Virus record (IMG/VR): IMGVR_UViG_3300023174_000033
Coordinates: 400,606-464,605 of that record
Origin: a virus
Direction: 5' to 3' (one strand)
Length of the DNA stretch: 64,000 nucleotides
Shown: positions 1 to 64,000 of the stretch, in pieces
How the letters are laid out: every line of letters begins with the position of its first letter
Position numbering within the stretch: position 1 is the stretch's first letter
Position numbers and translations under genes: made by a program
The notes under the pieces: generated by a model
Told to the model about the DNA's origin: nothing
Databases searched by the model: none
The model's input: only the letters and a program-made list of their open reading frames with translations

Positions 1-2223
1 ATAAGTACCATCAGTAGAAAGTACCAATTTGAAACTTGTGAAGTCAGAAGATGCGTAAGAACCAGCAGTTTTTACAGTTATACCAGTTAAAAGAGCATTA
101 CCATCAGCAACATCTAATTGAACACTATAAATAGGTTGTGATGTTCCTTGAGCAGCACTTGAAACAGGTGTTGTGAAAGTGTGAGTGATTGTAGGTGTTG
201 GTACATTTACAGGAGCAAATGATACACCTTTAAAAAGAACCTGTGTTGAAGCAGGTGATGTAATGATTGGAGAACCAGAAGCTGTAATGATATCAGAACC
301 TGAACTTGTAATATTAGCAGTTACTGCTGAATTATCAGTAAACTTATAGATTTCATTAGCAGGTGATGTGGTTGATCCAAGACAGATATAGAGAACTCTA
401 TTTCCACCTACAACTTGAACACCAATACCGTGCACAGTTCTACCAGTTGGATTTGGAAGATTTCCTCTTTTTGTCCAAACACCACCAGTATTTGAGAACT
501 TAACAACACCTTGAGTTGCTGTTGCATTAGCATCAGCTACATACATAACATCAGGTGTTCCATTATCATCAACATCAGCGAAAACAAAACCTCTTGGGTC
601 AAGTAGTTCTGTATTTGATGTAGTTCCACTCAAAATTGTGTGTGTATTTCCTGTGGTTGTTGGAAGACCAGCACCAACTGTTGAAATACCAATGTTCACA
701 GATTGAGCACTTGAATAAAGTTGTGAGTTGTAAATAGCAGTTCCCCTAGTATTCACAGTAGTTGTTGAAACTTGGGTAGAAGTAGAAGCACCAAGTGCAA
801 CATATCTTGTACCACCACCAGTTCCAGCACCTCCTGTCCAGAATGCACTACCATCAACAGTAGCAGCTGAACGAATTGAGTTACCATCATAACCATCACT
901 AATACGAGTTGAAGTATTGATTGTACCATTTTGAGTAACCCTAGCAACAATCCTATTTGTTCCAGTAGCAGTACTTGAACTAATACCAATAACACCTGGG
1001 ATGTTATCATACCCACCAAAAGTAAGATATTGACCATCAGGTGAAAGGTTAAGGAAACCTTCGGTTGTAGAAGTACCACTCATAGTGAACTTCCTATTTG
1101 AACCACTTGTTACAAATGGCATTGGTACACTTTGTACTAAAGTACCTGTGGTGGTGTATTCATCAATGAACACAGGTGCTGAATTTGTTGATAAAGTTGT
1201 ACCACCAACTTCACCAACACGAAGAGTTAGGATATTACCAGCAGTGAAAGCAGAACCACCAGAATAAATCTGACCAGTTACAGCCCTTGAAATAGTTGGT
1301 GCTGGTGAAGATACAAAATCAACATTTCCAGTATATGTACCAACGGATGCTGATGTAGTAAGTTTAGCAAAAACTGTGGTTGCTGATACATTACCACCAG
1401 ATTGGTTTAGTGTTAAACTAGATGAAAAAGGACCAGTTGATGAAGTTGAGAATTCATATCCAGAAAGTGTACCCACGGTGATGTTGTTGGTTAGGTTATT
1501 ACCACTTACTGATACCGATTGAACTTCTGAACCAAGACCAGAATTTCCATAAAACTTAGCAAATGTTCCAGTAACAGTGACTGTAGGCACAGGTAAAAAA
1601 CCAGTTAGAGTAATATCATCAAGTCTAGTTGATGCAGTACCAGCTTTTAACCACCTAAGTTTTAGTCCATTGATTTGACCAGCAACTGGGATGGAGATTG
1701 CAGGTGATTGATACCAAGCAACAGCCGCAGTAGCTGTTTGAGAAAAGGTAAATGGAATATTTACCCAAGCAGTACCATTCCAATAATCTACTGTTAGTGT
1801 AGGTAATACTGTTGCACTTTCTTTTCTATATCCAAATTGGAGTGATAGAGAAGTGTAGGCAGATGCGTTTATACCCTCAATTGCAAAACCATACTGACCA
1901 CTAGTGGAAGTTAAGAATACATTACCACCAGCCGAAGCACCAGTGTAACCGGTTGAAGTACTGGTGTTTCTGATATCACCAGGAGTTGTTGCTCCACCAC
2001 TTGTCATAGTAAGAGCAGTGTTTGTGAAACCGTTAGCTGTTTCATGAGCAGCAATTGTAGTAGTTGCAGAAGGTGTACCCATGGTTTCTTGAGTAATAAC
2101 GGGGGATTGCCCAAACACAGTAGGGGCACAAAAAAGTCCTGAGATCAGGACAGCGCAGAAAAGGGACAATACGTTACTAAATCCTGTTCGGAAATTAGTA
2201 CAAAAATTGTAAAGGTGTGACAT
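1..2223 (-). CDS. Large secreted surface protein, 3' end outside window
   Basis: An open frame of 741 codons runs leftward from the ATG at 2223 to the window edge without a stop. Residues 1-40 form an export signal ending in A-P-T-V-F-G-Q. The next ~190 residues are a beta-rich domain rich in G, S and T. Later segments resemble a propeller or repeat region (for example R-T-V-H-G-I-G-V and V-A-D-V-D-D-N-G-T-P-D). Composition is typical of Bacteroidota cell-surface proteins exported by the type IX system, whose sorting domain would lie beyond the edge. No enzyme motif is visible. Its size and signal peptide are unusual for a phage gene; it may be a host-derived adhesin or a virion surface protein. 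Confidence 0.75.
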   Translation of the reverse strand, partial: MSHLYNFCTNFRTGFSNVLSLFCAVLISGLFCAPTVFGQSPVITQETMGTPSATTTIAAHETANGFTNTALTMTSGGATTPGDIRNTSTSTGYTGASAGGNVFLTSTSGQYGFAIEGINASAYTSLSLQFGYRKESATVLPTLTVDYWNGTAWVNIPFTFSQTATAAVAWYQSPAISIPVAGQINGLKLRWLKAGTASTRLDDITLTGFLPVPTVTVTGTFAKFYGNSGLGSEVQSVSVSGNNLTNNITVGTLSGYEFSTSSTGPFSSSLTLNQSGGNVSATTVFAKLTTSASVGTYTGNVDFVSSPAPTISRAVTGQIYSGGSAFTAGNILTLRVGEVGGTTLSTNSAPVFIDEYTTTGTLVQSVPMPFVTSGSNRKFTMSGTSTTEGFLNLSPDGQYLTFGGYDNIPGVIGISSSTATGTNRIVARVTQNGTINTSTRISDGYDGNSIRSAATVDGSAFWTGGAGTGGGTRYVALGASTSTQVSTTTVNTRGTAIYNSQLYSSAQSVNIGISTVGAGLPTTTGNTHTILSGTTSNTELLDPRGFVFADVDDNGTPDVMYVADANATATQGVVKFSNTGGVWTKRGNLPNPTGRTVHGIGVQVVGGNRVLYICLGSTTSPANEIYKFTDNSAVTANITSSGSDIITASGSPIITSPASTQVLFKGVSFAPVNVPTPTITHTFTTPVSSAAQGTSQPIYSVQLDVADGNALLTGITVKTAGSYASSDFTSFKLVLSTDGTY

Positions 2224-2273
2224 AAAGTTTTTTTTGTTTTTGTAAAGTTATTTTTTTTTAAGTTTTGTGATTA

Positions 2274-2310
2274 ATTCGGCAGAACCAAAACTACTAACAT
2301 TTTGCCGAAT
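2274..2310. repeat. Inverted repeat upstream of the secreted-protein gene
   Basis: ATTCGGCA at 2274-2281 is the reverse complement of TGCCGAAT at 2303-2310, with a 21-base loop. It lies 50-90 bases upstream of the start at 2223. It could be an operator or an mRNA hairpin in the 5' leader. The rest of 2224-2435 is AT-rich and holds no gene that I can support. Confidence 0.35.
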
Positions 2311-2435
2311 GAATCTTTACTTTTAACACAAATTAGCACCACCAAAATTTGCGACATGGCTTAGACTCAAAACCAAAATATATATCGCCCAAAAAAGGTT
2401 TAGTTTAGAAAACCTGGATTTATTATCCATACGAA

Positions 2436-2702
2436 TTAAAGGCCTAATAATTTAGACTTTAGAACAGCTTGAAAAACATTTTTCACTTCGTACTTTTCTA
2501 CCGAATCCTTCCGATATTCTTTTTCAGAATTATTGAACTCATTAATCTCACCTATGTAAGCAACTACCATTTCTGAATTGTTATTTTCTACTTGGTTGTG
2601 ATAAGTGTTGTAACTCGACCAAGTTTTAATTCTTGAAATAGTATAACCCTCCTTAATAAGGAAATTTATCATTTCATCGTCTGTAAAATATAAATTAATC
2701 AT
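2436..2702 (-). CDS. Small hypothetical protein
   Basis: I do not recognise a family. The 88-residue product from the ATG at 2702 (M-I-N-L-Y-F-T-D-D-E) is charged and soluble. The frame stays open upstream and could start at 2708, 2714 or 2792. The longest version would add a hydrophobic stretch, but the T-D-D-E-M-I-N-F-L region reads like a natural cytosolic N-terminus, so I chose 2702. No promoter of either class used in this window is obvious. Confidence 0.5.
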   Translation of the reverse strand: MINLYFTDDEMINFLIKEGYTISRIKTWSSYNTYHNQVENNNSEMVVAYIGEINEFNNSEKEYRKDSVEKYEVKNVFQAVLKSKLLGL

Positions 2703-2895
2703 ACTCATAATCATAGAAATAAAGATAATATAATGCCCAAAGAAGTTAAAAATACAATAGATATGGCCATTATTCCAATTAGCAATGAACATCCTGTAAC
2801 CGAAATCATTAATAAGTCACCAAGTAAATTTTTCCTCCCATCATTCATAATGCAAATATAGTTAAAGTTTTTACTCTAAAAAATAAAATAAAATA

Positions 2896-2927
2896 AAAAA
2901 ACCCAACCGAGCTAAAGTTGGGTTTTT
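2896..2927 (-). terminator. Rho-independent terminator of the non-coding RNA
   Basis: CCCAAC (2902-2907) pairs with GTTGGG (2917-2922). A-runs and T-runs flank the stem, so it can act in both directions. On the minus strand it closes the RNA that starts near 3235. On the plus strand no gene reads into it. Confidence 0.8.
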
Positions 2928-3236
2928 AATTAAAAGTTGAGAGAGATTTAATTAAGATTGCGGTCTCAACACCATCAATCTCTAACTCCGACTTTCCCAA
3001 ATCCGCAAATTTGGTTTGTCTACACCTGGATTTGTGTGTGATGCTTTAGGTGTTTCAGCATCAGACCCTACGGGTGATAGGTTTGGTGACCCACAACATC
3101 TACTAAATGTTGCTCCTTGTTTCATCCATATTAGTAGTTATGGACTTATCTGGACTTGTGTGATCTATATTTGGTTCCTAACATAAATCAAGTTAGATCC
3201 TTTCGGTTAGTCGGCTCTCGCAGCTCCCGTTGGACA
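2896..3236 (-). ncRNA. Structured non-coding RNA of about 340 nt, unknown class
   Basis: There is no credible reading frame, base composition is richer in G+C than the surroundings, and the element is bounded by its own promoter (3240-3270) and a terminator (2896-2927). Reading leftward I see: a C-C-GAAA-G-G hairpin (GNRA loop) near the 5' end; a stem CTAAC/GTTAG just after it; CAACAT/ATGTTG; GATGCT/AGCATC; and CCAAAT-TTGCGG-ATTTGG close to the terminator. I see no tmRNA tRNA-like ends and no RNase P core. The ordered hairpins suggest a folded RNA that acts as RNA. Its class and function are unknown. Confidence 0.7.
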
Positions 3237-3239
3237 ATA

Positions 3240-3270
3240 CAAAGGTAAGGCGATTTTTTAGGATTCCAAA
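3240..3270 (-). promoter_or_regulatory. Bacteroidota-type promoter of the non-coding RNA
   Basis: Read leftward, TTTG (3270-3267) is followed after 19 bases by TACCTTTG (3247-3240). This is the Bacteroidota primary-sigma consensus. It lies within the 3' end of the neighbouring coding gene and points into the structured RNA. Confidence 0.75.
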
Positions 3271-3575
3271 ATATTTTTCAATTTTTTTTCTCTTAAATAA
3301 TAAATTAATTTTTCCTCAGCCCATAAGAATATCTTAAGTCTTGGAATTAAGTATTCATCACTCCATCTTGTATGTTTTATATAACCTCTCAACTCCTCAA
3401 TAGTTCTTTGAACCGAATCTAAATCATGGAAAAAATTTCCAGAAGAACCATAATACAAAAAAACTACCTTAGTATCATTTTCTAGTATCTTATGTCCATA
3501 AACCTCTGGTTCATATTCATCTATTATGAAATAATCATTCTTACAAAGGTCAGTAAATATTTTAAGCTGAGACAT
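3258..3575 (-). CDS. Hypothetical protein with C-terminal R-x-K-K-L-x-x-I-L tail
   Basis: A 105-residue soluble protein of unrecognised family that ends Y-L-R-E-K-K-L-K-N-I-L-E-S. This is one of the isolated members of the C-terminal tail set described in the findings; it is not in an ATGA-coupled operon. It is divergent from the gene at 3592, and the 16 bases between them contain an ATATATA run that could serve either direction. Confidence 0.75.
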   Translation of the reverse strand: MSQLKIFTDLCKNDYFIIDEYEPEVYGHKILENDTKVVFLYYGSSGNFFHDLDSVQRTIEELRGYIKHTRWSDEYLIPRLKIFLWAEEKLIYYLREKKLKNILES

Positions 3576-3591
3576 AGTAATATATACTTAT

Positions 3592-4116
3592 GTGAAATTC
3601 ATTAAAAGTTATAAAATTTTTGAGGCAGATGGTACTTTTATGTATGACCCATCAATTGAAAGTATATTACCAGAATATATTAAGATAATTAAGGGGAATC
3701 CAAAAAACCCACTTAGATTAGCTTATAAAAAAGGTATATCAAGACACCTAGGACCAGAAGTTCAAATACCATATGAAACGATGGATAAGAATGGTGGTAG
3801 GGAAAATCCAGACACTTTAGAATTTGACATATATTGGAACTACGATACAAATACTAGTAGTTTAAATATAAATGTCGAAGTAAATTATGGTGATTTAACT
3901 GCTTGTCAATTCTCCATAGAAGCTCCTAATAAAGTTGATGTGATAGTATATACCTCATTACACTCAAAAGATGACCCATCAAATACCGTGTTTGCAATAG
4001 ACGATGAAAGTTTGCAATCATTCTGTAATTACATCAACAAATGGGATCATGGTATCCATATAAATCGCGAAGATTTGAAGTTTATGGACAAGTACGATAA
4101 TTACTTACCTACTTGA
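3592..4116 (+). CDS. Hypothetical protein with MKYLKxFE-type leader, GTG start
   Basis: The product starts M-K-F-I-K-S-Y-K-I-F-E-A, a variant of the leader shared by about 15 proteins here; I-F-E-A fits the [IL]-x-E cleavage pattern of T4-type prohead protease. The start must be GTG at 3592 because the nearby ATG at 3590 is followed at once by a stop. AATATATAC lies just upstream (late-type motif). The body (174 residues) has no known motif. Its 3' end overlaps the convergent gene by 16 bases. Confidence 0.75.
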   Translation: MKFIKSYKIFEADGTFMYDPSIESILPEYIKIIKGNPKNPLRLAYKKGISRHLGPEVQIPYETMDKNGGRENPDTLEFDIYWNYDTNTSSLNINVEVNYGDLTACQFSIEAPNKVDVIVYTSLHSKDDPSNTVFAIDDESLQSFCNYINKWDHGIHINREDLKFMDKYDNYLPT

Positions 4117-5351
4117 TTTCTATCCCAAGTTTCAATTCCAAGAATGTGATACACTTTATCACTTGGATCCTCTACTAAATCCTTCCTAATGGCCAATTCC
4201 ATAAGTAACAATTCCATTTCGTCGTTCAAATCATGGGATTCCAAATCATAGTTCTCAAGTATCTTTATACCTATAAGTGGGTCTTTTTGAAACTTTGATA
4301 TAATCATATCAAATATTTCAATTTGTTTTGACAGAGACTTACCCCGCAAGTTCCTTGAGGAATTAGGTGCATGGTTTACCAACTTTGACAGTTTCTCTAT
4401 ATTAACGTTTTTTGGGTTTACGTCAAAATATCCATTGAAAGTTAAAGAAGAATCAATTATAGGGTGTAATTTGTACCAAGCTTTTTCATAGTCTTTCTTA
4501 TGAAGAATATTTCTCATATAATAAAGATAATCCTTTGAAAGATGAAGTCCACTTATATCATCTTTCTTGTATTTATCACTATCCACTTTTGATTCTAAAG
4601 ACCAGATATGATCACTTGACCCATAATTTGAGAGTAAGTAAACTTCCAAATCTTTTTCTCTAACCAATTTGAACCTTGATTTTAGGTCAGATTGATATTT
4701 TTTGAACATTTTAGCATATCTGTCTTTGAATCTATACTTATGACTATCGATAAAACACCTACTTCCAATAATAGTAGCAATCAAATCCAATTCTATCTCT
4801 GGTAAAGTAGCTTCCAAATCATACTTTTTCTTTACTAATCTGATAGCAGAGTGTGGTGGTGAACTTAAATTACAAAGACGCAACTCACCAGTTTTCAAAA
4901 ATTCCTCAAAATCTTTTGTCCAAATAAATTGATCAGTTTCAATATCGTATCCAAGTTGACAAGAGTTTATATCAAATGAATCTAGTACTAGAGATTTATC
5001 ATCCGTGGTGGAAAAATATTCAATATTGTTATAAATACCATCTACAGACACTTTCTCAATAGTGTAGTAACCCTTTTGTTGATATCCTATATTAAGACCG
5101 GTGTAATCTTCATAAACCCATTTTTCATTTCTAATAAAATGTTGCTTTGATTTTAACTCTCTATTTGTAAAATCCTTTTTGACACCAATCAGATGATAGA
5201 TATCTAAATCATTCACTGGTGCATTCTTACCAGATATTATATTCCATACCACATTTCCGATTGATCCTCCTGCTAGAAAACCAGATTTTGGAAGTTCCCA
5301 TTTTGATTTGATTTGGTCAAGTGCTTGACGAAAGATTTCTTGATATTTCAT
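4101..5351 (-). CDS. Nucleotidyltransferase-fold protein
   Basis: A 416-residue protein. Near residues 24-52 it shows L-A-G-G-S-I-G-N followed by N-D-L-D-I-Y, the G-[GS] helix turn and D-x-D metal pair of the DNA polymerase beta-like nucleotidyltransferase superfamily. I cannot tell the substrate; tRNA, protein AMPylation and antitoxin-like roles are all possible. It starts M-K-Y-Q-E-I-F, only weakly like the leader of other genes. A host-type promoter lies 16 bases upstream. The 3' end overlaps the convergent neighbour. Confidence 0.7.
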   Translation of the reverse strand: MKYQEIFRQALDQIKSKWELPKSGFLAGGSIGNVVWNIISGKNAPVNDLDIYHLIGVKKDFTNRELKSKQHFIRNEKWVYEDYTGLNIGYQQKGYYTIEKVSVDGIYNNIEYFSTTDDKSLVLDSFDINSCQLGYDIETDQFIWTKDFEEFLKTGELRLCNLSSPPHSAIRLVKKKYDLEATLPEIELDLIATIIGSRCFIDSHKYRFKDRYAKMFKKYQSDLKSRFKLVREKDLEVYLLSNYGSSDHIWSLESKVDSDKYKKDDISGLHLSKDYLYYMRNILHKKDYEKAWYKLHPIIDSSLTFNGYFDVNPKNVNIEKLSKLVNHAPNSSRNLRGKSLSKQIEIFDMIISKFQKDPLIGIKILENYDLESHDLNDEMELLLMELAIRKDLVEDPSDKVYHILGIETWDRNQVGK

Positions 5352-5366
5352 AATAATTTATTAGCA

Positions 5367-5397
5367 CAAAAATATTAAATTTTTTTCAAAAAACAAA
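5367..5397 (-). promoter_or_regulatory. Host-type promoter of the nucleotidyltransferase gene
   Basis: Leftward, TTTG (5397-5394), 19 bases, then TATTTTTG (5374-5367). The start codon at 5351 follows after 15 bases. Confidence 0.7.
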
Positions 5398-5431
5398 GAT
5401 TTTATATTTTAAATCTTATATATAATTGTAT

Positions 5432-5584
5432 ATGAAAAAGGAAAAAAAGTGGAGTAAGAATTGGAAATATTTAGGCATAGGTTTGTTATTTTTAGCTATA
5501 CCTGGTTCAACTTTTTTACTACCAGCGTTGTTGGCAAAAAAAATTCATGATAATAAGGATACAAACGATATTTTGGGCATATAA
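5432..5584 (+). CDS. 50-residue membrane protein
   Basis: A short frame: a lysine-rich N-terminus (M-K-K-E-K-K-W), one hydrophobic segment of about 25 residues (G-I-G-L-L-F-L-A-I-P-G), then a charged tail. A TTATATATAA motif precedes the start by about 10 bases. Function unknown. It is followed 22 bases later by the AAA ATPase gene and may be co-transcribed with it. Confidence 0.6.
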   Translation: MKKEKKWSKNWKYLGIGLLFLAIPGSTFLLPALLAKKIHDNKDTNDILGI

Positions 5585-5606
5585 TGTTTAACTAATTATA
5601 CATTAC

Positions 5607-6704
5607 ATGGACAAAACATTTCTATTAACATTTATCATAGGTGGTTCTTTGGTTTATTTCAAACAATTTTTTTTGTTTTTATTTGAAAACATAAAAAATT
5701 TATTTATAACGAGCTTAAAAATTGAAGAATCTTCCTATTTTTTCTACTCATTCCAAAATTTTATACTTAATGAGTATAATAATAAGGTAAACAATTTCTA
5801 CTACAGGAACTTCTTTGATGATTGGATCGGTAAAGAATCAAACTTGAACTTATTTTACTCCTCGGGTTTTATCATAGTAAAATTTGAAGGTACAAAATTC
5901 CTAATTCTGAAAGCACAGAATAACATACAGAATTCTTTCAACCCATTCAAAGACACTAAACAATCTTTTCAAATTTATTGTTTCAATAAGAACAAATTGA
6001 ATAAATTAATTGAATATGTAGATAAATCATATGGCAGTAATTATATCAAATCTTATTATAACTTTAATGGTGAAGTAAAATGTTCAGGTAGAGTCATAAA
6101 TAAAACCTTTGAAAATATCTATCTTGATAATGGTATCGTTGAAGATTTGAAAAAAGATTTAGATCTTTTCGCATCATCAAAATCCATATACGATGAATAT
6201 GGAATTAGATATAAAAGAACTTATCTTTTCTATGGACCTCCTGGAACTGGTAAGTCATCTTTATCTCTGGGAATCTCCAATTATACAAAAAGGGATATAC
6301 TTTCAATCAATATGTCCAAAGATATCACAGATGCTAATTTGATAAGTTTAATTGCTAATAGACCTACAAAATCCATAGTATTATTTGAAGATATTGATTG
6401 CTTATTGGATGATATTAATAGAAATGAAGAGACAAAAGATAAAGAAGTGAAAATTTCACTTTCATGTATACTGAACATACTTGATGGAATATATACTCCT
6501 AACGATGTTATTTTCATAATAACAACGAATAATTTGGATAAAATTGACGATGCTATTAAAAGAAAAGGTAGAACCGATGTTTTATTGGAAGTCAAGAAAC
6601 CAAATAAATACTTTATGGATGAATTGAAAGATAGGTTCAATATAAAAACCGAAAAGGATATTGATAATATTTCTCAACTTTATGAGGAAATAATAAATAA
6701 TTAG
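5607..6704 (+). CDS. Membrane-anchored AAA+ ATPase, BCS1-like
   Basis: A 365-residue protein with one N-terminal transmembrane segment (about residues 5-27) and a middle domain before the ATPase core. The core has Walker A G-P-P-G-T-G-K-S (210-217), Walker B I-V-L-F-E-D-I-D (257-264), sensor-1 T-T-N-N (about 306-309) and an arginine finger in R-K-G-R (319-322). This order matches mitochondrial BCS1 and related AAA proteins, which move or unfold folded substrates at a membrane. In a phage it may act on host membrane proteins. The next gene starts 4 bases after its stop, so the two are probably co-expressed. Confidence 0.85.
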   Translation: MDKTFLLTFIIGGSLVYFKQFFLFLFENIKNLFITSLKIEESSYFFYSFQNFILNEYNNKVNNFYYRNFFDDWIGKESNLNLFYSSGFIIVKFEGTKFLILKAQNNIQNSFNPFKDTKQSFQIYCFNKNKLNKLIEYVDKSYGSNYIKSYYNFNGEVKCSGRVINKTFENIYLDNGIVEDLKKDLDLFASSKSIYDEYGIRYKRTYLFYGPPGTGKSSLSLGISNYTKRDILSINMSKDITDANLISLIANRPTKSIVLFEDIDCLLDDINRNEETKDKEVKISLSCILNILDGIYTPNDVIFIITTNNLDKIDDAIKRKGRTDVLLEVKKPNKYFMDELKDRFNIKTEKDIDNISQLYEEIINN

Positions 6705-6708
6705 TGTT

Positions 6709-7215
6709 ATGAAAACTACAAAAGAATGGTTTGAAACCCTAGACAAACAATACAGAGACAAAGCTCTGAAAAACATGACTAGCCCGAATACTAAACATTT
6801 TAGTTTACTAGGAGCAATTTCCAATGGATTTGATTGGAAAAATTCAATCGAAGGCCTTAACTATTGGAAAAAGGTTTTTAGAGAAATCAAAACTGGTGTA
6901 AAACAAGAAGATGATTTTCTTGAAGATGAAATTCAGTCAATTTTACAACCGGTAGAAACAAAGGTAAATTTGATTCAAGAATATAAATCTCAAGTTTCTC
7001 AACAAATTCAATTAGAAGAGAAAATTCAAAAAGTGGAAAAAGTGGAAAAACCACTTGAAAAAGAAGTTGTAAGTGAGGAAAAAGAAACTCCACCAACTAC
7101 ACCGGAAAATTATGTGCCAAGAATTGATAAACATCCCTTGATGGACGCCTACAAAAAACAACAAGAAGTTGGAATTCAAATTGAAAACGCCGAGATCTTA
7201 ACAGAAAAAAATTAA
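6709..7215 (+). CDS. Small domain shared with next gene plus charged extension
   Basis: Residues 1-62 share a pattern with the next gene: K-E-W-F/E-W-F, L-x-x-x-x-x-D-K-A-L-K, A-I-S-N-G-F-x-W, E-G-x-x-Y-W-x-K-V-F. The remaining ~105 residues are rich in K, E and P and probably disordered or coiled. The pair arose by duplication. The function of the W/G-rich domain is not known to me; it is common as a short stand-alone protein in phages. Confidence 0.7.
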   Translation: MKTTKEWFETLDKQYRDKALKNMTSPNTKHFSLLGAISNGFDWKNSIEGLNYWKKVFREIKTGVKQEDDFLEDEIQSILQPVETKVNLIQEYKSQVSQQIQLEEKIQKVEKVEKPLEKEVVSEEKETPPTTPENYVPRIDKHPLMDAYKKQQEVGIQIENAEILTEKN

Positions 7216-7225
7216 GTTTGTTTAT

Positions 7226-7450
7226 ATGAAGAAAATTAGAGAATGGTTTGAATTACTACCAGAAGAGCATAAAGATAAAGCTCTAAAAAGTATGGTAAAT
7301 GGAGAAAGCGAACAAGAATCTATGGTATCCGCACTATCAAATGGACTAATTTGGCAACATACCCCAGAGGGTAAAGAATATTGGTCCAAAGTATTTGATA
7401 AGTATTTACAAAAACTTATCATAAAAGATATAAAGGCAGAAAAAGTTTGA
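7226..7450 (+). CDS. Stand-alone copy of the small W/G-rich domain
   Basis: A 74-residue product that begins M-K-K-I-R-E-W-F-E and carries S-N-G-L-I-W-Q-H-T-P-E-G-K-E-Y-W. It matches the N-terminal domain of the preceding gene, 10 bases upstream. The reading frame ends at a short inverted repeat (GTTTGA...TCAAAC, 7445-7461) followed by a T-run, which can act as its terminator and overlaps the next promoter. Confidence 0.7.
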   Translation: MKKIREWFELLPEEHKDKALKSMVNGESEQESMVSALSNGLIWQHTPEGKEYWSKVFDKYLQKLIIKDIKAEKV

Positions 7451-7477
7451 TTTTATCAAACTTTTTTTTTACCTTTG
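7446..7477 (+). promoter_or_regulatory. Host-type promoter, leaderless transcript expected
   Basis: TTTG (7446-7449), 20 bases, TACCTTTG (7470-7477), then only TATT before the ATG at 7482. It also overlaps the terminator-like hairpin of the preceding gene. The same promoter, including spacing and the TATT, is found at 60726-60757. Confidence 0.85.
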
Positions 7478-7481
7478 TATT

Positions 7482-7979
7482 ATGTTCACACAAGATATCA
7501 CAACCGAAAAATCCAAAGTTATACTTTTGGTTGGCCCGCCTTTGAGTGGTAAGGATACTTTCTTGAAATCACAAGATATAACTGACTTTACAGTAATTAG
7601 TAGAGACGATATTCTTATGTCTTTACATGATAATTCCTCTTATTCAGAAGCTTTTGATAAAGTAGATCAAAAAGAAGTAGATAGATTATTGAATAAAAAA
7701 ATTCAAGATTCAATATCCAAGAAAGAGAATGTTATAATCAATATGACAAATCTTTCACCGAAATCAAGAAATAAGCATCTTTGCAAATTCGCAAACACTG
7801 ATTATTACAAAATTGCCATAGTCTTTCCAAAATTAGATTTGACCGATTATATAAATAGAAATGAGGGTAGGTCAATAAGTGAAAATAAGTTTATTCCTCT
7901 GCCTGTTATCAAAAATATGCTTGATAATTGGACTGATATTACAGATAGTGAAGGATTTGACACAATAATAAAACTTTAA
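7482..7979 (+). CDS. P-loop kinase of the polynucleotide kinase / AAA_33 type
   Basis: A 165-residue protein with Walker A G-P-P-L-S-G-K-D-T at residues 18-26. Then come R-D-D (about 40-42) and N-M-T-N-L near 88-92, the layout of T4 polynucleotide kinase-like 5' kinases and of zeta-toxin-like kinases. There is no C-terminal phosphatase domain. A role in RNA or DNA end repair is plausible but unproven; a metabolite kinase is the alternative. Expressed from the promoter directly upstream. Confidence 0.75.
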   Translation: MFTQDITTEKSKVILLVGPPLSGKDTFLKSQDITDFTVISRDDILMSLHDNSSYSEAFDKVDQKEVDRLLNKKIQDSISKKENVIINMTNLSPKSRNKHLCKFANTDYYKIAIVFPKLDLTDYINRNEGRSISENKFIPLPVIKNMLDNWTDITDSEGFDTIIKL

Positions 7980-7984
7980 AATAT

Positions 7985-8470
7985 ATGCCAAACTGGGTTA
8001 AAAACAAATTATTTATTCACGGACCATCTGATAAGGTTAAAAAATGCACACTTGATATCGCAAGTGATAGTGAGCACATTTCCTTTGAGAAAATCCTACC
8101 AAGACCAAAGGATATTGGTGATGGTTGGTACGATTGGAGTGTAGAAAATTGGGGTACTAAATGGGACGCCGCAGATACCTATGAAGATGATGAAGGATAC
8201 ATCTGTTTTGATACTGCTTGGTCCACTCCACATGAATTAATGGGTACACTTTCAGAGAGATATTCAGATTTACTTTTTGAGGTTAAGTTTGCGGACGAAG
8301 ATTTAGGTAATAATTGTGGAATGTATCAATTTAAAGATGGTGATGAAATTGAATTTATGTCCTATGGAATCGAGGAGGCTTGTGATATTTGGGGATATGA
8401 TATTGAGGAAATTTTCCCCGATATCAAACGAGACAGGCAAATCGACAGAATTATAGGTGATGACGAATGA
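7985..8470 (+). CDS. YubB/Api92-like ferredoxin-fold protein with C-terminal tail
   Basis: The start M-P-N-W-V-K-N-K-L-F-I-H-G-P and the F-x-x-I-L-P-R-P, W-G-T-K-W-D-A and F-D-T-A-W-S-T-P blocks are the hallmarks of the Api92/YubB (DUF1281) family found on phages and plasmids. The C-terminus ends D-I-K-R-D-R-Q-I-D-R-I-I-G-D-D-E, matching the tail seen on many unrelated small proteins here. Such a tail is not something I know from this family elsewhere. It overlaps the next gene by 4 bases (ATGA). Confidence 0.8.
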   Translation: MPNWVKNKLFIHGPSDKVKKCTLDIASDSEHISFEKILPRPKDIGDGWYDWSVENWGTKWDAADTYEDDEGYICFDTAWSTPHELMGTLSERYSDLLFEVKFADEDLGNNCGMYQFKDGDEIEFMSYGIEEACDIWGYDIEEIFPDIKRDRQIDRIIGDDE

Positions 8471-8976
8471 AGATTTTTGTCCTAACCCTTTTGTTTCTAT
8501 TATTCAGTACTTTTGGGTTTGGGCAAAGAGTAGGTACAGAAGTGCCAATTTTTGGAGTTGATAAGTTCAACAGTTTATCAAATGATGGAATTTTAACTTT
8601 TGAGATAGATTGTAGAATGGCGGATTGTATATCTTATGTACAAATAATCGATATTGAAAAAATAAAAAAAAAGAAAAGCATTTGGGATAAAATTTACGAT
8701 TGGTGGTGGTTTAAGATTGTCAAAAGATTTGATTTCCAAACTGCTAAAAAATTCAATAAAGAAATCACCCAAGATGAATATTTTCTAAAAGATTTAGATG
8801 ATGGTAAAGAACACATTTATATGAAATGTGAACTTATTACCTTAAAATCTTTATTTGGAAGAAAATCCTTGAAAAAAGGAATAAGAATAAACGTAATTTC
8901 CATGTCGGGAAAGAAAATATACACAAGGGACTTTACACTGGACAAGTCAAAATTGATAGAATCTTTAGAACAATAG
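8467..8976 (+). CDS. Exported hypothetical protein
   Basis: A signal peptide covers residues 1-19 (hydrophobic L-L-F-L-L-F-S, ending F-G-F-G-Q). The mature ~150 residues are basic and beta-rich, with no motif that I know. It is ATGA-coupled to the YubB-like gene and probably acts in the periplasm. Confidence 0.7.
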   Translation: MKIFVLTLLFLLFSTFGFGQRVGTEVPIFGVDKFNSLSNDGILTFEIDCRMADCISYVQIIDIEKIKKKKSIWDKIYDWWWFKIVKRFDFQTAKKFNKEITQDEYFLKDLDDGKEHIYMKCELITLKSLFGRKSLKKGIRINVISMSGKKIYTRDFTLDKSKLIESLEQ

Positions 8977-8998
8977 TCAAATAAATCATAGAACTACC

Positions 8999-9343
8999 GT
9001 GTATAACAAATTAATAATTGCGCTGATTCTTCTAACAATTGGTCAAATTCTAGCTTATTTCCAACTACAAGGTCAGTTCATGTCAAATTGGTTTAAAAAC
9101 AATCCTTTAATGGTTAGTTTATTGGGATTTCCAATTTCTTACATTTTAATAAAATCAACTCAATATTGTGCTGAAAGTTTCAATGGTCAAGTATGGCCTG
9201 GTAGACTAATTGGGTTTTCAATTGGAGCAATAGTTTTTGCTTTACTTTCTAAATTTCTCATGAATGAGGAATTAAATACAAAAACTGTGGTTTGTTTAGG
9301 ACTCGCATCCCTAATTTTAATTATTCAGTTTTTTTGGAAATGA
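8999..9343 (+). CDS. Four-helix membrane protein, GTG start
   Basis: A 114-residue protein with four hydrophobic segments (about 4-20, 38-53, 70-87 and 94-112). No ATG is available, so GTG at 8999 is used. Topology resembles small transporter-like (DMT superfamily) proteins, but the family is not certain. Its 3' end abuts the convergent gene at 9344. Confidence 0.65.
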   Translation: MYNKLIIALILLTIGQILAYFQLQGQFMSNWFKNNPLMVSLLGFPISYILIKSTQYCAESFNGQVWPGRLIGFSIGAIVFALLSKFLMNEELNTKTVVCLGLASLILIIQFFWK

Positions 9344-9571
9344 TTAAATAACTTCCCAAAGTTCCTTTGTGTCCATATTTAATTTGGACATATCATTATT
9401 CAAAAGTTTTAAAAGGTTTTCCATTTTTGATTCAAATAAAGGATATTCTTTATCCTTTACAATTTTTGAGAATCTACCATCATGTTGGATACCATCAAAT
9501 GGAAAATGAAATTCACCTTTCAAAAAAAATATTTGTGTACAAAGCTTCTCGAATTTTTCTATTTGATTCAT
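9344..9571 (-). CDS. 75-residue hypothetical protein
   Basis: I place the start at the ATG at 9571, four bases after a TATCTTTG promoter element; a longer TTG-initiated version would overlap that element. The product (M-N-Q-I-E-K-F-E-K-L) is soluble and has no recognised domain. Confidence 0.65.
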   Translation of the reverse strand: MNQIEKFEKLCTQIFFLKGEFHFPFDGIQHDGRFSKIVKDKEYPLFESKMENLLKLLNNDMSKLNMDTKELWEVI

Positions 9572-9575
9572 AATA

Positions 9576-9606
9576 CAAAGATACAATTATAAATCTGAAA
9601 TTACAA
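9576..9606 (-). promoter_or_regulatory. Host-type promoter, leaderless transcript expected
   Basis: Leftward: TTG (9606-9604), 20 bases, TATCTTTG (9583-9576), TATT, ATG at 9571. It overlaps the 3' end of the upstream gene. Confidence 0.8.
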
Positions 9607-10417
9607 TAGTTTTTACAACTTTTATTCCAACGTCTCCAGGCAGTATTGTAATCACTAAAATTTCATTGTTATTGTTTTTCATAATACCATCTACATCAAT
9701 CACAATAATAATAGAAACATTATACTCTTCAAAATAAAATGAATATCTACCAGATACTAAAATTTCCTTTCCAATCATTGATGGGAATATCTTATCTAAA
9801 AACCTTTTGAATATCCCATTGAAATGTTTTATTGATTGAAATGAACTTCTTTCAGCAATTCTTTTAGTTAAGTCATGTTCTGATGTATTATACCACTTTA
9901 CTTTGAATAATAACTTTTTACCATTCCACCTTTGTTTACAAGTATGCTGACTTACAAGTTTAACATCTGGTTCAGCTGGTGGTGGATTTAATTCTTTTGG
10001 TAGGTCTTTTATTAGATCAGCTAGTCTTGCTTCATTAACTTCAAGTGTGTCACTTAACATTTGTTTAACACCGTCCAACCCATCACACTTATAATAATAA
10101 CTATCAAATGTATTTTGATTGTAATCTTCAATAAAATACCAATCGTCATCATAGTGGAAAATGAAAATGACTTGATCTTTATTTATTGAAGTGTGGTAAT
10201 ATTCACTTGTGTTTGTTTGATAAATTTGTACTTTTGGCCAGTCTGGTGTTTTGTTGGATGGATCAAATATTTTTTTGAACAATCTTTCCAATCTTAATCT
10301 TTCTGATTCATTTACCCCATCATATTTAATTTTTGATGTTATATCACTGAATTTTCCCCTAGTAATTTTCTCATATTCACCACTACCAAATACATCAAAA
10401 CTTTCCAAATATTTCAT
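9587..10417 (-). CDS. Leader-bearing protein with D-D-W-Y-F / C-D-G-L-D domain
   Basis: A 276-residue protein starting M-K-Y-L-E-S-F-D-V-F-G. Residues ~80-130 carry D-D-D-W-Y-F-I and Y-Y-Y-K-C-D-G-L-D-G-V, the same pair of blocks found in the five paralogues at 11110-13293. The C-terminal ~140 residues are an additional domain absent from them. TAATATATAAA lies about 15 bases before the start. If the leader is a targeting peptide, this protein would be packaged or sorted with them. Confidence 0.75.
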   Translation of the reverse strand: MKYLESFDVFGSGEYEKITRGKFSDITSKIKYDGVNESERLRLERLFKKIFDPSNKTPDWPKVQIYQTNTSEYYHTSINKDQVIFIFHYDDDWYFIEDYNQNTFDSYYYKCDGLDGVKQMLSDTLEVNEARLADLIKDLPKELNPPPAEPDVKLVSQHTCKQRWNGKKLLFKVKWYNTSEHDLTKRIAERSSFQSIKHFNGIFKRFLDKIFPSMIGKEILVSGRYSFYFEEYNVSIIIVIDVDGIMKNNNNEILVITILPGDVGIKVVKTIVISDL

Positions 10418-10430
10418 CAGTTTATATATT

Positions 10431-10461
10431 AAAAAAACCCTCTGATTTCTCAGAGGGTTTT
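10431..10461 (-). terminator. Terminator of the exported-protein gene
   Basis: CCCTCTGA (10438-10445) pairs with TCAGAGGG (10450-10457), flanked by A- and T-runs. It sits 3 bases after the stop at 10464 and isolates that gene from the next one on the same strand. Confidence 0.85.
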
Positions 10462-10463
10462 GA

Positions 10464-10976
10464 TTATTTATATCCTATTCCAAAGGCGACGACTTTGTCT
10501 TTTATAGATATTTGTTCTTGTTTGGAAAAATCCCATTCAATAACATAAGTGCCACTCTTACTAGCCAAAAAATCAAAGGTCTTTTTATTCTTGTCACCTT
10601 TGTTTGATAAGAATAGTTTTCCATCGGCATCATATAAATTTATAGTCACAGGATGGGTGAACCCTGTTGATAAATCAACAATTCTGTATGGCTCATTTGA
10701 ATAAAGATCAAATGTAGCTTTTACAATAGCTTTATCCTTAAATTTACTATAGTCCTGTGATACAGAAGATTCATACTTATACTCACCTAACTTTTTTATA
10801 CAATCATATTTTATAGTTCTACCACCATCAATTTGGTAAAAATCCATAAAAGAAGCAGAAATCTGAAATTCCTGATTCACAACATTCTCAAATTTGGGAT
10901 CACTTACCCTAAACTGACTGTAGATGGATGTAACAATTAGAGTCACCAAGGCCATCAAAAACGAATTGTTTTTCAT
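10464..10976 (-). CDS. Exported hypothetical protein
   Basis: A signal peptide spans residues 1-20 (ending I-Y-S-Q). The 150-residue mature part looks like a beta-sandwich: alternating hydrophobic strands and V-T-I-N-L-Y-D-A-D-G-K near 110. An AAATATATAG motif lies about 50 bases upstream, and a strong terminator follows. Function unknown; a periplasmic location is likely. Confidence 0.7.
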   Translation of the reverse strand: MKNNSFLMALVTLIVTSIYSQFRVSDPKFENVVNQEFQISASFMDFYQIDGGRTIKYDCIKKLGEYKYESSVSQDYSKFKDKAIVKATFDLYSNEPYRIVDLSTGFTHPVTINLYDADGKLFLSNKGDKNKKTFDFLASKSGTYVIEWDFSKQEQISIKDKVVAFGIGYK

Positions 10977-11109
10977 AACTTTAATTTTCTTTTTAGTCCA
11001 ATAAATAATATGGGATATACTATATATTTTAGCTATGCGTCGGTAAAAAATCTACCCTCCACTAATTTTTAAAATTAGCAATATGAGTAAAAAAATAAAT
11101 TAAAATAAA

Positions 11110-11550
11110 CTAAAAATTTTCCTTTAAACACTCCTCAACACCTTCGATAGTATCACAAACCCACATTCTTGAATTTACATTTCTTGAACCAGGTGTCTCT
11201 GGTATAAAACATTCAATCAACCATATATCATCTTCCAGTTTTTGAATAACCAGATCGCATTTAAAAGGTATATCTAAATCAAAAACATATTCCCTTCTGT
11301 AATCAGTTAAACCTTCTCTATGAGTCATTTCATACTTTTGTTTATCTACATGAGCTAATGGAAATCCTTTGGATCTAATATACTCCTCTACAAATCTATC
11401 TAAATTTTTATCTTCTTTTGGTGTTATATCATCTTGGTGACCCCAATATTCTAATTGTTCATAACTATGGGCAGTTAATCTATTATAGATCTTTCCTTCT
11501 AATTTATCATATGCTGATAGATTTTCATTAAATCTTTTTAAGTATTTCAT
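11110..11550 (-). CDS. Leader family paralogue 1
   Basis: Starts M-K-Y-L-K-R-F-N-E-N at 11550, where ATGA overlaps the upstream gene's stop; the longer GTG version is less likely. The middle has D-D-I-W-L-I-E and the end W-V-C-D-T-I-E-G-V-E-E-C-L, divergent forms of the D-E-W-F-x-V and E-C-D-G-F-D-x-L-L blocks of its neighbours. Last gene of the five-gene tandem. Confidence 0.8.
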   Translation of the reverse strand: MKYLKRFNENLSAYDKLEGKIYNRLTAHSYEQLEYWGHQDDITPKEDKNLDRFVEEYIRSKGFPLAHVDKQKYEMTHREGLTDYRREYVFDLDIPFKCDLVIQKLEDDIWLIECFIPETPGSRNVNSRMWVCDTIEGVEECLKENF

Positions 11551-11984
11551 AACCACTTATCAAGTAATATTTTAAGTGAATCAAATTCATCACATTCATA
11601 GTATTCAGAAAATCCATCAATTGTAGTTTCTTCATCAAAAATATCATCACCTTGAAATATACGAACATAATACCAATCATCCTTATTTTTGTAACAATCA
11701 AAACAAATTAAATTAGCATTTCCACCATTTGAATACATATAAATAACAAAATTATCTGGAAGTTCTTTTTTATCCGAAGTGAATCTGTTGTAGATAAAAC
11801 TAGAACGATTATTATATTCCACATCTTCTATTTTTCTACTCTTATCAAATACAGATTCTAAATATAAAAGTTCTTTTTCAGTAAAATAATCTCTTGTCTT
11901 TTTTTCTGGATAAAAATCTTCATAGGAAATATTTTTAGGTTCAGCAGGTCCAAACATATTTTCAAATAACTTTAGATATTTCAT
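11547..11984 (-). CDS. Leader family paralogue 2
   Basis: Starts M-K-Y-L-K-L-F-E-N-M-F-G; L-F-E fits an [LI]-x-E processing site. It has K-D-D-W-Y-Y-V-R and E-Y-Y-E-C-D-E-F-D-S-L-K-I-L-L near the end. Four-base overlaps on both sides indicate translational coupling. 145 residues. Confidence 0.8.
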   Translation of the reverse strand: MKYLKLFENMFGPAEPKNISYEDFYPEKKTRDYFTEKELLYLESVFDKSRKIEDVEYNNRSSFIYNRFTSDKKELPDNFVIYMYSNGGNANLICFDCYKNKDDWYYVRIFQGDDIFDEETTIDGFSEYYECDEFDSLKILLDKWL

Positions 11985-12430
11985 TTAAGTTTAGCTTCTT
12001 TTTTTAAAAGATTTAATAAACAATCAAACCCATCACATTCATAATATTCTTCATAACCTTCAAAATATCCTTCATCACTATCCCAATTATCTTGATAAAA
12101 ACTTACTAAAAACCATTCATCTTTACATTTTTGGACATGAACTTCAAATGGATATGGATTGCCTTCATCATAAGTTGGTAGATAAAAAGTTAAATAAGTA
12201 AGACCAATTCTGTAATAATCAACTTTTTCACTTAATCCAAGATTATCCCATTCTTCTTCTTCCATATGGCAACGGTCACTATCTTCCATTAAATTAACAA
12301 GGGTTTCCATTTCAGATTTACTGAAAAACTCCTTACCCAAAGATTTTAAAAGTCTTGACCATTCACTATTGGTGATTTTTTTTGGTTCAGCAGCTCCAAA
12401 TATGCTTTCAAATCTTTTTAAGTATTTCAT
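11981..12430 (-). CDS. Leader family paralogue 3
   Basis: Starts M-K-Y-L-K-R-F-E-S-I-F-G-A-A-E-P-K. It is closest to paralogue 5, sharing K-D-E-W-F-L-V-S-F-Y-Q, the Y-Y-E-C-D-G-F-D block and the spacing of most residues. The F-F-S-K-S-E segment near residue 36 recurs in several copies as F-F-T-K-S-E or F-T-E-K-E. 149 residues. Confidence 0.8.
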   Translation of the reverse strand: MKYLKRFESIFGAAEPKKITNSEWSRLLKSLGKEFFSKSEMETLVNLMEDSDRCHMEEEEWDNLGLSEKVDYYRIGLTYLTFYLPTYDEGNPYPFEVHVQKCKDEWFLVSFYQDNWDSDEGYFEGYEEYYECDGFDCLLNLLKKEAKLK

Positions 12431-12864
12431 AGGTTTAAAAGTTCTTCTAATTTTTCTATTAAGTCTTCAAATGTGCTACATTCGAACTTTCTAACAACCT
12501 CATCACCACCTTTTTCATCAAATTCAGCATAACCCAAATAAAACCAATCAGGATCATCCACCTTATCCCTTTTTGAAATTTCAATTGCTTTTACAATATA
12601 TTTCCCCCTTGGGTAGTTACTGGTTTTCTCTACTTTTCTAAAATCATTAATAGTATAATGGGTCTTATCATAATTTAATTCCAATAACCTATCATATTCT
12701 AAACTCAATTCATACCTTCTTATAAAATCAGACATCTGTTCTATTTCAGAAGTGGTGAATTCTGATAAAGTAACTGACCTTGAATTCACCCTTCTCCACC
12801 AATCATCGAAGTCGAGTTCAGTTGAACCAGAATAAAAGTTTTCAAATCTTTTTAAGTATTTCAT
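12427..12864 (-). CDS. Leader family paralogue 4
   Basis: Starts M-K-Y-L-K-R-F-E-N-F-Y-S. This is the most diverged of the five: P-D-W-F-Y-L-G-Y replaces D-E-W-F-x-V-S, and K-F-E-C-S-T-F-E-D-L replaces the acidic E-C-D block, but block order and spacing are kept. 145 residues, ATGA-coupled to paralogue 3. Confidence 0.8.
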   Translation of the reverse strand: MKYLKRFENFYSGSTELDFDDWWRRVNSRSVTLSEFTTSEIEQMSDFIRRYELSLEYDRLLELNYDKTHYTINDFRKVEKTSNYPRGKYIVKAIEISKRDKVDDPDWFYLGYAEFDEKGGDEVVRKFECSTFEDLIEKLEELLNL

Positions 12865-12867
12865 AGT

Positions 12868-13293
12868 TTATTGTATTTTTAATAAGTTCAAAACAGAATC
12901 AAACCCATCACATTCATAATATTCTTCATACTCATAGTAAACTTCCCCTTCTTCATCTTGATACTCATCTTGATAAAAACTAACCATAAACCATTCATCT
13001 GGACACTTTTGTATATGAACCTCTATTGGTAGAGGATTAACATCACCACCTCCAATATAATAAGTTAGATAAGTAAGACCAATAACAAAATTATCTAACT
13101 TTTCACTCCAACCAAGATTATCCCATACTACTTGTTCTCGACCACTACTTTCCATTAAGTCAATCAAAGTTTTATGCTCTGATTTGGTAAAGAAATCTTT
13201 TCCAGATTTAATTTTAATTGACCATTGACGTTCACTTATCTGTTTAGCTTCAGCAGGTCCAAACATAGATTCAAATAATTTCAGATATTTCAT
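12868..13293 (-). CDS. Leader family paralogue 5, first gene of the tandem
   Basis: I start it at 13293 (M-K-Y-L-K-L-F-E-S-M-F-G-P-A-E-A-K), because the other four also start at that motif. The frame is open 33 bases further up but without the motif. TTAATATATAC, the late-type motif, lies 8 bases before the ATG. It has D-E-W-F-M-V-S-F-Y-Q and E-E-Y-Y-E-C-D-G-F-D-S-V-L. Confidence 0.8.
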   Translation of the reverse strand: MKYLKLFESMFGPAEAKQISERQWSIKIKSGKDFFTKSEHKTLIDLMESSGREQVVWDNLGWSEKLDNFVIGLTYLTYYIGGGDVNPLPIEVHIQKCPDEWFMVSFYQDEYQDEEGEVYYEYEEYYECDGFDSVLNLLKIQ

Positions 13294-13357
13294 TAAGTAT
13301 ATATTAAAATTTTTTATATTTTGCAAAACATTAGAAATAACAAGAATATAAGGTGAT

Positions 13358-13660
13358 ATGTTAAATTTTTATATTTTTTTCGTTTGTTTGATTGTATCGA
13401 GTAGTATCTATTCCCTAAAGGATTGGAGAATATACCATTACGCTTATATCAATTTAAAGTTTTATAAGTTTGAAAATTTATTCAAAATGAAAATTGCCAA
13501 TGATGGTGCAAAAAATGAATTTATAGTTTTTTCCGATTTTAACTATAAAATCAATTATGAAACCTATCTTCAATTTGATATTTGGACTTTATTAGATTTT
13601 CACAAACTCTATTGGATTTTTAAATTCAGATCCAGAGCTAAAGACATGGGATTAGTATGA
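13358..13660 (+). CDS. Small membrane-associated protein
   Basis: A 100-residue product with an N-terminal hydrophobic helix (residues 3-20, signal or anchor) and an aromatic, basic body ending L-Y-W-I-F-K-F-R-S-R-A. The body faintly resembles the membrane protein at 29104 (both have a D-x-x-x-L-Y-W-[IL] block), so they may be distant relatives. ATGA overlap with the next gene. Confidence 0.6.
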   Translation: MLNFYIFFVCLIVSSSIYSLKDWRIYHYAYINLKFYKFENLFKMKIANDGAKNEFIVFSDFNYKINYETYLQFDIWTLLDFHKLYWIFKFRSRAKDMGLV

Positions 13661-13983
13661 TTAATGCAGTAAGTATAATTAACTTTCTACTATTCATTTG
13701 GTTTAATACAGATGCATTCACTGTATATTTTAAACATCTTGCCTTCTTAAAAATCAAAGAATATAAAGATTACATTAAAATAAACCCAAGGATAAACTAT
13801 CCAAATTGGATTTTTCTACAAACCCCAAACTTTTTGACAAAGCTTCTCAGTTGTAAACCGTGTCTTTGTTTCTTTTTTTGTTTATTCAGTCATATTTATT
13901 TTAATTACGATTTTTTTGGGTTCATTCAAACTTATTTAATCTCATATATAAGTTATAGAACCCTTGATAAATATGTCTATTAG
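13657..13983 (+). CDS. Membrane protein with C-K-P-C motif
   Basis: A 108-residue protein with an N-terminal helix and two further hydrophobic segments separated by L-L-S-C-K-P-C-L-C. Clustered cysteines next to a membrane helix suggest metal or disulphide use at the membrane face. Function unknown. It overlaps its downstream neighbour by 11 bases. Confidence 0.6.
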   Translation: MINAVSIINFLLFIWFNTDAFTVYFKHLAFLKIKEYKDYIKINPRINYPNWIFLQTPNFLTKLLSCKPCLCFFFCLFSHIYFNYDFFGFIQTYLISYISYRTLDKYVY

Positions 13984-14275
13984 TGCTAAAATAACTAGAA
14001 CTCTGATAATTGATACCCCAAATAAACTTTATCAGATTCTAGACGAACATAAAGATTTGGTTGAAAAATCAATAGAATTGAAAGTTTTCATGGACCAAAT
14101 GAATCTATCAATTCAAGGTTGTGATTGTGATTCATTTGAATATGTAGGTGGTGCGATAAGTATTTATCTTGATTTGGGTAAAATAAAAGAGGAAGATAAA
14201 GTTCTTCTAAAATATAAAATCGGTTGTGATAAAATAATTTTCAAAATGAAAGATCAAATTTTATTTGAATATTAA
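13973..14275 (+). CDS. Hypothetical soluble protein
   Basis: I start it at the ATG at 13973 (M-S-I-S-A-K) rather than an upstream TTG. About 100 residues with a C-D-C pair near residue 50. No known domain. The promoter of the next gene overlaps its 3' end. Confidence 0.6.
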   Translation: MSISAKITRTLIIDTPNKLYQILDEHKDLVEKSIELKVFMDQMNLSIQGCDCDSFEYVGGAISIYLDLGKIKEEDKVLLKYKIGCDKIIFKMKDQILFEY

Positions 14276-14295
14276 AAAAAAAATTATTACCTTTG
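14264..14295 (+). promoter_or_regulatory. Host-type promoter
   Basis: TTTG (14264-14267), 20 bases, TACCTTTG (14288-14295), then 8 bases to the ATG at 14304. It decides the start of the following gene, since a longer frame from 14265 would run through the promoter. Confidence 0.8.
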
Positions 14296-14303
14296 TGAAA
14301 GAT

Positions 14304-14534
14304 ATGACAAACACGGAATTAGCAAGACACATTTACTTCTACTCAAAGAGTTGTAAATCTGAACTACCATCTGGCCAGACTTGGAGTGATCATGATGATA
14401 AACTGGCAATTAATTACATAGCGAATCTTATGGAACTGCATTTTGAACCACAAAATCATCTCGGTTCAAAAGGGTTTGAGTCCATACCTACTAGAAATAA
14501 TAATAATGAAAATTCTCCTATCTTCGGTTGTTAA
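14304..14534 (+). CDS. 76-residue hypothetical protein
   Basis: Starts M-T-N-T-E-L-A-R-H. Contains an S-G-Q-T-W-S-D-H-D-D segment and ends F-G-C. No family recognised. It is first in a short unit with the membrane protein at 14549. Confidence 0.6.
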   Translation: MTNTELARHIYFYSKSCKSELPSGQTWSDHDDKLAINYIANLMELHFEPQNHLGSKGFESIPTRNNNNENSPIFGC

Positions 14535-14548
14535 AAAAAAATACTATT

Positions 14549-14761
14549 ATGTCAGATAAACTAAAGTACTCTCTTAATTCTTACGCAGTTTGGTGTCTTG
14601 TTGGTTACCTCCTTATGGCTTTTTTCAATTGGGATTTTAATGCCGGAAATTGGCCAGTTGGTTTTAGGTTCGTTTATATCTTATTTGGACCAGTATTAGG
14701 TGTTTTTATCGGAATTATTATATTCCTCTGGGATAAATTTGAAGAAGAATTCTCTAAATAA
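14549..14761 (+). CDS. Two-helix membrane protein
   Basis: Starts at the ATG at 14549 (M-S-D-K-L-K-Y). Two hydrophobic segments (about 12-26 and 38-62) and a short acidic tail; 70 residues. Its last 66 bases overlap the 3' end of the convergent flavodoxin-like gene, an unusually long coding overlap, so one of the two 3' ends may be a recent extension. Confidence 0.6.
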   Translation: MSDKLKYSLNSYAVWCLVGYLLMAFFNWDFNAGNWPVGFRFVYILFGPVLGVFIGIIIFLWDKFEEEFSK

Positions 14762-15469
14762 TAAAACACTCTCCTTTAGTAACTTAACAAATTTGGTTTG
14801 GAAGTCTTTAGCGTCTTGCTTGTATCCTGACTTTGTTTCATCTTTAACATCATCAGTCCACTGATAAGACCAAAATAATTGAGGTGGGGTTTTGAATCCA
14901 AAAAAATTCAAGACCTCTTTTTCATGTTTTACAGCTTCTGCGCCATTCCAGTTGTGTCCAACCGAAATAACTCCACATTCAATGTCCTTTAGTATATTTG
15001 ACTCTCCTAAAGTAGCATGTCTGTTTTCTAACCAAGTCAACCTTTCAATCAATTTGGAGTAAACAGCATTCATTTTGCCCCATCTAATTGACCCGAAGAA
15101 TATAACCGCATCGGATTCTAATAAATCATTGACAACTTTATATAATTCGTCGTCTTTGTGGTTATACGAAGCCCAACATCTATGTACACCGGTTTTATCT
15201 TTACCATTTTTCAGTAAAGCTCCTTTCAAACCACAATTATTCCCATCTTTATGACTTACATTACCCTCACACTCATAAATCTTCAATTTTGAAACGTCTA
15301 TTATAGTGACTTTATTTGGTCCTAACTTTTCTTGTAAAAGATAAGCTAATTGTGAAGATTTTGGAATATCATCACTGTGTCCATCCCACCGGTTTGAGGT
15401 CAATAAGAAAAGACATTTTTCTTTATCCTTTAAGTAATTGAGGGTTTTATTGAATTTTTCTTTAGACAT
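14696..15469 (-). CDS. Flavodoxin-fold NAD(P)H-dependent reductase-like protein
   Basis: A 257-residue protein. The order L-F-L-L-T-S-N-R-x-D near residues 20-28, D-A-V-I-F-F-G-S-I-R-W-G near 120-131 and a late G-H-N-W-N-G-A-E block fits the NADPH-dependent FMN reductase / flavodoxin-like family. C-G-L-K and R-C-W-A supply two cysteines in the expected active face. CTTTATATATAC lies upstream (late-type motif). The C-terminal ~20 residues are encoded in the overlap with the convergent gene. Confidence 0.7.
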   Translation of the reverse strand: MSKEKFNKTLNYLKDKEKCLFLLTSNRWDGHSDDIPKSSQLAYLLQEKLGPNKVTIIDVSKLKIYECEGNVSHKDGNNCGLKGALLKNGKDKTGVHRCWASYNHKDDELYKVVNDLLESDAVIFFGSIRWGKMNAVYSKLIERLTWLENRHATLGESNILKDIECGVISVGHNWNGAEAVKHEKEVLNFFGFKTPPQLFWSYQWTDDVKDETKSGYKQDAKDFQTKFVKLLKESVLLFREFFFKFIPEEYNNSDKNT

Positions 15470-15472
15470 ATA

Positions 15473-15503
15473 TTGTATATATAAAGTATATTTTATATCT
15501 TTG
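15473..15503 (+). promoter_or_regulatory. Host-type promoter facing a late-type motif on the other strand
   Basis: TTG (15473-15475), 20 bases, TATCTTTG (15496-15503); ATG at 15512. The same 40-base gap carries TATATATAC for the divergent gene at 15469, so the two promoter classes sit back to back. Confidence 0.7.
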
Positions 15504-15511
15504 TATTAATT

Positions 15512-15703
15512 ATGGAATTGAGCATAGATCAGAAAATCGCCATCAACAAGTTGCTTCGTAAATACGATGGCACGAACACATTTATACTATCTTTACAAAA
15601 ACAACTAAAGTCAGCAAAAGCTCTTAAAGTTGAAGTAAATGGTAAAATGGTAAAAATTCTTTCAGACAAACAATACTTAACAGCAGAAACAATACTAAAA
15701 TAA
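15512..15703 (+). CDS. 63-residue hypothetical protein
   Basis: Helical N-terminal half (S-I-D-Q-K-I-A-I-N-K-L-L-R-K-Y) and a short beta-like C-terminal half. Starts 8 bases after a good promoter and is followed 1 base later by the next gene. No family known. Confidence 0.65.
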   Translation: MELSIDQKIAINKLLRKYDGTNTFILSLQKQLKSAKALKVEVNGKMVKILSDKQYLTAETILK

Positions 15704-15704
15704 T

Positions 15705-16142
15705 ATGAATCAATTCAATCAAGATAATCTAATTTGTATTCACCTCAATATCTTTTCAACTTTTGATTTGATCGCAAGGATGTGTAAGGACAATAATTTG
15801 GAAGTTAATCCCAAGTATCTTTGGGACTTTAAAGTAAGTGGATATCATAAAGTGTGGTTGGATAAAAATTCCTATGAGTTAATTTTTTGGACCGAATCCT
15901 CAAATAAAAGACTCATTTGCTTGAATCAACAATACATTCAATATTTAAGGGATTTGAAATCACTAGTCCACATTAAAACTGAAAAACCACTTGATCAAGA
16001 ATATGAGACTAAACATCCTATGAAGTCTAAAAATGAAGTTAATCAAACAATAATTGATATTATATTGGATAAGATTTCTTCAAGTGGACTGGACTCATTG
16101 AGTGAACGCGAAAGAGAATTTCTAGATAAATATTCTGGTTAA
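15705..16142 (+). CDS. Protein ending in a DUF6576-like segment
   Basis: Residues ~108-144 (N-Q-T-I-I-D-I-I-L-D-K-I, then G-L-D-S-L-S-E-R-E-R-E-F-L) closely follow the short helical segment, DUF6576, that ends many Bacteroidota rhomboid proteases. Here it is attached to a ~100-residue domain with no protease features. A role as an interaction helix is likely. It overlaps the convergent lipoprotein gene by 4 bases. Confidence 0.65.
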   Translation: MNQFNQDNLICIHLNIFSTFDLIARMCKDNNLEVNPKYLWDFKVSGYHKVWLDKNSYELIFWTESSNKRLICLNQQYIQYLRDLKSLVHIKTEKPLDQEYETKHPMKSKNEVNQTIIDIILDKISSSGLDSLSEREREFLDKYSG

Positions 16143-16342
16143 TTTTCCCTTTTATATTTGTTTTTATATTGCAAACTATTATAATATAAATATCTTTTTT
16201 TATTTTCTTGACCATTTGGTTTAACGACCCTTTTAAATTGGTCAAATTCCGTAGGACTAGGTTTGGATAAAACATCCATATAGTCCTTTTTTGTTTTACA
16301 AGAAATTAAAAATAAAAATAAAAATAAAAATACCCACCCCAT
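16139..16342 (-). CDS. Small lipoprotein
   Basis: From the ATG at 16342 the product has a hydrophobic run ending L-I-S-C, a lipobox, then a lysine-rich soluble part of ~50 residues. AAATATATAC lies 8-17 bases upstream, which favours this start over a TTG at 16369. Probably anchored in the host cell envelope. Confidence 0.65.
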   Translation of the reverse strand: MGWVFLFLFLFLISCKTKKDYMDVLSKPSPTEFDQFKRVVKPNGQENKKRYLYYNSLQYKNKYKREN

Positions 16343-16365
16343 ATAGGGTATATATTTTATAAAGA

Positions 16366-17064
16366 TCAAATATAATCTTCCTCTCTAGCGACCCTAGAAT
16401 CAATTGATTTTCTCAATGAAGAATAATCCACCCAACCATTATTATTAGAAACAAGAATATCGTGACAGAATAATTGGGGCCATGTTGCAAAGGATTTTCT
16501 TTGCTGCTGAATGTTGGTAACAAAATGTCTATCAATTTCCATAGGGAATGATTCATTATATAAATCCACCATTTCCCGCATCAATGTAGGACTGGGTGAG
16601 TAAGAATAAAGTCCCCATAAGTTTTTAGAACTAATCAAGTTAGGAGCAAAGTGTTGTCCATCAATTACACCATAACTCCACATTGAACAATCGTCAGTCA
16701 ATGGAATCCAACCCAAATAAAGTAAATCATAGTCCTCAGGTATTTGTTGTGAGAACACTGAGAATAGTTCTTGTATATTTTTGTGTGGTTTTACATCATC
16801 TTCTAAAATTAGGATTCTTTTGAAACCTCTTGATAACGCATCATTGTAAATCGAAAGGTGTGAAATTGAACAGGCAACGTAATTTTGTGTGGTGAAGTTA
16901 GAGTTGTCTAATTTTTTCCATAAATGGTTTATGACTTGACCATCACAAGCATCAAAAAATTCAAAATCGATTCCAACTTTACCCAATCTTTCTGTAATTA
17001 AGGACCTTCTATCTGAATTCCTTTTCAAAGAAAGAACGTAAATCTTATCAAAATATTCGTTCAT
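16366..17064 (-). CDS. GT25-family glycosyltransferase
   Basis: A 232-residue protein with the family layout: I-Y-V-L-S-L-K-R-N-S-D-R-R near residues 8-20, F-D-A-C-D-G, A-C-S-I-S-H-L-S-I-Y near 63-72, and the metal/nucleotide-sugar site I-L-I-L-E-D-D-V. GT25 enzymes include LPS galactosyltransferases and collagen glycosyltransferases. It is divergent from thyA, and two more GT25 domains occur in this window in fusion proteins. The acceptor is unknown: host envelope glycan, virion fibre or DNA. Confidence 0.8.
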   Translation of the reverse strand: MNEYFDKIYVLSLKRNSDRRSLITERLGKVGIDFEFFDACDGQVINHLWKKLDNSNFTTQNYVACSISHLSIYNDALSRGFKRILILEDDVKPHKNIQELFSVFSQQIPEDYDLLYLGWIPLTDDCSMWSYGVIDGQHFAPNLISSKNLWGLYSYSPSPTLMREMVDLYNESFPMEIDRHFVTNIQQQRKSFATWPQLFCHDILVSNNNGWVDYSSLRKSIDSRVAREEDYI

Positions 17065-17116
17065 ATTATCATTTATATTATTAAACTATAAAATGTTAAG
17101 TGAGTATAACATTATT

Positions 17117-18157
17117 ATGAATATTGAACTACAATACTTAGAACTCCTTAAAGATATATTAGAAAATGGTTGTTCAAAAGGTGATAGAACTGGAACAGGA
17201 ACTATCTCAGTCTTTGGAAGACAAATCAGGCACAAAATGTCAGAAGGATTTCCACTTCTCACAACTAAAAAAATGTATTTCAAAGGGGTTATTACTGAAC
17301 TTCTGTGGTTTTTGCGCGGAGATACAAATATTAAATATCTTTTGGACAATGATTGTCATATCTGGGATGGTGATGCTTGGGCTAACTATTCCAAAAAAGT
17401 GATTGCAAACAATTTACAACTTATTCCTGCAACGGATTTACCCAAAACAAAAGAACAATTCATTGAAAAAATCAAAACTGATCAGGATTTCGCTAATACG
17501 TGGGGTGAATTGGGTAAAGTTTATGGACATGGTTGGCGTAATTGGAATGATAGTATTGACCAAATAGCAAACCTAATCAAAGATCTTAAGACAAATCCAG
17601 ACTCTCGTAGACTTATGGTATCCGCCTGGAATCCCTCAGATTTACCAAATCAAGTTTTACCACCTTGTCATTATGGGTTTCAAGTTTATACAAGGGAATT
17701 AAGCCTTCCTGAAAGAATGGAACTTTGGGAAAAACTTCCTAATAAAGATGTTATGGATTTTCCTATTGGCCAATTAACAGATGAACAATATCATAAAGTT
17801 TTAACAGATATTGGCGTACCTGAAAGATCTATATCTTTAATGTGGTCACAAAGATCGATTGATAGTTTGCTCGGCTTGCCGTTTAATATAGCTTCTTATG
17901 CCACACTATTAGAAATTTTAGCAAAAGAAGTTAATATGGTACCAGATGAACTTATTGGAAATCTTGGTGATTGTCACATTTATAGTAACCACATTGAACA
18001 AGTAAAAGAACAGATTTCAAGAACACCATATAAATTACCAACCCTAAAATTTGAAGTTACAAATCTACTTGAAAATTTAATGGATTGGAAACCATCAGAT
18101 TTTTCAATCTTAAATTATGAATCTCACCCAGCTATAAAAGCTCCTCTGAGTAACTAA
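17117..18157 (+). CDS. thyA: Thymidylate synthase
   Basis: Converts dUMP to dTMP with methylenetetrahydrofolate. With the start at 17117 the protein has 346 residues. Catalytic Cys184 lies in L-P-P-C-H, Arg24 and R-R (164-165) bind phosphate, and Asn257 in P-F-N-I-A-S-Y is the residue that selects uracil; dCMP hydroxymethylases have Asp there. There are two insertions relative to the ~264-residue E. coli type (about 98-128 and 194-235). A terminator follows. With the FolD domain at 54811 it could support dTMP supply for an AT-rich genome. Confidence 0.93.
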   Translation: MNIELQYLELLKDILENGCSKGDRTGTGTISVFGRQIRHKMSEGFPLLTTKKMYFKGVITELLWFLRGDTNIKYLLDNDCHIWDGDAWANYSKKVIANNLQLIPATDLPKTKEQFIEKIKTDQDFANTWGELGKVYGHGWRNWNDSIDQIANLIKDLKTNPDSRRLMVSAWNPSDLPNQVLPPCHYGFQVYTRELSLPERMELWEKLPNKDVMDFPIGQLTDEQYHKVLTDIGVPERSISLMWSQRSIDSLLGLPFNIASYATLLEILAKEVNMVPDELIGNLGDCHIYSNHIEQVKEQISRTPYKLPTLKFEVTNLLENLMDWKPSDFSILNYESHPAIKAPLSN

Positions 18158-18161
18158 AATA

Positions 18162-18188
18162 AAAAACCCACCAAATAGGTGGGTTTTT
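18162..18188 (+). terminator. Terminator of thyA
   Basis: CCCACC (18167-18172) pairs with GGTGGG (18178-18183), followed by a T-run. A-run on the other side allows it to serve the convergent gene as well. Confidence 0.85.
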
Positions 18189-18191
18189 CCA

Positions 18192-18500
18192 TCATCCTTT
18201 CATTTCTGATATTTTATCATCAACCATTGAGTGAATTTCGTCCTCTTTCTTGTCTCTACAAGAATATTCTAACATATCAAATAGTCTGTCAGATTCGGCT
18301 TGTGTGATTTGACCATCATCAACCTTACTTACTAAATAATCATTTAGTACATCGGCGGTATTTCCGAAAAACTTTCCAATTTTTCTAAATATCTTATCTG
18401 CTGTTTTGGAACCGATTCCACCACCTTCTCCTTTGGAACTGTATCCGTGGAAAAGTTCCTCATTTTTTCCGAATTCTTCAAATCTAGCAATCTTACTCAT
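18192..18500 (-). CDS. Leader-bearing helical protein
   Basis: Starts M-S-K-I-A-R-F-E-E-F, a variant of the shared leader. The body is helical and charged, with a G-G-G-I-G-S segment near residue 28 and an acidic D-D-G-Q-I-T-Q-A-E-S block reminiscent of short surface-exposed phage proteins. TTTAATATATAC lies ~30 bases upstream. Function unknown; 102 residues. Confidence 0.65.
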   Translation of the reverse strand: MSKIARFEEFGKNEELFHGYSSKGEGGGIGSKTADKIFRKIGKFFGNTADVLNDYLVSKVDDGQITQAESDRLFDMLEYSCRDKKEDEIHSMVDDKISEMKG

Positions 18501-18553
18501 CTTTAAATACTTTAATTTATGTAATTGTATATATTAAATGTAAAAACTCTTTT

Positions 18554-19000
18554 TTACATTTTCCAATATTCCAATTTGTAAGCAAAAGTTTTTAATATTT
18601 TAGGTAAATATTTCATTCTAACATCTTGCCAAATGAATATTTCATTCCCACCAGTTAAACCATCCATCCTAATAAAGAATTCAATAAATCCACCTTCCCA
18701 TTGTTCCCAAGGATTCATTTTCCAACTCGGGTAGTGGTTTATTTTCATACCACATTTGATTGCAGTTGGTGCTTTGTGTATAACTTCATCAAATTTCAAT
18801 TTTGACTCTCTCCTAGCCATACCACTGAGTTCTTCAACTCTCTCATATTCACAAAGTTTATGACCCAATCTCATAAAATCTTCATTGAACTTTTCATCAA
18901 TCACTTCAATTTGCAGAGGATGATGGACATTCATAGCCTGATGAGCTACTGAATAATCAATAAACTTTTTGAAATCGGTGTCCAAAATAACAGTTTGCAT
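18554..19000 (-). CDS. Hypothetical protein downstream of the fibre operon
   Basis: A 148-residue soluble protein rich in W, H and M (Q-A-M-N-V-H-H-P, W-K-M-N-P-W-E-Q-W-E-G-G). CTAATATATAAAG sits right before the start, so it has its own late-type motif. Not recognised. Neighbouring fibre genes on the same strand suggest a role in assembly or attachment. Confidence 0.65.
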   Translation of the reverse strand: MQTVILDTDFKKFIDYSVAHQAMNVHHPLQIEVIDEKFNEDFMRLGHKLCEYERVEELSGMARRESKLKFDEVIHKAPTAIKCGMKINHYPSWKMNPWEQWEGGFIEFFIRMDGLTGGNEIFIWQDVRMKYLPKILKTFAYKLEYWKM

Positions 19001-19002
19001 AC

Positions 19003-19013
19003 TTTATATATTA
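19003..19013 (-). promoter_or_regulatory. Late-type AATATATA motif
   Basis: On the minus strand TAATATATAAA ends 2 bases before the ATG at 19000. One of about 30 such motifs next to start codons in this window. Confidence 0.5.
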
Positions 19014-19015
19014 GT

Positions 19016-19495
19016 TTAAACCATTGGATTTAAAATATTTAAAATGTATTCAGCTCTTGGATAAAAACCATCAACTAAATCACCTTTGTACGATTTTGTT
19101 TTGAATCCATTTTGAGTAAAATCACCCCAATACTGATTGTTTGTTGTTTCTACCCAATAATAAAGTGTATCTGAATAGTAAGTATAGTCAAGTAAATATT
19201 CCCTCGCATCAGTAATAAACTGTAAAAATTCTGAATCTGTCAACTGACTTCTCATATAAGATGTAACTACATCTACTTTTTGTTGTCTATTTTCTGGATT
19301 TAGTGGTGGAGTATATTCCATTGATGGGAGTGTATTAACCCACTGAAAATCTGAATTAACACATCCTGAAACTTCTTGGCCTGATATGAACCAATCACCG
19401 TTTATATCTTGTACTGGATTAAAATAAGATGCTGGTGCAAATAATTGACCAACAAGTAAATCCTTTTGTTCTATTGTTAATTTATATAATATCAT
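19016..19495 (-). CDS. Fibre-operon protein, probable virion component
   Basis: A 159-residue protein of the fibre operon, overlapping the upstream gene by 4 bases. It contains D-I-N-G-D-W-F-I-S and W-V-N-T-L-P-S-M-E-Y near the middle and a helical C-terminus. No enzymatic motif. Size and position suggest a fibre accessory protein or chaperone. Confidence 0.6.
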   Translation of the reverse strand: MILYKLTIEQKDLLVGQLFAPASYFNPVQDINGDWFISGQEVSGCVNSDFQWVNTLPSMEYTPPLNPENRQQKVDVVTSYMRSQLTDSEFLQFITDAREYLLDYTYYSDTLYYWVETTNNQYWGDFTQNGFKTKSYKGDLVDGFYPRAEYILNILNPMV

Positions 19496-20346
19496 ACTTG
19501 TCTAGCTAATGTTGTTTGAAAATTTTGTACTATTGTATATAGCGTTGCAACTTCTGTATCTGTTAAATCATACCCAATACTACAAAATGCACATTCTTTA
19601 TCAGAAAATTGAGTAGCGGCACCATTTGAATTATTTCTAGCACCTATGTATAGGGGAAAATTTCCAAGAAAAGTTGTTACACTTGTTACATTTTGACCTT
19701 CCCTTACACCATTTTTATAAGCTCTTCTATCAGCAAATGAAACTTTATTACCAACCCAAAATCCTTGACCACCTGAAGTGCTAGTAAATTGAGCTGCTTG
19801 AGCACCCCCACCAGAATAAAACTGAGAAGCTACCATAAGTTGTATGAATGAGGTAGCATTATTGGATCCAACTTCCGATCTAGTAGCATTTAATGTATTG
19901 GTCCTTGAATAGTATGAAATGTGGTGTCTTTCTTGTGGTATGTTATCCAGTGTATTAACATAAGTATTAGCAAAGGTGTTTGTAGCGTTGGGTAAAATAC
20001 CGTTTGAAGAGTGTGTCCAACCCCCAGAAAATGTTAACCTAAAAGCTGTATCAGCATCTCTTGGGTCTTTCAAATTATATTGGTGTGCAGTAGCATTTCC
20101 ACCAACAAAGGGGTAGACAGCTAACATTTTATTCATTAATCCCGTATTAACCAAATCATAAGATAGTTGATTTATAGCAGCTTGTTGATTAGAAACAGTT
20201 ATACCAGTAATTGATATAAAATTTACAGCATAAGTGTTATAGTTACCTAATTGTCCAATTGGCATAGTTGGAAAGCTAGATGGTATGGATACTGTTCCAA
20301 TAGAACCCATTCCAAAATTAAGTCTTTGTGTAAATCCTGCAAACAT
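19492..20346 (-). CDS. Probable receptor-binding protein with a jelly-roll domain
   Basis: A 284-residue protein. After an N-terminal segment rich in G, S and I, residues ~110-280 show the strand pattern of LamG/concanavalin-like jelly-rolls: H-H-I-S-Y-Y-S-R, A-Y-K-N-G-V-R-E-G-Q, L-Y-I-G-A-R-N-N, then a helix L-T-D-T-E-V-A-T-L-Y. Domains of this type are common at phage fibre tips and bind sugars. It is downstream of the collagen-like gene, as expected for a tip protein. Confidence 0.65.
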   Translation of the reverse strand: MFAGFTQRLNFGMGSIGTVSIPSSFPTMPIGQLGNYNTYAVNFISITGITVSNQQAAINQLSYDLVNTGLMNKMLAVYPFVGGNATAHQYNLKDPRDADTAFRLTFSGGWTHSSNGILPNATNTFANTYVNTLDNIPQERHHISYYSRTNTLNATRSEVGSNNATSFIQLMVASQFYSGGGAQAAQFTSTSGGQGFWVGNKVSFADRRAYKNGVREGQNVTSVTTFLGNFPLYIGARNNSNGAATQFSDKECAFCSIGYDLTDTEVATLYTIVQNFQTTLARQV

Positions 20347-20352
20347 AACTTT

Positions 20353-20772
20353 TTAAAAATCTCCTCCTGATGCCCAAACTGTTAATGATTGTGTTGAAGC
20401 ATTTATACTAGAACTCACCCATATAGATTGACCAGGCATTAATTGTAAATCAGTGTATGTATTTATTACCCTTGCAGAAACTGCAGTAGTTGATGGTGTT
20501 GTTGCGGTAAAAAGTAATTCATCATACAATCTAGCACTTGCACTAGAACCAGTTGTATCTGTTACATAAATATAAACCAAACCAGCTGGATTACTATTAG
20601 TATATTTACCACCTATTTGTGTTACTTTTGTTCCAGAAAAACCAGAACCACTTGTACCTGTGATTAAAAGGAAAGAATTAGCTGTGGAGGATGTTCTTGA
20701 ACCACCAGTTGAATTATTTACTGTGACTAACCTATATTGAGGAGTTGATGCGAATTGTGGATTTGCTGCCAT
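20353..20772 (-). CDS. Small beta-structured fibre-operon protein
   Basis: 139 residues, S/T/G-rich and beta-like, with Y-I-Y-V-T-D-T-T-G and Q-L-M-P-G-Q-S-I-W-V-S-S motifs typical of trimeric virion decoration or fibre adaptor proteins. AATAATATATAAA lies before its start, giving a second late-type motif inside the operon. Lies between the collagen-like and jelly-roll genes. Confidence 0.65.
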   Translation of the reverse strand: MAANPQFASTPQYRLVTVNNSTGGSRTSSTANSFLLITGTSGSGFSGTKVTQIGGKYTNSNPAGLVYIYVTDTTGSSASARLYDELLFTATTPSTTAVSARVINTYTDLQLMPGQSIWVSSSINASTQSLTVWASGGDF

Positions 20773-20792
20773 AGAATTTATATATTATTTTT

Positions 20793-23657
20793 TTAATAGT
20801 TGTAGAACAAAAATAAATTTATTGCTGGATTATTTACACCAGTAGCACCTATTGGACCTTGATTTCCTTGTATACCAGTTGGTCCTTGAACTCCTTGTGG
20901 TCCACCAGCAGGACCAGTAGCCCCTTGTGGCCCAATAATACCATCTATTTTAGAAATTGTAATCCTTGAGTTTGGTTCATTTTGTAACCATCCAGAACCG
21001 TTTATTGTAACAGTACCAGCTTGGTCAGAATTTAAATAAGCTCTTATATCAAAGTAATCATTTTGAGCAAGTGTTATGATGAAAGAAAACATCACAGGTT
21101 GTCCATAACTATCACTCAATAAAATACTATTTGACGAATACCTATTATTTGAGTTTGTACTTTGACCATTTTTTACACCATATACCTGTAATGATGTTGC
21201 AAAATCATTAGCACCAAAAGTGGAAATAAAACCAGAAACAGCTACTGTGATAGTAGATGTGTTTATGTTTGTAAATGAATAAGAAGCTCCACTATAAGTT
21301 ACACCCAGAGATCCAATAGTATTTGATGTATCTATGTTTGGCCAAGGTATTATCCCCTCTGTATTGGGTGATATTGATGTGGCATTTGTTTGGTCTCCAA
21401 ATCTACCTATACTTGCAAAACTTGTTCCTGCAGTTGGACCTTGAACACCTATAGCTCCTTGTGGTCCAGTATTTCCTTGTAGACCAGTTACACCTTGTGG
21501 ACCAGTTACACCTTGGACTCCTTGAAAACCTTGAGGACCTTGCAGACCTTGAAATCCTTGTGGACCAGTTGTACCAGTTCCAGCACTAACTATAAATAAT
21601 GCTAAGTTATTATTATTAGAAAAGTTATGGGTTGCACTTAATAAACTAACTTTCACCTCAACATAACCAGTTTGTATAGAAGCATCCGTAGTCACTACCC
21701 ATTTTTGATAATTATTTGAATTTCCTTGGTCCTGTAAGATTAATATATCATTAACTTTTATCAAAGCCAATATAAAATCTATATCTATATTATCATTTGT
21801 TATATGTGATATATTTAGTTGTGTTGCTGATGTCTGTGTAGCATTATCCCATAGAATATATTGACTACCAGGGTTACCACTTGTTAATGTTGTTTTGGCC
21901 TTATATAAGAAAGTATTGGTTGAACCACCAGCTGGACCTTGGTCACCTTGTGGACCTTGGTCTCCTTGAAATCCTTGTGGTCCATCAAAACCCTGAGGTC
22001 CCATATCTCCTTGTGGACCTTGGTCTCCTTGAAATCCTTGTGGTCCATCAAAACCTTGCGGACCATCAAATCCTTGCGGACCATCAAATCCTTGCGGACC
22101 ATCAAATCCTTGCGGACCATCAAATCCTTGCGGACCTGGATCACCCTGTGGACCTGGATCACCCTGTGGACCTGGATCACCCTGTGGACCTGGATCGCCC
22201 TGTGGACCTGGATCGCCCTGTGGACCTGGATCGCCCTGTGGACCTGGATCGCCCTGTGGACCTGGATCACCCTGTGGACCTGTGTTACCTTGAACACCCT
22301 GGAATCCTTGTGGACCAGTATTACCTTGAAAACCCTGAGGTCCAGTAAATCCTTGTGAACCAGTAAGTCCTTGATTCCCCTGTGGACCTTGTAAACCTTG
22401 GAATCCTTGGAATCCTTGTGGACCTGTAAATCCCTGAGGTCCTTCTATACCAATAGACAATGGTACAAAAATCATATCGTGTCCATTAGTAAATGAATAA
22501 CCACCATTAACATAAGTAACTGGTATTGAAACATAACTATTAGGTGTAATACTAGTTGTCCCACTAACTGTCCATTTTTGATAGTTATTTGAGTTATTCT
22601 CATCTTGGAGTATTAAACTATCACCAGTTTTAATCAATGCTAAAAATACATCTATATCTACACCATCTCTTGTTAAGTGAGAAACATATAATATAGTTGA
22701 GCTTATTTGCGTGGCATTATTCCACACAATCTGTGAGTTATTTGGTGGAGGTGATTGTGTATTTGTTCTAGCATTATATTTGTAATAAGATACTGATACA
22801 CCATCAGCACCAGCAGCACCAGTTCCACCTTGAATACCTTGTACACCTTGAAATCCTTGTGGGCCTGTATAACCTTGAAATCCTTGTACACCTTGAAATC
22901 CTTGTGGGCCTGTATAACCTTGAAATCCTTGTGGACCAGTAGTTCCCTGACTACCAGTTGAACCTTGATTTCCAGTAGTTCCCTGACTACCAGTTGAACC
23001 TTGAGGACCAGTATTACCTTGAGCACCAGTACCACCAAAAGCACCCCCTTGAATACCTTGAAATCCTTGAGGACCAGTATTACCTTGGTTTCCAGTACCT
23101 CCACCAAGTGGTCCCTGAGCACCAGTATTTCCCTGAGGACCAGTATTACCTTGATTACCAGTACCACCACCTAAACCACCTTGAACACCCTGTGGTCCAG
23201 TATAACCTTGAAATCCTTGTGGACCTTGGATTCCTTGTACACCAGTAAAACCTTGGGGTCCCTCTGTGCCGGCACCTGTTATGACAAGACCACTGGTGGT
23301 GGTAGCAAAAATCAGTGTATAATCATCAGTACTATTATGTGTTAAAGTATATGTTGTTATTTCTTGGAAACTACCATCCAATACTTGAACTACCGGATAA
23401 TATCCAAAACTATGTGTTATTGTTAATGTATCAGAAGAACTAAAAGTGCTATTTAAAATGGAGGGAACCCCACCAGATCCTTGTGGACCTTGTTGACCTT
23501 GTGATCCAGTCTCACCATTAGCCCCTATAACACCATTTCCCCCAGAAATTTCCAAAAGATTTCCATCACCATCATAAAATTGACCATCGATATATTGGAC
23601 CATCACTGGCAATTTTTCGAAGGTTAATTGAAATATTTTATTTGGTAAATCTGCCAA
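20793..23657 (-). CDS. Collagen-like fibre protein, 954 residues
   Basis: Start is a TTG at 23657, with TTAATATATAAA upstream. A ~45-residue N-terminal segment is followed by alternating G-x-y collagen tracts (mostly G-P-Q, G-F-Q, G-N-T) and globular domains. Two ~115-residue domains (about 284-405 and 605-720) are duplicates, sharing I-D-[VI]-[FD]-[FI]-L-A-L-I-K and S-N-N-Y-Q-K-W. A third, different beta domain lies near 780-910. The layout is that of a long trimeric fibre with stalk and knobs. The central tract has near-perfect DNA repeats. Confidence 0.85.
22040..22285 (-). repeat. Tandem 18-base repeats in the collagen tract
   Basis: About eight consecutive copies encode G-D-P-G-P-Q (22135-22280) and about five copies encode G-F-D-G-P-Q (22045-22135), differing by single bases. 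Such arrays expand and contract by slippage or recombination, so fibre length may vary between sister phages. Confidence 0.85.
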
Positions 23658-23717
23658 ACTATTTGCTTTATTTTTATATATTAATACCGACAGAACTCAA
23701 AAAAAATTTTAATTATT

Positions 23718-23936
23718 ATGATTGGATTTGTTAGTTACCCAACACCAAATAAAACCTATAAACATTACAAGGGAGGTTTGTATAAAGTTCTTTTTTTATC
23801 CAAACATACCGAAACGGATGAAATATTAGTAAATTACCAATCAATTCTTTTTGGTTCTTATTATTCAAGACCACTAGAATCTTGGAATTCTACAACAGAA
23901 AGAGGTGAACCACGTTTTAAAGAAGTTATACAATGA
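23718..23936 (+). CDS. DUF1653 protein
   Basis: 72 residues with the family signature: K-H-Y-K-G-G-L-Y-K-V-L, H-T-E-T-D-E-I-L-V-N-Y and R-P-L-E-S-W, then P-R-F. DUF1653 proteins are single-domain, SH3-like, of unknown function and frequent in phages. The fold may be related to the small tail-bearing SH3-like proteins further on. ATGA overlap with the next gene. Confidence 0.85.
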   Translation: MIGFVSYPTPNKTYKHYKGGLYKVLFLSKHTETDEILVNYQSILFGSYYSRPLESWNSTTERGEPRFKEVIQ

Positions 23937-24367
23937 TTAAGGAAAAAGAATTTATCCTGAATAAAATAAAAATTGAAGGTGATGCAAAAGAATGGAACTA
24001 TACTTGTAAAAATGGTATAGAATTCAAATGTTATATTCGTAGAGTTCCAAGAAGCGGACACCTTTGTGGTTATGTGCACCTAACACCTGATAACGATTAC
24101 TTTGGTTATGAATATGATCATATACCAGTAGATTGCCATGGTGGATTGACCTATAGTTCTGACCATGATGGTGAGTGGGTTATTGGATTTGATTGTGCTC
24201 ACTTTGGTGATAATAAACCATTTTATTCCGATATGGAAATCTATGGGAATGATGGTACTTATAGAGATATGGAATATCTTACTAAAGAATGTGAATCTAT
24301 TTGTGAACAATTATCAACTAAAAGTAAATCACATTATAGAACAAAAAAATTAAATGAAATATTATGA
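23933..24367 (+). CDS. Hypothetical protein with C-terminal R-x-K-K-L-x-x-I-L tail
   Basis: A 144-residue protein whose core has a repeated aromatic/His pattern (H-L-C-G-Y-V-H-L, C-H-G-G-L-T-Y, G-F-D-C-A-H-F-G) common in phage hypotheticals. It ends S-H-Y-R-T-K-K-L-N-E-I-L and the stop is shared with the next ATG. Not otherwise recognised. Confidence 0.7.
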   Translation: MIKEKEFILNKIKIEGDAKEWNYTCKNGIEFKCYIRRVPRSGHLCGYVHLTPDNDYFGYEYDHIPVDCHGGLTYSSDHDGEWVIGFDCAHFGDNKPFYSDMEIYGNDGTYRDMEYLTKECESICEQLSTKSKSHYRTKKLNEIL

Positions 24368-24540
24368 AACAATTTTTTTACGTATTAATGATTTTAAGCC
24401 TTTTAACCACAGCTTTTTTTGTATTTATTGGTCTTAAATTAGCTGAATCCGCAGTTCAAGAAGCATCTGCTGCTGGATTCGCTTGTGTATTTGGAATTAT
24501 AAGTAGAATTCTACAAGCAGAAGCACATAAGTCTGAATAA
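24364..24540 (+). CDS. 58-residue membrane peptide
   Basis: Starts in the ATGA overlap. One hydrophobic segment (residues 4-25), then an alanine-rich amphipathic stretch and a charged end. Size and layout could fit a small signal-anchor protein; function unknown. Confidence 0.6.
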   Translation: MKQFFYVLMILSLLTTAFFVFIGLKLAESAVQEASAAGFACVFGIISRILQAEAHKSE

Positions 24541-24547
24541 TCAAAAT

Positions 24548-24557
24548 AAATATATAC
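24548..24557 (+). promoter_or_regulatory. Late-type AATATATA motif
   Basis: AAATATATAC ends 4 bases before the ATG at 24562, which encodes a leader-bearing protein. No TAnnTTTG element is present here. Confidence 0.5.
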
Positions 24558-24561
24558 TTCG

Positions 24562-24972
24562 ATGGAGTATATAAAATTATTTGAAAGTTTTTTTAGTGGT
24601 GGAATGCCTGAAGAAATCACCAGTGAACAATGGAATGAATTGCAAATAACAGAAAAAGATGAATATGGAGAAATAATCAAAAACTCTCCAATACCACCTT
24701 ATCTTTTTAGAGAAATTGTTGCAATTGGTGGTGCGGAAAGATACTTACCAACTAGAGAAGGTGGATCTATTCAGATGCACGGCAGAAGACCAAACACTAA
24801 ACATTTATATGTTGTGTATTTTACACCCAAAGATGATGCTCCTTTTTATTTAATAAGATTTTCAACAGATAATAACCCACCAGAAAGAGTACAAAAGGAA
24901 AAGGGTTTTGTCAAGCTTTATGTAGCTGATGATTTTGAACAAGTGAAAAACTTTTGTAAAGAAAATCTATAA
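24562..24972 (+). CDS. Leader-bearing protein, isolated copy
   Basis: Starts M-E-Y-I-K-L-F-E-S-F-F-S-G-G, with an L-F-E-S possible processing site. D-D-A-P-F-Y-L-I-R and L-Y-V-A-D-D-F-E-Q-V-K correspond in place to the D-E-W-F-x-V and E-C-D-G-F-D blocks of the tandem at 11110-13293. 136 residues. Confidence 0.75.
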   Translation: MEYIKLFESFFSGGMPEEITSEQWNELQITEKDEYGEIIKNSPIPPYLFREIVAIGGAERYLPTREGGSIQMHGRRPNTKHLYVVYFTPKDDAPFYLIRFSTDNNPPERVQKEKGFVKLYVADDFEQVKNFCKENL

Positions 24973-24979
24973 AAGTTTT

Positions 24980-25324
24980 ATGGAAAAGAAAAATACTATC
25001 TTTTGTGATATAGATGGAACTATATTTGTTTACAGGAAATTTGAAACCTATACACAAACCAAACCTGAAGTTATACCATCAACAGTTAAATATCTCAAAG
25101 AGCAAGCCGATTTAGGGCATATGATTGTCCTTACTACCGCTAGGCCGGAACATTTAGAAACACACACTATTAGAGAGTTACTTGAGACTAGAATACCATA
25201 TCACAAATTAATTATGGGAATAGAAAGAGGTCCAAGATATTTAATTAACGATATGGATCCACAAAATGAAGGATTGAGAGCTTATGCTATCAATCTCGAA
25301 AGAGATAAAGGATTCACAGAATAA
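24980..25324 (+). CDS. HAD-superfamily phosphatase
   Basis: 114 residues. Motif I is F-C-D-I-D-G-T (residues 8-14), motif II is V-L-T-T-A-R (near 49-54), and the acidic motif appears as I-N-D-M-D near 88-92. There is no cap domain, so it is a compact C0-type HAD phosphatase as found in phages and in capsule loci. The substrate is unknown; a nucleotide or sugar phosphate is possible. Confidence 0.8.
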   Translation: MEKKNTIFCDIDGTIFVYRKFETYTQTKPEVIPSTVKYLKEQADLGHMIVLTTARPEHLETHTIRELLETRIPYHKLIMGIERGPRYLINDMDPQNEGLRAYAINLERDKGFTE

Positions 25325-25337
25325 TATATAAGTTTTT

Positions 25338-25427
25338 ACCGGTGGCTTAAGTGTCACATTTTAGGACCGGTTATAGTTTAGGCTATAAGGAAACCAAGAA
25401 CTCGCTACTCTTGGTTTTCACTTTTTA
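25338..25427 (+). ncRNA. Three-hairpin structured element, possible small RNA
   Basis: ACCGGT (25338-25343) pairs with ACCGGT (25366-25371); TATAG (25372-25376) pairs with CTATA (25383-25387); AAACCAAGA (25391-25399) pairs with TCTTGGTTT (25409-25417), followed by T-rich sequence. It starts 14 bases after the HAD stop. It could be that gene's structured 3' end with terminator, or a separately made RNA of ~90 nt. No promoter of the TAnnTTTG type precedes it. Confidence 0.45.
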
Positions 25428-25435
25428 TATGGAAA

Positions 25436-25461
25436 TAAAAAAGGTGTCTTAATTGACACCT
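25436..25461 (-). terminator. Terminator overlapping the stop of the G-I-G-E-H-P protein gene
   Basis: AGGTGTC (25442-25448) pairs with GACACCT (25455-25461); read leftward it ends in a T-run. The stem includes the last codons and stop of the gene. Confidence 0.75.
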
Positions 25462-25676
25462 AATTCATTTGAGAACTTTTCAATCAGTTCGTCAATCACC
25501 AACATCACATCTTTTGAATCAGTTAGGATTTCAATTTGTCCCCTGAGTTCTTCCATCACCTGTGGATGTTCTCCAATTCCTGCGGCATTTGTTAGATAAA
25601 CTTTGATAGTTTCCTCTGCTTCTGCTGCCTTTGCTTCATAGTGAAGTCTTGCTGCTTTTAATCTTGATAATTTCAT
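25449..25676 (-). CDS. Helical protein with G-I-G-E-H-P motif
   Basis: 75 residues: a charged helix, a loop N-A-A-G-I-G-E-H-P-Q, and a second helix, suggesting a helical hairpin. I have the impression that the loop recurs in short helical proteins of other tailed phages, but cannot name a family or function. A gene-specific terminator follows. Confidence 0.65.
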   Translation of the reverse strand: MKLSRLKAARLHYEAKAAEAEETIKVYLTNAAGIGEHPQVMEELRGQIEILTDSKDVMLVIDELIEKFSNELGVN

Positions 25677-25754
25677 TGTTTTATTATAGTTCTTAATATG
25701 TTTTTGTTTTCGGTAAAAAATACAACTTTGCTAATTTAAATATATAATATAATT

Positions 25755-25895
25755 ATGGAAGAAAAGAAATGTGTTTGGTGTAAAAAACCATTCAAAAATG
25801 AAACTCCCGAAACTCACTATTGTCTTGTGAAAAAGAAGGTAGATGATTGGGAAGCTAAACAACGTGAGAAAGGTCAACTCAAACGAGTAAAGTGA
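25755..25895 (+). CDS. 46-residue zinc-ribbon-like protein
   Basis: Starts M-E-E-K-K-C-V-W-C-K-K-P-F, with a second Cys/His pair in H-Y-C-L. C-x-x-C plus H-x-C could bind one zinc ion. The basic C-terminus may bind nucleic acid. TTAAATATATAATA lies before the start. The last 22 bases overlap the convergent gene. Confidence 0.55.
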   Translation: MEEKKCVWCKKPFKNETPETHYCLVKKKVDDWEAKQREKGQLKRVK

Positions 25896-26473
25896 TCACA
25901 AAGTTTTGTAAGGTCTTTGTTAATTAATTCCAACTTTGTCTGTTTAGTCTTTTCCAAACGCTTTTCGTTTTCCTCATTAAAGGAATTGATGAAAAATTCA
26001 GCCAATTTATCCTTGATAGTTACTTCATAAAGGTAAGACCTTTGATTATTTATATTAAAAATAGTTAAAAGATAATCAACTTCATTCATACGGTTTAGAC
26101 AAAGTAGAAAATTAGTATTTTCAAGGTGTATGTCTTTCGTAATTAGACTACTTGTGAATTTAGTCTTTGGATCTTTCAATAAAGATGTCCAAAGTTTTTT
26201 TGATTTCCAATGAATTGGAGTTTCTTCATAGTTAGATTTTGTTTGCTTTCTGATAAAAGTAGTAATATCACTTTTGATTGATACATATCTTCTTAACATA
26301 AAAAATTTGAGCCGGTTTGTATTTTTTAATTTTGATTTATACACCACAAAACCCACAATACCCATTGATAGGGTATAAAGATACAAAAACAATTTACTCT
26401 CGTAGATGCCATTCAACAGATTCGGTGCTAAAAATAAAATAGAAGTGAAGAGAAGGTAAGGAATAGTTTTCAT
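25874..26473 (-). CDS. Membrane-anchored hypothetical protein
   Basis: I place the start at the ATG at 26473 (M-K-T-I-P-Y-L-L-F), 30 bases after the TATCTTTG element; the longer TTG version starts inside the promoter. Two transmembrane segments occupy residues ~3-45, then a ~150-residue cytosolic domain that is basic and helical. No family known. Confidence 0.65.
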   Translation of the reverse strand: MKTIPYLLFTSILFLAPNLLNGIYESKLFLYLYTLSMGIVGFVVYKSKLKNTNRLKFFMLRRYVSIKSDITTFIRKQTKSNYEETPIHWKSKKLWTSLLKDPKTKFTSSLITKDIHLENTNFLLCLNRMNEVDYLLTIFNINNQRSYLYEVTIKDKLAEFFINSFNEENEKRLEKTKQTKLELINKDLTKLCDHFTRLS

Positions 26474-26503
26474 AGTGATTTGTTGTTGTGAAGTATTATA
26501 TGA

Positions 26504-26511
26504 CAAAGATA
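26504..26511 (-). promoter_or_regulatory. TATCTTTG promoter element
   Basis: The minus-strand TATCTTTG lies 30 bases before the ATG at 26473. No good TTTG is visible 19-20 bases upstream, so it is weaker than the others. Confidence 0.5.
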
Positions 26512-26546
26512 CTATAATCGTTTGGTAAAAAAAATAAAAAAAATTG

Positions 26547-26577
26547 TTGGTCTTTTCGATAATTCACCATATATTTG
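26547..26577 (+). promoter_or_regulatory. Host-type promoter of the tRNA pair
   Basis: TTG (26547-26549), 20 bases, TATATTTG (26570-26577); the first tRNA begins about 10 bases later. Both tRNAs and the small gene at 26826 can be read from it. Confidence 0.75.
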
Positions 26578-26587
26578 TAGTAGAAAC

Positions 26588-26661
26588 AGACAGGTGGCGC
26601 AATCGGTGAGCGCAGGACTCTTATACGGTCAAGGTTGTGGGTTCAAGTCCCATCCTGTCAA
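26588..26661 (+). tRNA. tRNA-Ile with anticodon UAU
   Basis: The acceptor pairs G-A-C-A-G-G with C-C-T-G-T-C, with a mismatch at the first pair. The D-stem is GCGC/GCGC, the anticodon loop is C-T-T-A-T-A-C (anticodon TAT), and the T-arm is GTGGG-TTCAAGT-CCCAT. CCA is not encoded. It would read AUA directly, without the lysidine modification that bacterial Ile2 tRNAs need. AUA is common in the genes of this window. The 27:43 pair is imperfect, so the identity needs a covariance-model check. Confidence 0.75.
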
Positions 26662-26718
26662 CAAATAAAATCTGTAAACAAAGAGGGCTAATAATATAAA
26701 ATATTAAGATATATAAAA

Positions 26719-26792
26719 GGGCTCTTAACTCAGTAGGTCAGAGTGTCGGTCTCATAAACCGGAAGTCGTTGGTTCAAACCCAACAGGGCCCA
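26719..26792 (+). tRNA. tRNA with anticodon CAU (Met or Ile2)
   Basis: Full cloverleaf: acceptor GGGCTCT/AGGGCCC, D-stem ACTC/GAGT, anticodon stem TCGGT/ACCGG with loop C-T-C-A-T-A-A, T-arm GTTGG-TTCAAAC-CCAAC. The 1:72 pair is G:C, which argues against initiator tRNA. CAU could be elongator Met or, if lysidinylated, Ile2 for AUA. Confidence 0.88.
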
Positions 26793-26825
26793 CACTTTTT
26801 TATTAAAAAAAACTAATTAACTAAC

Positions 26826-27068
26826 TTGTTCAAGAGTTCAGACTATTTCAACGTCGTATGTATCGAAAATTGTAAATCTACCAAAGAATTCTGGCCAATA
26901 ACAATTGGTAAGCATTATCAAATCAAAAGTGGTTGGAAAACTTCAAATATTGCCTTCTATAACATAATAGCTGATGATGGAAAAGAATGGATAATACCAT
27001 CTACTTTTTTCAAATATGTAGATGAAGTAAGAGAGATAAAGATAGAGGAAATCCTTACTGTAAATTAA
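26826..27068 (+). CDS. Tail-bearing SH3-like protein, TTG start or 5'-damaged
   Basis: The product shows the array pattern (V-V-C-I-E-N, T-I-G-K-H-Y-Q-I, I-A-D-D-G, F-F-K-Y) and ends Y-V-D-E-V-R-E-I-K-I-E-E-I-L-T-V-N. No ATG is available; TTG at 26826 would add ten residues before the usual V-C-I start. It is the only array-like copy on the plus strand near the tRNAs, and it may be a transposed copy that lost its start. Confidence 0.6.
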   Translation: MFKSSDYFNVVCIENCKSTKEFWPITIGKHYQIKSGWKTSNIAFYNIIADDGKEWIIPSTFFKYVDEVREIKIEEILTVN

Positions 27069-27796
27069 CCAGCTTTCCTCCTGCCAAGTGAATCTATACT
27101 CCCATCATGCTTGAACTCACTAACCATTCCAGAAAGATAAATAGTTCCAAAATGGTAATCATCTTTCGGGTCAAATAAATAGTAATCATAACCCGTGAAT
27201 ATCTTATTATAGTCACTCATAAGTGTTCTCCACTCATTAGTTCTTCTTCCCACCGCCCATATATTCTTCGAATTTTTATAGTCATTGATGGGTACACTTA
27301 ACAAATCATAATTATTTCCCTGTTTATATGGACTTGACTGTAACCAATCCTCAAATCCATCCCAACCATCAACTAACCACCAGTCTTTGACAAAATAAAT
27401 ATCTTTGGTTCCTTTCAAAGTAAGGTGACTTGCATCTACTGGTAGTTCAGTTTGAATTAAAAAATAATCATCTTGGTATTTAGCTAGACTCATATCTTTC
27501 CTAAATCCATTTGGAATTTCAACTTTCCAATTTACTTGATTGATTTTTCCTGAAGTACCAGTTGCTGGATAGAGTGATCGACTAACAAGTTGTAGACCAG
27601 TTAGTTCTGGTTTTAAATATTTAGTAAATAACTTTTCAATTTGTAATAAATCACTTGAATTTAGTTCTTCTGTGCCCGGACTCTTTTCCATATCGAAGAA
27701 AAGGTCATTGAAAAGGTCTTGACCTAAATTTACATAGGTTGAACTTTTCAAATACTTTTCGTGTCTTGACTCATTGAATTTCCTTAAATATCTCAT
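27065..27796 (-). CDS. Leader-bearing protein, long form
   Basis: Starts M-R-Y-L-R-K-F-N-E-S, a leader variant, with TTAATATATACAC about 10 bases upstream. The 243-residue body has Y-Q-D-D-Y-F-L-I-Q and W-L-V-D-G-W-D-G-F-E-D-W-L, loosely matching the two blocks of the leader family, plus a C-terminal extension. It is the last gene before the convergent plus-strand copy. Confidence 0.7.
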   Translation of the reverse strand: MRYLRKFNESRHEKYLKSSTYVNLGQDLFNDLFFDMEKSPGTEELNSSDLLQIEKLFTKYLKPELTGLQLVSRSLYPATGTSGKINQVNWKVEIPNGFRKDMSLAKYQDDYFLIQTELPVDASHLTLKGTKDIYFVKDWWLVDGWDGFEDWLQSSPYKQGNNYDLLSVPINDYKNSKNIWAVGRRTNEWRTLMSDYNKIFTGYDYYLFDPKDDYHFGTIYLSGMVSEFKHDGSIDSLGRRKAG

Positions 27797-27814
27797 AGAT
27801 AGTGTATATATTAA

Positions 27815-28036
27815 CTATCCGAGCAATATATTCAATTTATCATTTCTATGTTCATTTAAACGCTTGAACATTTTTATAGGATAGTGTCCCATTCTATCAT
27901 AGTCATTTACAACCCAACACAAATCAATATCATTAGTCAAAGTTAGATCGTATACTTTACCTATTACGAATGGACCTTCAATTATGGAATCCTCCCAATA
28001 GGTATTGTCTATACAGACTGCTTTTATTTTTTCCAT
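27815..28036 (-). CDS. Tail-bearing SH3-like small protein
   Basis: 73 residues: K-A-V-C-I-D-N, V-I-G-K-V-Y-D-L, V-V-N-D-Y-D, F-K-R-L, then tail N-E-H-R-N-D-K-L-N-I-L-L-G. A detached relative of the array at 29855-33720, at the far end of the same transcription unit. Confidence 0.75.
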   Translation of the reverse strand: MEKIKAVCIDNTYWEDSIIEGPFVIGKVYDLTLTNDIDLCWVVNDYDRMGHYPIKMFKRLNEHRNDKLNILLG

Positions 28037-28037
28037 A

Positions 28038-28361
28038 TTAAAGAGTTTTAATCCATTCTATAAGTAGTAATGATACTTTATATCCACAGAATGCTCCAAG
28101 TGCGGATGGAATTGGAAATACAATTAATTTACCTAAATCAGTAACATATTTAGGTCTATTAACAATTTTCCCCATAAAAAAGTAATAAGCTAAATAACCA
28201 AGTAAAACAGCAATATCTGTTTTAGTAGCTATAAAAACCACAAGAGTTGCACCAATAAAACCAAAAGTAAAGTTATCTCTTACACCCTCCCATACTTCAT
28301 ATGGTGTTGCTTCATTAATTTCTTTAATTATCTTCTTATGTAGTTCTTTAGTCTTTCTCAT
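28038..28361 (-). CDS. Membrane protein, three helices
   Basis: I start it at the ATG in the ATGA overlap with the methyltransferase stop (28361). Helical charged N-terminus, then hydrophobic segments near residues 35-50, 54-68 and 85-103, containing P-I-P-S-A-L-G-A-F-C-G-Y. No family is certain. Confidence 0.65.
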   Translation of the reverse strand: MRKTKELHKKIIKEINEATPYEVWEGVRDNFTFGFIGATLVVFIATKTDIAVLLGYLAYYFFMGKIVNRPKYVTDLGKLIVFPIPSALGAFCGYKVSLLLIEWIKTL

Positions 28362-29107
28362 TTTTGTTTTTTCCATTCTTCAAAGTGATCGATTTGTGGT
28401 TGTGATAATTCAGATCCTATATAACTCATTCCCCTTTCAATACAAGCTTTAGCAGTAGTTCCAATTCCCATAAAACTATCATATACAAGTGAGTTGGGTT
28501 TAGCATAAATATCCATTAACTTAGTAATAAGTTCAGTAGAAAAAGTAGCTTTGTTTAGGGGATTAGAACCATCATTATTTCTAGCTTCAATAAAGTTATA
28601 GATATTCTCATAGTTAGCTTGCCCAGTTCTTTCAATTCTACCAGTTATTTTCTTATTAGCATCAAAGGTTTTGAATTCATTTTTCCTAGAAAAGACAAAG
28701 ATATATTCAACTATTCTTGTAAGTTTATTCTTACTCACATTATTTGGAATAGCATTTGATTTTTTCCAAACGATACAATCTGCTGTAATAAAGTTAGTTC
28801 TTCTAATAATATCAGCGATAACTAACCAAATTAAATGTGTTTTCTCACTTGAATAAGACATATTGTAAAGAACACAACCATTTGGTTTTAATATTTTATC
28901 ATAACCATTAAAGACATCACAAGTCCAGTCAATATATTCTTGGTCTGTTTTGAAGTCTTGGAATATGTCATACCTACTGGAATATTTATCTGCTGCGCCA
29001 ACTCTGGATGTATTATATGGTGGTGATGTAATGACCATATCAACCTGTCCTTGAAGTTCAGGTCTATTCATTGTATCAAAGCAGGATTCGTTATAAATTA
29101 TATTCAT
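28358..29107 (-). CDS. DNA methyltransferase (T-S-P-P-Y type)
   Basis: 249 residues. The catalytic T-S-P-P-Y lies at residues 27-31 and the SAM-binding D-S-F-M-G-I-G-T-T-A near 206-215, so the order is catalytic motif before SAM motif (beta class, adenine-N6 or cytosine-N4). No partner restriction gene is adjacent, so it is likely an orphan enzyme that protects phage DNA or changes its regulation. Embedded in the operon downstream of the array, overlapping both neighbours. Confidence 0.88.
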   Translation of the reverse strand: MNIIYNESCFDTMNRPELQGQVDMVITSPPYNTSRVGAADKYSSRYDIFQDFKTDQEYIDWTCDVFNGYDKILKPNGCVLYNMSYSSEKTHLIWLVIADIIRRTNFITADCIVWKKSNAIPNNVSKNKLTRIVEYIFVFSRKNEFKTFDANKKITGRIERTGQANYENIYNFIEARNNDGSNPLNKATFSTELITKLMDIYAKPNSLVYDSFMGIGTTAKACIERGMSYIGSELSQPQIDHFEEWKKQK

Positions 29108-29493
29108 TTTAGTAGTTGTTCTATTCTTTGGTTTCTTTTTTCTTGTGGTTTTAAAACTGGATTATACTTGAAGTATCTATCAAACTTTAGTAACCAATAT
29201 AGTGAATAAGGGTCAAAGTAAGTGATTAAGTTTCTATTCAAATAAACATTTTTTTGTAGCTCATAATGTCCATTTCTCCATCTATAAAACTTTCCTGTTA
29301 TGTATAGGTTTTCATCTTCAGTTATTGTATTTCCATCAACACTTTCCCAAAGGTAAAACTTTTTATTAGGAAGGTCGTCATATACCTTTTTATAGTATTT
29401 CCATTTATTAAAGTTAGTCATAATAGAAGCAAACACAAATGGAATGAAACTAGCAATGACTACAACAAAAATATTAAAATGTAATGTAATCAT
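29104..29493 (-). CDS. Membrane protein with C-terminal tail
   Basis: One N-terminal transmembrane segment (residues 5-26), then a soluble domain with W-E-S-V-D-G-N and F-Y-R-W-R-N-G-H-Y-E-L, ending E-K-R-N-Q-R-I-E-Q-L-L-K. The tail thus occurs on a membrane protein as well. Related in one block (D-P-Y-S-L-Y-W-L-L) to the product at 13358, which lacks the tail. Confidence 0.7.
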   Translation of the reverse strand: MITLHFNIFVVVIASFIPFVFASIMTNFNKWKYYKKVYDDLPNKKFYLWESVDGNTITEDENLYITGKFYRWRNGHYELQKNVYLNRNLITYFDPYSLYWLLKFDRYFKYNPVLKPQEKRNQRIEQLLK

Positions 29494-29496
29494 TTT

Positions 29497-29817
29497 TTAG
29501 ATAAGGTCTTTATCCTTTAGACGTTTTAGATAGGAAGTAGCACCAGTATCGCCAGACATATACCATTCAAGTTCTTTTGCTCTGAATGCGCAGTTGTTTA
29601 GGTCTTTGATTAGTTTATGAACTTCATTTAAGATAAGTTCTCTTTCTTCTGGTGTTGCGTCACCAATTCTATCATACTCTACCATAGGTCTTTTACCAAA
29701 ACCATTGTGGGTATAATCCTCACCTTCATATTTGCCATCATTAACAAACATATTTTCAATTTCATCAGCCAACATTTGGACTTTGAAATAACCATAATCA
29801 AATGAACCTCCCGACAT
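29497..29817 (-). CDS. Conserved phage-type M-S-G-G-S-F-D-Y protein
   Basis: 106 residues. The N-terminus M-S-G-G-S-F-D-Y and a long helix with E-E-R-E-L-I-L-N-E-V are, to my knowledge, typical of a small family of unknown function widespread in phages and their hosts. It lacks the R-x-x-K-I tail. It is first in the unit read from 29867-29836. Confidence 0.7.
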   Translation of the reverse strand: MSGGSFDYGYFKVQMLADEIENMFVNDGKYEGEDYTHNGFGKRPMVEYDRIGDATPEERELILNEVHKLIKDLNNCAFRAKELEWYMSGDTGATSYLKRLKDKDLI

Positions 29818-29835
29818 AACTTTTATATTTTTTTA

Positions 29836-29867
29836 CAAAGATAAGGGATTAAGTTTAATTCTCCAAA
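29836..29867 (-). promoter_or_regulatory. Host-type promoter between the array and downstream operon
   Basis: Leftward: TTTG (29867-29864), 20 bases, TATCTTTG (29843-29836), then 18 bases to the ATG at 29817. Confidence 0.75.
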
Positions 29868-30070
29868 ATCTTTTGTAAAAAGTATTCTCTAATGATTGAC
29901 TTATCCCAAAAATATTTAGCTGGTATATCTACTCGTCTCCCAAGATTATCAATGGTTAAATAAAGAACACCATGTTCCATTTTTACTTCAACCAATTCAT
30001 ATTCATCACCTAACTTTATATTAGCGTGATTTGCTGGTGAATAGTGTTCCTTAATACATTTGATTATCAT
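29855..30070 (-). CDS. Tail-array member 17 (last)
   Basis: 71 residues: I-I-K-C-I-K-E-H, I-K-L-G-D-E-Y-E-L, I-D-N-L-G-R-R, Y-F-W-D-K. The tail is degenerate (I-I-R-E-Y-F-L-Q-K-I-L-E-N) but keeps R and I-L. ATGA overlap with member 16. Confidence 0.75.
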   Translation of the reverse strand: MIIKCIKEHYSPANHANIKLGDEYELVEVKMEHGVLYLTIDNLGRRVDIPAKYFWDKSIIREYFLQKILEN

Positions 30071-30390
30071 AGGTTTAATATCTCATCTATATCATCATCC
30101 CGTTTTTGTTCTTTGGATGGTAGTGCCACATCTACTAAATATACTTTGAAGTTAAGGATTTCTTCTTGGATACTACCATCTTTCATATCATAAAACTCTT
30201 TATAAACAAACTTACCTTGGTAATCATTTGGATATTTACTATTATCTGGCACAAAATCAACAAACTCACCCCTTTGTCTTGGTACACCGCAATAATCATC
30301 AAGATATTCTCTGATGTATTTGAGGGTTGGACCAACACAGATTGGTGTACCATCTTGTAATACCACATGGGAAAATTTTACTACTTTCAT
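30067..30390 (-). CDS. Tail-array member 16, different core
   Basis: 107 residues. The core is not the usual SH3-like one: V-V-L-Q-D-G-T-P-I-C-V-G-P and D-D-Y-C-G-V-P-R-Q-R-G-E-F, with a longer body. It still ends E-Q-K-R-D-D-D-I-D-E-I-L-N-L. It has its own TATCTTTG promoter four bases upstream of the ATG. Confidence 0.75.
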   Translation of the reverse strand: MKVVKFSHVVLQDGTPICVGPTLKYIREYLDDYCGVPRQRGEFVDFVPDNSKYPNDYQGKFVYKEFYDMKDGSIQEEILNFKVYLVDVALPSKEQKRDDDIDEILNL

Positions 30391-30391
30391 T

Positions 30392-30667
30392 TTACAAAGA
30401 TAATATATTTTCTATTTTTTCCTCTCTAATTTCTTCAATTGTTTTGAACTCTGAAATAGGGTAGTAGTATTTGGTTGTTCCCTTATCAGATTTTTCAATC
30501 AAATAATATCTTTTATCATCGTTTATTTTGGATGAAATATGACTACCAAACCAAACATAAGGATTTGTGTAAGGAGCCAAGGTATCTTCTCTTGGTAAGG
30601 CATTATACACTTTACCATCAGTTAATTCATCCCACTCAACATCAGTTTTGATTTTAATAACTTTCAT
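30392..30667 (-). CDS. Tail-array member 15
   Basis: 91 residues, longer than average: V-I-K-I-K-T-D, T-D-G-K-V-Y-N-A-L, a middle insertion with W-F-G-S-H-I-S-S, then Y-Y-Y-P-I-S-E-F and tail I-E-E-I-R-E-E-K-I-E-N-I-L-S-L. Confidence 0.78.
   Translation of the reverse strand: MKVIKIKTDVEWDELTDGKVYNALPREDTLAPYTNPYVWFGSHISSKINDDKRYYLIEKSDKGTTKYYYPISEFKTIEEIREEKIENILSL
30395..30402 (-). promoter_or_regulatory. Internal TATCTTTG promoter element of the array
   Basis: TATCTTTG (30402-30395), TAAA, then ATG at 30390. It is built from the last codons of member 15. No clear TTTG lies at the right distance. Confidence 0.55.
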
Positions 30668-30903
30668 TCTAATATTTTTTCTATTTGTTTTTCTCTGAAT
30701 TCTATTATATCAATAAAGTATTCGTCAAATGTTATTTTACCAATAGAAAATCTATGTCTGCCAGTATTCACATCATATAGTTCAACTTTTACAGGTGGTC
30801 CAAATCCTTCATTACCATCATAGTTTAGGAAATAAGTAAAAGTATCTCCCTTTTCTACTGGTGTTTCTTTCATTGGTGATTTAATGCAAATACATTTATT
30901 CAT
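30664..30903 (-). CDS. Tail-array member 14
   Basis: 79 residues: K-C-I-C-I-K-S, V-E-K-G-D-T-F-T-Y, V-E-L-Y-D-V-N-T-G, and tail I-I-E-F-R-E-K-Q-I-E-K-I-L-E. Closest in pattern to member 11 (V-R-K-G-D-K-F, H-L-Y-D-V-K-D-G), so these two are a recent pair within the array. Confidence 0.8.
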   Translation of the reverse strand: MNKCICIKSPMKETPVEKGDTFTYFLNYDGNEGFGPPVKVELYDVNTGRHRFSIGKITFDEYFIDIIEFREKQIEKILE

Positions 30904-31130
30904 TTTAATATTTCATCTAATTGTTGTTGTCTCCATTTAGTTACTTCTACCATCTTAAACCTATCAGTATTAAGCATCCATTCACTAAATTGTTTTACTT
31001 TTAATTTATCATTTTTGGAAAAATAATTACCACTAACAAAAAGAACATTATATATTTTACCAGGTGTGAAATAGTGACACCTTGAATATTCATATGGGTC
31101 GTTTTTAATACAGATATATTTTAGGTTCAT
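30900..31130 (-). CDS. Tail-array member 13
   Basis: 76 residues: K-Y-I-C-I-K-N-D, F-T-P-G-K-I-Y-N-V-L-F, and tail E-V-T-K-W-R-Q-Q-Q-L-D-E-I-L-K. The I-D-D-G segment of other members is absent. Confidence 0.78.
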   Translation of the reverse strand: MNLKYICIKNDPYEYSRCHYFTPGKIYNVLFVSGNYFSKNDKLKVKQFSEWMLNTDRFKMVEVTKWRQQQLDEILK

Positions 31131-31372
31131 TTTAATAGTTCATCTATTTGTTTTTCTCTGTATTCTTCTATAAAATCAAAATCTTCTATTGGCCAATAGG
31201 AAAACTGGTCTCTATCATCTTCAACAATATAAGACATAATAACTTTATCTTTACCCGCTAAATAAATGTATTGACCTGAACCATATAAAGGTAGTGCTTC
31301 ATATATTTTTCCATAAGTCAATCTTTCCCAGAAAGGTTCATTACCTGGTTTTCTTTTATACCTCAACTTCAT
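31127..31372 (-). CDS. Tail-array member 12
   Basis: 81 residues: L-T-Y-G-K-I-Y-E-A-L-P, I-V-E-D-D-R-D, W-P-I-E-D-F-D, and tail I-E-E-Y-R-E-K-Q-I-D-E-L-L-K. The N-terminal V-C-I is replaced by a basic stretch. Confidence 0.78.
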   Translation of the reverse strand: MKLRYKRKPGNEPFWERLTYGKIYEALPLYGSGQYIYLAGKDKVIMSYIVEDDRDQFSYWPIEDFDFIEEYREKQIDELLK

Positions 31373-31620
31373 TTTAATAGTTCATCTATTTGTTTTTGTC
31401 TAAAATCTTGTATATCCTCAAAATGACTTTTGAAATGTTTTTCTATTAGACCAAAGTCATACATACCATCTTTAACATCATAAAGATGAAAAGTTATTTG
31501 GCGATTTCCAAGTGTATCACCAATTTTATCTACTTCATACCAGAACTTATCACCCTTTCTAACAGGTGTTCTTTTTCCTAAAAATTTCCTATCTTTTATA
31601 CACACACAATAATTTCTCAT
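31369..31620 (-). CDS. Tail-array member 11
   Basis: 83 residues: Y-C-V-C-I-K-D, V-R-K-G-D-K-F-W-Y, F-H-L-Y-D-V-K-D-G, and tail I-Q-D-F-R-Q-K-Q-I-D-E-L-L-K, nearly identical to the tail of member 12 although the cores differ. Tails are therefore better conserved than cores here. Confidence 0.78.
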   Translation of the reverse strand: MRNYCVCIKDRKFLGKRTPVRKGDKFWYEVDKIGDTLGNRQITFHLYDVKDGMYDFGLIEKHFKSHFEDIQDFRQKQIDELLK

Positions 31621-31973
31621 TCTAAAATCTTTTTTATTTTTATTTCTCTAATTGTTTCTTTACTGGCATACCTTTCTATAATAGATTTTTTTGGGTTGAA
31701 AGTCATAGGAGTAACTTGAAAACAAGATGGTTCAGATAGTAATTGGTCTATGGTTTCTTGTCTATATTCGTCAAGTGGTTTGAAATGTTCCAAAAAAATA
31801 TCTGATGGAAGTCCAAGTATATAACGCAACCCACTCACATGGTGGTCTGATTTTTGATAAAGGTTCCATTGTAGTTCTTTTTTCATAGGTGGTAAAACCA
31901 AAAAAACATCACCTATTTTTGGTTTATGTTGAGTATAATACTGCCTATTTTTTATACAAATGTATTGTGTCAT
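31617..31973 (-). CDS. Tail-array member 10 with two tails
   Basis: 118 residues. Residues 1-78 form a complete array protein ending L-D-E-Y-R-Q-E-T-I-D-Q-L-L-S. A ~40-residue extension follows and ends in a second tail, K-E-T-I-R-E-I-K-I-K-K-I-L-E. This looks like fusion of a full member with the 3' remnant of another, or internal duplication of the tail. Only this member has both. Confidence 0.78.
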   Translation of the reverse strand: MTQYICIKNRQYYTQHKPKIGDVFLVLPPMKKELQWNLYQKSDHHVSGLRYILGLPSDIFLEHFKPLDEYRQETIDQLLSEPSCFQVTPMTFNPKKSIIERYASKETIREIKIKKILE

Positions 31974-32200
31974 TCTAAAAACTTTTCTATTTGTTCTTGT
32001 CTAAATTCATCAATCAATTTGAAATAATATTCTGGTACTACAATTGGGTGTCCTGTATCCGCAGTGACACCATATTGACTATCAAAATGAAAACTCCCAT
32101 AATGTTTAACTTCATAAACCTTTCCAATAGTTAGTATTGCATTTCTACCATTTTTTTGTGGAGTATCCCAGTTTTTATTTCTTATACAAATTGCTTTCAT
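31970..32200 (-). CDS. Tail-array member 9
   Basis: 76 residues: K-A-I-C-I-R-N, L-T-I-G-K-V-Y-E-V, V-T-A-D-T-G-H-P-I-V-V-P, Y-Y-F-K-L, and tail I-D-E-F-R-Q-E-Q-I-E-K-F-L-E. A typical full-length member. Confidence 0.8.
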   Translation of the reverse strand: MKAICIRNKNWDTPQKNGRNAILTIGKVYEVKHYGSFHFDSQYGVTADTGHPIVVPEYYFKLIDEFRQEQIEKFLE

Positions 32201-32400
32201 TTAAGTAACTCTTCTAATCTTATATTTCTCAATTCTGTAAGTGGTGTGAACATTTTTTCAATATAATGTTCTTTGGCTCCACCATCATCAACAATATAAA
32301 TCCATACTACACTATTCCTATGGACTTCATAAATCTTACCTGGTGTGATATTAAATTGGATACCATTGGGTGTGATATTGGTTTTACAAACTACTTTCAT
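32197..32400 (-). CDS. Tail-array member 8
   Basis: 67 residues, one of the shortest: V-V-C-K-T-N, I-T-P-G-K-I-Y-E-V, I-V-D-D-G-G, and tail L-T-E-L-R-N-I-R-L-E-E-L-L-K. It keeps all four blocks with minimal loops, so it shows the core fold best. Confidence 0.8.
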   Translation of the reverse strand: MKVVCKTNITPNGIQFNITPGKIYEVHRNSVVWIYIVDDGGAKEHYIEKMFTPLTELRNIRLEELLK

Positions 32401-32612
32401 TTTCCTAAAATATCATCAATGTTTTTATCCCTTTTATCAGCCTCATAGTTTTCCATAAAGTATTTTATCTGCTCTACTATATTCTTATCATTTTTTTCAT
32501 TATTTTTAATCCTATCTTGTAGAGCAAAAAGTAAGGAATGTATTTGCTCCTTGAAATCTTCTTTTACAAAGAGTTTTTCCAACTTTTCTCTGAATTCTGG
32601 GTCCAAGTTCAT
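32397..32612 (-). CDS. Tail-array member 7, helical core
   Basis: 71 residues, entirely helical and charged (F-R-E-K-L-E-K-L-F, I-H-S-L-L-F-A-L-Q-D-R-I), with no SH3-like blocks. It ends A-D-K-R-D-K-N-I-D-D-I-L-G-K. An unrelated fold carrying the same tail within the same operon. Confidence 0.78.
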   Translation of the reverse strand: MNLDPEFREKLEKLFVKEDFKEQIHSLLFALQDRIKNNEKNDKNIVEQIKYFMENYEADKRDKNIDDILGK

Positions 32613-32839
32613 TTTAGTAGTTCTTCTAGTTTTTCTAATCTAACTTCATCAAGGGGTTTAAACCTACCTCTTCTTAAAGCAACCTCAATCCCATCATTAC
32701 CTATTATATAATATACACCATTATCATTAAATGTTGAATTCAGCCTATCTGTAACTTGGTAGATTTTACCAGAAGTCACAAAATCCATACCCAATGCCTC
32801 ATTAGTAACACCAGTATCATCTATACACACAACTTTCAT
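32609..32839 (-). CDS. Tail-array member 6
   Basis: 76 residues: V-V-C-I-D-D-T-G, V-T-S-G-K-I-Y-Q-V, I-I-G-N-D-G-I-E-V, R-F-K-P, and tail L-D-E-V-R-L-E-K-L-E-E-L-L-K. It shares L-R-R/M-x-R-F-K-P-L-D-E-V-R-L-E-K-L with member 2, pointing to a recent duplication. Confidence 0.8.
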   Translation of the reverse strand: MKVVCIDDTGVTNEALGMDFVTSGKIYQVTDRLNSTFNDNGVYYIIGNDGIEVALRRGRFKPLDEVRLEKLEELLK

Positions 32840-33045
32840 TTTATTAATTGATTTATCTTATCTTGTCTTATTGATTGGAGTGGTTTAAACATATATTCTG
32901 TATATTCACTATATTTGATTTTATATCCTTTATCATCTATGATATATTTAGCAAAGAAATAGTCATGAGGTGCTGTTATTACTTCATAGATTTTACCTTC
33001 AGTAAAATTAAATATTTTGGTATTTATATTACAAACTATTTTCAT
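32836..33045 (-). CDS. Tail-array member 5
   Basis: 69 residues: I-V-C-N-I-N, F-T-E-G-K-I-Y-E-V, Y-I-I-D-D-K-G, M-F-K-P, and tail L-Q-S-I-R-Q-D-K-I-N-Q-L-I-K. Confidence 0.8.
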   Translation of the reverse strand: MKIVCNINTKIFNFTEGKIYEVITAPHDYFFAKYIIDDKGYKIKYSEYTEYMFKPLQSIRQDKINQLIK

Positions 33046-33269
33046 TTTAATAATTCGTCTAACTTTTCTTGTCTATATTGTTCTAACTCAATAAATCTCC
33101 TTTTTGATAAAATCACTATTTTTCCACTATCATCATACAACTTATATGATTGTTCAGAACCATCATCAATTAACTCATATACTCTACCCAAAGTTAAAAA
33201 GATTTCTATTTTATCTGGGTTTTTACCCATCTTAGGAAAGGGATAATCATCTATACATACTACTTTCAT
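33042..33269 (-). CDS. Tail-array member 4
   Basis: I start it at the ATG at 33269, which overlaps the upstream stop as ATGA; a longer frame from 33302 is less likely. 75 residues: V-V-C-I-D-D-Y, L-T-L-G-R-V-Y-E-L-I, Y-D-D-S-G-K-I, and tail L-E-Q-Y-R-Q-E-K-L-D-E-L-L-K. Confidence 0.8.
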   Translation of the reverse strand: MKVVCIDDYPFPKMGKNPDKIEIFLTLGRVYELIDDGSEQSYKLYDDSGKIVILSKRRFIELEQYRQEKLDELLK

Positions 33270-33481
33270 AACAAAGTTTTTTCTAATTGCATTTCTCTCC
33301 ATTCATCCAAAGATACAAATGATTTTGGACTTGTATAAATTGTTTCTCCAATATCATTTGTTATTTTCATAGCCAGTTTATCCTTGTTGGATTTCCAAAT
33401 AGGGTTCCAAGAGTCAAGTGCTTCATATTGTTTCCCATATGTAAGATTGGGACAATTTTCTTTGATAAAAATAACTTTCAT
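33266..33481 (-). CDS. Tail-array member 3
   Basis: 71 residues: V-I-F-I-K-E-N, L-T-Y-G-K-Q-Y-E-A, I-T-N-D-I-G-E-T-I, and tail L-D-E-W-R-E-M-Q-L-E-K-T-L-L. The tail has Thr where most have Ile or Leu. Confidence 0.8.
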   Translation of the reverse strand: MKVIFIKENCPNLTYGKQYEALDSWNPIWKSNKDKLAMKITNDIGETIYTSPKSFVSLDEWREMQLEKTLL

Positions 33482-33720
33482 TTTAATAATTCGTCTAACT
33501 TTTCTAATCTAACTTCATCAAGTGGTTTGAACCTGTCCATCCTTAGTGATACTTCTTTACCATTATCACTGATAATATTTACCATATGAATACCTGATGG
33601 TTTATGTATACCACCTTTATTTGGATGGGAAATCATTTCATATACTTTTCCCTCTGTAATATGTTCATGTGGGGAAACCCCACCTTCTCTGATTTTATTG
33701 TTTATACAAACTAGTTTCAT
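33478..33720 (-). CDS. Tail-array member 2
   Basis: 80 residues: L-V-C-I-N-N-K, I-T-E-G-K-V-Y-E-M-I, I-I-S-D-N-G-K-E-V, R-F-K-P, and tail L-D-E-V-R-L-E-K-L-D-E-L-L-K. A glycine- and histidine-rich loop lies between the first two blocks. Confidence 0.8.
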   Translation of the reverse strand: MKLVCINNKIREGGVSPHEHITEGKVYEMISHPNKGGIHKPSGIHMVNIISDNGKEVSLRMDRFKPLDEVRLEKLDELLK

Positions 33721-34043
33721 AGGATTTCTTCTATTTTTTTATTCCTAACTTCTTGGATGTTTTCACTATCAACCCATTTATTAAAATCTTCAACTGCGTT
33801 TTCTGAAGCATGTTGGTGGTAATACTCTTGATGTTTCACAAGTGATGGGTCAAGAGTTCCACCTTTCCCATCTGAATATGGAATAGGAACTGGACTTACT
33901 TTATCTTGGATAAGACCAGGATAATGTTTTGTATATCCACAAGGTTTGCAAATAAAACGAATGCATCTATCATAAGAATCGTCTTTGATTTTTCCACCAC
34001 ATTTTGGGCAAGGTTTTAAGTATTGTTCGCTATAACTTCCCAT
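33717..34043 (-). CDS. Tail-array member 1: zinc-ribbon protein with tail
   Basis: 108 residues. C-P-K-C-G-G near residue 13 and C-K-P-C-G near 32 form a C4 zinc ribbon of the Lar/restriction-alleviation-like type seen in many phages. It ends E-N-I-Q-E-V-R-N-K-K-I-E-E-I-L. First gene of the 17-gene array; the promoter lies four bases before its ATG. Confidence 0.82.
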   Translation of the reverse strand: MGSYSEQYLKPCPKCGGKIKDDSYDRCIRFICKPCGYTKHYPGLIQDKVSPVPIPYSDGKGGTLDPSLVKHQEYYHQHASENAVEDFNKWVDSENIQEVRNKKIEEIL

Positions 34044-34047
34044 ACCA

Positions 34048-34055
34048 CAAAAATA
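34048..34055 (-). promoter_or_regulatory. Promoter element at the head of the 17-gene array
   Basis: Leftward TATTTTTG (34055-34048), TGGT, then ATG at 34043: a leaderless arrangement. No clear TTTG is present at 19-20 bases. Confidence 0.6.
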
Positions 34056-34066
34056 ATATATAATCT

Positions 34067-34438
34067 ATGAAATACCTAAAAATATTTGAAAGTTTTAATC
34101 AAGGGAAATATTATTGGCCAATAACTGCAACTGAGTTCAATAAGTATGTAGAAACATTTGAATTTACAGAACAAGAAATTGAAGCAATAAAAAGTATCTG
34201 TGATAAAAGATTTACTGAAATGGATTTTGAATTTTATACAAGCTGGGATATACCACCAACTGGTTCAATAAATTTGGAGACAAATACAGGTGGTCAAAAC
34301 TTATATACTATAAGAACAAGAATAGACAAAGAAAATGACGAATATTTCGCAGTCGCATATAATATTGATAGGACACCAGAATATTACAAAGCAGACCAAT
34401 TGGAGGGTCTAATAAAACTTTTGGAAGATATCTTATGA
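34067..34438 (+). CDS. Leader family tandem 2, gene A
   Basis: Starts M-K-Y-L-K-I-F-E-S-F; AATAATATATAAT lies 5 bases before the ATG. It has N-D-E-Y-F-A-V-A-Y and E-Y-Y-K-A-D-Q-L-E-G-L-I-K-L-L, counterparts of the blocks in the 11110-13293 tandem. 123 residues. It is divergent from the tail array, with 23 bases between starts. Confidence 0.8.
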   Translation: MKYLKIFESFNQGKYYWPITATEFNKYVETFEFTEQEIEAIKSICDKRFTEMDFEFYTSWDIPPTGSINLETNTGGQNLYTIRTRIDKENDEYFAVAYNIDRTPEYYKADQLEGLIKLLEDIL

Positions 34439-34881
34439 AATACCTAAAAATATTTGAAGAGTTTTCTGATTTCTATAAAAAAATACGAAATGACGATATC
34501 AATCCTAAAAAAATCATTGATATTGATTTAGGTATACAGAATATGATAGAATCAAGATTAAAGCACAAATCTACTTTTTCATATTCCATATACCAACCAT
34601 ACATGGGTAGTATGTTGAGAGGAAATCAAAGGAAATTAAAGATTGAAACAGATATAATCGTTACACATGGTTCTCCAGATAAAATGGTAAAACCCTTAAT
34701 CAAAAAACACAATACTATGATTGTTGAGATGGAAGATGAGTGGTTTATAGTTTCTAACCAGACAAGATTTGATGGTGGTGGTTCTTGGGCTACTCCAAAG
34801 TCATTGGATATTGAATTATATGAATGTGACCAAGAAGAAGGACTTTTGGAGTTATTAAAGAAATTAGATATAATAAAATGA
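34435..34881 (+). CDS. Leader family tandem 2, gene B
   Basis: Starts M-K-Y-L-K-I-F-E-E-F-S-D. It has E-D-E-W-F-I-V-S and E-L-Y-E-C-D-Q-E-E-G-L-L-E-L-L near the end. ATGA-coupled on both sides. The first ~24 bases of coding sequence are identical in genes A, B and C. Confidence 0.8.
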   Translation: MKYLKIFEEFSDFYKKIRNDDINPKKIIDIDLGIQNMIESRLKHKSTFSYSIYQPYMGSMLRGNQRKLKIETDIIVTHGSPDKMVKPLIKKHNTMIVEMEDEWFIVSNQTRFDGGGSWATPKSLDIELYECDQEEGLLELLKKLDIIK

Positions 34882-35312
34882 AATACCTAAAAATATTTGA
34901 AGGTAGTGAAAGTTTTTTTGGAACCTCCAACTATGGTGATTTTGAAATAAATAAACCCGCCCATAAAGTCATATTCAATATGTTCATATGTGATTATGAA
35001 TCACCAAATTGGAAAGAAAATGTTGAAATCCTAAAAGGTATAAACTTCCCAACAAGTATAGAAAAATCAAAAGGTTATCATAAAGGTTTATCTATTCAAG
35101 TTTTACTTGATATGGACATCCAATCAGCAAAAGAGTTCTCTGATGAAATCGTCAATATGTTTTTAGATAAACCACTTATCGTTATTGCTGAGGTAGATGT
35201 AATAATGAAAAAACAACCAATAGGTTATTACTTTGATAAAGACCTATGGGAACCTGGTAGATATTTTGATAAACTAATTGAAAGTGGTGAAAAAGGAGTA
35301 TTTATACATTAA
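34878..35312 (+). CDS. Leader family tandem 2, gene C with different body
   Basis: Starts M-K-Y-L-K-I-F-E-G-S-E-S-F-F-G, but the body lacks the D-E-W-F and E-C-D blocks. Instead it has W-K-E-N-V-E-I-L-K-G and S-I-Q-V-L-L-D-M-D. So the leader has been joined to another domain. The 3' end overlaps the convergent remnant by 11 bases. Confidence 0.75.
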   Translation: MKYLKIFEGSESFFGTSNYGDFEINKPAHKVIFNMFICDYESPNWKENVEILKGINFPTSIEKSKGYHKGLSIQVLLDMDIQSAKEFSDEIVNMFLDKPLIVIAEVDVIMKKQPIGYYFDKDLWEPGRYFDKLIESGEKGVFIH

Positions 35313-35754
35313 TTCTATCAATAATTTTTGGTCTTAGAAATGTTTTGATGCTTTTTTCATTTTGTTCTAATATATTTGGTATTGCTGCCATTGAATTATG
35401 ATGTAATCCACGAGCAGGATTTGGATTTATCATTTCAAATGGTCCAATATATCTTTCAAAGTTTTCTAACATTTTAGAAAATATTAAACGATGATCTGAT
35501 GCAAGATACATAATCTGTGGGTAAACATCCCCAAAATGACCCCATTTTACAGTATACATCCTTATATGATTTTTATCCATTGAATTTGGTTCAAAGTGCC
35601 TTCTTGGTCTGAATCCAATAAATCTATTCCATTTTTCTTTGATATAGTTTGGGTCATTAACAAAGACAAGGTTGTCAGTCCACTTTTACATGAGGAAAGT
35701 TATTAAATATAAATTGACTATTCTATTATAGTCAGGATCATTTTTATAAATCAT
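35302..35754 (-). pseudogene. Gene interrupted by an in-frame TAA
   Basis: From the ATG at 35754 the frame reads M-I-Y-K-N-D-P-D-Y-N-R-I-V-N-L-Y-L, meets TAA at 35688-35686, then stays open for 127 codons (K-W-T-D-N-L-V-F-V-N-D-P and on to the stop at 35302). The two halves read as one protein of ~150 residues. The distal part contains W-G-H-F-G-D-V-Y-P-Q-I-M-Y and could be re-initiated at 35580. Family not recognised. Either a nonsense mutation, a recoded stop or a sequence error. Confidence 0.6.
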
Positions 35755-35917
35755 CTTCTTTTAGTATTTCATCAATTTTAATTTCTCTATTAACCCACTT
35801 TGGTCTTTTCATATAATCTGGCAAATGTTCCCAATTTTTCTGATGATGTTTAATCATCCACTCATGATATTCCTGGGCGACTTTATCTGGTTTTGTTCCA
35901 ATTTGTTTTTCATTCAT
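35744..35917 (-). CDS. 57-residue tail-bearing protein
   Basis: Starts in an ATGA overlap at 35917. A helical body (V-A-Q-E-Y-H-E-W-M-I-K-H-H) typical of small phage proteins with W-x-x-x-P motifs, ending W-V-N-R-E-I-K-I-D-E-I-L-K-E-D-D-L. Four residues follow the tail, so the tail need not be exactly terminal. It belongs to the second tail-gene cluster. Confidence 0.75.
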   Translation of the reverse strand: MNEKQIGTKPDKVAQEYHEWMIKHHQKNWEHLPDYMKRPKWVNREIKIDEILKEDDL

Positions 35918-36114
35918 GATATAATTCTGTCTATTTTTTGATTTCTAAATTCTTCCAATGTAACAAAAAATCTTTTATCCCAGTTAAAAATATCTACCAT
36001 TTTATCACTTTCTCTCTGAACCATATAAAACCCTTTGAAGTCACTTAAAACATTATAAACATTTCCATATTGTAAATAAATGTGATTATCAACTATACAA
36101 ACTACTTGTTTCAT
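35914..36114 (-). CDS. Tail-bearing SH3-like protein, cluster 2
   Basis: 66 residues: V-V-C-I-V-D-N, L-Q-Y-G-N-V-Y-N-V-L, R-F-F-V-T, and tail L-E-E-F-R-N-Q-K-I-D-R-I-I-S. ATGA overlaps on both sides. Confidence 0.78.
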   Translation of the reverse strand: MKQVVCIVDNHIYLQYGNVYNVLSDFKGFYMVQRESDKMVDIFNWDKRFFVTLEEFRNQKIDRIIS

Positions 36115-36368
36115 TTTAATATTTGCTCTATTTGTTCGTCTCTATATTCTTCTATTGGTTTGAAAAAGTCAAAATGTATATGGATATTTTTCCCATGATC
36201 ATCAATTACTCTACACTTCTTAGGAAGTATCTTTGGTGCAAATTCATAGAGTTCATAGATTTCGTAAACTTTACCAATAGTCAAGTCGTGTTTTCTAAAC
36301 TTCTTCTCACCATTGAAAGATGTGGCTGGATGAATTGTTTGGGTATTTTCTATACAGATAGCTTTCAT
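36111..36368 (-). CDS. Tail-bearing SH3-like protein, cluster 2
   Basis: 85 residues: K-A-I-C-I-E-N, L-T-I-G-K-V-Y-E-I, V-I-D-D-H-G-K, F-F-K-P, and tail I-E-E-Y-R-D-E-Q-I-E-Q-I-L-K. Its blocks match member 9 of the main array best. Confidence 0.8.
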   Translation of the reverse strand: MKAICIENTQTIHPATSFNGEKKFRKHDLTIGKVYEIYELYEFAPKILPKKCRVIDDHGKNIHIHFDFFKPIEEYRDEQIEQILK

Positions 36369-36371
36369 TTT

Positions 36372-36710
36372 TCAAATAGATAATTCTTTTAACTTTTCTT
36401 CTCTAATAGTTCTAGTTCTGAAAGACTCATAACTTTCTTCTTTATTTATGGTAAGTTTTGGTGAATAAATCGCATCCCAATCATCATCAAAGTAATCATC
36501 TAACATCTTAAATAAATCTTTTGCTTTTATTCTTTTCAATGAAAAGGTCCACTCTCTATTATTGGTATGAAAAATCTCACCATCATTTCTTGTAACGACA
36601 ATTCTAAGTCCTGCGTAATTAAAAACCACCCTAAAGTTAGGTGCGATTAATTTACCTGTTTTAACAAAACCCAAGTATTCGAGTATTTCAGTTAATTGGT
36701 CTATTGTCAT
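36372..36710 (-). CDS. Tail-bearing protein with a different core
   Basis: 112 residues: T-I-D-Q-L-T-E-I-L-E-Y-L-G-F, G-L-R-I-V-V-T-R-N-D-G and D-L-F-K-M-L-D-D-Y-F-D-D-D-W. This is a mixed alpha/beta domain unlike the SH3-like members. It ends R-T-I-R-E-E-K-L-K-E-L-S-I. Confidence 0.72.
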   Translation of the reverse strand: MTIDQLTEILEYLGFVKTGKLIAPNFRVVFNYAGLRIVVTRNDGEIFHTNNREWTFSLKRIKAKDLFKMLDDYFDDDWDAIYSPKLTINKEESYESFRTRTIREEKLKELSI

Positions 36711-36907
36711 TTTACTATTTCTTCTATTTTATCATTTCTATTATCTTCAATGGATTCGAATATTTCTTTTGGATACCAACCACCTTGATTTAGATCATCT
36801 TTGTAAACCCAATGTCCATCATCTCTACTGGTAGAAGGCACCAATCTATAGTATTTTCCTTCAGTCAAATATCTTATACTTTTGATACATTTGAGTTTTA
36901 TATCCAT
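36707..36907 (-). CDS. Tail-bearing SH3-like protein, first of cluster 2
   Basis: Start at 36907 is set by the promoter four bases upstream; a longer frame from 37033 would pass through it. 66 residues: K-L-K-C-I-K-S, L-T-E-G-K-Y-Y-R-L-V, and tail I-E-D-N-R-N-D-K-I-E-E-I-V-K. Confidence 0.78.
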   Translation of the reverse strand: MDIKLKCIKSIRYLTEGKYYRLVPSTSRDDGHWVYKDDLNQGGWYPKEIFESIEDNRNDKIEEIVK

Positions 36908-36911
36908 GTTA

Positions 36912-36919
36912 CAAATATA
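36912..36919 (-). promoter_or_regulatory. Promoter element of tail cluster 2
   Basis: TATATTTG (36919-36912), TAAC, ATG at 36907. Same four-base spacing as at the head of the main array. Confidence 0.6.
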
Positions 36920-36977
36920 GAAAATAATATTTAAAAAGTAAAAAATTATATATACAAATATAAATATTAATTGGCAA

Positions 36978-37877
36978 ATGAAGAAATTAAAGACTTTCGA
37001 ACAATTCAAAGAAAAAAATGTCCAAGAAGGCATAAAGGATTATTTATTAGGTGGTTTAGCCACAATAGGTAGTATGGTTACTACACCAGAAACCTCTTAT
37101 GGACAACAAAAAACCCCAAAAGAAGTTACTTCGCAACAAGTCAGTGATAAAAAGGACATACTGGGTAGACCATTAACAGCAGCACCCCCCACAAAAACTG
37201 AGAATCTTGGAAAGCGTAAGTATTTAGTAACCACTAAACAAATAAACCCAAGTCCACAAAAGGATGCTGAATTAAAAGCTAAGGGGTATAAACCAGTTTG
37301 GACTGAGACTGTAAAGTCTACACCAAAATGGGGAGTTGAGAGTTCTGAAAGAAAAAAGCCAGTTGTAATGAAATCGGATAATGATAAGTTCTTTGAACTC
37401 GGTGGATATACTTTAACACAACAAGTAAAAGATACAATACAAGCAAGGATTAATAAATTGGGTGGTGTTGATAGTGTGAAAGTTGAAGCTTCTACTGATA
37501 AAACTCCATTGACTAAGAAACTAAAAGCTGATTTAGAATCAAAAGGTTATTCGGGTGATAACACTGGACTTTCAAAAGCTAGGTCAAATGCTATTAAAAA
37601 CTTTTTGATTAGTATTGGTGTAAATCCATCAAATATCGTTGAAGTTAATTTGGCCGACCAAGGTAAAGAGGGTGGTTATGACCCAAGTGCTAGATATGTA
37701 AAACTTACTCTAATTGAAAAAGGTAGTGGTACTGGTAGTGGTGAAGAATATTTCCAAGAAAAGGAAGAAATAGTTGTTTACTATCAAAGAGTAAATGATA
37801 TGATGCAGAAAATGGTCAAACAAAGATATGGTACACCTATCGATTGTGAAGGTGGTAACTGTGCCACTTATGATTGA
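36978..37877 (+). CDS. Leader-bearing protein with OmpA-like C-terminal domain
   Basis: Starts M-K-K-L-K-T-F-E-Q-F-K-E-K. After a short hydrophobic stretch and a P/T/K-rich linker (residues ~40-130), residues ~140-255 resemble an OmpA-like peptidoglycan-associated domain: L-T-x-Q-V-K-D-T-I and L-S-K-A-R-S-N-A-I-K-N-F-L-I-S-I-G-V-N-P. The end is C-E-G-G-N-C. A leader joined to a possible cell-wall-binding domain would suit a packaged protein used at entry or assembly. A terminator follows. Confidence 0.7.
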   Translation: MKKLKTFEQFKEKNVQEGIKDYLLGGLATIGSMVTTPETSYGQQKTPKEVTSQQVSDKKDILGRPLTAAPPTKTENLGKRKYLVTTKQINPSPQKDAELKAKGYKPVWTETVKSTPKWGVESSERKKPVVMKSDNDKFFELGGYTLTQQVKDTIQARINKLGGVDSVKVEASTDKTPLTKKLKADLESKGYSGDNTGLSKARSNAIKNFLISIGVNPSNIVEVNLADQGKEGGYDPSARYVKLTLIEKGSGTGSGEEYFQEKEEIVVYYQRVNDMMQKMVKQRYGTPIDCEGGNCATYD

Positions 37878-37884
37878 GGAATAA

Positions 37885-37911
37885 AAAAACCCTCTTTTTA
37901 AGAGGGTTTTT
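37885..37911. terminator. Bidirectional terminator between convergent genes
   Basis: AAACCCTCTT pairs with AAGAGGGTTT; A- and T-runs on either side serve both the OmpA-like gene and the M43 protease gene. Confidence 0.85.
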
Positions 37912-37928
37912 CATTTGAGTAATGTCTA

Positions 37929-38903
37929 TTAAGGAGCGGCAAAAGTAGTTCTTCCACCACCAGTAGCAAACGTAGCTAACATTCTTGATTTCTGACCAGC
38001 AGAGAACATATACATACAAGCATCATCAGTATAATCCATATAGTTCATAGTCATTTCAATAGGTGTTCCAGTACAAGTGGATCTATGACCAGCAGCTGGA
38101 CAACCATAGTTTGCAGTATTATGAGTTGGAGTATCTGTAACTAGATCAGAACCACAAGTTGCATCTCCCCAAATGTGACGAAGGTTTAACCAGTGTCCAA
38201 CTTCATGTGTAGCGGTTCTGCCTTTGTTGAATGGAGCTGCGGCAGTTCCAGTTCTTCCAAATGCAGTGTTTAAGATAACAACACCATCAGTCGCAGAAGA
38301 ACCACCTGGGAATTGAGCATATCCTAAGATACCATTTCCAAGAGTACAAGCCCATAAATTAAGATAGATAGTTGGTGAAGTTGGGTTTAATCCACCAGAA
38401 GCAGTTTTCTTAACAGCATCATTTGTAGACCAAGAAGTCTTTGTTGTGGCCTTACGAGTTACACCTTGTAAAACAAAACGGATATTAGTGGCACCAGCTT
38501 TAACACCTGTAAAAGTAGAAGGGACTAAAGATACATCAGTATTTGTGCCACCAAAATCTTCATTTAAAACATCAATTTGTGATTGGATTTGAGTTTGTGA
38601 AATGTTTTCAGCAGTTGTTCTATACAATACATTAACCCAAACAGGAATTTCATAAACACCGTTTACTAACCTACCCATTCTCATAAGGTTTTGATTGGTC
38701 TCAAGGTTTCTTTCAATTTCATCCATTCTTGATTGAAGCTGAGGGTCTTCTTGGAGTTTCTGTTGTAAAACTTCCATAGAAGCACATTGTCTACCAGCAA
38801 ATTGTGGTTCAGATGTCTTGATAGAAGAAATATCCTCTGACTTTTGACAAGCGGTAAATCCTAGTATGGCTAGAACAAAACCGAATAATTTTAGTTTTTT
38901 CAT
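37929..38903 (-). CDS. M43-family (pappalysin-like) zinc metalloprotease lipoprotein
   Basis: 324 residues. Signal peptide with lipobox F-T-A-C at residues 16-19. Catalytic H-E-V-G-H-W-L-N-L-R-H and the downstream M-N-Y-M-D-Y Met-turn define a metzincin of the M43 (cytophagalysin/pappalysin) family, common in secreted Bacteroidota proteins. Paired cysteines in the catalytic domain are kept. TATATATAAC precedes the start at ~35 bases. Cell-surface proteolysis would be its role; in a phage it may help release or exclusion, or be recently acquired from a host. Confidence 0.88.
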   Translation of the reverse strand: MKKLKLFGFVLAILGFTACQKSEDISSIKTSEPQFAGRQCASMEVLQQKLQEDPQLQSRMDEIERNLETNQNLMRMGRLVNGVYEIPVWVNVLYRTTAENISQTQIQSQIDVLNEDFGGTNTDVSLVPSTFTGVKAGATNIRFVLQGVTRKATTKTSWSTNDAVKKTASGGLNPTSPTIYLNLWACTLGNGILGYAQFPGGSSATDGVVILNTAFGRTGTAAAPFNKGRTATHEVGHWLNLRHIWGDATCGSDLVTDTPTHNTANYGCPAAGHRSTCTGTPIEMTMNYMDYTDDACMYMFSAGQKSRMLATFATGGGRTTFAAP

Positions 38904-38950
38904 TTAAGATTATTTTATTTTTTAGTTATATATAAAAACAATATTTGGGT

Positions 38951-39184
38951 TTATTCCAAAATCTTGTGGATTTTATATTGTCGGATTTCTTCTAAATTTC
39001 TTTCCATGAAAGTTTCATAAACTATTTTTTTCGCTTCTGAATTATCTGGTAACACATTTGCACAGCAAGTAAAGTCAGGACAACACTCATCATCTATTTG
39101 ATTATGTTTTGATACTCCACCCATCCAATCAAGAAGTTGCTCGTAACTTCTTATACTGTATCCTGTTTTTTTATTTCTATACAT
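38951..39184 (-). CDS. Tail-bearing protein with D-E-C-C-P-D-F motif
   Basis: 77 residues. D-D-E-C-C-P-D-F-T-C-C places four cysteines in a compact motif that recurs, to my knowledge, in small phage proteins of unknown function. It ends L-E-E-I-R-Q-Y-K-I-H-K-I-L-E. It overlaps the upstream gene by 8 bases. Confidence 0.75.
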   Translation of the reverse strand: MYRNKKTGYSIRSYEQLLDWMGGVSKHNQIDDECCPDFTCCANVLPDNSEAKKIVYETFMERNLEEIRQYKIHKILE

Positions 39185-39437
39185 TGTCTATTATACCCTC
39201 AATAATTTTATTTCTCTTATTTTGAAACTCTATTTGTTTATATTCTTCTTCAAAAAATATTCTATTAGCTAACTCAACAATTTGGTCATGAGCTTGGTCT
39301 GGACTTATCATACCACCCCATCTTTTTCTTTTTATCTGTTCACTATCAATTGATGTTAATATAGATATAGCTGCTAGTAGTAACTTACCCTCGTCTATAT
39401 TAGTGTCAATTTGTCTAAATTCTTCTACCTTTATCAT
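39177..39437 (-). CDS. Hypothetical protein with divergent tail
   Basis: 86 residues: L-L-L-A-A-I-S-I-L-T-S and P-D-Q-A-H-D-Q-I-V-E-L-A-N-R-I-F-F-E-E-E-Y, a helical pattern seen in small phage proteins. The end, Q-N-K-R-N-K-I-I-E-G-I-I-D-N-V, can be read as a tail variant. A terminator lies upstream and no clear promoter is visible. Confidence 0.65.
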   Translation of the reverse strand: MIKVEEFRQIDTNIDEGKLLLAAISILTSIDSEQIKRKRWGGMISPDQAHDQIVELANRIFFEEEYKQIEFQNKRNKIIEGIIDNV

Positions 39438-39441
39438 ACAT

Positions 39442-39475
39442 AAAAAAACCCCACACTTTGGGTGTGGGGTTTTTA
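39442..39475 (-). terminator. Terminator of the 541/530-residue secreted protein gene
   Basis: CCCCACAC (39449-39456) pairs with GTGTGGGG (39462-39469), with A- and T-runs. It follows the stop at 39491. Confidence 0.85.
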
Positions 39476-39490
39476 TTAAAAAAATCTCAA

Positions 39491-41083
39491 TTAGTTTTTA
39501 ATAAACTTAACTGTTTCTTTAGTACTGTTTGATGTGAGGGTAAGGAAATAAACACCATTAGCAAGATTGTTAATAGAAACTTCTTGTGTAGGAGTGTCAT
39601 AAAGTTCCCCATCCATAGAACCTTCGGTCATTAATTTACCTTGGGAATTTCTAATAGAATAGTTATATACACCCTCCTCAGCGATAGTAGCAATAAATTC
39701 AATTTTATCACTTACAATGTTTCCATTTACAATTTCAAGTGGGAACATTTCCTCAGGTACACCACCGTCCATGAAAGTTGATTCACCTTCAACGATTGCT
39801 CTACGAACATTAACAGATCCCTCACAAGAAAATCCGATAGGAGTTGAACCTGGAGGAGGTGGAGGAAGTTGAGAAATAATGATGTTGTCCATATCATATC
39901 CATCTGCACCACTACCGAAATCAGCAGGGTTTGAAGCATCTTGGAATTTTATGAAATTAACGATTGAGAACTCAGGTCCGAAAGAAGATAGGTCAATAGC
40001 AGCTGATGTTCCAGCGATGCCAAGAGCATCTTTACAGATAAGTACAGTACTAGACCAATTTACACCATCAGCAGACACACTTACGTTTGCTTTCTCAGGG
40101 TAACTTGGACAAGGTTGGTTGTTCCAAGTTGTTTCAAAAGAAAAGAATTCAGCACCAGGACCATTAAAAACGGTATAAGGAAGTTGTAGACAAGCCCAAC
40201 CACCGAATCCAAGTGACCAGAAGTTGTAAGAACCACTAGCTGGTCCAGAATCACGAAGACCTGGGTTAGATAAAGCAGCTGATGGGAATCCAATTTCATT
40301 GATATTAGCGTTAGCGAAATTCTTACGAACACCAACAATACCACGGCCAGGGAAATTACCAGCAGCTCCAACAAATTGTGAAGCAACTCCTTGTTGATAT
40401 TCACAAATTGGTGAGGTTGGGGTATTGCCAGCAGTAGGCATTTCATAATTCACTGTGATACCATCAACATCATAACCATCAACACCATCACCTTGAACAT
40501 TCCAAGCTGGATTTGTTCTATCAGTAATACGTACATATTGAGCTTTCATAAGAGGGAAAATATCAAAAGAACCATTGTAACAAGTATTGTAAGCACCACC
40601 TGGTCCCAAAGTAATTGTACCAGGAGTAATCCAATTAACACCATCTTCGGAAACTTCTACAAGAGCTTGTTCTGAATTTGTTGGACGACACGTAGGATTT
40701 CCCCAAGTAGTTTCGTGGATAGTGATGTCATTACCAACTCCATTAGAAATCCATTCAGATGAACGAAGTACCATTTCACCACCGAATCCAAGAGATACGA
40801 AGTTCATAGCACCAGTGATATCAGATTGTTCAGCCACTAAAGCTTTACTCGGAATAGAACGAGCACCTACGGGATAACCCAAAGTATTACCAGGATTTCC
40901 AGCACCTGGACTCAGCACCCGTGAAGATTTTGCGGTGTTTCCGGATCTGAGTGAACTAGCAACGTGACCACGGGCAGGTCCTTGCTTCACACACATAACT
41001 TCCCAAGTCATAGCTTGAGAATTCTGAAGGGTTGTGAAAATTCCACCAACCACAGCAGTTAACATTAGAAAAAGGTTTTTCAT
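39491..41083 (-). CDS. Secreted protein with type IX sorting domain and duplicated domain
   Basis: I start it at the ATG at 41083 (M-K-N-L-F-L-M-L), 530 residues with a signal peptide ending S-Q-A. Two ~140-residue repeats follow, each with E-T-T-W-x-N, V-S-x-D-G-V-N-W and D-G-Y-D-[MV]-D-[NG]-I. The last ~75 residues (E-E-G-V-Y-N-Y-S-I-R-N-S-Q-G-K, N-G-V-Y-F-L-T-L, E-T-V-K-F-I-K-N) are a Por/type A sorting domain. It should cross the host outer membrane by the type IX system. Binding partner unknown. Confidence 0.85.
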   Translation of the reverse strand: MKNLFLMLTAVVGGIFTTLQNSQAMTWEVMCVKQGPARGHVASSLRSGNTAKSSRVLSPGAGNPGNTLGYPVGARSIPSKALVAEQSDITGAMNFVSLGFGGEMVLRSSEWISNGVGNDITIHETTWGNPTCRPTNSEQALVEVSEDGVNWITPGTITLGPGGAYNTCYNGSFDIFPLMKAQYVRITDRTNPAWNVQGDGVDGYDVDGITVNYEMPTAGNTPTSPICEYQQGVASQFVGAAGNFPGRGIVGVRKNFANANINEIGFPSAALSNPGLRDSGPASGSYNFWSLGFGGWACLQLPYTVFNGPGAEFFSFETTWNNQPCPSYPEKANVSVSADGVNWSSTVLICKDALGIAGTSAAIDLSSFGPEFSIVNFIKFQDASNPADFGSGADGYDMDNIIISQLPPPPPGSTPIGFSCEGSVNVRRAIVEGESTFMDGGVPEEMFPLEIVNGNIVSDKIEFIATIAEEGVYNYSIRNSQGKLMTEGSMDGELYDTPTQEVSINNLANGVYFLTLTSNSTKETVKFIKN

Positions 41084-41182
41084 AAAATTTTTATAGTTTT
41101 TTCTTTTATATATCATGAAAAATGGGTGAAGTTTAAGATTTCACCCATTTTTTCTTTGTACTTTTCCAAGATCCTTAAAAAA

Positions 41183-41350
41183 CTAACTGGTTTTTTTATC
41201 TTTCTCCTCTAAATATTTAAGAGCTTCTTTATATCCTTTTACGAATCCGGTAATTTCCGCTGATCTATGTCCGGTAAAAAATGTTTCGTTAAAAGGGTTG
41301 TAGGGTATTAACTTTTCAGCTAATTCTCTAATTTCTTGATCAGATTTCAT
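41183..41350 (-). CDS. 55-residue helical protein
   Basis: Starts at the ATG at 41350 (M-K-S-D-Q-E-I-R-E-L-A), 3 bases after the stop of the tail-bearing gene. Helical, with T-G-H-R-S-A-E-I-T-G-F-V-K-G-Y-K-E-A-L in the middle, a common signature of short phage and bacterial proteins of unknown role. Confidence 0.65.
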   Translation of the reverse strand: MKSDQEIRELAEKLIPYNPFNETFFTGHRSAEITGFVKGYKEALKYLEEKDKKTS

Positions 41351-41353
41351 AAC

Positions 41354-41737
41354 TTATTTATTAAATAAATCGTTTAATTTTCTATCTCTTATTTCTTGTT
41401 TGAAAAATTGAAATTGATAATCCATATATTGACAATTAAAATTGTAATCAGTTGGGACTGTTTCATAAGGTTGGTGACGAGTTCCGAATTTACCACTTAA
41501 TTCAAAATGTATCCCACCTGCAACATAAATATTGACTTTCATTATGTATCTTTCCGAACCTCTGAAAGTTATTGTATGTGCTCCTAATTCTGGTACTAAT
41601 ATCACACAGGTGTCTAAATTCCAAATTTGTGGTAATTCTTTTTTAACTTTGAACCCAATAGACACAAGGAAATCTCTAGCTTCTTTTACTTTTTCGAAAC
41701 CTTCGTAGTTTTCCTCTATGTAAATGTTTTCATCCAT
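41354..41737 (-). CDS. Tail-bearing protein
   Basis: 127 residues. The core resembles the product at 36372: V-K-E-A-R-D-F-L-V-S-I-G-F, an I-T-F-R-G-S-E-R-Y beta stretch and W-N-L. It ends Q-E-I-R-D-R-K-L-N-D-L-F-N-K. The start lies directly after a terminator, so a weak promoter or read-through must express it. Confidence 0.7.
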   Translation of the reverse strand: MDENIYIEENYEGFEKVKEARDFLVSIGFKVKKELPQIWNLDTCVILVPELGAHTITFRGSERYIMKVNIYVAGGIHFELSGKFGTRHQPYETVPTDYNFNCQYMDYQFQFFKQEIRDRKLNDLFNK

Positions 41738-41740
41738 AAT

Positions 41741-41769
41741 AAAAAAAACCCTCCTTTTTAGGGAGGGCT
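41741..41769 (-). terminator. Terminator of the Calx-beta-like secreted protein gene
   Basis: CCCTCC (41749-41754) pairs with GGAGGG (41762-41767), followed leftward by a T-run. Confidence 0.8.
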
Positions 41770-41775
41770 TTGACT

Positions 41776-43089
41776 TTACTTAACAAAATTTGTAACTACC
41801 ACTTTGTCACCACTCCTAACCATCGCCCGATAAACTCCACTTGGTTTAGTTCGGATTTTATCAAGGTCTTGATTCACATTATTATTATTTGTTTTAATAA
41901 CAAGTTGTCCAAATGAATTGTAAATATAAACTTCTCCGGCAAAATTACTTGGAAAGTTTGTTCTTAAAGTTCCATTTTGATAGTAGAAATAAGAACGAAC
42001 ATCATTTAGTTTTTTAGCTGACAAAATTCCAGGAATTACAATAGTGCAAATTGAATCAGCTCCCAAGTTGTAATTGTCGGAAGTCTTTTTCAATTTGAGA
42101 TAAAATTTCTCATAACCTTCAGATTGATCGTCGTTATTAATCGTAATTCCGAAACTAGTAGTTGTGGTTCCAATCGGAAAAGTCGCAAGTGCCGGTTGTT
42201 GTAAGATAAAATCAGCAGAATCAGTGTCTACATTCTGTACAGAAATCAAACAAGCAATCTGTTGATTTACTGGTACCGTAGAATTTAGTGGCATACTGAG
42301 AACAGTACCTTCCTCAATAACATAATTCGTATCAGCAAAACTGATTACAGGAATTTCAAGGGGGGCGGATGGTGTGATATCAGCAGAAGACCTTGGGAGA
42401 AGTTGGTACCTTGAATCTCTTGGAATAGAGGAATCAAACTGACCACCCATACCTACAACATCAACTTTACCAGTTGGAACAGGTGCTCCGAAAAGGTCAC
42501 AATCATTATCAATACGAACATCAAACTCTTGATAATCAGTTGTGCCAGCAACTCCTCTGAAAGCTTTAGCGGTAAATCCAGAACCACTTGGCACAGCTGG
42601 CCAGCTATTTGGTAGAAATTCTAAATTCTGCATTTTAACCAAGTAGGATTCAGAAACCTCACTCAAATCGGTAACGACTCTTGGTTGTGTTAATTGACAA
42701 TTGGTTTTTAGAATTTTAATTGTATCAATTACAATTTGTGATAGTCCGTTGAAACAGTTTACCATTCCGATAACTTTAACACTATCACCTTCGTTCAAAG
42801 TAACTCCGATATCAAGTGTAGCTTTAAAAAGCCCAATTCCACATCGGTTGCTTAACAAAGTATCAGCTCGTTTCTCAACGAGACTTAGTTGGATTCGCCC
42901 GTTAGCTAATCCAAAATTCTTTCCATAAACGACTCCTTGTGTCCTAACAAACACCGAGTCATAATCCGAACAACCACCTTGGGTTGTGTCCAAACCTCTG
43001 ATTTCATCCACATTCAAACTTAGAATTTGAGGCTGTGAAAACAGAGACATACTAATTAGTAGAAAAATTGTTGTAAAAATGTATCTCAT
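41776..43089 (-). CDS. Secreted protein with type IX sorting domain
   Basis: 437 residues. Signal peptide (ending L-F-S-Q). Residues ~25-215 form an OB-like/DUF5689-like region (F-V-R-T-Q-G-V-V-Y-G, D-S-V-K-V-I-G-M-V-N). About 240-350 resembles a Calx-beta domain (I-E-E-G-T-V-L, N-D-D-Q-S-E-G-Y-E). The C-terminal ~75 residues (G-E-V-Y-I-Y-N-S-F-G-Q-L-V, S-G-V-Y-R-A-M-V, V-V-T-N-F-V-K) are a type IX sorting domain. Second of two adjacent cargo proteins. Confidence 0.82.
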   Translation of the reverse strand: MRYIFTTIFLLISMSLFSQPQILSLNVDEIRGLDTTQGGCSDYDSVFVRTQGVVYGKNFGLANGRIQLSLVEKRADTLLSNRCGIGLFKATLDIGVTLNEGDSVKVIGMVNCFNGLSQIVIDTIKILKTNCQLTQPRVVTDLSEVSESYLVKMQNLEFLPNSWPAVPSGSGFTAKAFRGVAGTTDYQEFDVRIDNDCDLFGAPVPTGKVDVVGMGGQFDSSIPRDSRYQLLPRSSADITPSAPLEIPVISFADTNYVIEEGTVLSMPLNSTVPVNQQIACLISVQNVDTDSADFILQQPALATFPIGTTTTSFGITINNDDQSEGYEKFYLKLKKTSDNYNLGADSICTIVIPGILSAKKLNDVRSYFYYQNGTLRTNFPSNFAGEVYIYNSFGQLVIKTNNNNVNQDLDKIRTKPSGVYRAMVRSGDKVVVTNFVK

Positions 43090-43202
43090 AAAATTTTATA
43101 GTTTGTTTATTTTATCCGAAAAATTAGATAAGTTTTTTTCCAAACAACAATTCATTTTTTCCCAAAAAAGTACAATTTTCGGAATTTTTGGATTTTTTAT
43201 GG

Positions 43203-43212
43203 AAATATATAA
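43203..43212 (+). promoter_or_regulatory. Late-type AATATATA motif
   Basis: AAATATATAA ends 3 bases before the ATG at 43216. Confidence 0.45.
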
Positions 43213-43215
43213 TAT

Positions 43216-43593
43216 ATGGAGGAAAGGAATAAAATAATGATAGTTGACGAGTCGGAAACTATTTCATTAATCACTAGCAAACTATTTGAATTTCAACACT
43301 GGAATGTAACAAAAGCAATCAGTGGTGAAATGGCTCTAGAATTTATACAAAATGAAGATTTTGATGTGATTCTTATGGATATAAATCTACCAGGAATGAC
43401 TGGAATAGAGTGTTGTCATCTAATAAGAAAAATGGAAGATAAAAGAAAATCTAAAACCCCCATCTTTGCGGTTACTGGAAATGATTTAAATTTAACAGAA
43501 AAGGAATATAAAGATAGGGGATTTAGTGAATTTTTTGAAAAACCAACTAACTTTCAACTACTAATAGATAAACTTAAAAAGATTCTGGACTAA
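43216..43593 (+). CDS. Stand-alone response-regulator receiver (CheY-like)
   Basis: 125 residues covering only a receiver domain. Acidic pair D11-E12, phosphoacceptor D55 in L-M-D-I-N-L-P-G, T87 in V-T-G-N and K109 in F-E-K-P are all present, so it should be phosphorylatable. There is no output domain. It may tap a host histidine kinase or hybrid sensor and drain or rewire its signal. Receiver proteins are rare in phages. Confidence 0.88.
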   Translation: MEERNKIMIVDESETISLITSKLFEFQHWNVTKAISGEMALEFIQNEDFDVILMDINLPGMTGIECCHLIRKMEDKRKSKTPIFAVTGNDLNLTEKEYKDRGFSEFFEKPTNFQLLIDKLKKILD

Positions 43594-43600
43594 AAAATTC

Positions 43601-44005
43601 ATGTTAAATGAATTACAAAAGGCCAATCAAAATAAAATAGTAGTTAAAGAACAAGACCTACATAAACCAATAGCAAAAGGTTTATTCACTTTGGAAGGTC
43701 AAATTGAATTAGGTGCAAACAACATATTAGAACAATATAAAGTTTTAAAAAAACAAGCTCTTGCAATCCAAGAGAAAAAAAGAATTTCGACTAGGATTTA
43801 CGAAGCAGAAATCAAGTTTGAACCAATTATACTCGGCATTTATAACCTTTACAGAACCGAAACCAATACATTTATCTCAATGGTTGGGCCAACTGAATGG
43901 GGTAGGTCCATGAAAAGGAAAATTGAATTTATCGCAAAGATAAAATTAGATTATGACCACACTTGGCAGATTTTAGAATTAAACGATTCAGACTTCTTTA
44001 TCTAA
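43601..44005 (+). CDS. DUF2452 protein
   Basis: 134 residues. The pattern F-E-P-I-I-L-G-I-Y-N-L-Y, then L/I-S-M-V-G-P-T-E-W-G and F-I-A-K-I-K-L-D-Y-D-H-T-W, matches DUF2452, a family of unknown function in Bacteroidota. The first ~70 residues are helical. It follows the receiver gene by 7 bases and overlaps the convergent gene by 8. Confidence 0.75.
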   Translation: MLNELQKANQNKIVVKEQDLHKPIAKGLFTLEGQIELGANNILEQYKVLKKQALAIQEKKRISTRIYEAEIKFEPIILGIYNLYRTETNTFISMVGPTEWGRSMKRKIEFIAKIKLDYDHTWQILELNDSDFFI

Positions 44006-44561
44006 ACTCAGGATTTTGCTCACTTTTTACAATGGGGACCTTGGTTTTCCTAGGTCGGAACCATAAAAATCTCCTTGAGGTGGGCATTTCTTTATATTTA
44101 GTACTGTCTTTTTCGGATTTCTCTCTTAATTTACTAACCACTTGATTCAAACTATCAATCTCTCTTTCTAATTTATTGTTATAGATTTTAAGTTCTGCGT
44201 TTTCAAAAGATTCTTGACTAGGGCCATATACCATGGGATTTGGATTTACCTCAGTAATAATCTTATCAACATATTTTATTTCAGTTTTTGGAACTATCAA
44301 AACTTTTGGTTTCTTTTTCAATTCACGAAGGATACTATCCCTAACCAATTCTGAATTATGAACTTTTATTTCCGACTGAGTGAAAATCAATTTTTTCCAT
44401 GTTTCGAGTAGGGATATTGTTGAATCCACCCTTGACTTATAATTGAATTTATGTGGTTTTGGATCATGTCCACAACCAAAGAAATAACAATAAATCAAAT
44501 ATAGCCAAATAAGAACGAATATTGAAATTGTGATATTTCTGTATTTTTCTGGAAAAATCAT
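43998..44561 (-). CDS. Membrane-anchored coiled-coil protein
   Basis: 187 residues: one transmembrane segment (about 11-29), C-G near its end, then a long periplasmic-type region with coiled-coil heptads (residues ~120-160) and a basic C-terminus. It sits with the small anchored coiled-coil gene at 44564. A spanin-like role in lysis is possible, but no outer-membrane lipobox partner is adjacent. Confidence 0.6.
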   Translation of the reverse strand: MIFPEKYRNITISIFVLIWLYLIYCYFFGCGHDPKPHKFNYKSRVDSTISLLETWKKLIFTQSEIKVHNSELVRDSILRELKKKPKVLIVPKTEIKYVDKIITEVNPNPMVYGPSQESFENAELKIYNNKLEREIDSLNQVVSKLREKSEKDSTKYKEMPTSRRFLWFRPRKTKVPIVKSEQNPEFR

Positions 44562-44563
44562 AG

Positions 44564-44785
44564 TTATTTATTTTCTTTTTTAAACATTTGAATAATTTTA
44601 TCATTCAGTAGTTTGTTTTCATCCTTCAAAGCCTTATTCTCCTCACGGATTTCAGCTATTTGTTTTAGGAATTGATTTCTACTATCCACATATAAATATC
44701 CAATTGCTGTCAAGCAAATAAATAGCATACCAGAAATCGGATTACTCAGAAATTTGGTATAGGTATCCATTTTATTCAAAGTCAT
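44564..44785 (-). CDS. Small membrane-anchored coiled coil
   Basis: 73 residues: a transmembrane segment near 16-31 and a coiled coil (I-A-E-I-R-E-E-N-K-A-L-K-D-E-N) to the end. AATATATAG precedes it. Two bases separate it from the next gene, so both are probably made together. Confidence 0.65.
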   Translation of the reverse strand: MTLNKMDTYTKFLSNPISGMLFICLTAIGYLYVDSRNQFLKQIAEIREENKALKDENKLLNDKIIQMFKKENK

Positions 44786-44828
44786 AACAATAGATATAGA
44801 TTTATATCTATATATTATGTTTTGAAGT

Positions 44829-45296
44829 TTAGTTCAAGTCTGACCAATCTGGATCTTTGAAATTAATTCCTTTTAGAACTTTAGCATCAACAGTTCGTTT
44901 GATTATGTACTTACCATCGGATAGCTTTTCATAATATGTAGATAAATCTCTTTCCGTATATAAAAGTACCGATTTATGAGCTTCCTCCTCATTTTCACAA
45001 AGTTTACTCATATTTGATTCATAGACTCTTTCTACAATTTTCTCAACATCTAATCCATGAATTGCAGCAGCTTGATAAACAACAAAAAACAAATCAGCAA
45101 CAGCATCCGCAACCTCGTCTAACCTTGGATCGTATTGTCTATCACTATTCCATAGAGCGGATTTTAGTTCCCTCAATTCCTCTTCGATCAATCGGAAAGC
45201 AAGTTCACTTTCTTTTTCATTTGTGATTTTGGGAGTGGTACGGTTTGGTAGACCAAATGTCTCTCTCCAGTGTTTGATTTTTTCAAGTGCGTTCAT
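44829..45296 (-). CDS. MazG-like nucleoside triphosphate pyrophosphohydrolase
   Basis: From the ATG at 45296 (M-N-A-L-E-K-I-K-H-W-R-E), 155 residues. E-E-E-L-R-E-L near 37-43 and D-E-V-A-D-A-V-A-D near 57-65 give the E-x-x-E...D/E-x-x-D metal site of all-alpha NTP pyrophosphatases. Phage MazG-like enzymes hydrolyse non-canonical nucleotides or lower (p)ppGpp signalling in infected cells. The upstream extension overlaps the divergent gene and is probably not used. Confidence 0.85.
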   Translation of the reverse strand: MNALEKIKHWRETFGLPNRTTPKITNEKESELAFRLIEEELRELKSALWNSDRQYDPRLDEVADAVADLFFVVYQAAAIHGLDVEKIVERVYESNMSKLCENEEEAHKSVLLYTERDLSTYYEKLSDGKYIIKRTVDAKVLKGINFKDPDWSDLN

Positions 45297-45384
45297 AAGA
45301 TTTGTGAAATATTTTAAGTTATATACTATTAGATTAAAAGTTTTTTGGGTGGACAAAGTTATTAAAAATTTTAATATATATGTC

Positions 45385-47325
45385 ATGCTTACAAATTTTG
45401 ACGATTACATCTATGAGGAATATCTCAAATTAGACCTACCACTTTATTATACCAAAGAATTAAAATCTACACTCGGAGCAATTGCATCTAAAGGAGATTC
45501 AGTAGCTAGTTTTCTTTATTATGGAGAATCCACAGATGCTGTGAAATCAGATATTACTTTTGTAGGTTTAGGCGAAGGTAATGATAAGGTAAGTTTTATT
45601 CAAGTCAATCGTGTCCTTAGAATGATCGATAAAGAACTAGGCGATCCAGAATCTAAAAATCAAGGAACTCTCAAGGGGCAATTAGAGGAAGATTATATTA
45701 ATAAAATATGGAGAATCAAACAAAATTTTGACCACCCAGCTTGGAAAGAACAAAGAACTGAATTGGGTGTGGGTAGATTTGCAACTAAGATTTCACAAAA
45801 AGCTGGTAAAAACTTCACACCACCACAAATAAATGCATTCGTTGATAAGTTTAAAGCTTACAGAGATTTCCAAACCACAAAGAAAGATAAGTTTGAATTA
45901 GTATCAGGTGAGGATATCAGAAAATGGTATGATGAAGATACTTACGAAGATGCAGAATATCACCTATCAAACTCTTGTATGAGGTATGCTAGATGTCAAA
46001 GGTATTTAGACATATATGTTGAAAATCCAAATCAAGTTTCAATGGTTATCCTAAAAGGAACTGATCCTAATAAAATCATTGGTAGAGCTCTTATTTGGAA
46101 ATTAGAAAATGGGAATTATTACTTAGATAGACCTTATGCTAATAATGATGAAGATATAAATTTATTCAAAGAGTGGGGTAGAAGTAAAGGTTATACTGTC
46201 TATGGGGCTAGCTATGACCACAAAGAAGTAGTATTGGATAAGGCTAATTTTTCCTACTACCCATATATGGATACTTTCAAATATCTAAATAGAGATGATA
46301 AAACACTAAGCACTGATGCAAACGAATATGATAATGGTAATCAAGATTGGATTAAATTAGAAAGTACTGGAGGTGATTTTGAAGAAGTAGAAAGAGGTGT
46401 TTATTCTGAATATTATGGTGAATATATTGATGAAGATAGTGCTGTTTTTGCGGAAGATATACAAAGTTATATACATTCAGATGATGCTTATTATTTAGAA
46501 TATAAAGACACATATGTTCACAATGATGCTGACGTGGTATATTCTGAATTTGATGGTCAATACTATTTAAGTGAAGATGCCATTAAGTCTGAATATTTAG
46601 ATACTTATATCTATTCAGATGATGCACTAAATGTATTTACCTCACCAGATGAGGAAGATTATGTGCCAGACTCATTCAGAGAGAAAGGATTAGTTAAAGA
46701 ATATTATTTAGATGGTTCACCAAAATGGTGTATATCTGCAAATGTATTTAAAAGCCCATTCTCCAATGAGTATTTCTTTAGAACTGGGACTGTCAAAGTA
46801 TTCACTGTGCAAGATGGTGGACTGATGACACAAAATGAGGCAGATACTAAAGACATAGATACCAAAGGTCTTGAATCTGACTATATGGAAATTGATGATT
46901 ATCTATCAAAAAGAATTAAACCTTTAACCAAAGATCAATTTACAGAAAAGGTCAAGAGTTTAGAATTTACTGAAAATCAAATAAATGATTTCAAAAGGGA
47001 TAGTAGTTCACAATTATATACTCTCAATTCATTTTTTAGGGATGTTACACTTGATGAAATAGAAAGAATGATGAAACTTCTAATATGGCTTTCTTATAGT
47101 GCTAGTGAAAGAGATCAGTATGGTAAACCGAAAAGTAAAAATAGAAGGAATTTGATTGAATCAATGAAAAGTAAATGCCAAGAATTTATCACAAATGAAA
47201 GGTTCTATGGGTTACAAAGTATGAGCATAGAAAGTCTATTCCGAACAATGGATGCCAACCTTAGTGATTATATAAGAAACGAAGAATTATTAGCTCAAAT
47301 TATTCTTTATAAGAATAGTATTTAA
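45385..47325 (+). CDS. Large protein with repeated Y-S-E-Y / S-D-D-A blocks
   Basis: 646 residues from the ATG at 45385 (M-L-T-N-F-D-D-Y), preceded by TTTAATATATATG. The N-terminal half has S-C-M-R-Y-A-R-C near 195 and a domain with I-G-R-A-L-I-W. Residues ~335-430 hold at least four imperfect repeats of a ~25-residue unit: Y-S-E-Y-Y-G-E-Y-I, Y-I-H-S-D-D-A-Y, V-H-N-D-A-D-V-V-Y, Y-I-Y-S-D-D-A-L. The repeats could be beta-hairpin or metal-free ribbon modules. No family recognised. Confidence 0.75.
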   Translation: MLTNFDDYIYEEYLKLDLPLYYTKELKSTLGAIASKGDSVASFLYYGESTDAVKSDITFVGLGEGNDKVSFIQVNRVLRMIDKELGDPESKNQGTLKGQLEEDYINKIWRIKQNFDHPAWKEQRTELGVGRFATKISQKAGKNFTPPQINAFVDKFKAYRDFQTTKKDKFELVSGEDIRKWYDEDTYEDAEYHLSNSCMRYARCQRYLDIYVENPNQVSMVILKGTDPNKIIGRALIWKLENGNYYLDRPYANNDEDINLFKEWGRSKGYTVYGASYDHKEVVLDKANFSYYPYMDTFKYLNRDDKTLSTDANEYDNGNQDWIKLESTGGDFEEVERGVYSEYYGEYIDEDSAVFAEDIQSYIHSDDAYYLEYKDTYVHNDADVVYSEFDGQYYLSEDAIKSEYLDTYIYSDDALNVFTSPDEEDYVPDSFREKGLVKEYYLDGSPKWCISANVFKSPFSNEYFFRTGTVKVFTVQDGGLMTQNEADTKDIDTKGLESDYMEIDDYLSKRIKPLTKDQFTEKVKSLEFTENQINDFKRDSSSQLYTLNSFFRDVTLDEIERMMKLLIWLSYSASERDQYGKPKSKNRRNLIESMKSKCQEFITNERFYGLQSMSIESLFRTMDANLSDYIRNEELLAQIILYKNSI

Positions 47326-47369
47326 AAAAAATATACCAAACTCTAGTATTTATTTTTCATATAAAATAA

Positions 47370-48110
47370 ATGGACCCGTTTAGTGAGTCATTTGGTTTTG
47401 GTGAATATAAATCACAAGCAATAGATTTATTAAAAACTACCATCGAAATTTTAAATGAATTCGAAATACCAAACATGCTAATATCCGGCACTTTACTTGG
47501 ATATATCAGACACAATGATTTTATACCTTGGGATGATGACATAGACTTACTTGTTGATTCTTCAATCCTAAGAAAACTAGGTAAGATTGCTGAAAAATAT
47601 GATAACATTAATATTTTTTACAAAAATAAATATGATGCTATTAAATTCTGTTTTGATTTTGGAAAACCCATAAGTGATAAATCTTGGGAAATGTCAATAA
47701 TAGATGGTAAAATTCAAAGAAAATCAAAACTTAATTTTCCATTTGTAGATTTATTTATCTATGAATCTGGTTACGGGACTCATATTTGTGGACAAGAACA
47801 ACATATCGAAATTGATGGTGAAATTAGAAAAATGTTTATGCCCTTTTCTGGTCCTTGTGATAGGTGTTTTAGATTCATAAAATCGGATGAATTAGTTTTT
47901 TTTCACAACGATTGGAAGAAAAAGAACTTTTTCCCTCTACAAGAAGTAGATTTTTTAGGAATAAAATGTAATATACCTAAAAATCCCCACCATTTTTTAA
48001 AAAAAAATTACGATGGGGATTATATGAAAGTAATTGAGTCAAGAAACTACGACCATAAAAACAACTTAAAAGTAGAAAATATAACTAAAAAACCTTATGT
48101 TAGAAATTGA
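47370..48110 (+). CDS. LicD-family phosphotransferase
   Basis: 246 residues. L-I-S-G-T-L-L-G-Y-I-R (37-47) and F-I-P-W-D-D-D-I-D-L (51-60) are the LicD hallmark of a nucleotidyltransferase fold that moves phosphocholine, phosphoribitol or similar groups from a CDP carrier to glycans. An IspD-family cytidylyltransferase, which can make CDP carriers, is 2.3 kb away. Overlaps the next gene by 14 bases. Confidence 0.85.
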   Translation: MDPFSESFGFGEYKSQAIDLLKTTIEILNEFEIPNMLISGTLLGYIRHNDFIPWDDDIDLLVDSSILRKLGKIAEKYDNINIFYKNKYDAIKFCFDFGKPISDKSWEMSIIDGKIQRKSKLNFPFVDLFIYESGYGTHICGQEQHIEIDGEIRKMFMPFSGPCDRCFRFIKSDELVFFHNDWKKKNFFPLQEVDFLGIKCNIPKNPHHFLKKNYDGDYMKVIESRNYDHKNNLKVENITKKPYVRN

Positions 48111-49869
48111 AGAATTAAAAACACATTTGCCGACTGGTGTAGATGCAAAGATTATGCAGTATGAGGAAAATGCTACAAACATCTCCGATGATAAAATTGA
48201 TTTTCCTAAATTATTGGATGGCACACAAACTACCATACTCATAAATATGGAAAGACATACTGAGAGATATCATGTAAGTTTGGAACAATTAAAAAAACTA
48301 TCAATACAAAATTTTGTACACCTTAAAGGAACTGATGGTAAAATTAAATCTCAGTTGGAACAGGATCTAACTTACATCTTGGGGTTTATCAAACAATTCA
48401 ATGATAAGGTAGTTAGTAATCAAATAGAAATAAATGATTTCTCAGAAGTAAATAATCAAGGTGTAAATCTACAAGATGGACCACTTGGCTGTTATTGTTC
48501 ACATCTTAGAGCAATGATTTATGGTTACTTATCTGGTAGTGATTACACTATAATTTGTGAAGATGATATTTCTATTACAAACACAAAAAATATTGAGGAG
48601 TATATACCAAAAATTCCAAATGATTGGGATGTTATTTTCTTGAACTCAAGACCCAAAAATGTTTTACATGACGAACCTTATTATAAATTCATTGATGAAT
48701 TCCATTCTGGTCACTTTTATATTATCAAAAACAAAGCTCTACCTACCATATTTAGTGGTATGTACCCGATGAACGACCAAGTAGATGTTCTACTTTCTTT
48801 CTTACACAAGAAATTGAATATGTATAACATACCAGATACTGTTTATCAAAAGAACTTAGAAACCAATACCCAAAACAATCTTGATATTATTTTTAGTTCA
48901 CCTAACTATATTCCAGTAACAGATGCTTTAAACAAATCAGAAGAAATATTAAATCACTATGCTAATAAAATTCTTCCTGATAACACAGACCAAAATAGAT
49001 TGATTGTAAAGCATTTGATGTATGATATGATTTACAATTTTATACTAACTAAAGGCATTAATAACGAACCAGATCCCAACATAGAAGACTATGTTTTTGA
49101 TAATCCCCATATTGGAAAATGGAGATATACTAAGTTGGAAAAATTTGTTGGATTTTTCTTACAATGTACGAAAAAAGGAATTAACCCAAAGTTAGCTGGT
49201 CAAGGTTTAACAAATGCACTGTTATTTACTTTAAATAAGTTCACTGAATTACATGATACTGATGGAGATATTAAAGCTTATGGATTTGGATCGACTGCTC
49301 ATACCTACAAAGTTGGTAATGATTTGTTAATCAAAAGATATAATAAAAAATTGAGGTGGGCTACTGAAGGTCATGATGACCCCAAAAAAATTATGAATAA
49401 GGAAATAGAACTTTTGGAAAAATTAAAAAATGTAAAATCGGTTCCGAAAATAGTTGACTATGACAATAGAGATATCATTATGGAATATAGGGGGGAATCT
49501 ATCTATAATGATTTTAACTTACCTACTGATTGGAAGGATCAAATAACAAATATATTTTCTGAACTTACTAATAATGGTGTATTTTATCCAGAGTTTAGGT
49601 TGCAGAATATCCTTGTATTAGATGGTAAGATTAGTTTTGTTGATTTTGGTATGGCTGAGTTTAGGGATAAATGTGATAACGCTATCAATCTCGAAAAGTT
49701 TATTAAGTATTTGAGTTTACTTGAGGATAAGTTTAAGATTGTAATTGATTTAGATGCTAGACAAAGGTTGATTTCAACTTTTCTAAAAAATGTTAATATG
49801 CCAACGCCGACCATAGACCAGAAGTTTTCGGAAGGTATTGAACCATTGTTTGGTAATGACTTTTTTTAG
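48097..49869 (+). CDS. GT25 glycosyltransferase fused to a kinase-like domain
   Basis: 590 residues. The N-terminal ~260 are GT25: I-N-M-E-R-H-T-E-R, L-G-C-Y-C-S-H-L-R-A near 128-137 and I-I-C-E-D-D-I. A helical linker follows. The C-terminal ~200 residues look like an ePK/APH-type kinase: G-F-G-S-T-A-H-T-Y-K loop, L-I-K-R-Y (ATP-binding Lys), I-I-M-E-Y hinge, F-R-L-Q-N-I-L and V-D-F-G-M-A-E metal motif. Transfer and phosphorylation of a sugar by one polypeptide would fit LPS-type modification. Confidence 0.8.
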   Translation: MLEIEELKTHLPTGVDAKIMQYEENATNISDDKIDFPKLLDGTQTTILINMERHTERYHVSLEQLKKLSIQNFVHLKGTDGKIKSQLEQDLTYILGFIKQFNDKVVSNQIEINDFSEVNNQGVNLQDGPLGCYCSHLRAMIYGYLSGSDYTIICEDDISITNTKNIEEYIPKIPNDWDVIFLNSRPKNVLHDEPYYKFIDEFHSGHFYIIKNKALPTIFSGMYPMNDQVDVLLSFLHKKLNMYNIPDTVYQKNLETNTQNNLDIIFSSPNYIPVTDALNKSEEILNHYANKILPDNTDQNRLIVKHLMYDMIYNFILTKGINNEPDPNIEDYVFDNPHIGKWRYTKLEKFVGFFLQCTKKGINPKLAGQGLTNALLFTLNKFTELHDTDGDIKAYGFGSTAHTYKVGNDLLIKRYNKKLRWATEGHDDPKKIMNKEIELLEKLKNVKSVPKIVDYDNRDIIMEYRGESIYNDFNLPTDWKDQITNIFSELTNNGVFYPEFRLQNILVLDGKISFVDFGMAEFRDKCDNAINLEKFIKYLSLLEDKFKIVIDLDARQRLISTFLKNVNMPTPTIDQKFSEGIEPLFGNDFF

Positions 49870-49892
49870 AAAAGTTAAAAATTTTCTATGAT

Positions 49893-50435
49893 ATGAACAA
49901 TTGTTTCAAACAAATTGATGTTAAAATTAAATTCAATGGGTCATTATCAGATATAAAATCTGACTTACACATGACTCATGACAAGTGGCAAAAATATGGA
50001 CTCACTCTAAAGAAAAAAGAAAATTATGAGGCTTCAATTGCAACTACATACGAGGTAACAGATCAAGTAAAATCATATGTACTCTCAAAAATCCCAACTG
50101 AATTACTTCAATTAGAAACACCAAAAGTTTGGTATCTTGAAGTTACTGGAACAAATAAAAGTACAACAATGGTTCCACCACACATTGACACTTTTAGGAT
50201 ATGTACAATAAATTTTTATATCAATACCAATGGCGAGACAACTAAATTTTACGAATATAAATCCGGAACTATTATAGATGAAATTGGTGAGTTTTGTGCA
50301 AAAGACAATGAATGTTTTATCCTAAACACCACCGTACCACATTCGGTAAAACTTATGTCAGAAAAAAAAAGATCGGTAATTGGAGCTTCGTTCATAAAGA
50401 CCCCATATGAAAAAGTAATAACTTATTTCTCTTAA
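49893..50435 (+). CDS. Putative 2-oxoglutarate/Fe(II) oxygenase
   Basis: 180 residues. P-P-H-I-D (H97, D99), V-P-H-S-V (H150) and K-R-S-V-I-G (R160) give the H-x-D...H iron triad and the Arg that binds 2-oxoglutarate, at the spacing usual for the double-stranded beta-helix fold. The substrate could be a protein side chain (Pro, Lys, Asp) or a small molecule. Its place next to GT25 genes in a genome with two collagen-like fibres raises the option of fibre hydroxylation. Confidence 0.65.
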   Translation: MNNCFKQIDVKIKFNGSLSDIKSDLHMTHDKWQKYGLTLKKKENYEASIATTYEVTDQVKSYVLSKIPTELLQLETPKVWYLEVTGTNKSTTMVPPHIDTFRICTINFYINTNGETTKFYEYKSGTIIDEIGEFCAKDNECFILNTTVPHSVKLMSEKKRSVIGASFIKTPYEKVITYFS

Positions 50436-51040
50436 AAAATATCTTCCAAGGTAGTTATCTTCCTCAAGTATCTATAATGTCCACCTATCAATTCATATTT
50501 CATATCAAACCTACTAACAACAGGTAAAATTTCACACTCCTCACCTGTTTGAATATAGGTGTTAAAAATGTGTTTGAATAAATCAAAGTTAGTTATTTGT
50601 GGAGAACAAAGCTCAATGAAATCATTTCGGTTTGGTATAACGTATCCAACATCTTTCAATTGAGCTAGGCCGTTTAGCATCGGTAAATAAAATTGAGAGT
50701 GTAGATTTTTATTTGAACTTTCTAAAAGCCTTTCCACCATTGACTCTGTGATATAAGGTCTAGCAGCATCATGAATTAGAATGTTTGAACACTTGTCAAT
50801 GTTGGATAGTGCAACTTTTATAGATTCCAATCTTGAATCGTTATCTGTTAGCAAAACGTCACCATATATTTTTAAGTAACAATCTGAATTAGCAACGATA
50901 ATCACATCGTCAAGATATTTGGAAAATAGATCAATTGAATGTTGAACCATAGGTTTATCACCTATAGGATATAATTGTTTTGGAATTTCCGAATTAAATC
51001 GAGTTGATTTACCAGCGGCTAATATAACACCTATGTTCAT
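50432..51040 (-). CDS. IspD-family cytidylyltransferase
   Basis: 202 residues. L-A-A-G-K-S-T-R-F (7-15), P-K-Q-L (20-23) and I-H-D-A-A-R-P (near 88-94) match the CTP site of IspD/TarI/LicC-type enzymes. It is ~25 residues shorter than typical IspD, mostly at the C-terminus. Next to LicD, making a CDP-alcohol donor for glycan decoration is more likely than isoprenoid synthesis. Convergent overlap of 4 bases with the oxygenase gene. Confidence 0.85.
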   Translation of the reverse strand: MNIGVILAAGKSTRFNSEIPKQLYPIGDKPMVQHSIDLFSKYLDDVIIVANSDCYLKIYGDVLLTDNDSRLESIKVALSNIDKCSNILIHDAARPYITESMVERLLESSNKNLHSQFYLPMLNGLAQLKDVGYVIPNRNDFIELCSPQITNFDLFKHIFNTYIQTGEECEILPVVSRFDMKYELIGGHYRYLRKITTLEDIF

Positions 51041-51528
51041 TAAAATTTATATAGTTTTACTGACCAATCCTTCCAATCATTTTTAGAAGTCAATTGGGCT
51101 CTATCGTATTTATCCCACTTTTTCAAGTCAATATCCAACCAATCAGTAATTTCTCTATTTGCTTTATCAAGATTCAAATTCCGATTGAATGCTTTAGCAA
51201 AACAATAAGTAATATAACCTTTAGCTCTGTGCTCATAATCTTTTGCATCAAAGCCAAGTTTTTTAGCTTTATTGATTACAGTGATTTCACAATCATATTC
51301 ATATTCATATACTTTCATACCTTTATGAACCTCTGCCCGAGCAATGTGGGTTATTTCGTGAAGGCAAATAAGGAATCTATTTAGAGTTGTTGGATCGGGT
51401 ATTTCTACGAGTTTTTCTTTAATGAAAGCAACTCCACAATCACCCTTTCTCCATTTCCTAACTTGGATACCATAGAAACGAAGTTCATCATCAACGTATT
51501 TTTTTGCCCACTCTGAATTGAATTCCAT
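51040..51528 (-). CDS. Small putative zinc peptidase (H-E-x-x-H)
   Basis: Start at 51528 is set by the promoter four bases upstream (M-E-F-N-S-E-W-A). 162 residues with C-L-H-E-I-T-H-I-A-R near residue 65, a zinc-binding H-E-x-x-H, and E-Y-E-Y-D-C-E downstream that could give the third ligand. No signal peptide, so it acts in the cytosol. SprT-like or toxin-antitoxin-type peptidases are possible relatives. Confidence 0.65.
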   Translation of the reverse strand: MEFNSEWAKKYVDDELRFYGIQVRKWRKGDCGVAFIKEKLVEIPDPTTLNRFLICLHEITHIARAEVHKGMKVYEYEYDCEITVINKAKKLGFDAKDYEHRAKGYITYCFAKAFNRNLNLDKANREITDWLDIDLKKWDKYDRAQLTSKNDWKDWSVKLYKF

Positions 51529-51532
51529 AACA

Positions 51533-51562
51533 CAAAGATACAACTTTTTTTTGATTTGTCAA
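51533..51562 (-). promoter_or_regulatory. Host-type promoter, leaderless transcript expected
   Basis: Leftward: TTG (51562-51560), 19 bases, TATCTTTG (51540-51533), TGTT, ATG at 51528. Confidence 0.8.
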
Positions 51563-51591
51563 TACAATAAGAACAAAAAAAAATTAGTTAT

Positions 51592-51945
51592 ATGGAAAAA
51601 TTATTAACATGGAAAAATCTTGGTTGGGTTCTAACCGCACTTATCACACTTTTAATTGGATTTTCAGCTTTTAATAAAGTTATTGGATCCGAGGAAATGG
51701 TGAAAGGATTTGAGTCAATGAAACTTCTACCTTATATGAAACTGATTGGACTTGGTGAATTAGTAGGACTTGGCCTTTTGATTTACCCAAGAACAAGTAT
51801 GTATGGAGCACTTTTACTCTCTTCATTTATGTCTGGAGCTGTCGCTATACACTTATCTTACATGGGAGCTAACACAATTGTTGGTCCAATTTTGTTCGGT
51901 ATCATTGGTTGGACTGCACATTGTTTAAGGACTTACTTCAAGTAA
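51592..51945 (+). CDS. DoxX-like membrane protein
   Basis: 117 residues with four transmembrane segments. F-S-A-F-N-K-V-I-G near 25-33 and G-L-G-E-L-V-G-L-G-L-L-I near 53-64 fit the DoxX-like family (small quinone-linked or redox membrane proteins). A strong terminator follows, so it is a single-gene unit. Role in infection unknown. Confidence 0.75.
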   Translation: MEKLLTWKNLGWVLTALITLLIGFSAFNKVIGSEEMVKGFESMKLLPYMKLIGLGELVGLGLLIYPRTSMYGALLLSSFMSGAVAIHLSYMGANTIVGPILFGIIGWTAHCLRTYFK

Positions 51946-51963
51946 TAGTCCTCTAGTTATTTG

Positions 51964-51994
51964 AAAAAACCCAACCATTTTGGTTGGGTTTTTA
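51964..51994 (+). terminator. Terminator of the DoxX-like gene
   Basis: CCCAACCA (51970-51977) pairs with TGGTTGGG (51981-51988), followed by T-rich sequence. Confidence 0.85.
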
Positions 51995-51998
51995 TATT

Positions 51999-52006
51999 TA
52001 CATTTG
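51999..52006 (+). promoter_or_regulatory. TACATTTG promoter element
   Basis: TACATTTG lies 15 bases before the ATG at 52022, right after the upstream terminator. The stem of that terminator contains TTTTGG at about the TTTG position. Confidence 0.5.
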
Positions 52007-52021
52007 GAAAATACATAAAAT

Positions 52022-52273
52022 ATGGAGGAGTATTACTTAAGATTTGATAAATATTTTTGGGCCAGACGTGGTAGGAAAACTCTGTACCCATCTAGTACGA
52101 AAGTTTTAATAGAAATAGAAAAAATGTCAAGTGTTGATGGTGGAGAAGTTAAATACTATTACGCTTATATAAAAGATGGAGCTCCACTTGGTCAATTTGA
52201 TGAAGAGGAATTCAAGGAAACTTTTATGGATATAAATGAAATGAGGGATAGGAAAATTGACGATATAATTTAA
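52022..52273 (+). CDS. Isolated tail-bearing protein
   Basis: 83 residues. A beta-rich core with a Y-Y-A-Y-I-K-D-G-A-P-L stretch, not the SH3-like pattern. It ends I-N-E-M-R-D-R-K-I-D-D-I-I. It has its own promoter and no overlapping neighbour on the same strand, which shows that the tail occurs outside ATGA-coupled operons. Confidence 0.75.
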   Translation: MEEYYLRFDKYFWARRGRKTLYPSSTKVLIEIEKMSSVDGGEVKYYYAYIKDGAPLGQFDEEEFKETFMDINEMRDRKIDDII

Positions 52274-52413
52274 TATGAAAGCTCATCGGAGTTATTTTTC
52301 CTTGAGTAAATCTTTTTGGAGGGCACTACCTTTGAAGTGAACCTGGCATCAAATCCAGTATCTCTCTTAATCAAATCCCTTTTTATTTTCTTATAGTTTA
52401 TTTTAGATTTCAT
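52270..52413 (-). CDS. 47-residue basic protein
   Basis: Starts M-K-S-K-I-N-Y-K-K-I-K-R-D, four bases after a TACTTTTG promoter element. Highly basic (K, R), so it may bind nucleic acid. It overlaps the 3' end of the convergent tail gene by 4 bases. Confidence 0.65.
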   Translation of the reverse strand: MKSKINYKKIKRDLIKRDTGFDARFTSKVVPSKKIYSRKNNSDELSY

Positions 52414-52417
52414 ATTA

Positions 52418-52449
52418 CAAAAGTAATATTTTAATTCGGTCTTTCCAAA
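52418..52449 (-). promoter_or_regulatory. Host-type promoter, leaderless transcript expected
   Basis: Leftward: TTTG (52449-52446), 20 bases, TACTTTTG (52425-52418), TAAT, ATG at 52413. The upstream half lies in the 3' end of the next gene. Confidence 0.8.
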
Positions 52450-52916
52450 ACCTCTTCAAATTTCCATTCAATTTTCTGTACTTTCTTGAAAGCTCTTTTT
52501 GTTTCCCTTTTCAAAATCAACAAACCAAGACAACCTTTTTGTACCTCTTTGGTGGGAGGAATTTTTATTAACAAAAAATAGTTCTCACTTTTTTTGAATG
52601 GATCACACCTTAAAATACAATCACCATTCTTGACTATTTTCCTTGATAGAACTTTCCAATTTAAAGTGATGAGAGTCACATCAATAGAATCAGCAATCCC
52701 ATGAGTTTGAATCAAAAATGCCAACTTGGTTTTAAATTGAACATCGGAAATTTTAACAGTATAAGTTTTTCCACTTTCCACATCATAAACTCTCTTATCC
52801 ACAAGTGAATAAGGAATTACTTCCAAATTATCCAACTTTGTAGATAGAATATCGAAACATTGACCACAAACCAAGTTAGATATTAGAAAAAGTAAAGAAA
52901 ATAAACAAAATTTCAT
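52431..52916 (-). CDS. Exported hypothetical protein
   Basis: 161 residues with a signal peptide (residues 1-18, ending V-C-G-Q). Two more cysteines (C-I-L-R-C) may form a disulphide. TTTATATATAGA precedes the start. Similar in size and make-up to the exported proteins at 8467 and 10464, with no shared motif that I can see. Confidence 0.65.
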   Translation of the reverse strand: MKFCLFSLLFLISNLVCGQCFDILSTKLDNLEVIPYSLVDKRVYDVESGKTYTVKISDVQFKTKLAFLIQTHGIADSIDVTLITLNWKVLSRKIVKNGDCILRCDPFKKSENYFLLIKIPPTKEVQKGCLGLLILKRETKRAFKKVQKIEWKFEEVLERPN

Positions 52917-53018
52917 AGTTATATCTATATATAAACCTATAAATTAAGTAATGTGTAAAATAAGTTCACAAACTTTATTCATAAAAATAGACTTGTGATT
53001 TTTGTTATATTCCAAGAA

Positions 53019-53028
53019 AAATATATAA
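53019..53028 (+). promoter_or_regulatory. Late-type AATATATA motif before the holin gene
   Basis: AAATATATAA ends 16 bases before the ATG at 53045. A lysis gene is expected to be late, which supports the class assignment. Confidence 0.55.
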
Positions 53029-53044
53029 AAGAAAATTTTATACT

Positions 53045-53221
53045 ATGAAAATTACAAAAGAACAATTTTTAGGTATAGTTAGACATGGTTTAACTTTCGT
53101 TGGTGCTATCCTAGTAGCAAAAGGTCAAGTTGATGATGGACAGTGGTACGAAATCAGTGGAGCCGCAGTTTCTCTCGTAGCTGTTGTTTGGTCTGTTTTA
53201 GATAAAAAACAAACAGTTTAA
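53045..53221 (+). CDS. Holin of the Pam3 gp28 type
   Basis: 58 residues. The pattern I-V-R-H-G-L-T-F-V-G-A-I-L-V-A-K-G near 11-27, D-D-G-Q-W-Y-E-I-S-G, and A-V-V-W-S-V-L-D-K-K at the end matches the Pam3 gp28 putative holin family: two short hydrophobic segments with an R-H and a W-S signature. It would permeabilise the inner membrane at lysis. The endolysin is not adjacent. A terminator follows. Confidence 0.8.
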   Translation: MKITKEQFLGIVRHGLTFVGAILVAKGQVDDGQWYEISGAAVSLVAVVWSVLDKKQTV

Positions 53222-53229
53222 AAAAATTA

Positions 53230-53257
53230 AAGGGAGTCAAAAAAACTCCTTTTTTTG
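53230..53257 (+). terminator. Terminator of the holin gene
   Basis: GGAGT (53233-53237) pairs with ACTCC (53245-53249), then seven or more T. Confidence 0.75.
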
Positions 53258-53300
53258 TTGAAAAAATTTTATATATAAGTCAATAATATAAAATAACTAA

Positions 53301-53810
53301 ATGAATATGGCAAATATTAAAAGATTCAATAACTTCATAAACGAAGAATGGTTTTGGGATAAAAAAACGAAAAAAGAAGAAGAGGAGGAAGCTCAAGCTC
53401 AAAGGCAAGCTGATGCTGAATTAATTGATGTGGAAGAAAAACCACTTGCAGGTGGTGGAAAATTAATAGAAGTTGAGCAAGATTTCTACAAAGATTGGTT
53501 TAATATAATTCCAAAACATGATGAATTTTTACAAGTAACGTTTGTAGCAGATGAAAATACAAACCTAACAATCTACAAACCAGATGTTAGATTCTTATCT
53601 AAAGATCCAAAAAAACCTAATCCAGAAGAAGATGGGGATGAAAATATATTCATCAGATATGATAAAAAAGATAATCCACAACTAAATCAAGCTGTTCTAA
53701 AGAAAATGGAACAGGAAAAAATTATCGCAACAAAACATTATATGTCTTTGATTAAACCAGAAGGTATAATGATGCATTGTGGTAATTTAATGTCAATTGT
53801 GGTAAAATAA
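53301..53810 (+). CDS. Leader-bearing hypothetical protein
   Basis: Starts M-N-M-A-N-I-K-R-F-N-N-F-I-N-E-E-W-F-W, so the leader begins at the second or fourth residue. I-N-E matches T4 prohead-protease sites better than most copies. A charged stretch (E-E-E-E-A-Q-A-Q) and an acidic body follow. TTTATATATAAG lies ~30 bases upstream. 169 residues. Confidence 0.7.
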   Translation: MNMANIKRFNNFINEEWFWDKKTKKEEEEEAQAQRQADAELIDVEEKPLAGGGKLIEVEQDFYKDWFNIIPKHDEFLQVTFVADENTNLTIYKPDVRFLSKDPKKPNPEEDGDENIFIRYDKKDNPQLNQAVLKKMEQEKIIATKHYMSLIKPEGIMMHCGNLMSIVVK

Positions 53811-53828
53811 AAAATATTTACGAATAAA

Positions 53829-53855
53829 TAACCCTCTTAAATGAGGGTTTTTTTT
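53829..53855. terminator. Terminator between convergent genes
   Basis: ACCCTC (53831-53836) pairs with GAGGGT (53843-53848), then a T-run on the plus strand; the minus side is weaker. Confidence 0.8.
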
Positions 53856-53863
53856 GATATATT

Positions 53864-54133
53864 TTAGTTTCTTCTACCGCCTCTCGGTCCGTGATGGTGT
53901 TTTCTTGGTGTATTTAGGTTAATTCTTACAGTCGGTCTGTAAAAATTGTTATAGTTATATCTATTATTTACCCACCAATAATTACGATAGGCTAAACTAT
54001 TTGGTAGATAAACAACACTTGTAGCTACGGGCAATGGTTGAACAGATACTCCAACACCGGTGTTTGGACTAACTATTGTACAAGAATTTAACAGAATTAG
54101 TAGAAATATAATTAAAATGTTTTTCATATTCAC
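53864..54133 (-). CDS. Lipoprotein with basic H/R/G-rich end
   Basis: 89 residues. Lipobox L-N-S-C near residue 18. The mature part has Y-R-N-Y-W-W-V-N-N-R-Y-N-Y-N-N and ends K-H-H-H-G-P-R-G-G-R-R-N. TTAATATATAATC precedes it. Aromatic/Asn-rich lipoproteins of this size may coat the outer membrane; a superinfection-exclusion role is conceivable. Confidence 0.7.
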   Translation of the reverse strand: MNMKNILIIFLLILLNSCTIVSPNTGVGVSVQPLPVATSVVYLPNSLAYRNYWWVNNRYNYNNFYRPTVRINLNTPRKHHHGPRGGRRN

Positions 54134-54215
54134 TGTTATTTTTGATTATATATTAATTCTACTTGTAAGTTAATATTAAATTTTTTAAATATATTTTTAT
54201 ATATATGATCTACTT

Positions 54216-54521
54216 ATGCGAATATTTGGTAAATTCTTTGAATTCAAAAGGCAACTAATCGTGACTGATGAAAATGTGCAACAAGTTTTGGACAGTTACG
54301 AAAACGAAATTGTACAACTTGAGGAGGCCAACCTAAACCTTATGAGAAATGTAAGGAAATTGGAAAGTCAAATTAAATTTTATCAAGAAAGATTAAAAAT
54401 TGTTGAAACAATAAAAATTGATGAAAAATCAAAAGTAAACCTTTGGAAAATCATCGCAATAATATCCATATTATTCGGAATTCTCTCATGGATGTCATCA
54501 TTCAAAAATTTGACTTTTTAA
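54216..54521 (+). CDS. Coiled-coil protein with C-terminal membrane anchor
   Basis: 101 residues: a long coiled coil (about 20-70: V-Q-Q-V-L-D-S-Y-E-N-E-I-V) and a transmembrane segment at the C-terminus (about 78-94). A tail-anchored protein facing the cytosol. TTTATATATATG lies ~20 bases upstream. Confidence 0.65.
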   Translation: MRIFGKFFEFKRQLIVTDENVQQVLDSYENEIVQLEEANLNLMRNVRKLESQIKFYQERLKIVETIKIDEKSKVNLWKIIAIISILFGILSWMSSFKNLTF

Positions 54522-54547
54522 ATGTTGGTTAAAATTTTTCTAAAAGA

Positions 54548-54745
54548 TCAATAACCAAAAATACCTTTGTAACTTGATCTAGAATTTGGGTTACCGTTAT
54601 CAGTAAGACTAACTTTATTTCCCATATTTCCAATTGGATCAGATGCATTACCTGTTTTGGATCTTTTATCCATTTTCAACCCGTATTTTTTTAATTGTCC
54701 GGAGATGTCTGGTGTTGGTTCCTGTGGATTAACTGGATTGAACAT
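54548..54745 (-). CDS. 65-residue disordered protein
   Basis: Rich in P, N, G and S, probably unfolded, ending S-S-Y-K-G-I-F-G-Y. TTTAATATATAG lies ~25 bases upstream of the ATG at 54745. Not recognised; late-type motif and composition suit a small virion protein. Confidence 0.55.
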   Translation of the reverse strand: MFNPVNPQEPTPDISGQLKKYGLKMDKRSKTGNASDPIGNMGNKVSLTDNGNPNSRSSYKGIFGY

Positions 54746-54810
54746 AATGAATAATTTATTTAATTCTATATATTAAAAACAAAATGTGGTATAAATTAAT
54801 ATAATTTTTT

Positions 54811-56574
54811 ATGAAATTACTCGATGGAAAAAAGGCTTCTAAAATAATACTTTCTGAATTAAAATATAAAATAAAAAAAATTACTGAAAGAAATAATGAA
54901 ATAAAAATACCAAAAATTGCGATAGTTCTGGTCGGTGATAATCCTAGCAGTATGTCTTATATGAGGTCAAAACTAAAGATATCATCGGAAAATAATTTCA
55001 ATGCTCAATTGTTTTTTTATTCTGACTTTATAAAAGAAGATGAATTGCTAAACGAAATTGATAAGTTAAACAATTCATCAGATATTGATGGGGTCATAGT
55101 TGAACTACCCCTACCAAATCAAATATCCCAAGAAAAAATAATTAACCGAATTGATCCACAAAAAGATATTGATGGCTTCAATCCGATTAACTTTGGCAAA
55201 ATGTCTCTTGGCCAAAAAGCACACAGACCCGCTACAGCTTATGGTATTCTAAAACTTCTGGAATTTTACAAAATTTATACAACGAGCAAACACATTGTTG
55301 TTATTGGAAGATCAAATATAGTTGGAAAACCTATATCTATAATGTTAGGAAATGACTTTGATATTGGTAGAGCGACAGTAACTTCATGTGATATAAACAC
55401 ACCAATTGAACTATTAAGAGAAGAATCAAGAAGAGCTGATATTATAATCGTAGCAGTTGGTAAAGTAAATCTTTTAAAAGAAGATATGGTAAAGGATGGT
55501 GCCATAGTTATTGACGTTGGCATAAATATGGTTGGTGATACAATCGTAGGAGATTGTGATTTTGAAAACGTATCTCCGAAATGTGAATGGATCACACCTG
55601 TTCCAGGTGGTGTTGGCCCAATGACAATTTGTGCACTTCTTTTGAACACATTTGCAACTTGGTATGAAAAAAATAAAATACTTGAAGAAAAGATAAATTC
55701 AATTGACTACACAGTTAAACTGATTGAGAGTCTAGACCAAAGTTTCTCACCCACCACGGATGGAAAAAAACTAATCGGAACCTACGATCATAATAGAATT
55801 CCAGGTGATAATGAAGTAATTCATGTCATAGGTGATTATCCAGTCGGAAAGCATTCACTAATAACAGAAAATCCAAGTTTCAGACATTATAAATGGGCAA
55901 TGAAGTTCAGCTATGATTCATTTGAGGGTAATACCTGTTGGGATGGAATTGATGATATTTGGATCATCAACGATACCGTTAGACAAGATAGACTTTATGA
56001 TACCCTGAAAGAATTCAAGAAAATTGGGATACCGCTCAATAAAGTAAAAATACAACCAGCCGAATTCAATAGTTCAACCGGTAATAATTACGCAAATAAA
56101 CTAATTGGATGTTTCAAATCACACCTTAAAATATTTGAACAATATCAAGATAAAGATTTTAAACATTTATTAATTTTTGAAGATGATTTTACTTTTTCCG
56201 ATCCGATTGAAGAGTCACAAAGACAAATTAGAGAATTTGTCTCAAGAGACTATGAATATGATGTGATGTTATTCTCAACAAGTTGTATCGGTCAAATAAT
56301 TCCAATTGATGATTTGATAAGTGAATCAAAACAACCTTGTACAACAACTGCTGGTTATATGGTCTCAAAGAAGGGACTTGAAAAAATTATACCACTTTGG
56401 CACGAAGGAATAAACGGTCTACTTGGATGGTGTGATTTCAATCAATTTGCTTGTGATAAATATTGGACAAAAATTCAGAAAGATGGACAAATGTTTTCTT
56501 TTAACGCAAAAATTGGATACCAAAGACCAAGCTATAGTACAACTCTTGGCAATTTGAGTTACAATTTAGATTAA
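54811..56574 (+). CDS. FolD domain fused to a GT25-like glycosyltransferase
   Basis: 587 residues. Residues 1-285 are FolD (methylenetetrahydrofolate dehydrogenase/cyclohydrolase): Y50-x-x-x-K54, V-E98-L-P-L-P, K-D-I-D121-G-F-N-P, V-I-G-R-S-N-I-V-G-K-P near 168-178 and P-V-P-G-G-V-G-P-M-T. The usual Gln at 98 is Glu. Residues ~300-587 resemble GT25: G-C-F-K-S-H-L-K-I-F and L-L-I-F-E-D-D-F. I know of no such fusion. It may join one-carbon metabolism and glycosylation, or only co-translate two enzymes. Thymidylate synthase at 17117 uses the same folate pool. Confidence 0.85.
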   Translation: MKLLDGKKASKIILSELKYKIKKITERNNEIKIPKIAIVLVGDNPSSMSYMRSKLKISSENNFNAQLFFYSDFIKEDELLNEIDKLNNSSDIDGVIVELPLPNQISQEKIINRIDPQKDIDGFNPINFGKMSLGQKAHRPATAYGILKLLEFYKIYTTSKHIVVIGRSNIVGKPISIMLGNDFDIGRATVTSCDINTPIELLREESRRADIIIVAVGKVNLLKEDMVKDGAIVIDVGINMVGDTIVGDCDFENVSPKCEWITPVPGGVGPMTICALLLNTFATWYEKNKILEEKINSIDYTVKLIESLDQSFSPTTDGKKLIGTYDHNRIPGDNEVIHVIGDYPVGKHSLITENPSFRHYKWAMKFSYDSFEGNTCWDGIDDIWIINDTVRQDRLYDTLKEFKKIGIPLNKVKIQPAEFNSSTGNNYANKLIGCFKSHLKIFEQYQDKDFKHLLIFEDDFTFSDPIEESQRQIREFVSRDYEYDVMLFSTSCIGQIIPIDDLISESKQPCTTTAGYMVSKKGLEKIIPLWHEGINGLLGWCDFNQFACDKYWTKIQKDGQMFSFNAKIGYQRPSYSTTLGNLSYNLD

Positions 56575-56621
56575 TTTCATCTTTTGGGTGAAATATATAA
56601 TCTAAAGGGTATTTTTTGAAG

Positions 56622-57002
56622 GTGAAAATTAAAATATTACTTTTATTTTTAGTTCAAATACTTTGCACAATAGCAGTAGTAACTAATCCAGATATTGATG
56701 TTCACAAAGAATTTGCTCGTGTAGAATTCCTAAAAGAGTATAATAAGCCAAGTGGGTATATAGAGAAATTGGTAAACATTGTAGTTGATGAAAAGGTTTA
56801 TTCTGACTCTTATTTTTTCTTCTCACTAACTAAATTTGAAGATTTAGGAACTTTAAAAACCATTGGAGTTGGTATATTTGGCCAAATAATTCCTTATTAT
56901 TGTATCCAAGAAAATAAATCTCAAATAATTTTTGCTTTAATTGCAATTCTTTTAACTGTTAAATTTTTATTTGATTTTATATCAGATCAAGTTAAAAAGT
57001 AA
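56622..57002 (+). CDS. Membrane protein, two helices, GTG start
   Basis: I use GTG at 56622 (M-K-I-K-I-L-L-L-F); a TTG at 56616 is the alternative. Transmembrane segments lie near residues 4-20 and 105-122, with a ~80-residue loop outside the cytosol. GAAATATATAATC lies ~25 bases upstream. Function unknown. Confidence 0.6.
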   Translation: MKIKILLLFLVQILCTIAVVTNPDIDVHKEFARVEFLKEYNKPSGYIEKLVNIVVDEKVYSDSYFFFSLTKFEDLGTLKTIGVGIFGQIIPYYCIQENKSQIIFALIAILLTVKFLFDFISDQVKK

Positions 57003-57031
57003 ACTTTTTAATTTCCTATCATACCATATTT

Positions 57032-57682
57032 ATGATTGATTTTGATGTTAAAACACCAACTCTTCTTTGCGAATTAATGCAAAAATATGGAAGTGATAAA
57101 GGTGGTGAGAATTTAGAAAAAACTTGGCATAATTACACACCCGTTTACAATTCCCTTTTTGAGAATATCAGGTTTGATAAATTAAAAGTATTTGAGCTTG
57201 GCCTTGGAACTAATAATACTCAGGTACCATCAAATATGGGTAAAGATGGTAAACCAGGAGCTTCTTTATACGCTTGGGCAGACTTTTTTCCAAACTCCCA
57301 AATCTTCGGAGCAGATATTGATAAGGAAATTCTATTCAACACTGAAAGAATCAAAACTTATTTTTGTGACCAAACTAACCCATTTGAAATTAAAAAAATG
57401 TGGAACGATGCTGACCTCTATGGACAATTTGATATCATACTTGAGGACGGTTTACATGAATTTGCGGCTAACGTCACATTCTTTGAAAACAGTATTCACA
57501 AACTATCAAAGAATGGATATTTTATAATTGAGGACATAGCAAACAAGGAAATTCCTCTTTTCAAAATTAAAATTGAGGAGTGGAAAAGTAAATATAATAA
57601 TATCAGTTTTGATCTCCTAATTCTCCCGACTTCAGTAAATTGGATTGATAATAATTTACTTATTTGTAAAAAATTGTTCTAG
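57032..57682 (+). CDS. SAM-dependent methyltransferase of the sugar/LPS type
   Basis: 216 residues. K-V-F-E-L-G-L-G-T near 52-60 is motif I; I-F-G-A-D-I-D near 90-96 is motif II; F-D-I-I-L-E-D-G-L-H-E near 130-140 is the acidic motif. K-Y-G-S-D-K-G at the N-terminus is typical of glycan-linked methyltransferases (CmcI/MT_24-like). It probably methylates a sugar on envelope or virion glycan. Overlaps the convergent gene by 4 bases. Confidence 0.75.
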   Translation: MIDFDVKTPTLLCELMQKYGSDKGGENLEKTWHNYTPVYNSLFENIRFDKLKVFELGLGTNNTQVPSNMGKDGKPGASLYAWADFFPNSQIFGADIDKEILFNTERIKTYFCDQTNPFEIKKMWNDADLYGQFDIILEDGLHEFAANVTFFENSIHKLSKNGYFIIEDIANKEIPLFKIKIEEWKSKYNNISFDLLILPTSVNWIDNNLLICKKLF

Positions 57683-57873
57683 ATTTTTTCTCTAGCAATT
57701 TCAACTACACCATCATTTGAAATTACTACTTCAATTTCCTGACCATCGGTGTAACTTTTATCCAAGGTTATAAATGGAATTCTTTTTGGAATTAAATCTT
57801 TACCTACCTTTTCATAGGTTTTAAAAATCCAAGAATTATTTAATTTGTGAATATTGTGTATTGTGCCTTTCAT
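57679..57873 (-). CDS. 64-residue beta-rich protein
   Basis: Reads M-K-G-T-I-H-N-I-H-K-L-N-N-S-W and D-G-Q-E-I-E-V-V-I-S-N-D-G-V-V, an OB- or SH3-like short barrel as in cold-shock or translation-associated mini-proteins. Exact family not certain. It follows the frameshifted gene by 2 bases. Confidence 0.6.
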   Translation of the reverse strand: MKGTIHNIHKLNNSWIFKTYEKVGKDLIPKRIPFITLDKSYTDGQEIEVVISNDGVVEIAREKI

Positions 57874-57875
57874 AA

Positions 57876-58290
57876 TTAATTGTTTAAAGATACAACCCTA
57901 TACATTAGTTCCAAGTTAGAAAATTGGAAAATAACATAACTCCCGTTATCACTTGTGTGATACCAAATCATTTTACACTTTGTTCCATTTTCATCCACAC
58001 ACATTACAGAACATTACAGAATAAATAGGATTACTTTTCTCATCATATGATTTAGTAACACCTTCAATCATATCATAAGTCTGTGGTGTAGAAGAATAAA
58101 CATTAACTCTTTCATTTTGAGATACTATTAGAACTCCAGATGTAGACCACTCACTCCATAAACCCCAAGACTCACCATTATTATATGATAACCTGGATGA
58201 ATAATCAGAAGCTCTCCACTTATACACTTGTTGAGAAAAGCAAATGGTAATTGAGAAGAAAAGAAGAAGGGTTGTAATAATTTTTTTCAT
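57876..58290 (-). pseudogene. Exported protein gene frameshifted by a 10-base duplication
   Basis: The intact frame from 58290 has a signal peptide (ending C-F-S-Q) and a W-rich domain, then stops after ...M-F-C-N-V-C-G at 57991. A 10-base tandem duplication at 58001-58020 sits just before this stop. Removing one copy lets the frame continue as V-M-C-V-D-E-N-G-T-K-C, W-Y-H-T-S-D-N-G-S-Y-V, F-S-N-L-E-L to a TAA at 57878-57876, just before the next ATG. The ancestral protein had ~135 residues; the present one has 99. Confidence 0.7.
58001..58020. repeat. Perfect 10-base tandem duplication
   Basis: ACATTACAGA occurs twice in a row (58001-58010 and 58011-58020). As 10 is not a multiple of 3, it shifts the reading frame of the exported-protein gene. 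Confidence 0.85.
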
Positions 58291-58367
58291 GGTTATAATT
58301 ATATATTTCCTTATATCAAAGTTTCATATTTATAACTATTTGTATATTTAATTATATAATTAATAAA

Positions 58368-59096
58368 ATGGCAAAGAAATTTGAAATATCAGATACCATT
58401 GACCTCTATTTCAAAGAAATTGAGAAGGTATCATCACCTCTTACTAAAAAAGAGGAACACGCACTTGCTGTAAAAATACAAGCAGGTGATACAAATGCTT
58501 TGAACGAATTGGTTTTACACAACCTAAAATTCGTTGTATTACTCGCAAACAAATTTATTGGAATGGGTGTTAATATTGATGATTTAATCCAAGAAGGTAA
58601 TGCTGGTTTGATTGAAGCCGCTAAAAGATTCACATCCGATAAAGACACAAGATTTATAACATATGCTCAATTTTGGATAAGAAAATATCTTAATGAATCA
58701 ATTGTGGAATATGGCAGAACAGTAAAACTACCACACAATAAAGAGTATGATATTTATAAACAAAAAGTTGCTGGAGAATGGGAGGGAAATTTACACAATG
58801 TGGAATTGGACAAAACCATGGGTGATGAAAATGAAGATACTTTAGGCGACCACATATTATCTGAAGAATTTTCAGATCCATTTCAAAACGAAGAACAAAA
58901 TAATCAACTAATTTTTTTCTTAAACAAATTAACACCCGAGGAGATAAAAATAACAAAACTATTTTATGGAATTGAACAAACTTCATCATTATCAACAAGA
59001 GAGGTTGGAAATATAGTTGGAATAGAAGAGTCAAAGGTTAATAGAATTCTAAAAATTGCAAGAAGCAAAATGAGAAAAGCAATTACAAAAAAATGA
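58368..59096 (+). CDS. Sigma-70-family RNA polymerase sigma factor
   Basis: 242 residues. Region 1.2/2.1: D-T-I-D-L-Y-F-K-E-I (5-14), N-L-K-F-V-V; region 2.2: D-D-L-I-Q-E-G-N-A-G-L-I-E-A-A; 2.3-2.4: T-R-F-I-T-Y-A-Q-F-W-I-R-K-Y; region 4.2 helix-turn-helix: S-T-R-E-V-G-N-I-V-G-I-E-E-S-K-V-N-R-I. Region 3 is shortened and replaced by an acidic stretch. Being shorter than host RpoD (~290 in Bacteroidota), it is a phage factor, likely directing host polymerase to phage promoters. Overlaps the next gene by 4 bases. Confidence 0.92.
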   Translation: MAKKFEISDTIDLYFKEIEKVSSPLTKKEEHALAVKIQAGDTNALNELVLHNLKFVVLLANKFIGMGVNIDDLIQEGNAGLIEAAKRFTSDKDTRFITYAQFWIRKYLNESIVEYGRTVKLPHNKEYDIYKQKVAGEWEGNLHNVELDKTMGDENEDTLGDHILSEEFSDPFQNEEQNNQLIFFLNKLTPEEIKITKLFYGIEQTSSLSTREVGNIVGIEESKVNRILKIARSKMRKAITKK

Positions 59097-59329
59097 AAAA
59101 ACACCATCAAGTTTTACTTGAACTCTTACAATTGAGAGATAAAGACTACGACTTATTTGTAGATAAGTTATATGATGCTATAACAAATGAATTCTCAAAA
59201 TATTTCAAAGAAGAGTTAATTAAAGATAAAGACCATCAACAGACATTAAAGATTATGATTGATCATTACGAAAAAAAGGAAGAATACGAAAAGTGTGATG
59301 TGTTACTACATTTGTTGAAAATCGGTTAA
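59093..59329 (+). CDS. Small helical protein coupled to the sigma factor
   Basis: 78 residues, all helical (L-L-E-L-L-Q-L-R-D-K-D-Y-D-L-F). It starts in the ATGA overlap with the sigma gene, so it is made in step with it. An anti-sigma or sigma-accessory role is possible, but rests on position only. Confidence 0.65.
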   Translation: MKKHHQVLLELLQLRDKDYDLFVDKLYDAITNEFSKYFKEELIKDKDHQQTLKIMIDHYEKKEEYEKCDVLLHLLKIG

Positions 59330-59339
59330 TCTAATAGTT

Positions 59340-59783
59340 ATGAGAATAATCATCATTATATTATTTTCACTATTTCCAATTAATGCTTTTGGTCAATATT
59401 TACAAACTCTAAATACATCAAGTGAAAAAGATGATTATTCTGAATTTGAAATTAAAATATTGATGCAAATCAATTTCAAAAGAACCTTAAATAAATTAAG
59501 ACCGCTAAAAACCAATCCCACATTAAATAATTTTTCAAAATTAATCTGCAATAGATTACAAGAAAAAAATATTGACACCTCAATAAAAAATACTCTAATT
59601 ATTTATTATAGTGATTCACTAAAATTAGACCACCCAATGCTGAAAGATACTTTTCATTTAATAGGCATTCATAAAGTTCCTCATAAATTTAATTGTGAAG
59701 TTTTGGTAATAACTTTGGACAAAAAAATGGAGCAAATCAAATGGAAGGATTTAGATTGTCCTAAATTTATGAGTAAAAAATAA
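59340..59783 (+). CDS. Exported hypothetical protein
   Basis: 147 residues with a signal peptide (ending A-F-G-Q). I-N-F-K-R-T-L-N-K-L-R-P-L-K-T-N-P-T-L-N-N-F-S-K resembles the first helices of CAP/SCP domains, but the catalytic histidines are not seen. Periplasmic or surface protein of unknown role. Confidence 0.6.
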   Translation: MRIIIIILFSLFPINAFGQYLQTLNTSSEKDDYSEFEIKILMQINFKRTLNKLRPLKTNPTLNNFSKLICNRLQEKNIDTSIKNTLIIYYSDSLKLDHPMLKDTFHLIGIHKVPHKFNCEVLVITLDKKMEQIKWKDLDCPKFMSKK

Positions 59784-59797
59784 TTCATCGGACAGTA

Positions 59798-59808
59798 TTA
59801 ATATATAC
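59798..59808 (+). promoter_or_regulatory. Late-type AATATATA motif
   Basis: TTAATATATAC lies 9 bases before the ATG at 59818, within a small inverted repeat (ACAGTAT...ATACTGT). Confidence 0.5.
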
Positions 59809-59817
59809 TGTTTTGTC

Positions 59818-60258
59818 ATGGAACAATTAGTCTCTTATTTTACCATATTTATATTGTGGATAGTATATTCATCACTTTTTGGATATTGTGATGCCTACTA
59901 TTGGTATAGTGCTAATGTTGGCAAATACTGTTTAAAGGACTTTAAATTCAAAGATTTGCATCCACAATATTTTTGGATGCGATCTATAGTTGGGTCTGTG
60001 TTTGCTTACTCAATGTCAGATGGGACAGTAATTAACTGGTTACTTACAACTATTTGTTTGGGTATGATATTACCTTTTTTTCATAATGGATTTTATTATA
60101 AAACAAGAAACAAAATTGACCAAACAGTTTATCCACACGGATTTAGAGATATGTCTAAAACAAGTATAGCCAATGTTAATTTCACATTTCTTGGCAGGAC
60201 TTTATTACTTATTTTGGGAGTTATTGGAACGTCTATTCTCTTCACTTTAAAAAAGTGA
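59818..60258 (+). CDS. Membrane protein, four helices
   Basis: 146 residues; hydrophobic segments near 6-25, 58-75, 82-98 and 125-142, with Y-C-D-A-Y-Y-W-Y after the first. The P-H-G-F-R-D-M loop faces the cytosol. Not recognised. Confidence 0.65.
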   Translation: MEQLVSYFTIFILWIVYSSLFGYCDAYYWYSANVGKYCLKDFKFKDLHPQYFWMRSIVGSVFAYSMSDGTVINWLLTTICLGMILPFFHNGFYYKTRNKIDQTVYPHGFRDMSKTSIANVNFTFLGRTLLLILGVIGTSILFTLKK

Positions 60259-60264
60259 AAAAAT

Positions 60265-60295
60265 TTTGTGTTCTTAATAAAAATTAATATATTTG
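60265..60295 (+). promoter_or_regulatory. Host-type promoter
   Basis: TTTG (60265-60268), 19 bases, TATATTTG (60288-60295), five bases, ATG at 60301. Confidence 0.75.
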
Positions 60296-60300
60296 TATTA

Positions 60301-60420
60301 ATGTTCAAAGTAATAATTTTTCTCGGTCTACTTTATATAGCTTGGAAATTGGCTAGAAAAATTTTCAATGTTTTATTTTTTATATTCATAATCTATTTAA
60401 TTTTAAATTTACTTTCATGA
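60301..60420 (+). CDS. 39-residue membrane peptide
   Basis: Reads M-F-K-V-I-I-F-L-G-L-L-Y and ends L-I-L-N-L-L-S; almost entirely hydrophobic with a basic break (K-L-A-R-K). Translated from a promoter close upstream and coupled by ATGA to the lipoprotein gene. Confidence 0.65.
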   Translation: MFKVIIFLGLLYIAWKLARKIFNVLFFIFIIYLILNLLS

Positions 60421-60707
60421 AAAAACTAATTCCATTCCTAACCTTATTTTTGAGTTCGTGTTATTATTACACGCAACCGTCTCCAAGACCAGTATATACC
60501 TATGGTACATACTACCAAAGTCCACCACAAAGAAATTGTCAGTGTGGTTATGTCCTTGATAAGGGAGTAGACGATTGGGGATATTATTTCCTTGATGTGC
60601 AAAACCAATGCTCTGGAAATGTAAAAAGATTCACTTTCAGTAAAAGTGATTGGATGCAATATAAAATTTCCGATGGAATATGTCTTGAAAGAAATTCCTC
60701 TTGGTAA
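60417..60707 (+). CDS. Lipoprotein
   Basis: 96 residues. Lipobox L-S-S-C (residues 12-15), a P/Y-rich linker, then C-Q-C-G-Y-V-L and a second Cys pair, probably disulphide-linked. Together with the preceding peptide it could form a membrane pair; a spanin-like couple (inner-membrane peptide plus outer-membrane lipoprotein) is one option, but the promoter is of the host type. Confidence 0.65.
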   Translation: MKKLIPFLTLFLSSCYYYTQPSPRPVYTYGTYYQSPPQRNCQCGYVLDKGVDDWGYYFLDVQNQCSGNVKRFTFSKSDWMQYKISDGICLERNSSW

Positions 60708-60725
60708 TAAAAATATAAAAAACTA

Positions 60726-60757
60726 TTTGGAATCTGAGTAATATATTACTACCTTTG
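60726..60757 (+). promoter_or_regulatory. Host-type promoter, leaderless transcript expected
   Basis: TTTG (60726-60729), 20 bases, TACCTTTG (60750-60757), TATT, ATG at 60762; same layout as 7446-7477. Confidence 0.85.
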
Positions 60758-60761
60758 TATT

Positions 60762-60992
60762 ATGAAAACGAAACAACAATCGGCTTACTTTATAACCAAG
60801 AGAGTATTCTCAAGAAATTCGTTTGGCCCTATACCACAAGAGAAAATCTTCTACTTCACCCACTATCGTAGAGAGTTTCAAACCCTTTCAAAGAAACAAC
60901 AGGACCGTTTTGTTAAGGATCTGAAAAAGTTCTTTGGAGGAGACTACTTTATGGTAGAGCACTGGGAAAGAAAATTAAATATAAAGCTCTAA
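60762..60992 (+). CDS. 76-residue basic protein
   Basis: Rich in K, R, F and Y (T-K-R-V-F-S-R-N-S, L-S-K-K-Q-Q-D-R-F-V-K-D-L-K-K-F-F). It starts four bases after a strong promoter and is probably made early. Could bind nucleic acid or host polymerase; no family known. Confidence 0.65.
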   Translation: MKTKQQSAYFITKRVFSRNSFGPIPQEKIFYFTHYRREFQTLSKKQQDRFVKDLKKFFGGDYFMVEHWERKLNIKL

Positions 60993-60997
60993 CGTGT

Positions 60998-61140
60998 AGG
61001 TTTGATAAACCCACAAGCGTCTCACAAAGTTGTCTTTGTATGTGAGGACAAAGGTTAGAGAAAAAGAATATTTGGGTGTTGTGAATTAACATCAAAAAAG
61101 GATACAACTCCGACTTATCATCGGATTGTGGAAACTCCTT
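60998..61140 (+). other. Structured intergenic stretch
   Basis: The gap between 60992 and 61197 has no gene. It contains GGTTTGATAAACC just after the stop, a nested hairpin CTCAC-AAAG...CTTT...GTGAG near 61020-61045, and TCCGA-cttatca-TCGGA near 61110-61126. These may be a terminator plus a small RNA or a structured leader of the epimerase gene. Confidence 0.35.
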
Positions 61141-61196
61141 CATAAACCATCCAGAGGGTTCTCAATAACTTATTTATTTTTGATAATATAATTTTT

Positions 61197-62168
61197 ATGA
61201 TAGTAGTCACTGGCGCTTTGGGTTTTATAGCCTCTTGCCTTATTTCAAAACTAAACACTGATGGGTTCAACGAAATTGTAGCAGTTGATGATTTTTCACC
61301 ATCAACCCTTTTCAGAAAAAAAAATCTTAATGATAAACAAATTTCAAAGTATATCAATAGAGAAGAATTCCCCAAATGGTTAGAAGATAATCAAATAAAT
61401 GTTGATTTTATTTTTCATTTGGGAGCTAGAACAGACACTATGGAGAAATCCAAAGATATTTTTGATAAGTTTAATTTTAACTACTCTAAAGAACTATACA
61501 GTATCTGCACAAAATATCAAATTCCAATTCTATATGCTTCATCAGCAGCGACTTATGGTTCGGGAGAACTTGGATATGTAGATTATGAACCACTTATTTC
61601 AGAATTAAAACCACTGAATCCTTATGGTGAGTCAAAACAAAATTTTGACATTTGGATACTTGAACAAGAAAATAAACCTTATTTTTGGACCGGTCTTAAA
61701 TTCTTCAACGTTTATGGTCCTAATGAGTACCACAAAGGTAAAATGGCTTCGGTTATTTACCACTCATATAAACAAATAAAGGAAAACCAAAAACTTTGCC
61801 TATTTCAATCTCACAAAGAGGGTATTGAGAACGGACACCAAAAAAGAGATTTTATCTATGTTAAAGACGTGGTTGATGTTATGATTTGGTTTTTCAACAA
61901 GAGGATAAATTCAGGTATTTATAATCTTGGAAGCGGACAGGCAAGAACTTTTTTAGATGTAGCTAAAAGTGTTTTCAACTCTTTAGATATAGAAGAGAAT
62001 ATTGAATTCACACCAACACCTATTGAAATCCGAGATTCTTATCAATATTTCACACAAGCTAATATGGATAAAATCAGGTCTGCCGGATATGACAGACCCT
62101 TTACTAGTTTAGAGGATGGCATTGAAGATTACGTTAAGAATTATTTAAATTTAGAAAAAATTCTATAA
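61197..62168 (+). CDS. NAD-dependent epimerase, HldD-like
   Basis: 323 residues. G-A-L-G-F-I-A (6-12) is the Rossmann loop; S-S-A-A-T-Y-G and Y-G-E-S-K give the catalytic S/Y-x-x-x-K; F-N-V-Y-G-P-N-E-Y-H-K-G-K-M-A-S-V and G-H-Q-K-R-D-F-I-Y-V-K-D-V-V-D-V are typical of ADP-glyceromanno-heptose 6-epimerase. The third Gly of the usual G-x-x-G-x-x-G loop is Ala here. It supplies a heptose for LPS-like glycan. Overlaps the fibre gene by 6 bases. Confidence 0.85.
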   Translation: MIVVTGALGFIASCLISKLNTDGFNEIVAVDDFSPSTLFRKKNLNDKQISKYINREEFPKWLEDNQINVDFIFHLGARTDTMEKSKDIFDKFNFNYSKELYSICTKYQIPILYASSAATYGSGELGYVDYEPLISELKPLNPYGESKQNFDIWILEQENKPYFWTGLKFFNVYGPNEYHKGKMASVIYHSYKQIKENQKLCLFQSHKEGIENGHQKRDFIYVKDVVDVMIWFFNKRINSGIYNLGSGQARTFLDVAKSVFNSLDIEENIEFTPTPIEIRDSYQYFTQANMDKIRSAGYDRPFTSLEDGIEDYVKNYLNLEKIL

Positions 62169-64000
62169 TCTTACATACTCAACTGCATTTGTAGTAGCAT
62201 TTAAATAAAGATATGTACTACCAACTGGATAACCATTTAATTGTGTTATTGCTATAAGTGCTGCCGACCTATTAGAAAATTCTCGAATAGATTGATTTGA
62301 TATAGCAAAAACATTATCATTTCCGGTATACCCAGTCATACTAAAAGTTTGATATCCAGCATTTGGTCCTATAAAAACACCCCCATCTTTTGTATTATTT
62401 TTACCAGCATCTTGCCCGAGTTGTAAAACATCATCACCAGTATTATTAAAACCAGCGTTTTTTCCAAGTTGTAAAACATTGTTTCCGCTATTTTGAGACC
62501 CAGCATAGTAACCTATTTGAACCACATCATTACCACCCCCACCAGCACCAACGCCTATCTGAACTGAATTGTCGCCTGTGAAAACACCCCCACCAGCACC
62601 AGCGCCTATCTGAATAGCAGATTGCCCAACATTAAAGCCTCCAGCAGAATCACCAATTTGAACTACACCACCAGCACTATTATTCTGACCAGCACCATAA
62701 CCCAGTTGAATTGAATTTCCTCCGGTATTATTGTACCCAGCATTGTAACCTATTTGAACAACATAATTACCAGTATTACCAGTAAACCCCATGCCCGAGC
62801 CAGCACCAAATCCCAATTGAATAGAATAGCTGCCCATATTACGTTGTCCAGCACTTTCACCTATCTGAATCACCCCATTACCCATATTAAGATATCCAGC
62901 AGATTCAGCTATCTGAACTACACCATTACCACTATTAGCCAGACCAGCACCATTACCTAATTGAACTGCTTGATTACCGGCATTACTTGAACCAGCAGCA
63001 TAACCCAGTTGAACTGAATTGTCACCGGTATTATTTGAACCAGCAGCATAACCCAGTTGAACTGAATTGTCACCGGTATTATAAAAACCAGCTTGATATC
63101 CTATTTGAACAACATTATAACCAGTATTACCACTAAGCCCCATGCCCGATCCAGCACCAAATCCCAATTGAATAGAATAGCTGCCCGTATTATTTTGACC
63201 AGCAGATTCACCTATCTGAATCACTCCATTACCAGTTTGATTACCACCAGCGCCATTCCCAATACACACAACTCCAGTTCCAGTAGCGGTATTTAAATAT
63301 TCTGTGATTGAAATAAATGATTTACTAATATCCATTTGTAAAACAAATCCATTAATAGTATTTCCACCATCATAACCAGCTTGCAAACTAGCAGGACCTA
63401 TCGGACCTTGATATCCTTGATCACCTTGGAAACCCTGTGGGCCGTCAGGACCTTGATCACCCTGGAAACCTTGTGGGCCATCTGGGCCTTGATCACCTTG
63501 GAAACCTTGTGGGCCATCTGGGCCTTGGTCGCCTTGGAAACCTTGTGGGCCGTCAGGACCTTGGTCGCCTTGGAAACCTTGTGGGCCATCTGGACCTTGG
63601 TCACCCTGGAAACCTTGTGGGCCATCTGGACCTTGGTCACCCTGGAAACCTTGTGGGCCATCTGGACCTTGGTCACCCTGGAAACCTTGTGGGCCATCTG
63701 GGCCTTGGTCGCCTTGGAAACCTTGTGGGCCATCTGGACCTTGATCACCTTGGAAACCTTGTGGGCCATCTGGACCTTGATCACCTTGGAAACCTTGTGG
63801 GCCATCTGGACCTTGGTCGCCTTGGAAACCTTGTGGGCCATCTGGGCCTTGGTCGCCCTGGAAACCTTGTGGGCCGTCAGGTCCTTGGTCACCCTGGAAA
63901 CCTTGTGGGCCATCTGGGCCTTGGTCGCCTTGGAAACCTTGTGGGCCATCTGGACCTTGGTCACCCTGGAAACCTTGTGGGCCGTCAGGGCCTTGGTCAC
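62163..64000 (-). CDS. Collagen-like / beta-repeat fibre protein, 5' end outside window
   Basis: The frame is open from the right edge to the stop at 62163 (612 codons). The first ~200 codons encode near-identical [12 protein letters not shown] units. Then come a short bridge (S-L-Q-A-G-Y-D-G-G) and about 300 residues of I-G-x-x-A-G-x-x-N-x-G-x-x-x-[VI]-Q-[LI]-G repeats, like the left-handed beta-roll heads of trimeric adhesins. A ~65-residue cap ends it. A trimeric fibre or adhesin of the virion is the likely role. Confidence 0.85.
63398..64000 (-). repeat. Tandem 36-base repeats encoding collagen
   Basis: About 16-17 copies of a 36-base unit ([12 protein letters not shown]), differing at a few third positions, run to the window edge. 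Open frames in the other phases are side effects of this repeat. Confidence 0.9.

Follow-up and report, generated by a model that had tools for sequence, protein, structure and literature searches.

To our knowledge, few phage RNAs of about 345 nt have been described, and hardly any of these has a known function. Several of the systems that come closest to the RNA described here contain pseudoknots. Type III antitoxins consist of H-type pseudoknots located ahead of an intrinsic terminator (PMC5086642), and phage PhiTE encodes pseudo-ToxI, a mimic or decoy of the type III antitoxin ToxI (PMC3475682). ROOL likewise carries multiple pseudoknots (PMC12286853).

The RNA reported here shares features with each of these systems, as well as with tmRNA. 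Like the type III antitoxins ToxI, CptI and TenpI, it is predicted to have successive H-type pseudoknots between a promoter of its own and an intrinsic terminator. Unlike in those systems, there is no tandem short unit, the pseudoknots of 37–47 nt are unrelated in sequence and a recognisable toxin gene is lacking. By definition it is therefore not a type III antitoxin, as the pseudoknots are not repeats and no toxin is recognised. With tmRNA (RF00023) it has in common a length of about 350 nt, several H-type pseudoknots (predicted here) and possibly a long-range closing helix, but it has neither a tRNA-like domain nor a CCA end, and the spacing of the pseudoknots differs. Similar to ROOL and GOLLD, it is a phage-encoded, autonomous and structured RNA with putative pseudoknots. 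However, those RNAs are larger, i.e., about 660 nt for ROOL env-120 and over 800 nt for many GOLLD RNAs, and this RNA neither matches their models nor lies in a tRNA island.

The RNA is encoded in an IMG/VR record of 464,605 nt. The window, i.e., the whole 64-kb stretch of DNA that was analysed, is the end of this record (400,606–464,605), and positions given below are those of the window unless stated otherwise. On the basis of a T4-like head gene set in the record, including the major head protein and portal (PHROGs), and of the Bacteroidota-type promoter style in the window, the source virus is read as a probable jumbo myovirus of Bacteroidota, the host assignment being drawn from sequence. 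The RNA gene lies at 403.5 kb of the contig, in a region that is not common to its relatives, and its transcription unit consists of the following elements.

3240 to 3270, minus strand: Bacteroidota-type promoter, TTTG-N19-TACCTTTG
2890 to 3235, minus strand: predicted RNA transcript of about 345 nt
2897 to 2927, minus strand: intrinsic terminator with a 12-pair stem, a 7-nt loop and a U-rich tract to about 2890

Bacteroidota promoters are characterized by a TTTG element at −33. At this locus, the −33 TTTG (3270–3267) is separated by a 19-nt spacer from the −7 box TACCTTTG (3247–3240), which is a full match to this promoter type. Within the 64 kb, both strands counted, just 10 sites of the form TTTG-N19/20-TANNTTTG are present. 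Because the Flavobacterium −7 box TAnnTTTG is located at −12 to −5 (PMC9723704), the predicted +1 is a G at about 3235. A sigma-70 scan yielded fewer sites than expected by chance. The terminator stem holds a perfect 11-bp core and is the single terminator-like site within 2200–4200, where shuffled sequences have 0.9 on average. The G+C content of the predicted transcript is 41%, compared to 32% for the window. As read from the sequence, the putative promoter, the G+C-rich segment and the terminator thus follow each other on the same strand with the correct spacing, making a stand-alone RNA gene at this locus fairly secure. The promoter and the terminator also lend indirect support to a transcript having these ends. 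The original prediction of a minus-strand RNA gene of about 340 nt that has a promoter and a terminator of its own is borne out, the promoter being of the Bacteroidota and not of the sigma-70 type. The range given for the gene (2896–3270) needs adjustment, as it takes in the promoter, while the transcript would run from about 3235 to 2890.

Folding of the minus strand yields a structure with a z-score of −3.23, as stable as none of 100 shuffled sequences, whereas the z-score of the plus strand is −1.99. When the helices are read with crossing pairs, four H-type pseudoknots in series appear, with perfect or near-perfect stems of 6–8 bp, interspersed with simple hairpins. All elements below are on the minus strand and are listed from the 5′ end of the RNA.

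2988 to 3214, minus strand: closing helix of CCGACU (3214–3209) with AGUCGG (2993–2988) around pseudoknots 1–3, found in the MFE and centroid structures
3161 to 3197, minus strand: pseudoknot 1, S1 UCUAAC/GUUAGG, S2 UGAUUUAU/AUAGAUCA, loops 1/0/8
3100 to 3145, minus strand: pseudoknot 2, S1 GUCCAUA/UAUGGAU, S2 CUACUAA/UUAGUAG, loops 1/0/17
3067 to 3081, minus strand: small hairpin CCUAU(CACCC)GUAGG between pseudoknots 2 and 3, from the MFE structure
3022 to 3063, minus strand: pseudoknot 3, S1 UGAUGCU/AGCAUCA, S2 ACACCU/AGGUGU, loops 3/2/11
2997 to 3014, minus strand: hairpin CCAAAU(UUGCGG)AUUUGG, from inspection of the sequence, its helix also being present in the constrained fold
2936 to 2982, minus strand: pseudoknot 4, S1 GAGAUUG/CAAUCUU, S2 GUUGAGA/UCUCAAC, loops 5/3/11

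Pseudoknots 2 and 3 are energetically favoured over the nested fold, while nested alternatives of pseudoknots 1 and 4 are about equal in energy. For the entire RNA, the nested MFE is −84.7, compared to −71 to −81.5 for the model with four pseudoknots, the range being set by the pseudoknot penalty. Such calculations with nearest-neighbour energies leave the fold undecided and do not prove the pseudoknots, which are nonetheless probable. The closing helix is a tentative element, as it is absent from the constrained optimum. The loop of the hairpin at 2997–3014 is complementary to the CCGCAA of pseudoknot 4, so that a further tertiary pairing is possible. A GNRA hairpin and at least four further hairpins had originally been described. 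GNRA-like loops (GCGA and GAAA) are indeed present close to the 5′ end, but on short stems that have no individual support. As for the other hairpins, a series of four H-type pseudoknots together with simple hairpins is the better description. The main feature of this RNA, i.e., its pseudoknots, had escaped the original description and is of a kind that is overlooked by searches restricted to nested hairpins.

To express how unusual this array is, a pseudoknot chain score based on simple stacking energies was calculated for the RNA and for 5000 dinucleotide shuffles. The RNA scores −46.8, while the shuffles have a mean of −8.7 (sd 6.4) and a best value of −35.4, none of the 5000 reaching the score of the RNA. 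This result is unchanged when stems of at least 6 are demanded. Four pseudoknots scoring −8 or better each are present in the RNA, compared to 0–3 in each of 3000 shuffles. The same four-pseudoknot test, devised after the pseudoknots had been spotted by eye, was passed by 9 of 52,192 overlapping 312-nt windows drawn from this phage and from relatives (G001, G002, G004, G008, G009, G057, G058, and G060), about 2 Mb in total. Beyond this RNA, the passing windows represent four places, all of them long, coding, low-complexity tail-fibre repeats, which are picked up because the score climbs with G+C content and repeats. This RNA is the sole non-coding place that passes. The fetched DNA contains 71 promoter-to-terminator units that have little or no open reading frame; this RNA is also the best scoring one of these, the next best reaching −13.9. 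The tmRNA of the phage itself scores just −14.8, and the detector is therefore not sensitive to genuine pseudoknot RNAs. In sequence, the four pseudoknots do not repeat one another, and a tandem repeat of one unit was not found. An internal duplication was considered and rejected, since self-similarity is not significant (13% of the shuffles match it). One 13-nt repeat, CACACAARUCCAG, occurs in two copies and is found nowhere else in the fetched loci.

The original prediction also stated that the RNA does not match tmRNA or RNase P by eye and is shorter than GOLLD and ROOL RNAs, and had called for a covariance-model search against known families. The RNA is none of these four, and a hit to a known family, named there as a refuting outcome, did not appear. 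With Rfam 15, no family scored at or above its gathering score, and permissive filters gave terminator-like or chance matches only. A known RNA family was rejected on the basis of Rfam and ARAGORN, neither of which gave a match, nor did they detect a tRNA-like domain or a tmRNA covariance match within the window. The RNA is not a tmRNA remnant either, as it lacks the tRNA-like domain and shows no significant similarity to the genuine tmRNA of this phage (L051; RF00023, 58 bits), which is encoded 164 kb away at G000:C1:239084-239437. This tmRNA was overlooked by ARAGORN. Its predicted tag of 30 aa, GNTNEVASKEELVFALQNNILKTNEVASVA, is unusually long, contains TNEVAS in repeated form and lacks the usual LAA end.

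Homologues of the RNA were searched by sequence, a procedure that a relative keeping the fold but not the sequence would escape. None was found in 50,697 phage records or 72,556 plasmids, nor in the 395 genomes of the phylum of one Bacteroidota MAG (L241). In all, about 95 related viral records were searched. No homologue is present in seven IMG/VR relatives found via the neighbouring nucleotidyltransferase-like gene, in 80 relatives found via the major capsid protein, or in six found via the AAA ATPase. The capsid relatives are mostly short contigs, and the two best ones are uninformative on the region of the RNA (403.5 kb), since they are syntenic only with 244–349 kb of the contig. In two 640-kb phages carrying the nucleotidyltransferase-like gene, a single weak match (E 3.7e-4) was obtained, which covers just the terminator end of the query. 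The top BLAST fragments from relatives (G004:113922, W01:361051, and others) were rejected as chance because they lie inside coding-looking sequence. Searching viral contigs with DNA patterns of the RNA gave 11 matches for the 5′ part and 0 for both the pseudoknot 2 loop and the pseudoknot 3 hairpin, and in genome contigs there were 0 matches. The 11 matches were rejected, being richer in G+C (48–59%) and having weak pseudoknot scores. For a neighbouring 105-aa protein, no relatives were found as well. As judged from these sequence comparisons, the best reading is that the RNA is probably lineage-specific. In the absence of a match to a known family or to the searched collections, the RNA may represent a new kind among viral RNAs. 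Its newness refers to the collections that were searched, and being absent from these does not equal absence in nature. A new phage RNA class is hence possible but unproven.

Promoter, terminator, composition, fold energy and pseudoknot array together support a stand-alone structured RNA gene outside all Rfam families. On balance, we favour a non-coding RNA gene of a T4-like Bacteroidota jumbo phage that would act in trans through its folded shape. A host-type RNA polymerase would transcribe the RNA on its own, after which it would fold into a compact array of pseudoknots and bind a protein or the ribosome by means of its three-dimensional shape, involving neither a peptide nor base-pairing to a target. 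An antisense sRNA was rejected, as no target in the phage genome stands out above the shuffles. Of the particular mechanisms, that of a decoy or antidote RNA is tentatively put forward as the most likely, by analogy with PhiTE. Through their folded surface, the pseudoknots would engage an RNA-binding protein of the host, for instance a type III ToxIN-like ribonuclease toxin of abortive infection, and keep it occupied during infection, as pseudo-ToxI of PhiTE does. Next comes a ribosome-bound role analogous to the tmRNA pseudoknot ring minus the tRNA-like part, which is rather unlikely. The broader proposal of a new class of phage RNAs, in which four different H-type pseudoknots would neutralise host defence ribonucleases or dock on the ribosome by shape mimicry, is speculative and rather unlikely. 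An orphan RNA with four pseudoknots beside a separate tmRNA would offer a compact system in which to test whether jumbo phages use RNA for counter-defence or to control the ribosome.

Two other explanations involve the genes that follow the terminator.

2711 to 2848, minus strand: 45-aa hydrophobic ORF after the terminator, from the ORF list
2436 to 2714, minus strand: 92-aa ORF with a 4-nt overlap with the 45-aa ORF

Both ORFs likely form a two-gene operon without recognised homologues, and they are possible downstream partner genes of the RNA. The RNA could accordingly be a cis-regulatory leader of this operon, i.e., a riboswitch or attenuator with the terminator as the regulated switch. As in such leaders, promoter, structured RNA, terminator and ORF follow each other on the same strand, the ORF starting 42 nt further on, and the 4 nt shared by both ORFs are typical for a real operon. 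Unlike riboswitches and attenuators, however, the RNA matches no aptamer or other known leader family in Rfam and has no clear anti-terminator: the 11-bp terminator core is perfect, and the anti-terminator pairing found by eye is at most 5 bp and unconvincing. Moreover, a separate −7-like box, TATATTTG, is found immediately 5′ of the ATG of the downstream ORF. A leader function is unlikely.

Still less likely is a phage-borne type III-like toxin–antitoxin pair, with the RNA as antitoxin and the 45-aa or the 92-aa ORF as toxin. Type I toxins are hydrophobic, and the 45-aa ORF resembles them in this respect. In addition, the order of promoter, pseudoknot RNA, intrinsic terminator and ORF is that of type III systems (PMC5086642). 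Yet Pfam and PADLOC recognised no toxin or defence gene beside the RNA, including ToxN-, CptN- and TenpN-like proteins, and tandem repetition is lacking among the pseudoknots. The predicted structures of two proteins encoded nearby were of too low quality for a structure search; that of the 88-aa protein, modelled from a single sequence, is unusable (pLDDT 42).

An ornate RNA that assembles into a multimeric RNA-only cage, as proposed by comparison with ROOL and GOLLD, would fit an autonomous phage RNA with multiple pseudoknots like those of ROOL (PMC12286853), but is very improbable for an RNA of about half their size that matches neither of their Rfam models and has its nearest tRNAs 23 kb off instead of in an adjoining island. 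Finally, the RNA had been described as having no reading frame, whereas it does contain one.

2982 to 3125, minus strand: 47-codon ATG ORF inside the RNA, probably fortuitous

Since 11% of the shuffles contain an ORF of at least 47 codons and an antisense ORF of 56 codons has as good a codon score (0.098, compared to 0.077), nothing supports coding by this ORF. That it specifies a small protein, the folding being incidental, is the least probable of all explanations: its codon score is in the range of the real genes of this phage, but it follows 110 nt of structured leader and has no Pfam match.

The surroundings of the RNA gene show some further particularities. The nucleotidyltransferase-like protein is encoded at 4101–5351 on the minus strand and has relatives in other jumbo phages. 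In L012, L013, L014, L002, and L003, its gene is located upstream of large tRNA arrays; the window has just two tRNAs, 21 kb away. The sigma-factor-like gene of the phage (58368–59096) has its best genome match, of 53%, in L241 (CAIWBA010000291.1), a 254-kb contig that is binned to a Bacteroidetes MAG and may be a misbinned jumbo phage. Paralogous small proteins starting with MKYLK(L/R)FE are encoded in series at 11547–13326 on the minus strand, with more copies elsewhere in the contig. Lastly, two near-identical tail-sheath-like genes, encoding 1404 and 1380 aa, lie adjacent to each other in tandem at G000:C1:269815-278325.

Follow-up and report, generated by a model that had tools for sequence, protein, structure and literature searches.

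Why should a run of small genes in a huge phage, whose products differ in fold, end in the same peptide? The question is raised by a 64,000-nucleotide stretch (the window) of a 464.6-kb phage record with 491 called genes (G000), for which a preliminary description had claimed a C-terminal motif common to about 32 genes, 17 of them consecutive. When scored with a position-specific matrix, 32 of the 32 named genes carry the tail, at 12.5–27 bits, as do all 17 genes of the run; genes 39177, 29855, and 36707 score lowest (Table 1). The tail is ~11–14 residues long, stops 0–7 residues short of the C terminus, and consists of a near-invariant arginine, a helix-capping residue (S, D, N, E, or Q) at −3, and hydrophobic residues at +4, +7, and +8. 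The arginine and the hydrophobic residues share one helix face, and position −3 has an excess of N-cap residues, as with N in 72% of the tails of phage W04. In the model of gene 33478-33720 the predicted helix spans residues 67–79, with a pLDDT of ~92.

Table 1. Copies of the tail in the window, with positions in window coordinates and scores against the position-specific matrix
Tail	Gene	Position	Strand	Score (bits)	Remarks
	17 consecutive small genes	29855..34043	-		mostly 4-bp overlaps, each tailed
YLREKKLKNIL	3258-3575	3267..3299	-	18.8	no overlapping downstream gene
IKRDRQIDRII	7985-8470	8423..8455	+	18.7	YubB/Api92-like, Pfam DUF1281_C
HYRTKKLNEIL	23933-24367	24332..24364	+	21.1	phrog_2164
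EVREIKIEEIL	26826-27068	27024..27056	+	24.2	SH3-like, TTG start
EHRNDKLNILL	27815-28036	27821..27853	-	21.0	
EKRNQRIEQLL	29104-29493	29110..29142	-	21.6	membrane protein by eye
IIREYFLQKIL	29855-30070	29864..29896	-	14.1	weak
QKRDDDIDEIL	30067-30390	30076..30108	-	20.7	
EIREEKIENIL	30392-30667	30401..30433	-	24.7	
EFREKQIEKIL	30664-30903	30670..30702	-	24.1	
KWRQQQLDEIL	30900-31130	30906..30938	-	24.8	
EYREKQIDELL	31127-31372	31133..31165	-	25.8	
DFRQKQIDELL	31369-31620	31375..31407	-	23.0	
TIREIKIKKIL	31617-31973	31623..31655	-	19.9	second (terminal) tail, closing an extension
EYRQETIDQLL	31617-31973	31737..31769	-	20.7	first (internal) tail, adjoins SH3-like core
EFRQEQIEKFL	31970-32200	31976..32008	-	22.9	
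ELRNIRLEELL	32197-32400	32203..32235	-	21.5	
DKRDKNIDDIL	32397-32612	32406..32438	-	17.6	helical protein by eye
EVRLEKLEELL	32609-32839	32615..32647	-	23.8	
SIRQDKINQLI	32836-33045	32842..32874	-	21.7	
QYRQEKLDELL	33042-33302	33048..33080	-	25.7	
EWREMQLEKTL	33266-33481	33272..33304	-	21.1	
EVRLEKLDELL	33478-33720	33484..33516	-	23.9	predicted barrel and C-terminal helix
EVRNKKIEEIL	33717-34043	33720..33752	-	24.3	zinc-ribbon-like by cysteines
VNREIKIDEIL	35744-35917	35762..35794	-	21.4	
EFRNQKIDRII	35914-36114	35920..35952	-	21.8	
EYRDEQIEQIL	36111-36368	36117..36149	-	27.0	
TIREEKLKELS	36372-36710	36378..36410	-	18.0	
DNRNDKIEEIV	36707-37033	36713..36745	-	14.1	
EIRQYKIHKIL	38951-39184	38957..38989	-	22.9	
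NKRNKIIEGII	39177-39437	39189..39221	-	12.5	weak
EIRDRKLNDLF	41354-41737	41363..41395	-	21.9	
EMRDRKIDDII	52022-52273	52238..52270	+	23.1	neighbor on opposite strand

The shared peptide is real, and its extent exceeds what had been described. Within G000, the pattern E-h-R-[DEQN]-x-[KQ]-[IL]-[DEN]-x-[IL]-[LI] is found at 52 of the 491 gene ends (0.9 expected by chance), 50 of the 491 reach at least 12 bits, compared with 0.16 expected when blocks from within these proteins are scored, and even a plain regular expression finds 37 gene ends (0.35 expected); ~20 further tailed genes lie outside the window. The null proposed at the outset, that random C termini would match as often, fails in a profile search, which places gene ends far above the internal background in the tailed phages. 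W01 has 88 tailed C termini (1.7 expected from the internal background), W02 has 163 (1.9 expected), W03 has 135 (1.9 expected), and W04 has 29 (0.7 expected). Across several huge phages 10–18% of genes are tailed, the share being 16–18% in relatives of 634–642 kb, a group published as Mahaphages. We found no description of a shared C-terminal motif in huge phages in the literature that we searched.

The tail is not spelled identically everywhere. Each genome has a single dialect; that of a 735-kb phage, for example, is K-R-T-K-L-[IM]-D-K-M-L. The matrix trained on G000, applied unchanged, recovers tails on 39 of 229 genes in one relative (0.9 expected), 32 of 166 in a second (0.3), and 32 of 172 in a third (0.4), whereas on the other nine sampled phages it performs at about background. 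The W04 tails were missed in the first sample because they are confined to a few clusters; in W05–W12, whole records rechecked with a profile of one dialect gave no tails. Beyond phages, matches to a strict DNA pattern are almost confined to such phage contigs. In 257 Gb of bacterial genomes this pattern matched 25 times, and one match (L348) clearly ends a plausible tailed reading frame. The essential absence of the G000 dialect from these genomes counts against mimicry of a host peptide and leaves the host half of the earlier proposal, a phage or host partner, unsupported.

The cores that carry the tail are unrelated, as had been claimed, and both tailed and tail-less homologs exist. They include DUF1281_C, DUF6011, YopX, MazG-like, riboflavin kinase, phrog_2164, capsid-fragment, and helicase proteins. 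Altogether, 211 tails fall on 174 BLAST clusters of cores. A set of 54 tailed proteins falls into 43 core clusters, a count that overstates independence, since no fewer than 14 genes of the window belong to one diverged SH3-like family, in which the sole invariant column is the tail arginine. The DUF6011 protein has a tail in three relatives and none in G000. In the product of gene 23933-24367, the phrog_2164 domain occupies residues 5–134 of 144 and the tail lies beyond it; the homolog in a staphylococcal phage is 129 residues long and tail-less.

Although mostly C-terminal, as first described, the peptide also occurs in internal loops, so that the original description was too narrow. Gene 31617-31973 contains two copies, one after its SH3-like core and one at the end of an extension. 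Internal copies number 18 in W01 and 22 in W02, compared with 1.6 and 2.6 expected from permuted matrices, and include an insertion in a loop of a UvsW-type helicase and a copy in a loop of an XPD/DinG-like helicase; other copies lie near the N termini of conserved enzymes. The UvsW-type insertion is missing in relatives that lack this dialect. Loss of the helicase-loop motif accompanies the lowest tail density (0–1.5 vs. 2.0–13.8 matches per 100 kb, p ~0.01), a correlation drawn from contig fragments that are phylogenetically nonindependent. The helicase model is middling (pLDDT 73, pTM 0.47) and carries little weight.

With some confidence, we favor reading the tail as a portable helical docking peptide, in effect an address label, with a putative single receptor that is probably phage-encoded. 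The earlier suggestion of docking, localization, or degradation stands as the best general reading, strengthened by the dialects and the loop copies, though not as to a specific purpose. We infer that all copies within one phage would be read by one receptor, which would bring accessory proteins, together with some DNA helicases, to one shared location that the phage makes inside the infected cell; the replication site, the assembly site, and the forming virion are candidates. Drift of such a receptor would drag along all the tails of a genome and so give rise to dialects; these could also stem from shared ancestry of the tails within a genome. Phylogenetic profiling for the putative receptor returned eight G000 genes present in W01–W03 and missing from W04, but W04 has a dialect of its own and the contrast is therefore uninformative. 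Encapsulin cargo peptides and peroxisomal PTS1 are likewise C-terminal docking peptides, placed on unrelated cargo and read by one receptor; the tail has a different sequence, is viral, and has genome-specific dialects. More tentatively, the tails might make up a genome-wide sorting code in a clade of huge phages, with up to more than 100 proteins per genome bearing one helical address for a single receptor, encoded by the phage, that marks out a site or compartment of phage making, and with the dialect drifting in each phage. Most huge-phage proteins have no known function, and a docking peptide would place up to a fifth of the gene set in one pathway. The tail is potential bait for its receptor, and the dialects would be a natural experiment in receptor–peptide coevolution. 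A receptor that marks a compartment, or the virion, would make sense of the accessory proteome.

Phage-specific sorting would require such drift of the code into one dialect per phage. Huge phages are known to sort proteins: PMC11087766, on chimallivirus nuclear import, describes selective, phage-specific sorting and reports that searches gave no conserved or linear signal sequence, a recognition surface being favored. The dialects would serve the same phage-specific selectivity; in contrast to chimallivirus import, a linear motif is plain here.

Packaging into the virion is a special case of the docking peptide, and the chance that we allow it, which is small enough to make it doubtful, is contained in that of the broader reading. 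The tail would then do at the C terminus what the capsid-targeting sequences (CTSs) of T4-type phages do at the N terminus, bringing proteins into the prohead so that they can be injected. As summarized in PMC5694885, the T4 CTS (Mullaney and Black 1996) is an N-terminal propeptide of 10–20 residues that the prohead protease removes and that occurs on few proteins. Both are short portable peptides on unrelated phage proteins, and T4-type capsid genes are present here, but the tail is C-terminal or in loops and occupies 10–18% of genes. Truncated major-capsid paralogs in W01, W02, and W03 are tailed, although they resemble cargo and not a receptor, and one would not readily expect helicases, MazG-like proteins, or riboflavin-kinase proteins among the cargo. 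The same phages carry a separate N-terminal tag, MK[YH]LKxFExF, which is a better CTS candidate than the tail. The two classes are nearly exclusive, with five mostly weak double carriers compared with ~16 expected, which favors packaging.

A serious rival to the docking peptide, if an unlikely one, is created by a phage ClpC/ClpP pair: the tail could be a C-terminal degron recognized by a phage ClpC-like unfoldase that works with ClpP of the phage or the host, for the timed removal of many small, perhaps early, proteins. The ssrA-type and other C-terminal Clp degrons are similarly C-terminal tags on unrelated proteins. A ClpC-like AAA+ protein is encoded by G000 and by other long tailed records (W01–W04 and G025), as well as by G029, no ClpC homolog was found in W05 or W07–W12, and most tailed records also encode ClpP. 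A drifting unfoldase would, in addition, yield dialects. However, the tailed phages are related, such that any clade-specific gene would match in this way; W04 is tailed yet has no ClpP match, whereas Lak-B5 and W05 have ClpP, and Lak-B5 also a ClpX-like AAA+ protein, with no tails found in either. The peptide itself fits poorly. The usual terminal degrons are unstructured and accessible at the very terminus, whereas the tail appears to be a folded, N-capped helix followed by up to seven residues, with copies in internal loops and near the N termini of conserved enzymes. Where the Clp query matches N-terminally, in G006, G009, G027, W04, and W05, the match resembles an intein, not a Clp feature. 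Should the receptor prove to be the phage Clp protease, programmed self-destruction of phage proteins would be revealed.

Self-association, in which tails pair as helical bundles and form mixed oligomers or a condensate with no separate receptor, is in our view improbable. The helix is amphipathic, its hydrophobic face is conserved in every dialect, and dialects are possibly self-complementary. A single near-invariant arginine and so short a length would, however, be unusual for a bundle, and the lone insertions in helicase loops would need to pair with terminal tails.

Selection on the DNA or RNA, be it as a translation-coupling or start signal, as a linker for recombination, or as a mobile element inserted in frame, is very improbable, and the codon evidence disfavors each of these. 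Synonymous codon sharing among tails is 0.54 in G000 (0.47 expected) and 0.55–0.62 across four genomes (0.46–0.56 expected). The excess is slight, and what selection acts on is therefore the peptide, as the preliminary description had argued; codons vary, and homologs gain and lose the tail. The exception is W04 (0.74 vs. 0.50 expected), and one W01 protein has an exact 14-residue insertion relative to W02; some DNA copying of tails has probably occurred. Rickettsia palindromic elements, which are mobile in-frame insertions, have copies alike in their DNA, a likeness that the tails lack outside W04. Coupling would fit the 54% of tailed G000 genes that overlap the next start, but the tail DNA contains no Shine-Dalgarno-like or purine run and no conserved nucleotides before the next start, and the conserved arginine lies ~30 bases upstream of the stop. 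Indeed, the tail persists where no downstream partner exists, 11 of 50 tailed genes having no same-strand start within 60 bases, which extends the earlier argument from genes without an overlapping neighbor.

Membrane binding, suggested by an amphipathic and terminal helix, is barely credible for a sequence far more specific than lipid contact requires, with a mean 11-mer net charge that differs by dialect (−0.1 in G000, +1.4 in W03) and a modest hydrophobic moment (0.28–0.39). Just as hard to credit is descent of every tail from the last helix of a single duplicated gene family: the SH3-like paralogs of the window fit such an origin, but as a sole explanation it is contradicted by the many domain types and, where tested, by tails that lie outside the domain and are missing from homologs. 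In structure searches with the SH3-like model, the PDB gave only generic SH3 barrels (best E 0.05), and there was one viral match (E 9e-4).

The preliminary description had listed 32 window genes for small, otherwise unrelated proteins that share a short C-terminal peptide motif, the tail, and all 32 pass matrix scoring. Genes were called with a home-made, simple codon-usage caller, after which the last residues of each protein were scored. A tail matrix that had been refined on these very data matched 52 of 491 gene ends in the record holding the window (G000), where 0.9 would be expected judging by internal blocks of these proteins, and the excess was similar or higher in four other phage records, W01 (88/510, covering part of the record only), W02 (163/899), W03 (135/848), and W04 (29/951). 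In a cleaner test, the unmodified G000 matrix matched 39 of 229, 32 of 166, and 32 of 172 gene ends in W01, W02, and W03, respectively (0.3–0.9 expected); nine other phages, including a cyanophage and Tenacibaculum, Chryseobacterium, and Flavobacterium phages, gave no clear excess with this matrix. A 17-position profile run over whole records found 34 (G000), 100 (W01), 102 (W02), and 9 (W03) matches, and 0–2 in each of W04–W12, missing W04 because its tails have another form. For W05–W12, 100 kb of each was sampled and the entire records were then scanned with the profile of one form.

The G000 form, or dialect, of the tail is R-[DEQN]-x-[KQ]-[IL]-[DEN]-x-[IL]-L, typically with one further residue after it. 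That of W01 and W02 is R-[DNE]-x-K-[IL]-[NDK]-x-[IL]-[LGI], that of W03, often at the extreme C terminus, is R-K-x-[KRI]-I-[ED]-x-L-[LI], and that of W04 is K-R-T-[KE]-L-[IM]-D-[KR]-M-L. Common to all are the arginine and hydrophobic residues at +4 and +8, and nearly all tails within any one genome conform to its own dialect. A single dialect per genome could reflect either one drifting reader of all tails or tails recently copied from each other. The predicted structure shows an SH3-like barrel and then a confident C-terminal helix at residues 67–79, and N-cap residues are enriched at −3 relative to the tail arginine. Positions 0, 4, 7, and 8 would lie on one helix face, so that the arginine and hydrophobic residues would contact a partner together.

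Judged from sequence, the tail is conserved as protein and not as DNA. When tails of one genome share an amino acid, they use an identical codon for it in 55–62% of cases (46–56% expected; four genomes). The corresponding value in W04 is 74% versus 50% expected, which indicates that some of its tails were probably copied recently. A Shine-Dalgarno-like run was absent from the tails. About half of the tailed G000 genes overlap the next gene, and 11 of 50 have a neighbor that is distant or on the opposite strand.

The tail also appears, from domain comparisons, as an add-on to many distinct cores. The 211 tailed proteins form 174 BLAST clusters, a number that exaggerates the independence of the cores because at least 14 window genes belong to one diverged SH3-like family. 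Different cores include DUF1281_C/YubB, DUF6011, DUF7336, YopX, and BtpA, as well as riboflavin kinase, MazG-like, and phrog_2164 proteins. The DUF6011 protein of G000 stops at the domain end without a tail, and those of W01, W02, and the further phage record G018 have 15–20 extra residues, with the tail last. The phrog_2164 domain occupies residues 5–134 of 144 in the window protein; a staphylococcal phage homolog has 129 residues and no tail. In one window protein a first tail follows the SH3-like core and a second copy comes after a 40-residue extension, as though the address were still needed at the new C terminus. Tailed, truncated paralogs of the major capsid protein in W01, W02, and W03 span different parts of that protein.

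The best-supported reading is that the tail is a portable helical docking peptide, which one receptor, probably phage encoded, would read. Copies of the motif also lie within proteins (18 in W01 and 22 in W02, compared with ~2 for permuted matrices), and recruitment or localization is favored over degradation because folded helices within enzyme loops make poor degrons. Degradation is nevertheless a serious rival, since a ClpC-like unfoldase gene is present in the long tailed records, most of which also have one for ClpP. In G000 the ClpC-like AAA+ protein is encoded by two pieces of sequence separated by 49 kb. The piece for the C-terminal part opens with a domain that resembles an intein and lies within the Walker A site of the second AAA ring, a pattern suggestive of a split intein. 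Virion packaging, a special case of the docking-peptide reading, is worth testing: truncated capsid paralogs carry the tail, and it almost never shares a protein with a second, N-terminal tag (M-K-[YH]-[LI]-K-x-F-E-x-F), whose position is like that of T4-type capsid-targeting sequences. This tag is found on ~50 G000 genes and in relatives.

Coordinates of features discussed in the text (L-numbers denote sequence stretches of the phage records)
Feature	Record	Position	Strand
Protein with doubled tail	G000	window 31617-31973	
N-terminal-tag genes	G000	window 9587-13293, 24562-24972, 27065-27796, 34067-35312, 36978-37877	
Tailed capsid paralog	W01	L330:14417-15202	
Tailed capsid paralog	W02	L247:7176-7907	
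Tailed capsid paralog	W03	L287:2629-3165	
ClpC-like unfoldase piece	G000	L015:909-2081	-
ClpC-like unfoldase piece	G000	L017:9694-11184	+
ClpP	G000	G000:C1:357258-357788	
Type IX-like sorting domain protein	G000	window 39491-41116	
Type IX-like sorting domain protein	G000	window 41776-43089	
Tail-sheath-like gene		L022:9815-14029	
Tail-sheath-like gene		L022:14183-18325	

The clearest internal case is the UvsW-type helicase, which carries the motif as a loop insertion in W01, W02, and another phage record, G010, and in degenerate form in G000; the helicases of W03, W04, a Tenacibaculum phage, and a cyanophage are without the insertion. A second, XPD/DinG-like helicase has the motif at residue 244. 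Five sampled relatives with an intact helicase loop have 2.0–13.8 tail matches per 100 kb, compared with 0–1.5 in five others in which it is missing or degenerate, an association that is no more than suggestive, the records being fragments of related phages. At the helicase locus in L375 and L386 an interruption, perhaps an intein or intron, divides the UvsW-type helicase into 499-aa and 103-aa reading frames, with ~540 extra bases.

When 2.9 million viral contigs were scanned with a strict DNA pattern for a single dialect, 37 stretches matched, the majority being genuine ends of genes on AT-rich contigs that carry more tails. Only 25 stretches matched in 257 Gb of bacterial genomes, one of them clearly at the end of a plausible tailed frame. 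As a kind, portable targeting peptides are already known; we are aware of no counterpart to one that has loop copies and genome-specific dialects and is carried by a tenth to a sixth of the genes of a phage. Our search of the open literature found no description of a shared C-terminal motif in huge phages, and for nucleus-forming phages a conserved signal sequence is stated not to be findable (PMC11087766).

The window (32% G+C) is the final 64 kb of a 464,605-bp record. The G000 major capsid protein shares 66–68% identity with those of W02 and W01 (uncultured phages, 634–642 kb), 50% with W03 (636 kb), 47% with W04 (735 kb), 34% with W05 (462 kb), and 29% with Lak phages. The Mahaphage clade holds all five genomes >634 kb of a published survey, which predicted Bacteroidetes hosts for them (PMC7162821). 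By eye, two larger window proteins have signal-peptide-like starts and C-terminal stretches that resemble type IX secretion sorting domains, which would fit a Bacteroidota host. Stretch L022 contains a tandem pair of similar tail-sheath-like genes, each encoding ~1400 residues.

Follow-up and report, generated by a model that had tools for sequence, protein, structure and literature searches.

A jumbo phage, whose host is probably a member of the Bacteroidota, encodes a FolD protein that is fused to a glycosyltransferase of the GT25 type and that carries a Glu in place of the active-site residue Gln98. The gene occupies positions 54811..56574 on the plus strand of the window, the last 64 kb of an IMG/VR record of 464,605 bases that may itself be incomplete, and it consists of a single uninterrupted frame of 587 amino acids plus stop. 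Three Pfam domains, all scoring above their cut-offs, are present in the deduced protein: PF00763 at residues 4-121 (5.5e-30; 104.4 bits vs. a cut-off of 32.8), PF02882 at residues 124-284 (2.5e-56; 189.9 vs. 27), and Glyco_transf_25 (PF01755) at residues 413-527 (3.5e-10; 40.5 vs. 24). The match to the PHROGs FolD family spans residues 1-283. When the end of stand-alone phage FolDs (residue ~290) and the start of stand-alone GT25 proteins (~378) are taken as borders, the protein divides into a FolD half (residues 1-290; 54811..55680, plus strand), a linker filling the span between the domains (residues 291-377; 55681..55941, plus strand), and a GT-A glycosyltransferase domain of the GT25 type, also delimited by Pfam, alignment and predicted structure (residues 378-587; 55942..56571, plus strand). 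The description of one reading frame with two domains given in the original prediction is thereby borne out. An antisense open frame (55275-55649, minus strand) overlies the FolD part and is open in relatives as well; we interpret it as a side effect of how a conserved gene uses its codons. A search of Rfam returned no RNA element near the fusion gene.

Within the collections that we searched, FolD-GT25, a domain architecture new to an otherwise known enzyme family, is represented by a single copy. None of 174 other FolDs (94 in records of phages or viruses, 80 in cellular genomes; 134 distinct sequences, with some of the viral records carrying host genes at contig edges) possesses an extension of the size of a glycosyltransferase, and neither IMG/VR nor the GenBank phages yielded a relative covering more than 80% of the whole protein or a second copy of this phage. 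In 148 Bacteroidota genomes, the frames with FolD matches are almost without exception 290-360 residues long. Five that exceed 400 residues were considered as FolD fusions and dismissed, as their additional residues lie upstream and are unlike GT25, and their C-terminal extensions amount to 1-12 residues. Viewed from the other partner, the phage GT25 relatives that we examined are stand-alone proteins, one of them joined to another glycosyltransferase-like domain and none to FolD. The expectation that the fusion lacks a known precedent has thus held among these FolDs, in IMG/VR and in the GenBank phages: the proposed search for the same domain pair produced no other example there, and none of the 174 FolDs combines the fusion with Glu98. 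Phage FolD is usually regarded as a nucleotide-supply gene; the fusion indicates that it can also become tied to a gene for the modification of glycans.

Residues of the FolD half are numbered here as in E. coli FolD by alignment, the E. coli letters being identical to those of PDB entry 1b0a. Three of the four members of the catalytic set Tyr50/Lys54/Gln98/Asp121 are kept, and they are the three that had been named in advance: the substrate-stacking Tyr50 (54958..54960; PMC3368264), the catalytic Lys54 (54970..54972; PMC3368264; PMC5688156), and the pterin-binding Asp121 (55171..55173; PMC3338484), all on the plus strand. Position 98 is specified by a GAA codon (55102..55104, plus strand), one base removed from the Gln codon CAA, and the predicted replacement of Gln98 by Glu is now anchored on 1b0a. 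Since Gln98 is found in 174 of the 174 other FolDs and the fusion in none of them, the finding lies beyond chance. The cofactor motif GRSNIVGKP and the PVPGGVGPMT motif are intact. With the FolD/MTHFD family (PF00763 + PF02882; E. coli FolD 1b0a) the fusion protein thus shares a full-length match to both domains, Tyr50, Lys54, Asp121 and the cofactor motifs; it differs from this family by Glu98 and the GT25 domain, and it scores under every NCBIfam equivalog cut-off shown. The exchange of the fourth catalytic residue makes a bifunctional FolD less credible but does not bear on descent from FolD, and judged by its sequence the N-terminal half is a descendant of this enzyme.

Gln98 has been studied for its role in the active site and in inhibitor resistance, and mutants of human Gln100, relevant to this position, were reportedly described by Sundararajan and MacKenzie in 2002 (cited in PMC3368264). 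Gln98 positions the catalytic lysine (PMC3338484), whose amino group has to be unprotonated for both reactions (PMC3368264). A Glu98 contacting Lys54 would favor the protonated lysine. The E. coli Q98H variant retains ~8% of its dehydrogenase and ~1% of its cyclohydrolase activity (PMC5688156), which makes a cyclohydrolase defect likely in the phage enzyme as well; a clean bias toward the dehydrogenase step does not follow, because the dehydrogenase of Q98H has itself fallen to ~8%. By analogy, the Glu98 FolD is likely to be severely impaired as a cyclohydrolase while retaining part of its dehydrogenase activity, although Q98H is not Q98E and a Glu is perhaps better tolerated. Consequently, the suggestion that Glu98 biases the enzyme to the dehydrogenase step is plausible as far as the loss of cyclohydrolase is concerned, in view of the role of Gln98 and the Q98H data, but not as a clean bias. 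With Glu98 occurring naturally, this enzyme makes it possible to ask directly whether nature can uncouple the dehydrogenase from the cyclohydrolase step.

In a tree of 41 FolDs, the fusion FolD falls within a jumbo-phage clade of stand-alone Gln98 FolDs (support 98/92 and 99/97), where its sister is the FolD of a 508-kb phage record (L026; support 90/89). It is 54-62% identical to the FolDs of LR745206, L026 and other IMG/VR jumbo-phage contigs, sharing the clade of LR745206 and L026, and 59-62% identical to its nearest relatives; the FolDs of Prevotella Lak phages are more distant stand-alone relatives. The stand-alone jumbo-phage FolDs end near residue 290 and carry Gln98, whereas the fusion protein has the GT25 domain attached and carries Glu98. 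One FolD inside this clade (L126, 2501-3379) lies on contig PXFS01000055.1, which is filed under a Flavobacteriaceae metagenome-assembled genome and may be phage. The end branch of the fusion FolD is long, with a length of 0.77 as compared with 0.10-0.29 for most clade mates and 0.53 for the more distant L019. A three-way rate test across 119 orthologue triples, in which this record was compared with that of the sister phage L026 and the L030 record served as outgroup, revealed 56 private changes in the fusion FolD vs. 21 in its sister; this ratio of 2.63 ranks seventh of the 119 (equal-rates p ~8e-5), the genome-wide median of 0.91 being balanced. The most uneven of the 119 orthologues is a MazG/PRA-PH-like gene (44829-45386, minus strand) with 49 private changes vs. 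8 in the sister phage. At 13 positions the fusion FolD alone departs from eight clade mates, and 10 of these lie in the folate/catalytic domain (residues 1-121), among them A46S, E48M, A57I and Q98E; this skew is modest and was spotted post hoc (p ~0.01, an estimate from domain lengths). As the fusion FolD is nested among stand-alone Gln98 FolDs and sits on a faster branch, both Glu98 and the fusion are derived states.

The glycosyltransferase part was modeled on its own (residues 285-587), and a GT-A domain was predicted with confidence. Its best solved match is human COLGALT1 (Z 20.4, rmsd 2.6 A, 186 aligned residues), followed by mimivirus R655 (Z 16.5, rmsd 3.5 A, 182 aligned) and bacterial beta-1,4-galactosyltransferases (Z up to 15.7, rmsd 3.1 A, 165 aligned). 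The C-terminal half had been described as GT25-like with an E-D-D site, and this agrees with the PF01755 match and with the residues E457-D458-D459 (56179..56187, plus strand), which are invariant in the GT25 alignment. The GT-A fold, the E-D-D motif, and conserved Arg/Asp and Gln positions are shared with the GT25 family at large (PF01755; COLGALT1, the bacterial beta-1,4-galactosyltransferases, and phage GT25 proteins of ~215 amino acids). On the basis of the model, the C-terminal half is thus a GT-A domain with an E-D-D metal/sugar-nucleotide motif, a fold that does not settle its sugar or its acceptor. The same phage, whose record holds four GT25 domains in four genes, also encodes a 954-residue protein with long collagen-like repeats (20793-23657, minus strand). 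This collagen-like fibre would be an attractive target given that the nearest solved glycosyltransferase is a collagen galactosyltransferase; we found nothing that directly connects the two, and we do not claim it. The ~87-residue linker has no relatives among the fetched sequences, and structure prediction renders its first part helical and the remainder with low confidence.

The surroundings of the fusion gene point to surface or virion glycans, as judged by the gene families found there. Upstream lie a LicD-family gene (47370-48110), a gene for a second GT25 fusion of this phage, in which the GT25 domain (residues 45-180) is followed by a RIO/Bud32-like kinase-type domain (48097-49869, plus strand), and an IspD-like cytidylyltransferase gene (50432-51040); downstream, there is a methyltransferase gene (57032-57682) and the LPS heptose gene for ADP-glyceromanno-heptose 6-epimerase, HldD (61197-62168, plus strand; above the NCBI cut-off). 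The GT25-RIO/Bud32 gene, LicD and the nearby IspD-like cytidylyltransferase resemble a phosphocholine- or teichoic-type decoration set. In a 344-kb relative (L226), a run of genes on the same strand lies downstream of FolD; on inspection by eye these resemble glycosyltransferase genes and a methyltransferase gene, and one of them, ~3 kb downstream of FolD, is GT25-like (1.6e-13). As GT25 genes are common, this FolD-GT25 neighborhood, seen in one relative out of a handful of phages, could be due to chance. In another relative (L020), the start of FolD overlaps the end of a gene for a 572-residue protein (2275-3993) that has no Pfam match and whose C-terminal part is 30% similar to the methyltransferase encoded at 57032-57682. 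The FolD neighbors in other members of the clade belong to nucleotide metabolism, e.g., PRPP synthetase, MazG-like genes and DHFR (assigned partly by eye). The window further contains an M43 peptidase gene together with genes for two proteins with weak matches to type IX secretion sorting domains (37929-43089, minus strand), which are secreted features of the Bacteroidota type, and a gene for a sigma-70-type factor with regions 1.2, 2 and 4 (58368-59096, plus strand).

These data lend themselves to a model to which we assign a probability of about 0.5. In a jumbo phage that probably infects Bacteroidota, a Gln98 FolD gene inherited from a phage-specific clade of stand-alone enzymes would have been joined in frame, via the linker, to a GT25 gene from the adjoining glycan cassette. 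The folate domain would also have gained active-site changes, the exchange of Gln98 for Glu among them. The result would be a chain with two independently folding modules. The N-terminal one would act as a methylene-tetrahydrofolate dehydrogenase that depends on NAD(P) and has a strongly impaired cyclohydrolase step, since Glu98 should pair with and protonate the normally neutral Lys54; the C-terminal one would be a metal- and UDP-sugar-dependent GT-A enzyme whose acceptor is a glycan or glycoprotein of the surface or the virion. We infer here the order of fusion and substitution, both activities, the pairing of Glu98 with Lys54, the sugar, and the acceptor.

Solved structures show FolD to be a homodimer. 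It is therefore conceivable, if on balance rather unlikely, that the FolD half is catalytically dead and has been kept as a dimerising NAD(P)- or folate-binding scaffold for the glycosyltransferase. The concentration of the faster change in the catalytic domain, the alteration of a universally conserved active-site residue, and the near-elimination of cyclohydrolase by the comparable Q98H mutation would all fit such a scaffold, but Tyr50, Lys54, Asp121 and both motifs are intact, and the protein departs from only 4 of 53 near-invariant FolD positions, fewer than some other phage FolDs. A related and similarly doubtful proposal holds that FolD, either as a dehydrogenase-only enzyme or as a non-catalytic dimeric sensor of folate and NAD(P), carries the glycosyltransferase and thereby couples glycan transfer to one-carbon or redox state; if true, the architecture would be new, and so perhaps would this mode of glycosyltransferase regulation. 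That Glu98 is simply tolerated by a still fully bifunctional enzyme, with the fusion being a neutral joining of adjoining genes, appears distinctly unlikely to us. It would fit with the preservation of all remaining key residues and with the exchange of Gln for Glu being the most conservative replacement, but it is at odds with the invariance of Gln98 in the 174 FolDs and with our pattern searches: when 395 Bacteroidota genomes were scanned with a degenerate Glu98 pattern, no FolD emerged (the one match was another protein), whereas the corresponding Gln98 pattern had matches in 36 of 61 genomes. None of the nine matches of the Glu98 pattern in IMG/VR was a FolD.

We consider it improbable that the gene is an artefact, whether through chimeric assembly of a FolD gene with a GT25 gene or through one erroneous base in codon 98, even if the fusion is known in a single copy and one base suffices to turn CAA into GAA. 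The two halves lie in one frame without a stop, the base composition is similar across its three parts (GC 0.31, 0.36 and 0.31), and the wider set of private changes is beyond the reach of one wrong base. The linker attains an in-frame codon-usage score of 0.134, close to the range of the genes of this phage (0.251 +/- 0.089; 5th percentile 0.142) and far from that of off-frame windows (-0.643). Since its codon usage suits the frame, the linker does not look like newly translated non-coding DNA, and the frameshift between the halves that the original prediction had allowed for is absent.

The original prediction had also pointed to ThyA in the same genome and to a GT25 gene next to it, both of which are indeed present side by side in the record, and had considered a link to nucleotide or sugar hypermodification. 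A coupling in which FolD provides one-carbon units to build a modified sugar or nucleotide, later transferred by the glycosyltransferase, would accommodate the co-occurrence of FolD, ThyA and GT25s in one record, and yet we judge it very improbable. ThyA (17093-18157, plus strand) scores 332.6 bits against a cut-off of 108.35 for the NCBI thymidylate synthase model TIGR03284 and aligns with solved thymidylate synthases across the catalytic cysteine and the GLPFNIASYA segment; by these sequence criteria, it is a canonical thymidylate synthase. The glycosyltransferase has relatives among the enzymes that glycosylate proteins and lipooligosaccharides and is similar to collagen and bacterial beta-1,4-galactosyltransferases, and its neighbors are of the glycan/LPS type, none of which lends support to nucleotide hypermodification. 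The sugar variant fares no better: our search of the record found no DHFR, SHMT, formyltransferase or DegT/sugar aminotransferase, so that no folate-to-sugar pathway can be drawn, and N-formylation of a sugar was set aside given the lack of a formyltransferase and a sugar aminotransferase in the record. To our knowledge, no pathway passes a substrate from FolD to a glycosyltransferase. ThyA itself contains an insertion of ~40 residues that follows the segment with the catalytic cysteine.
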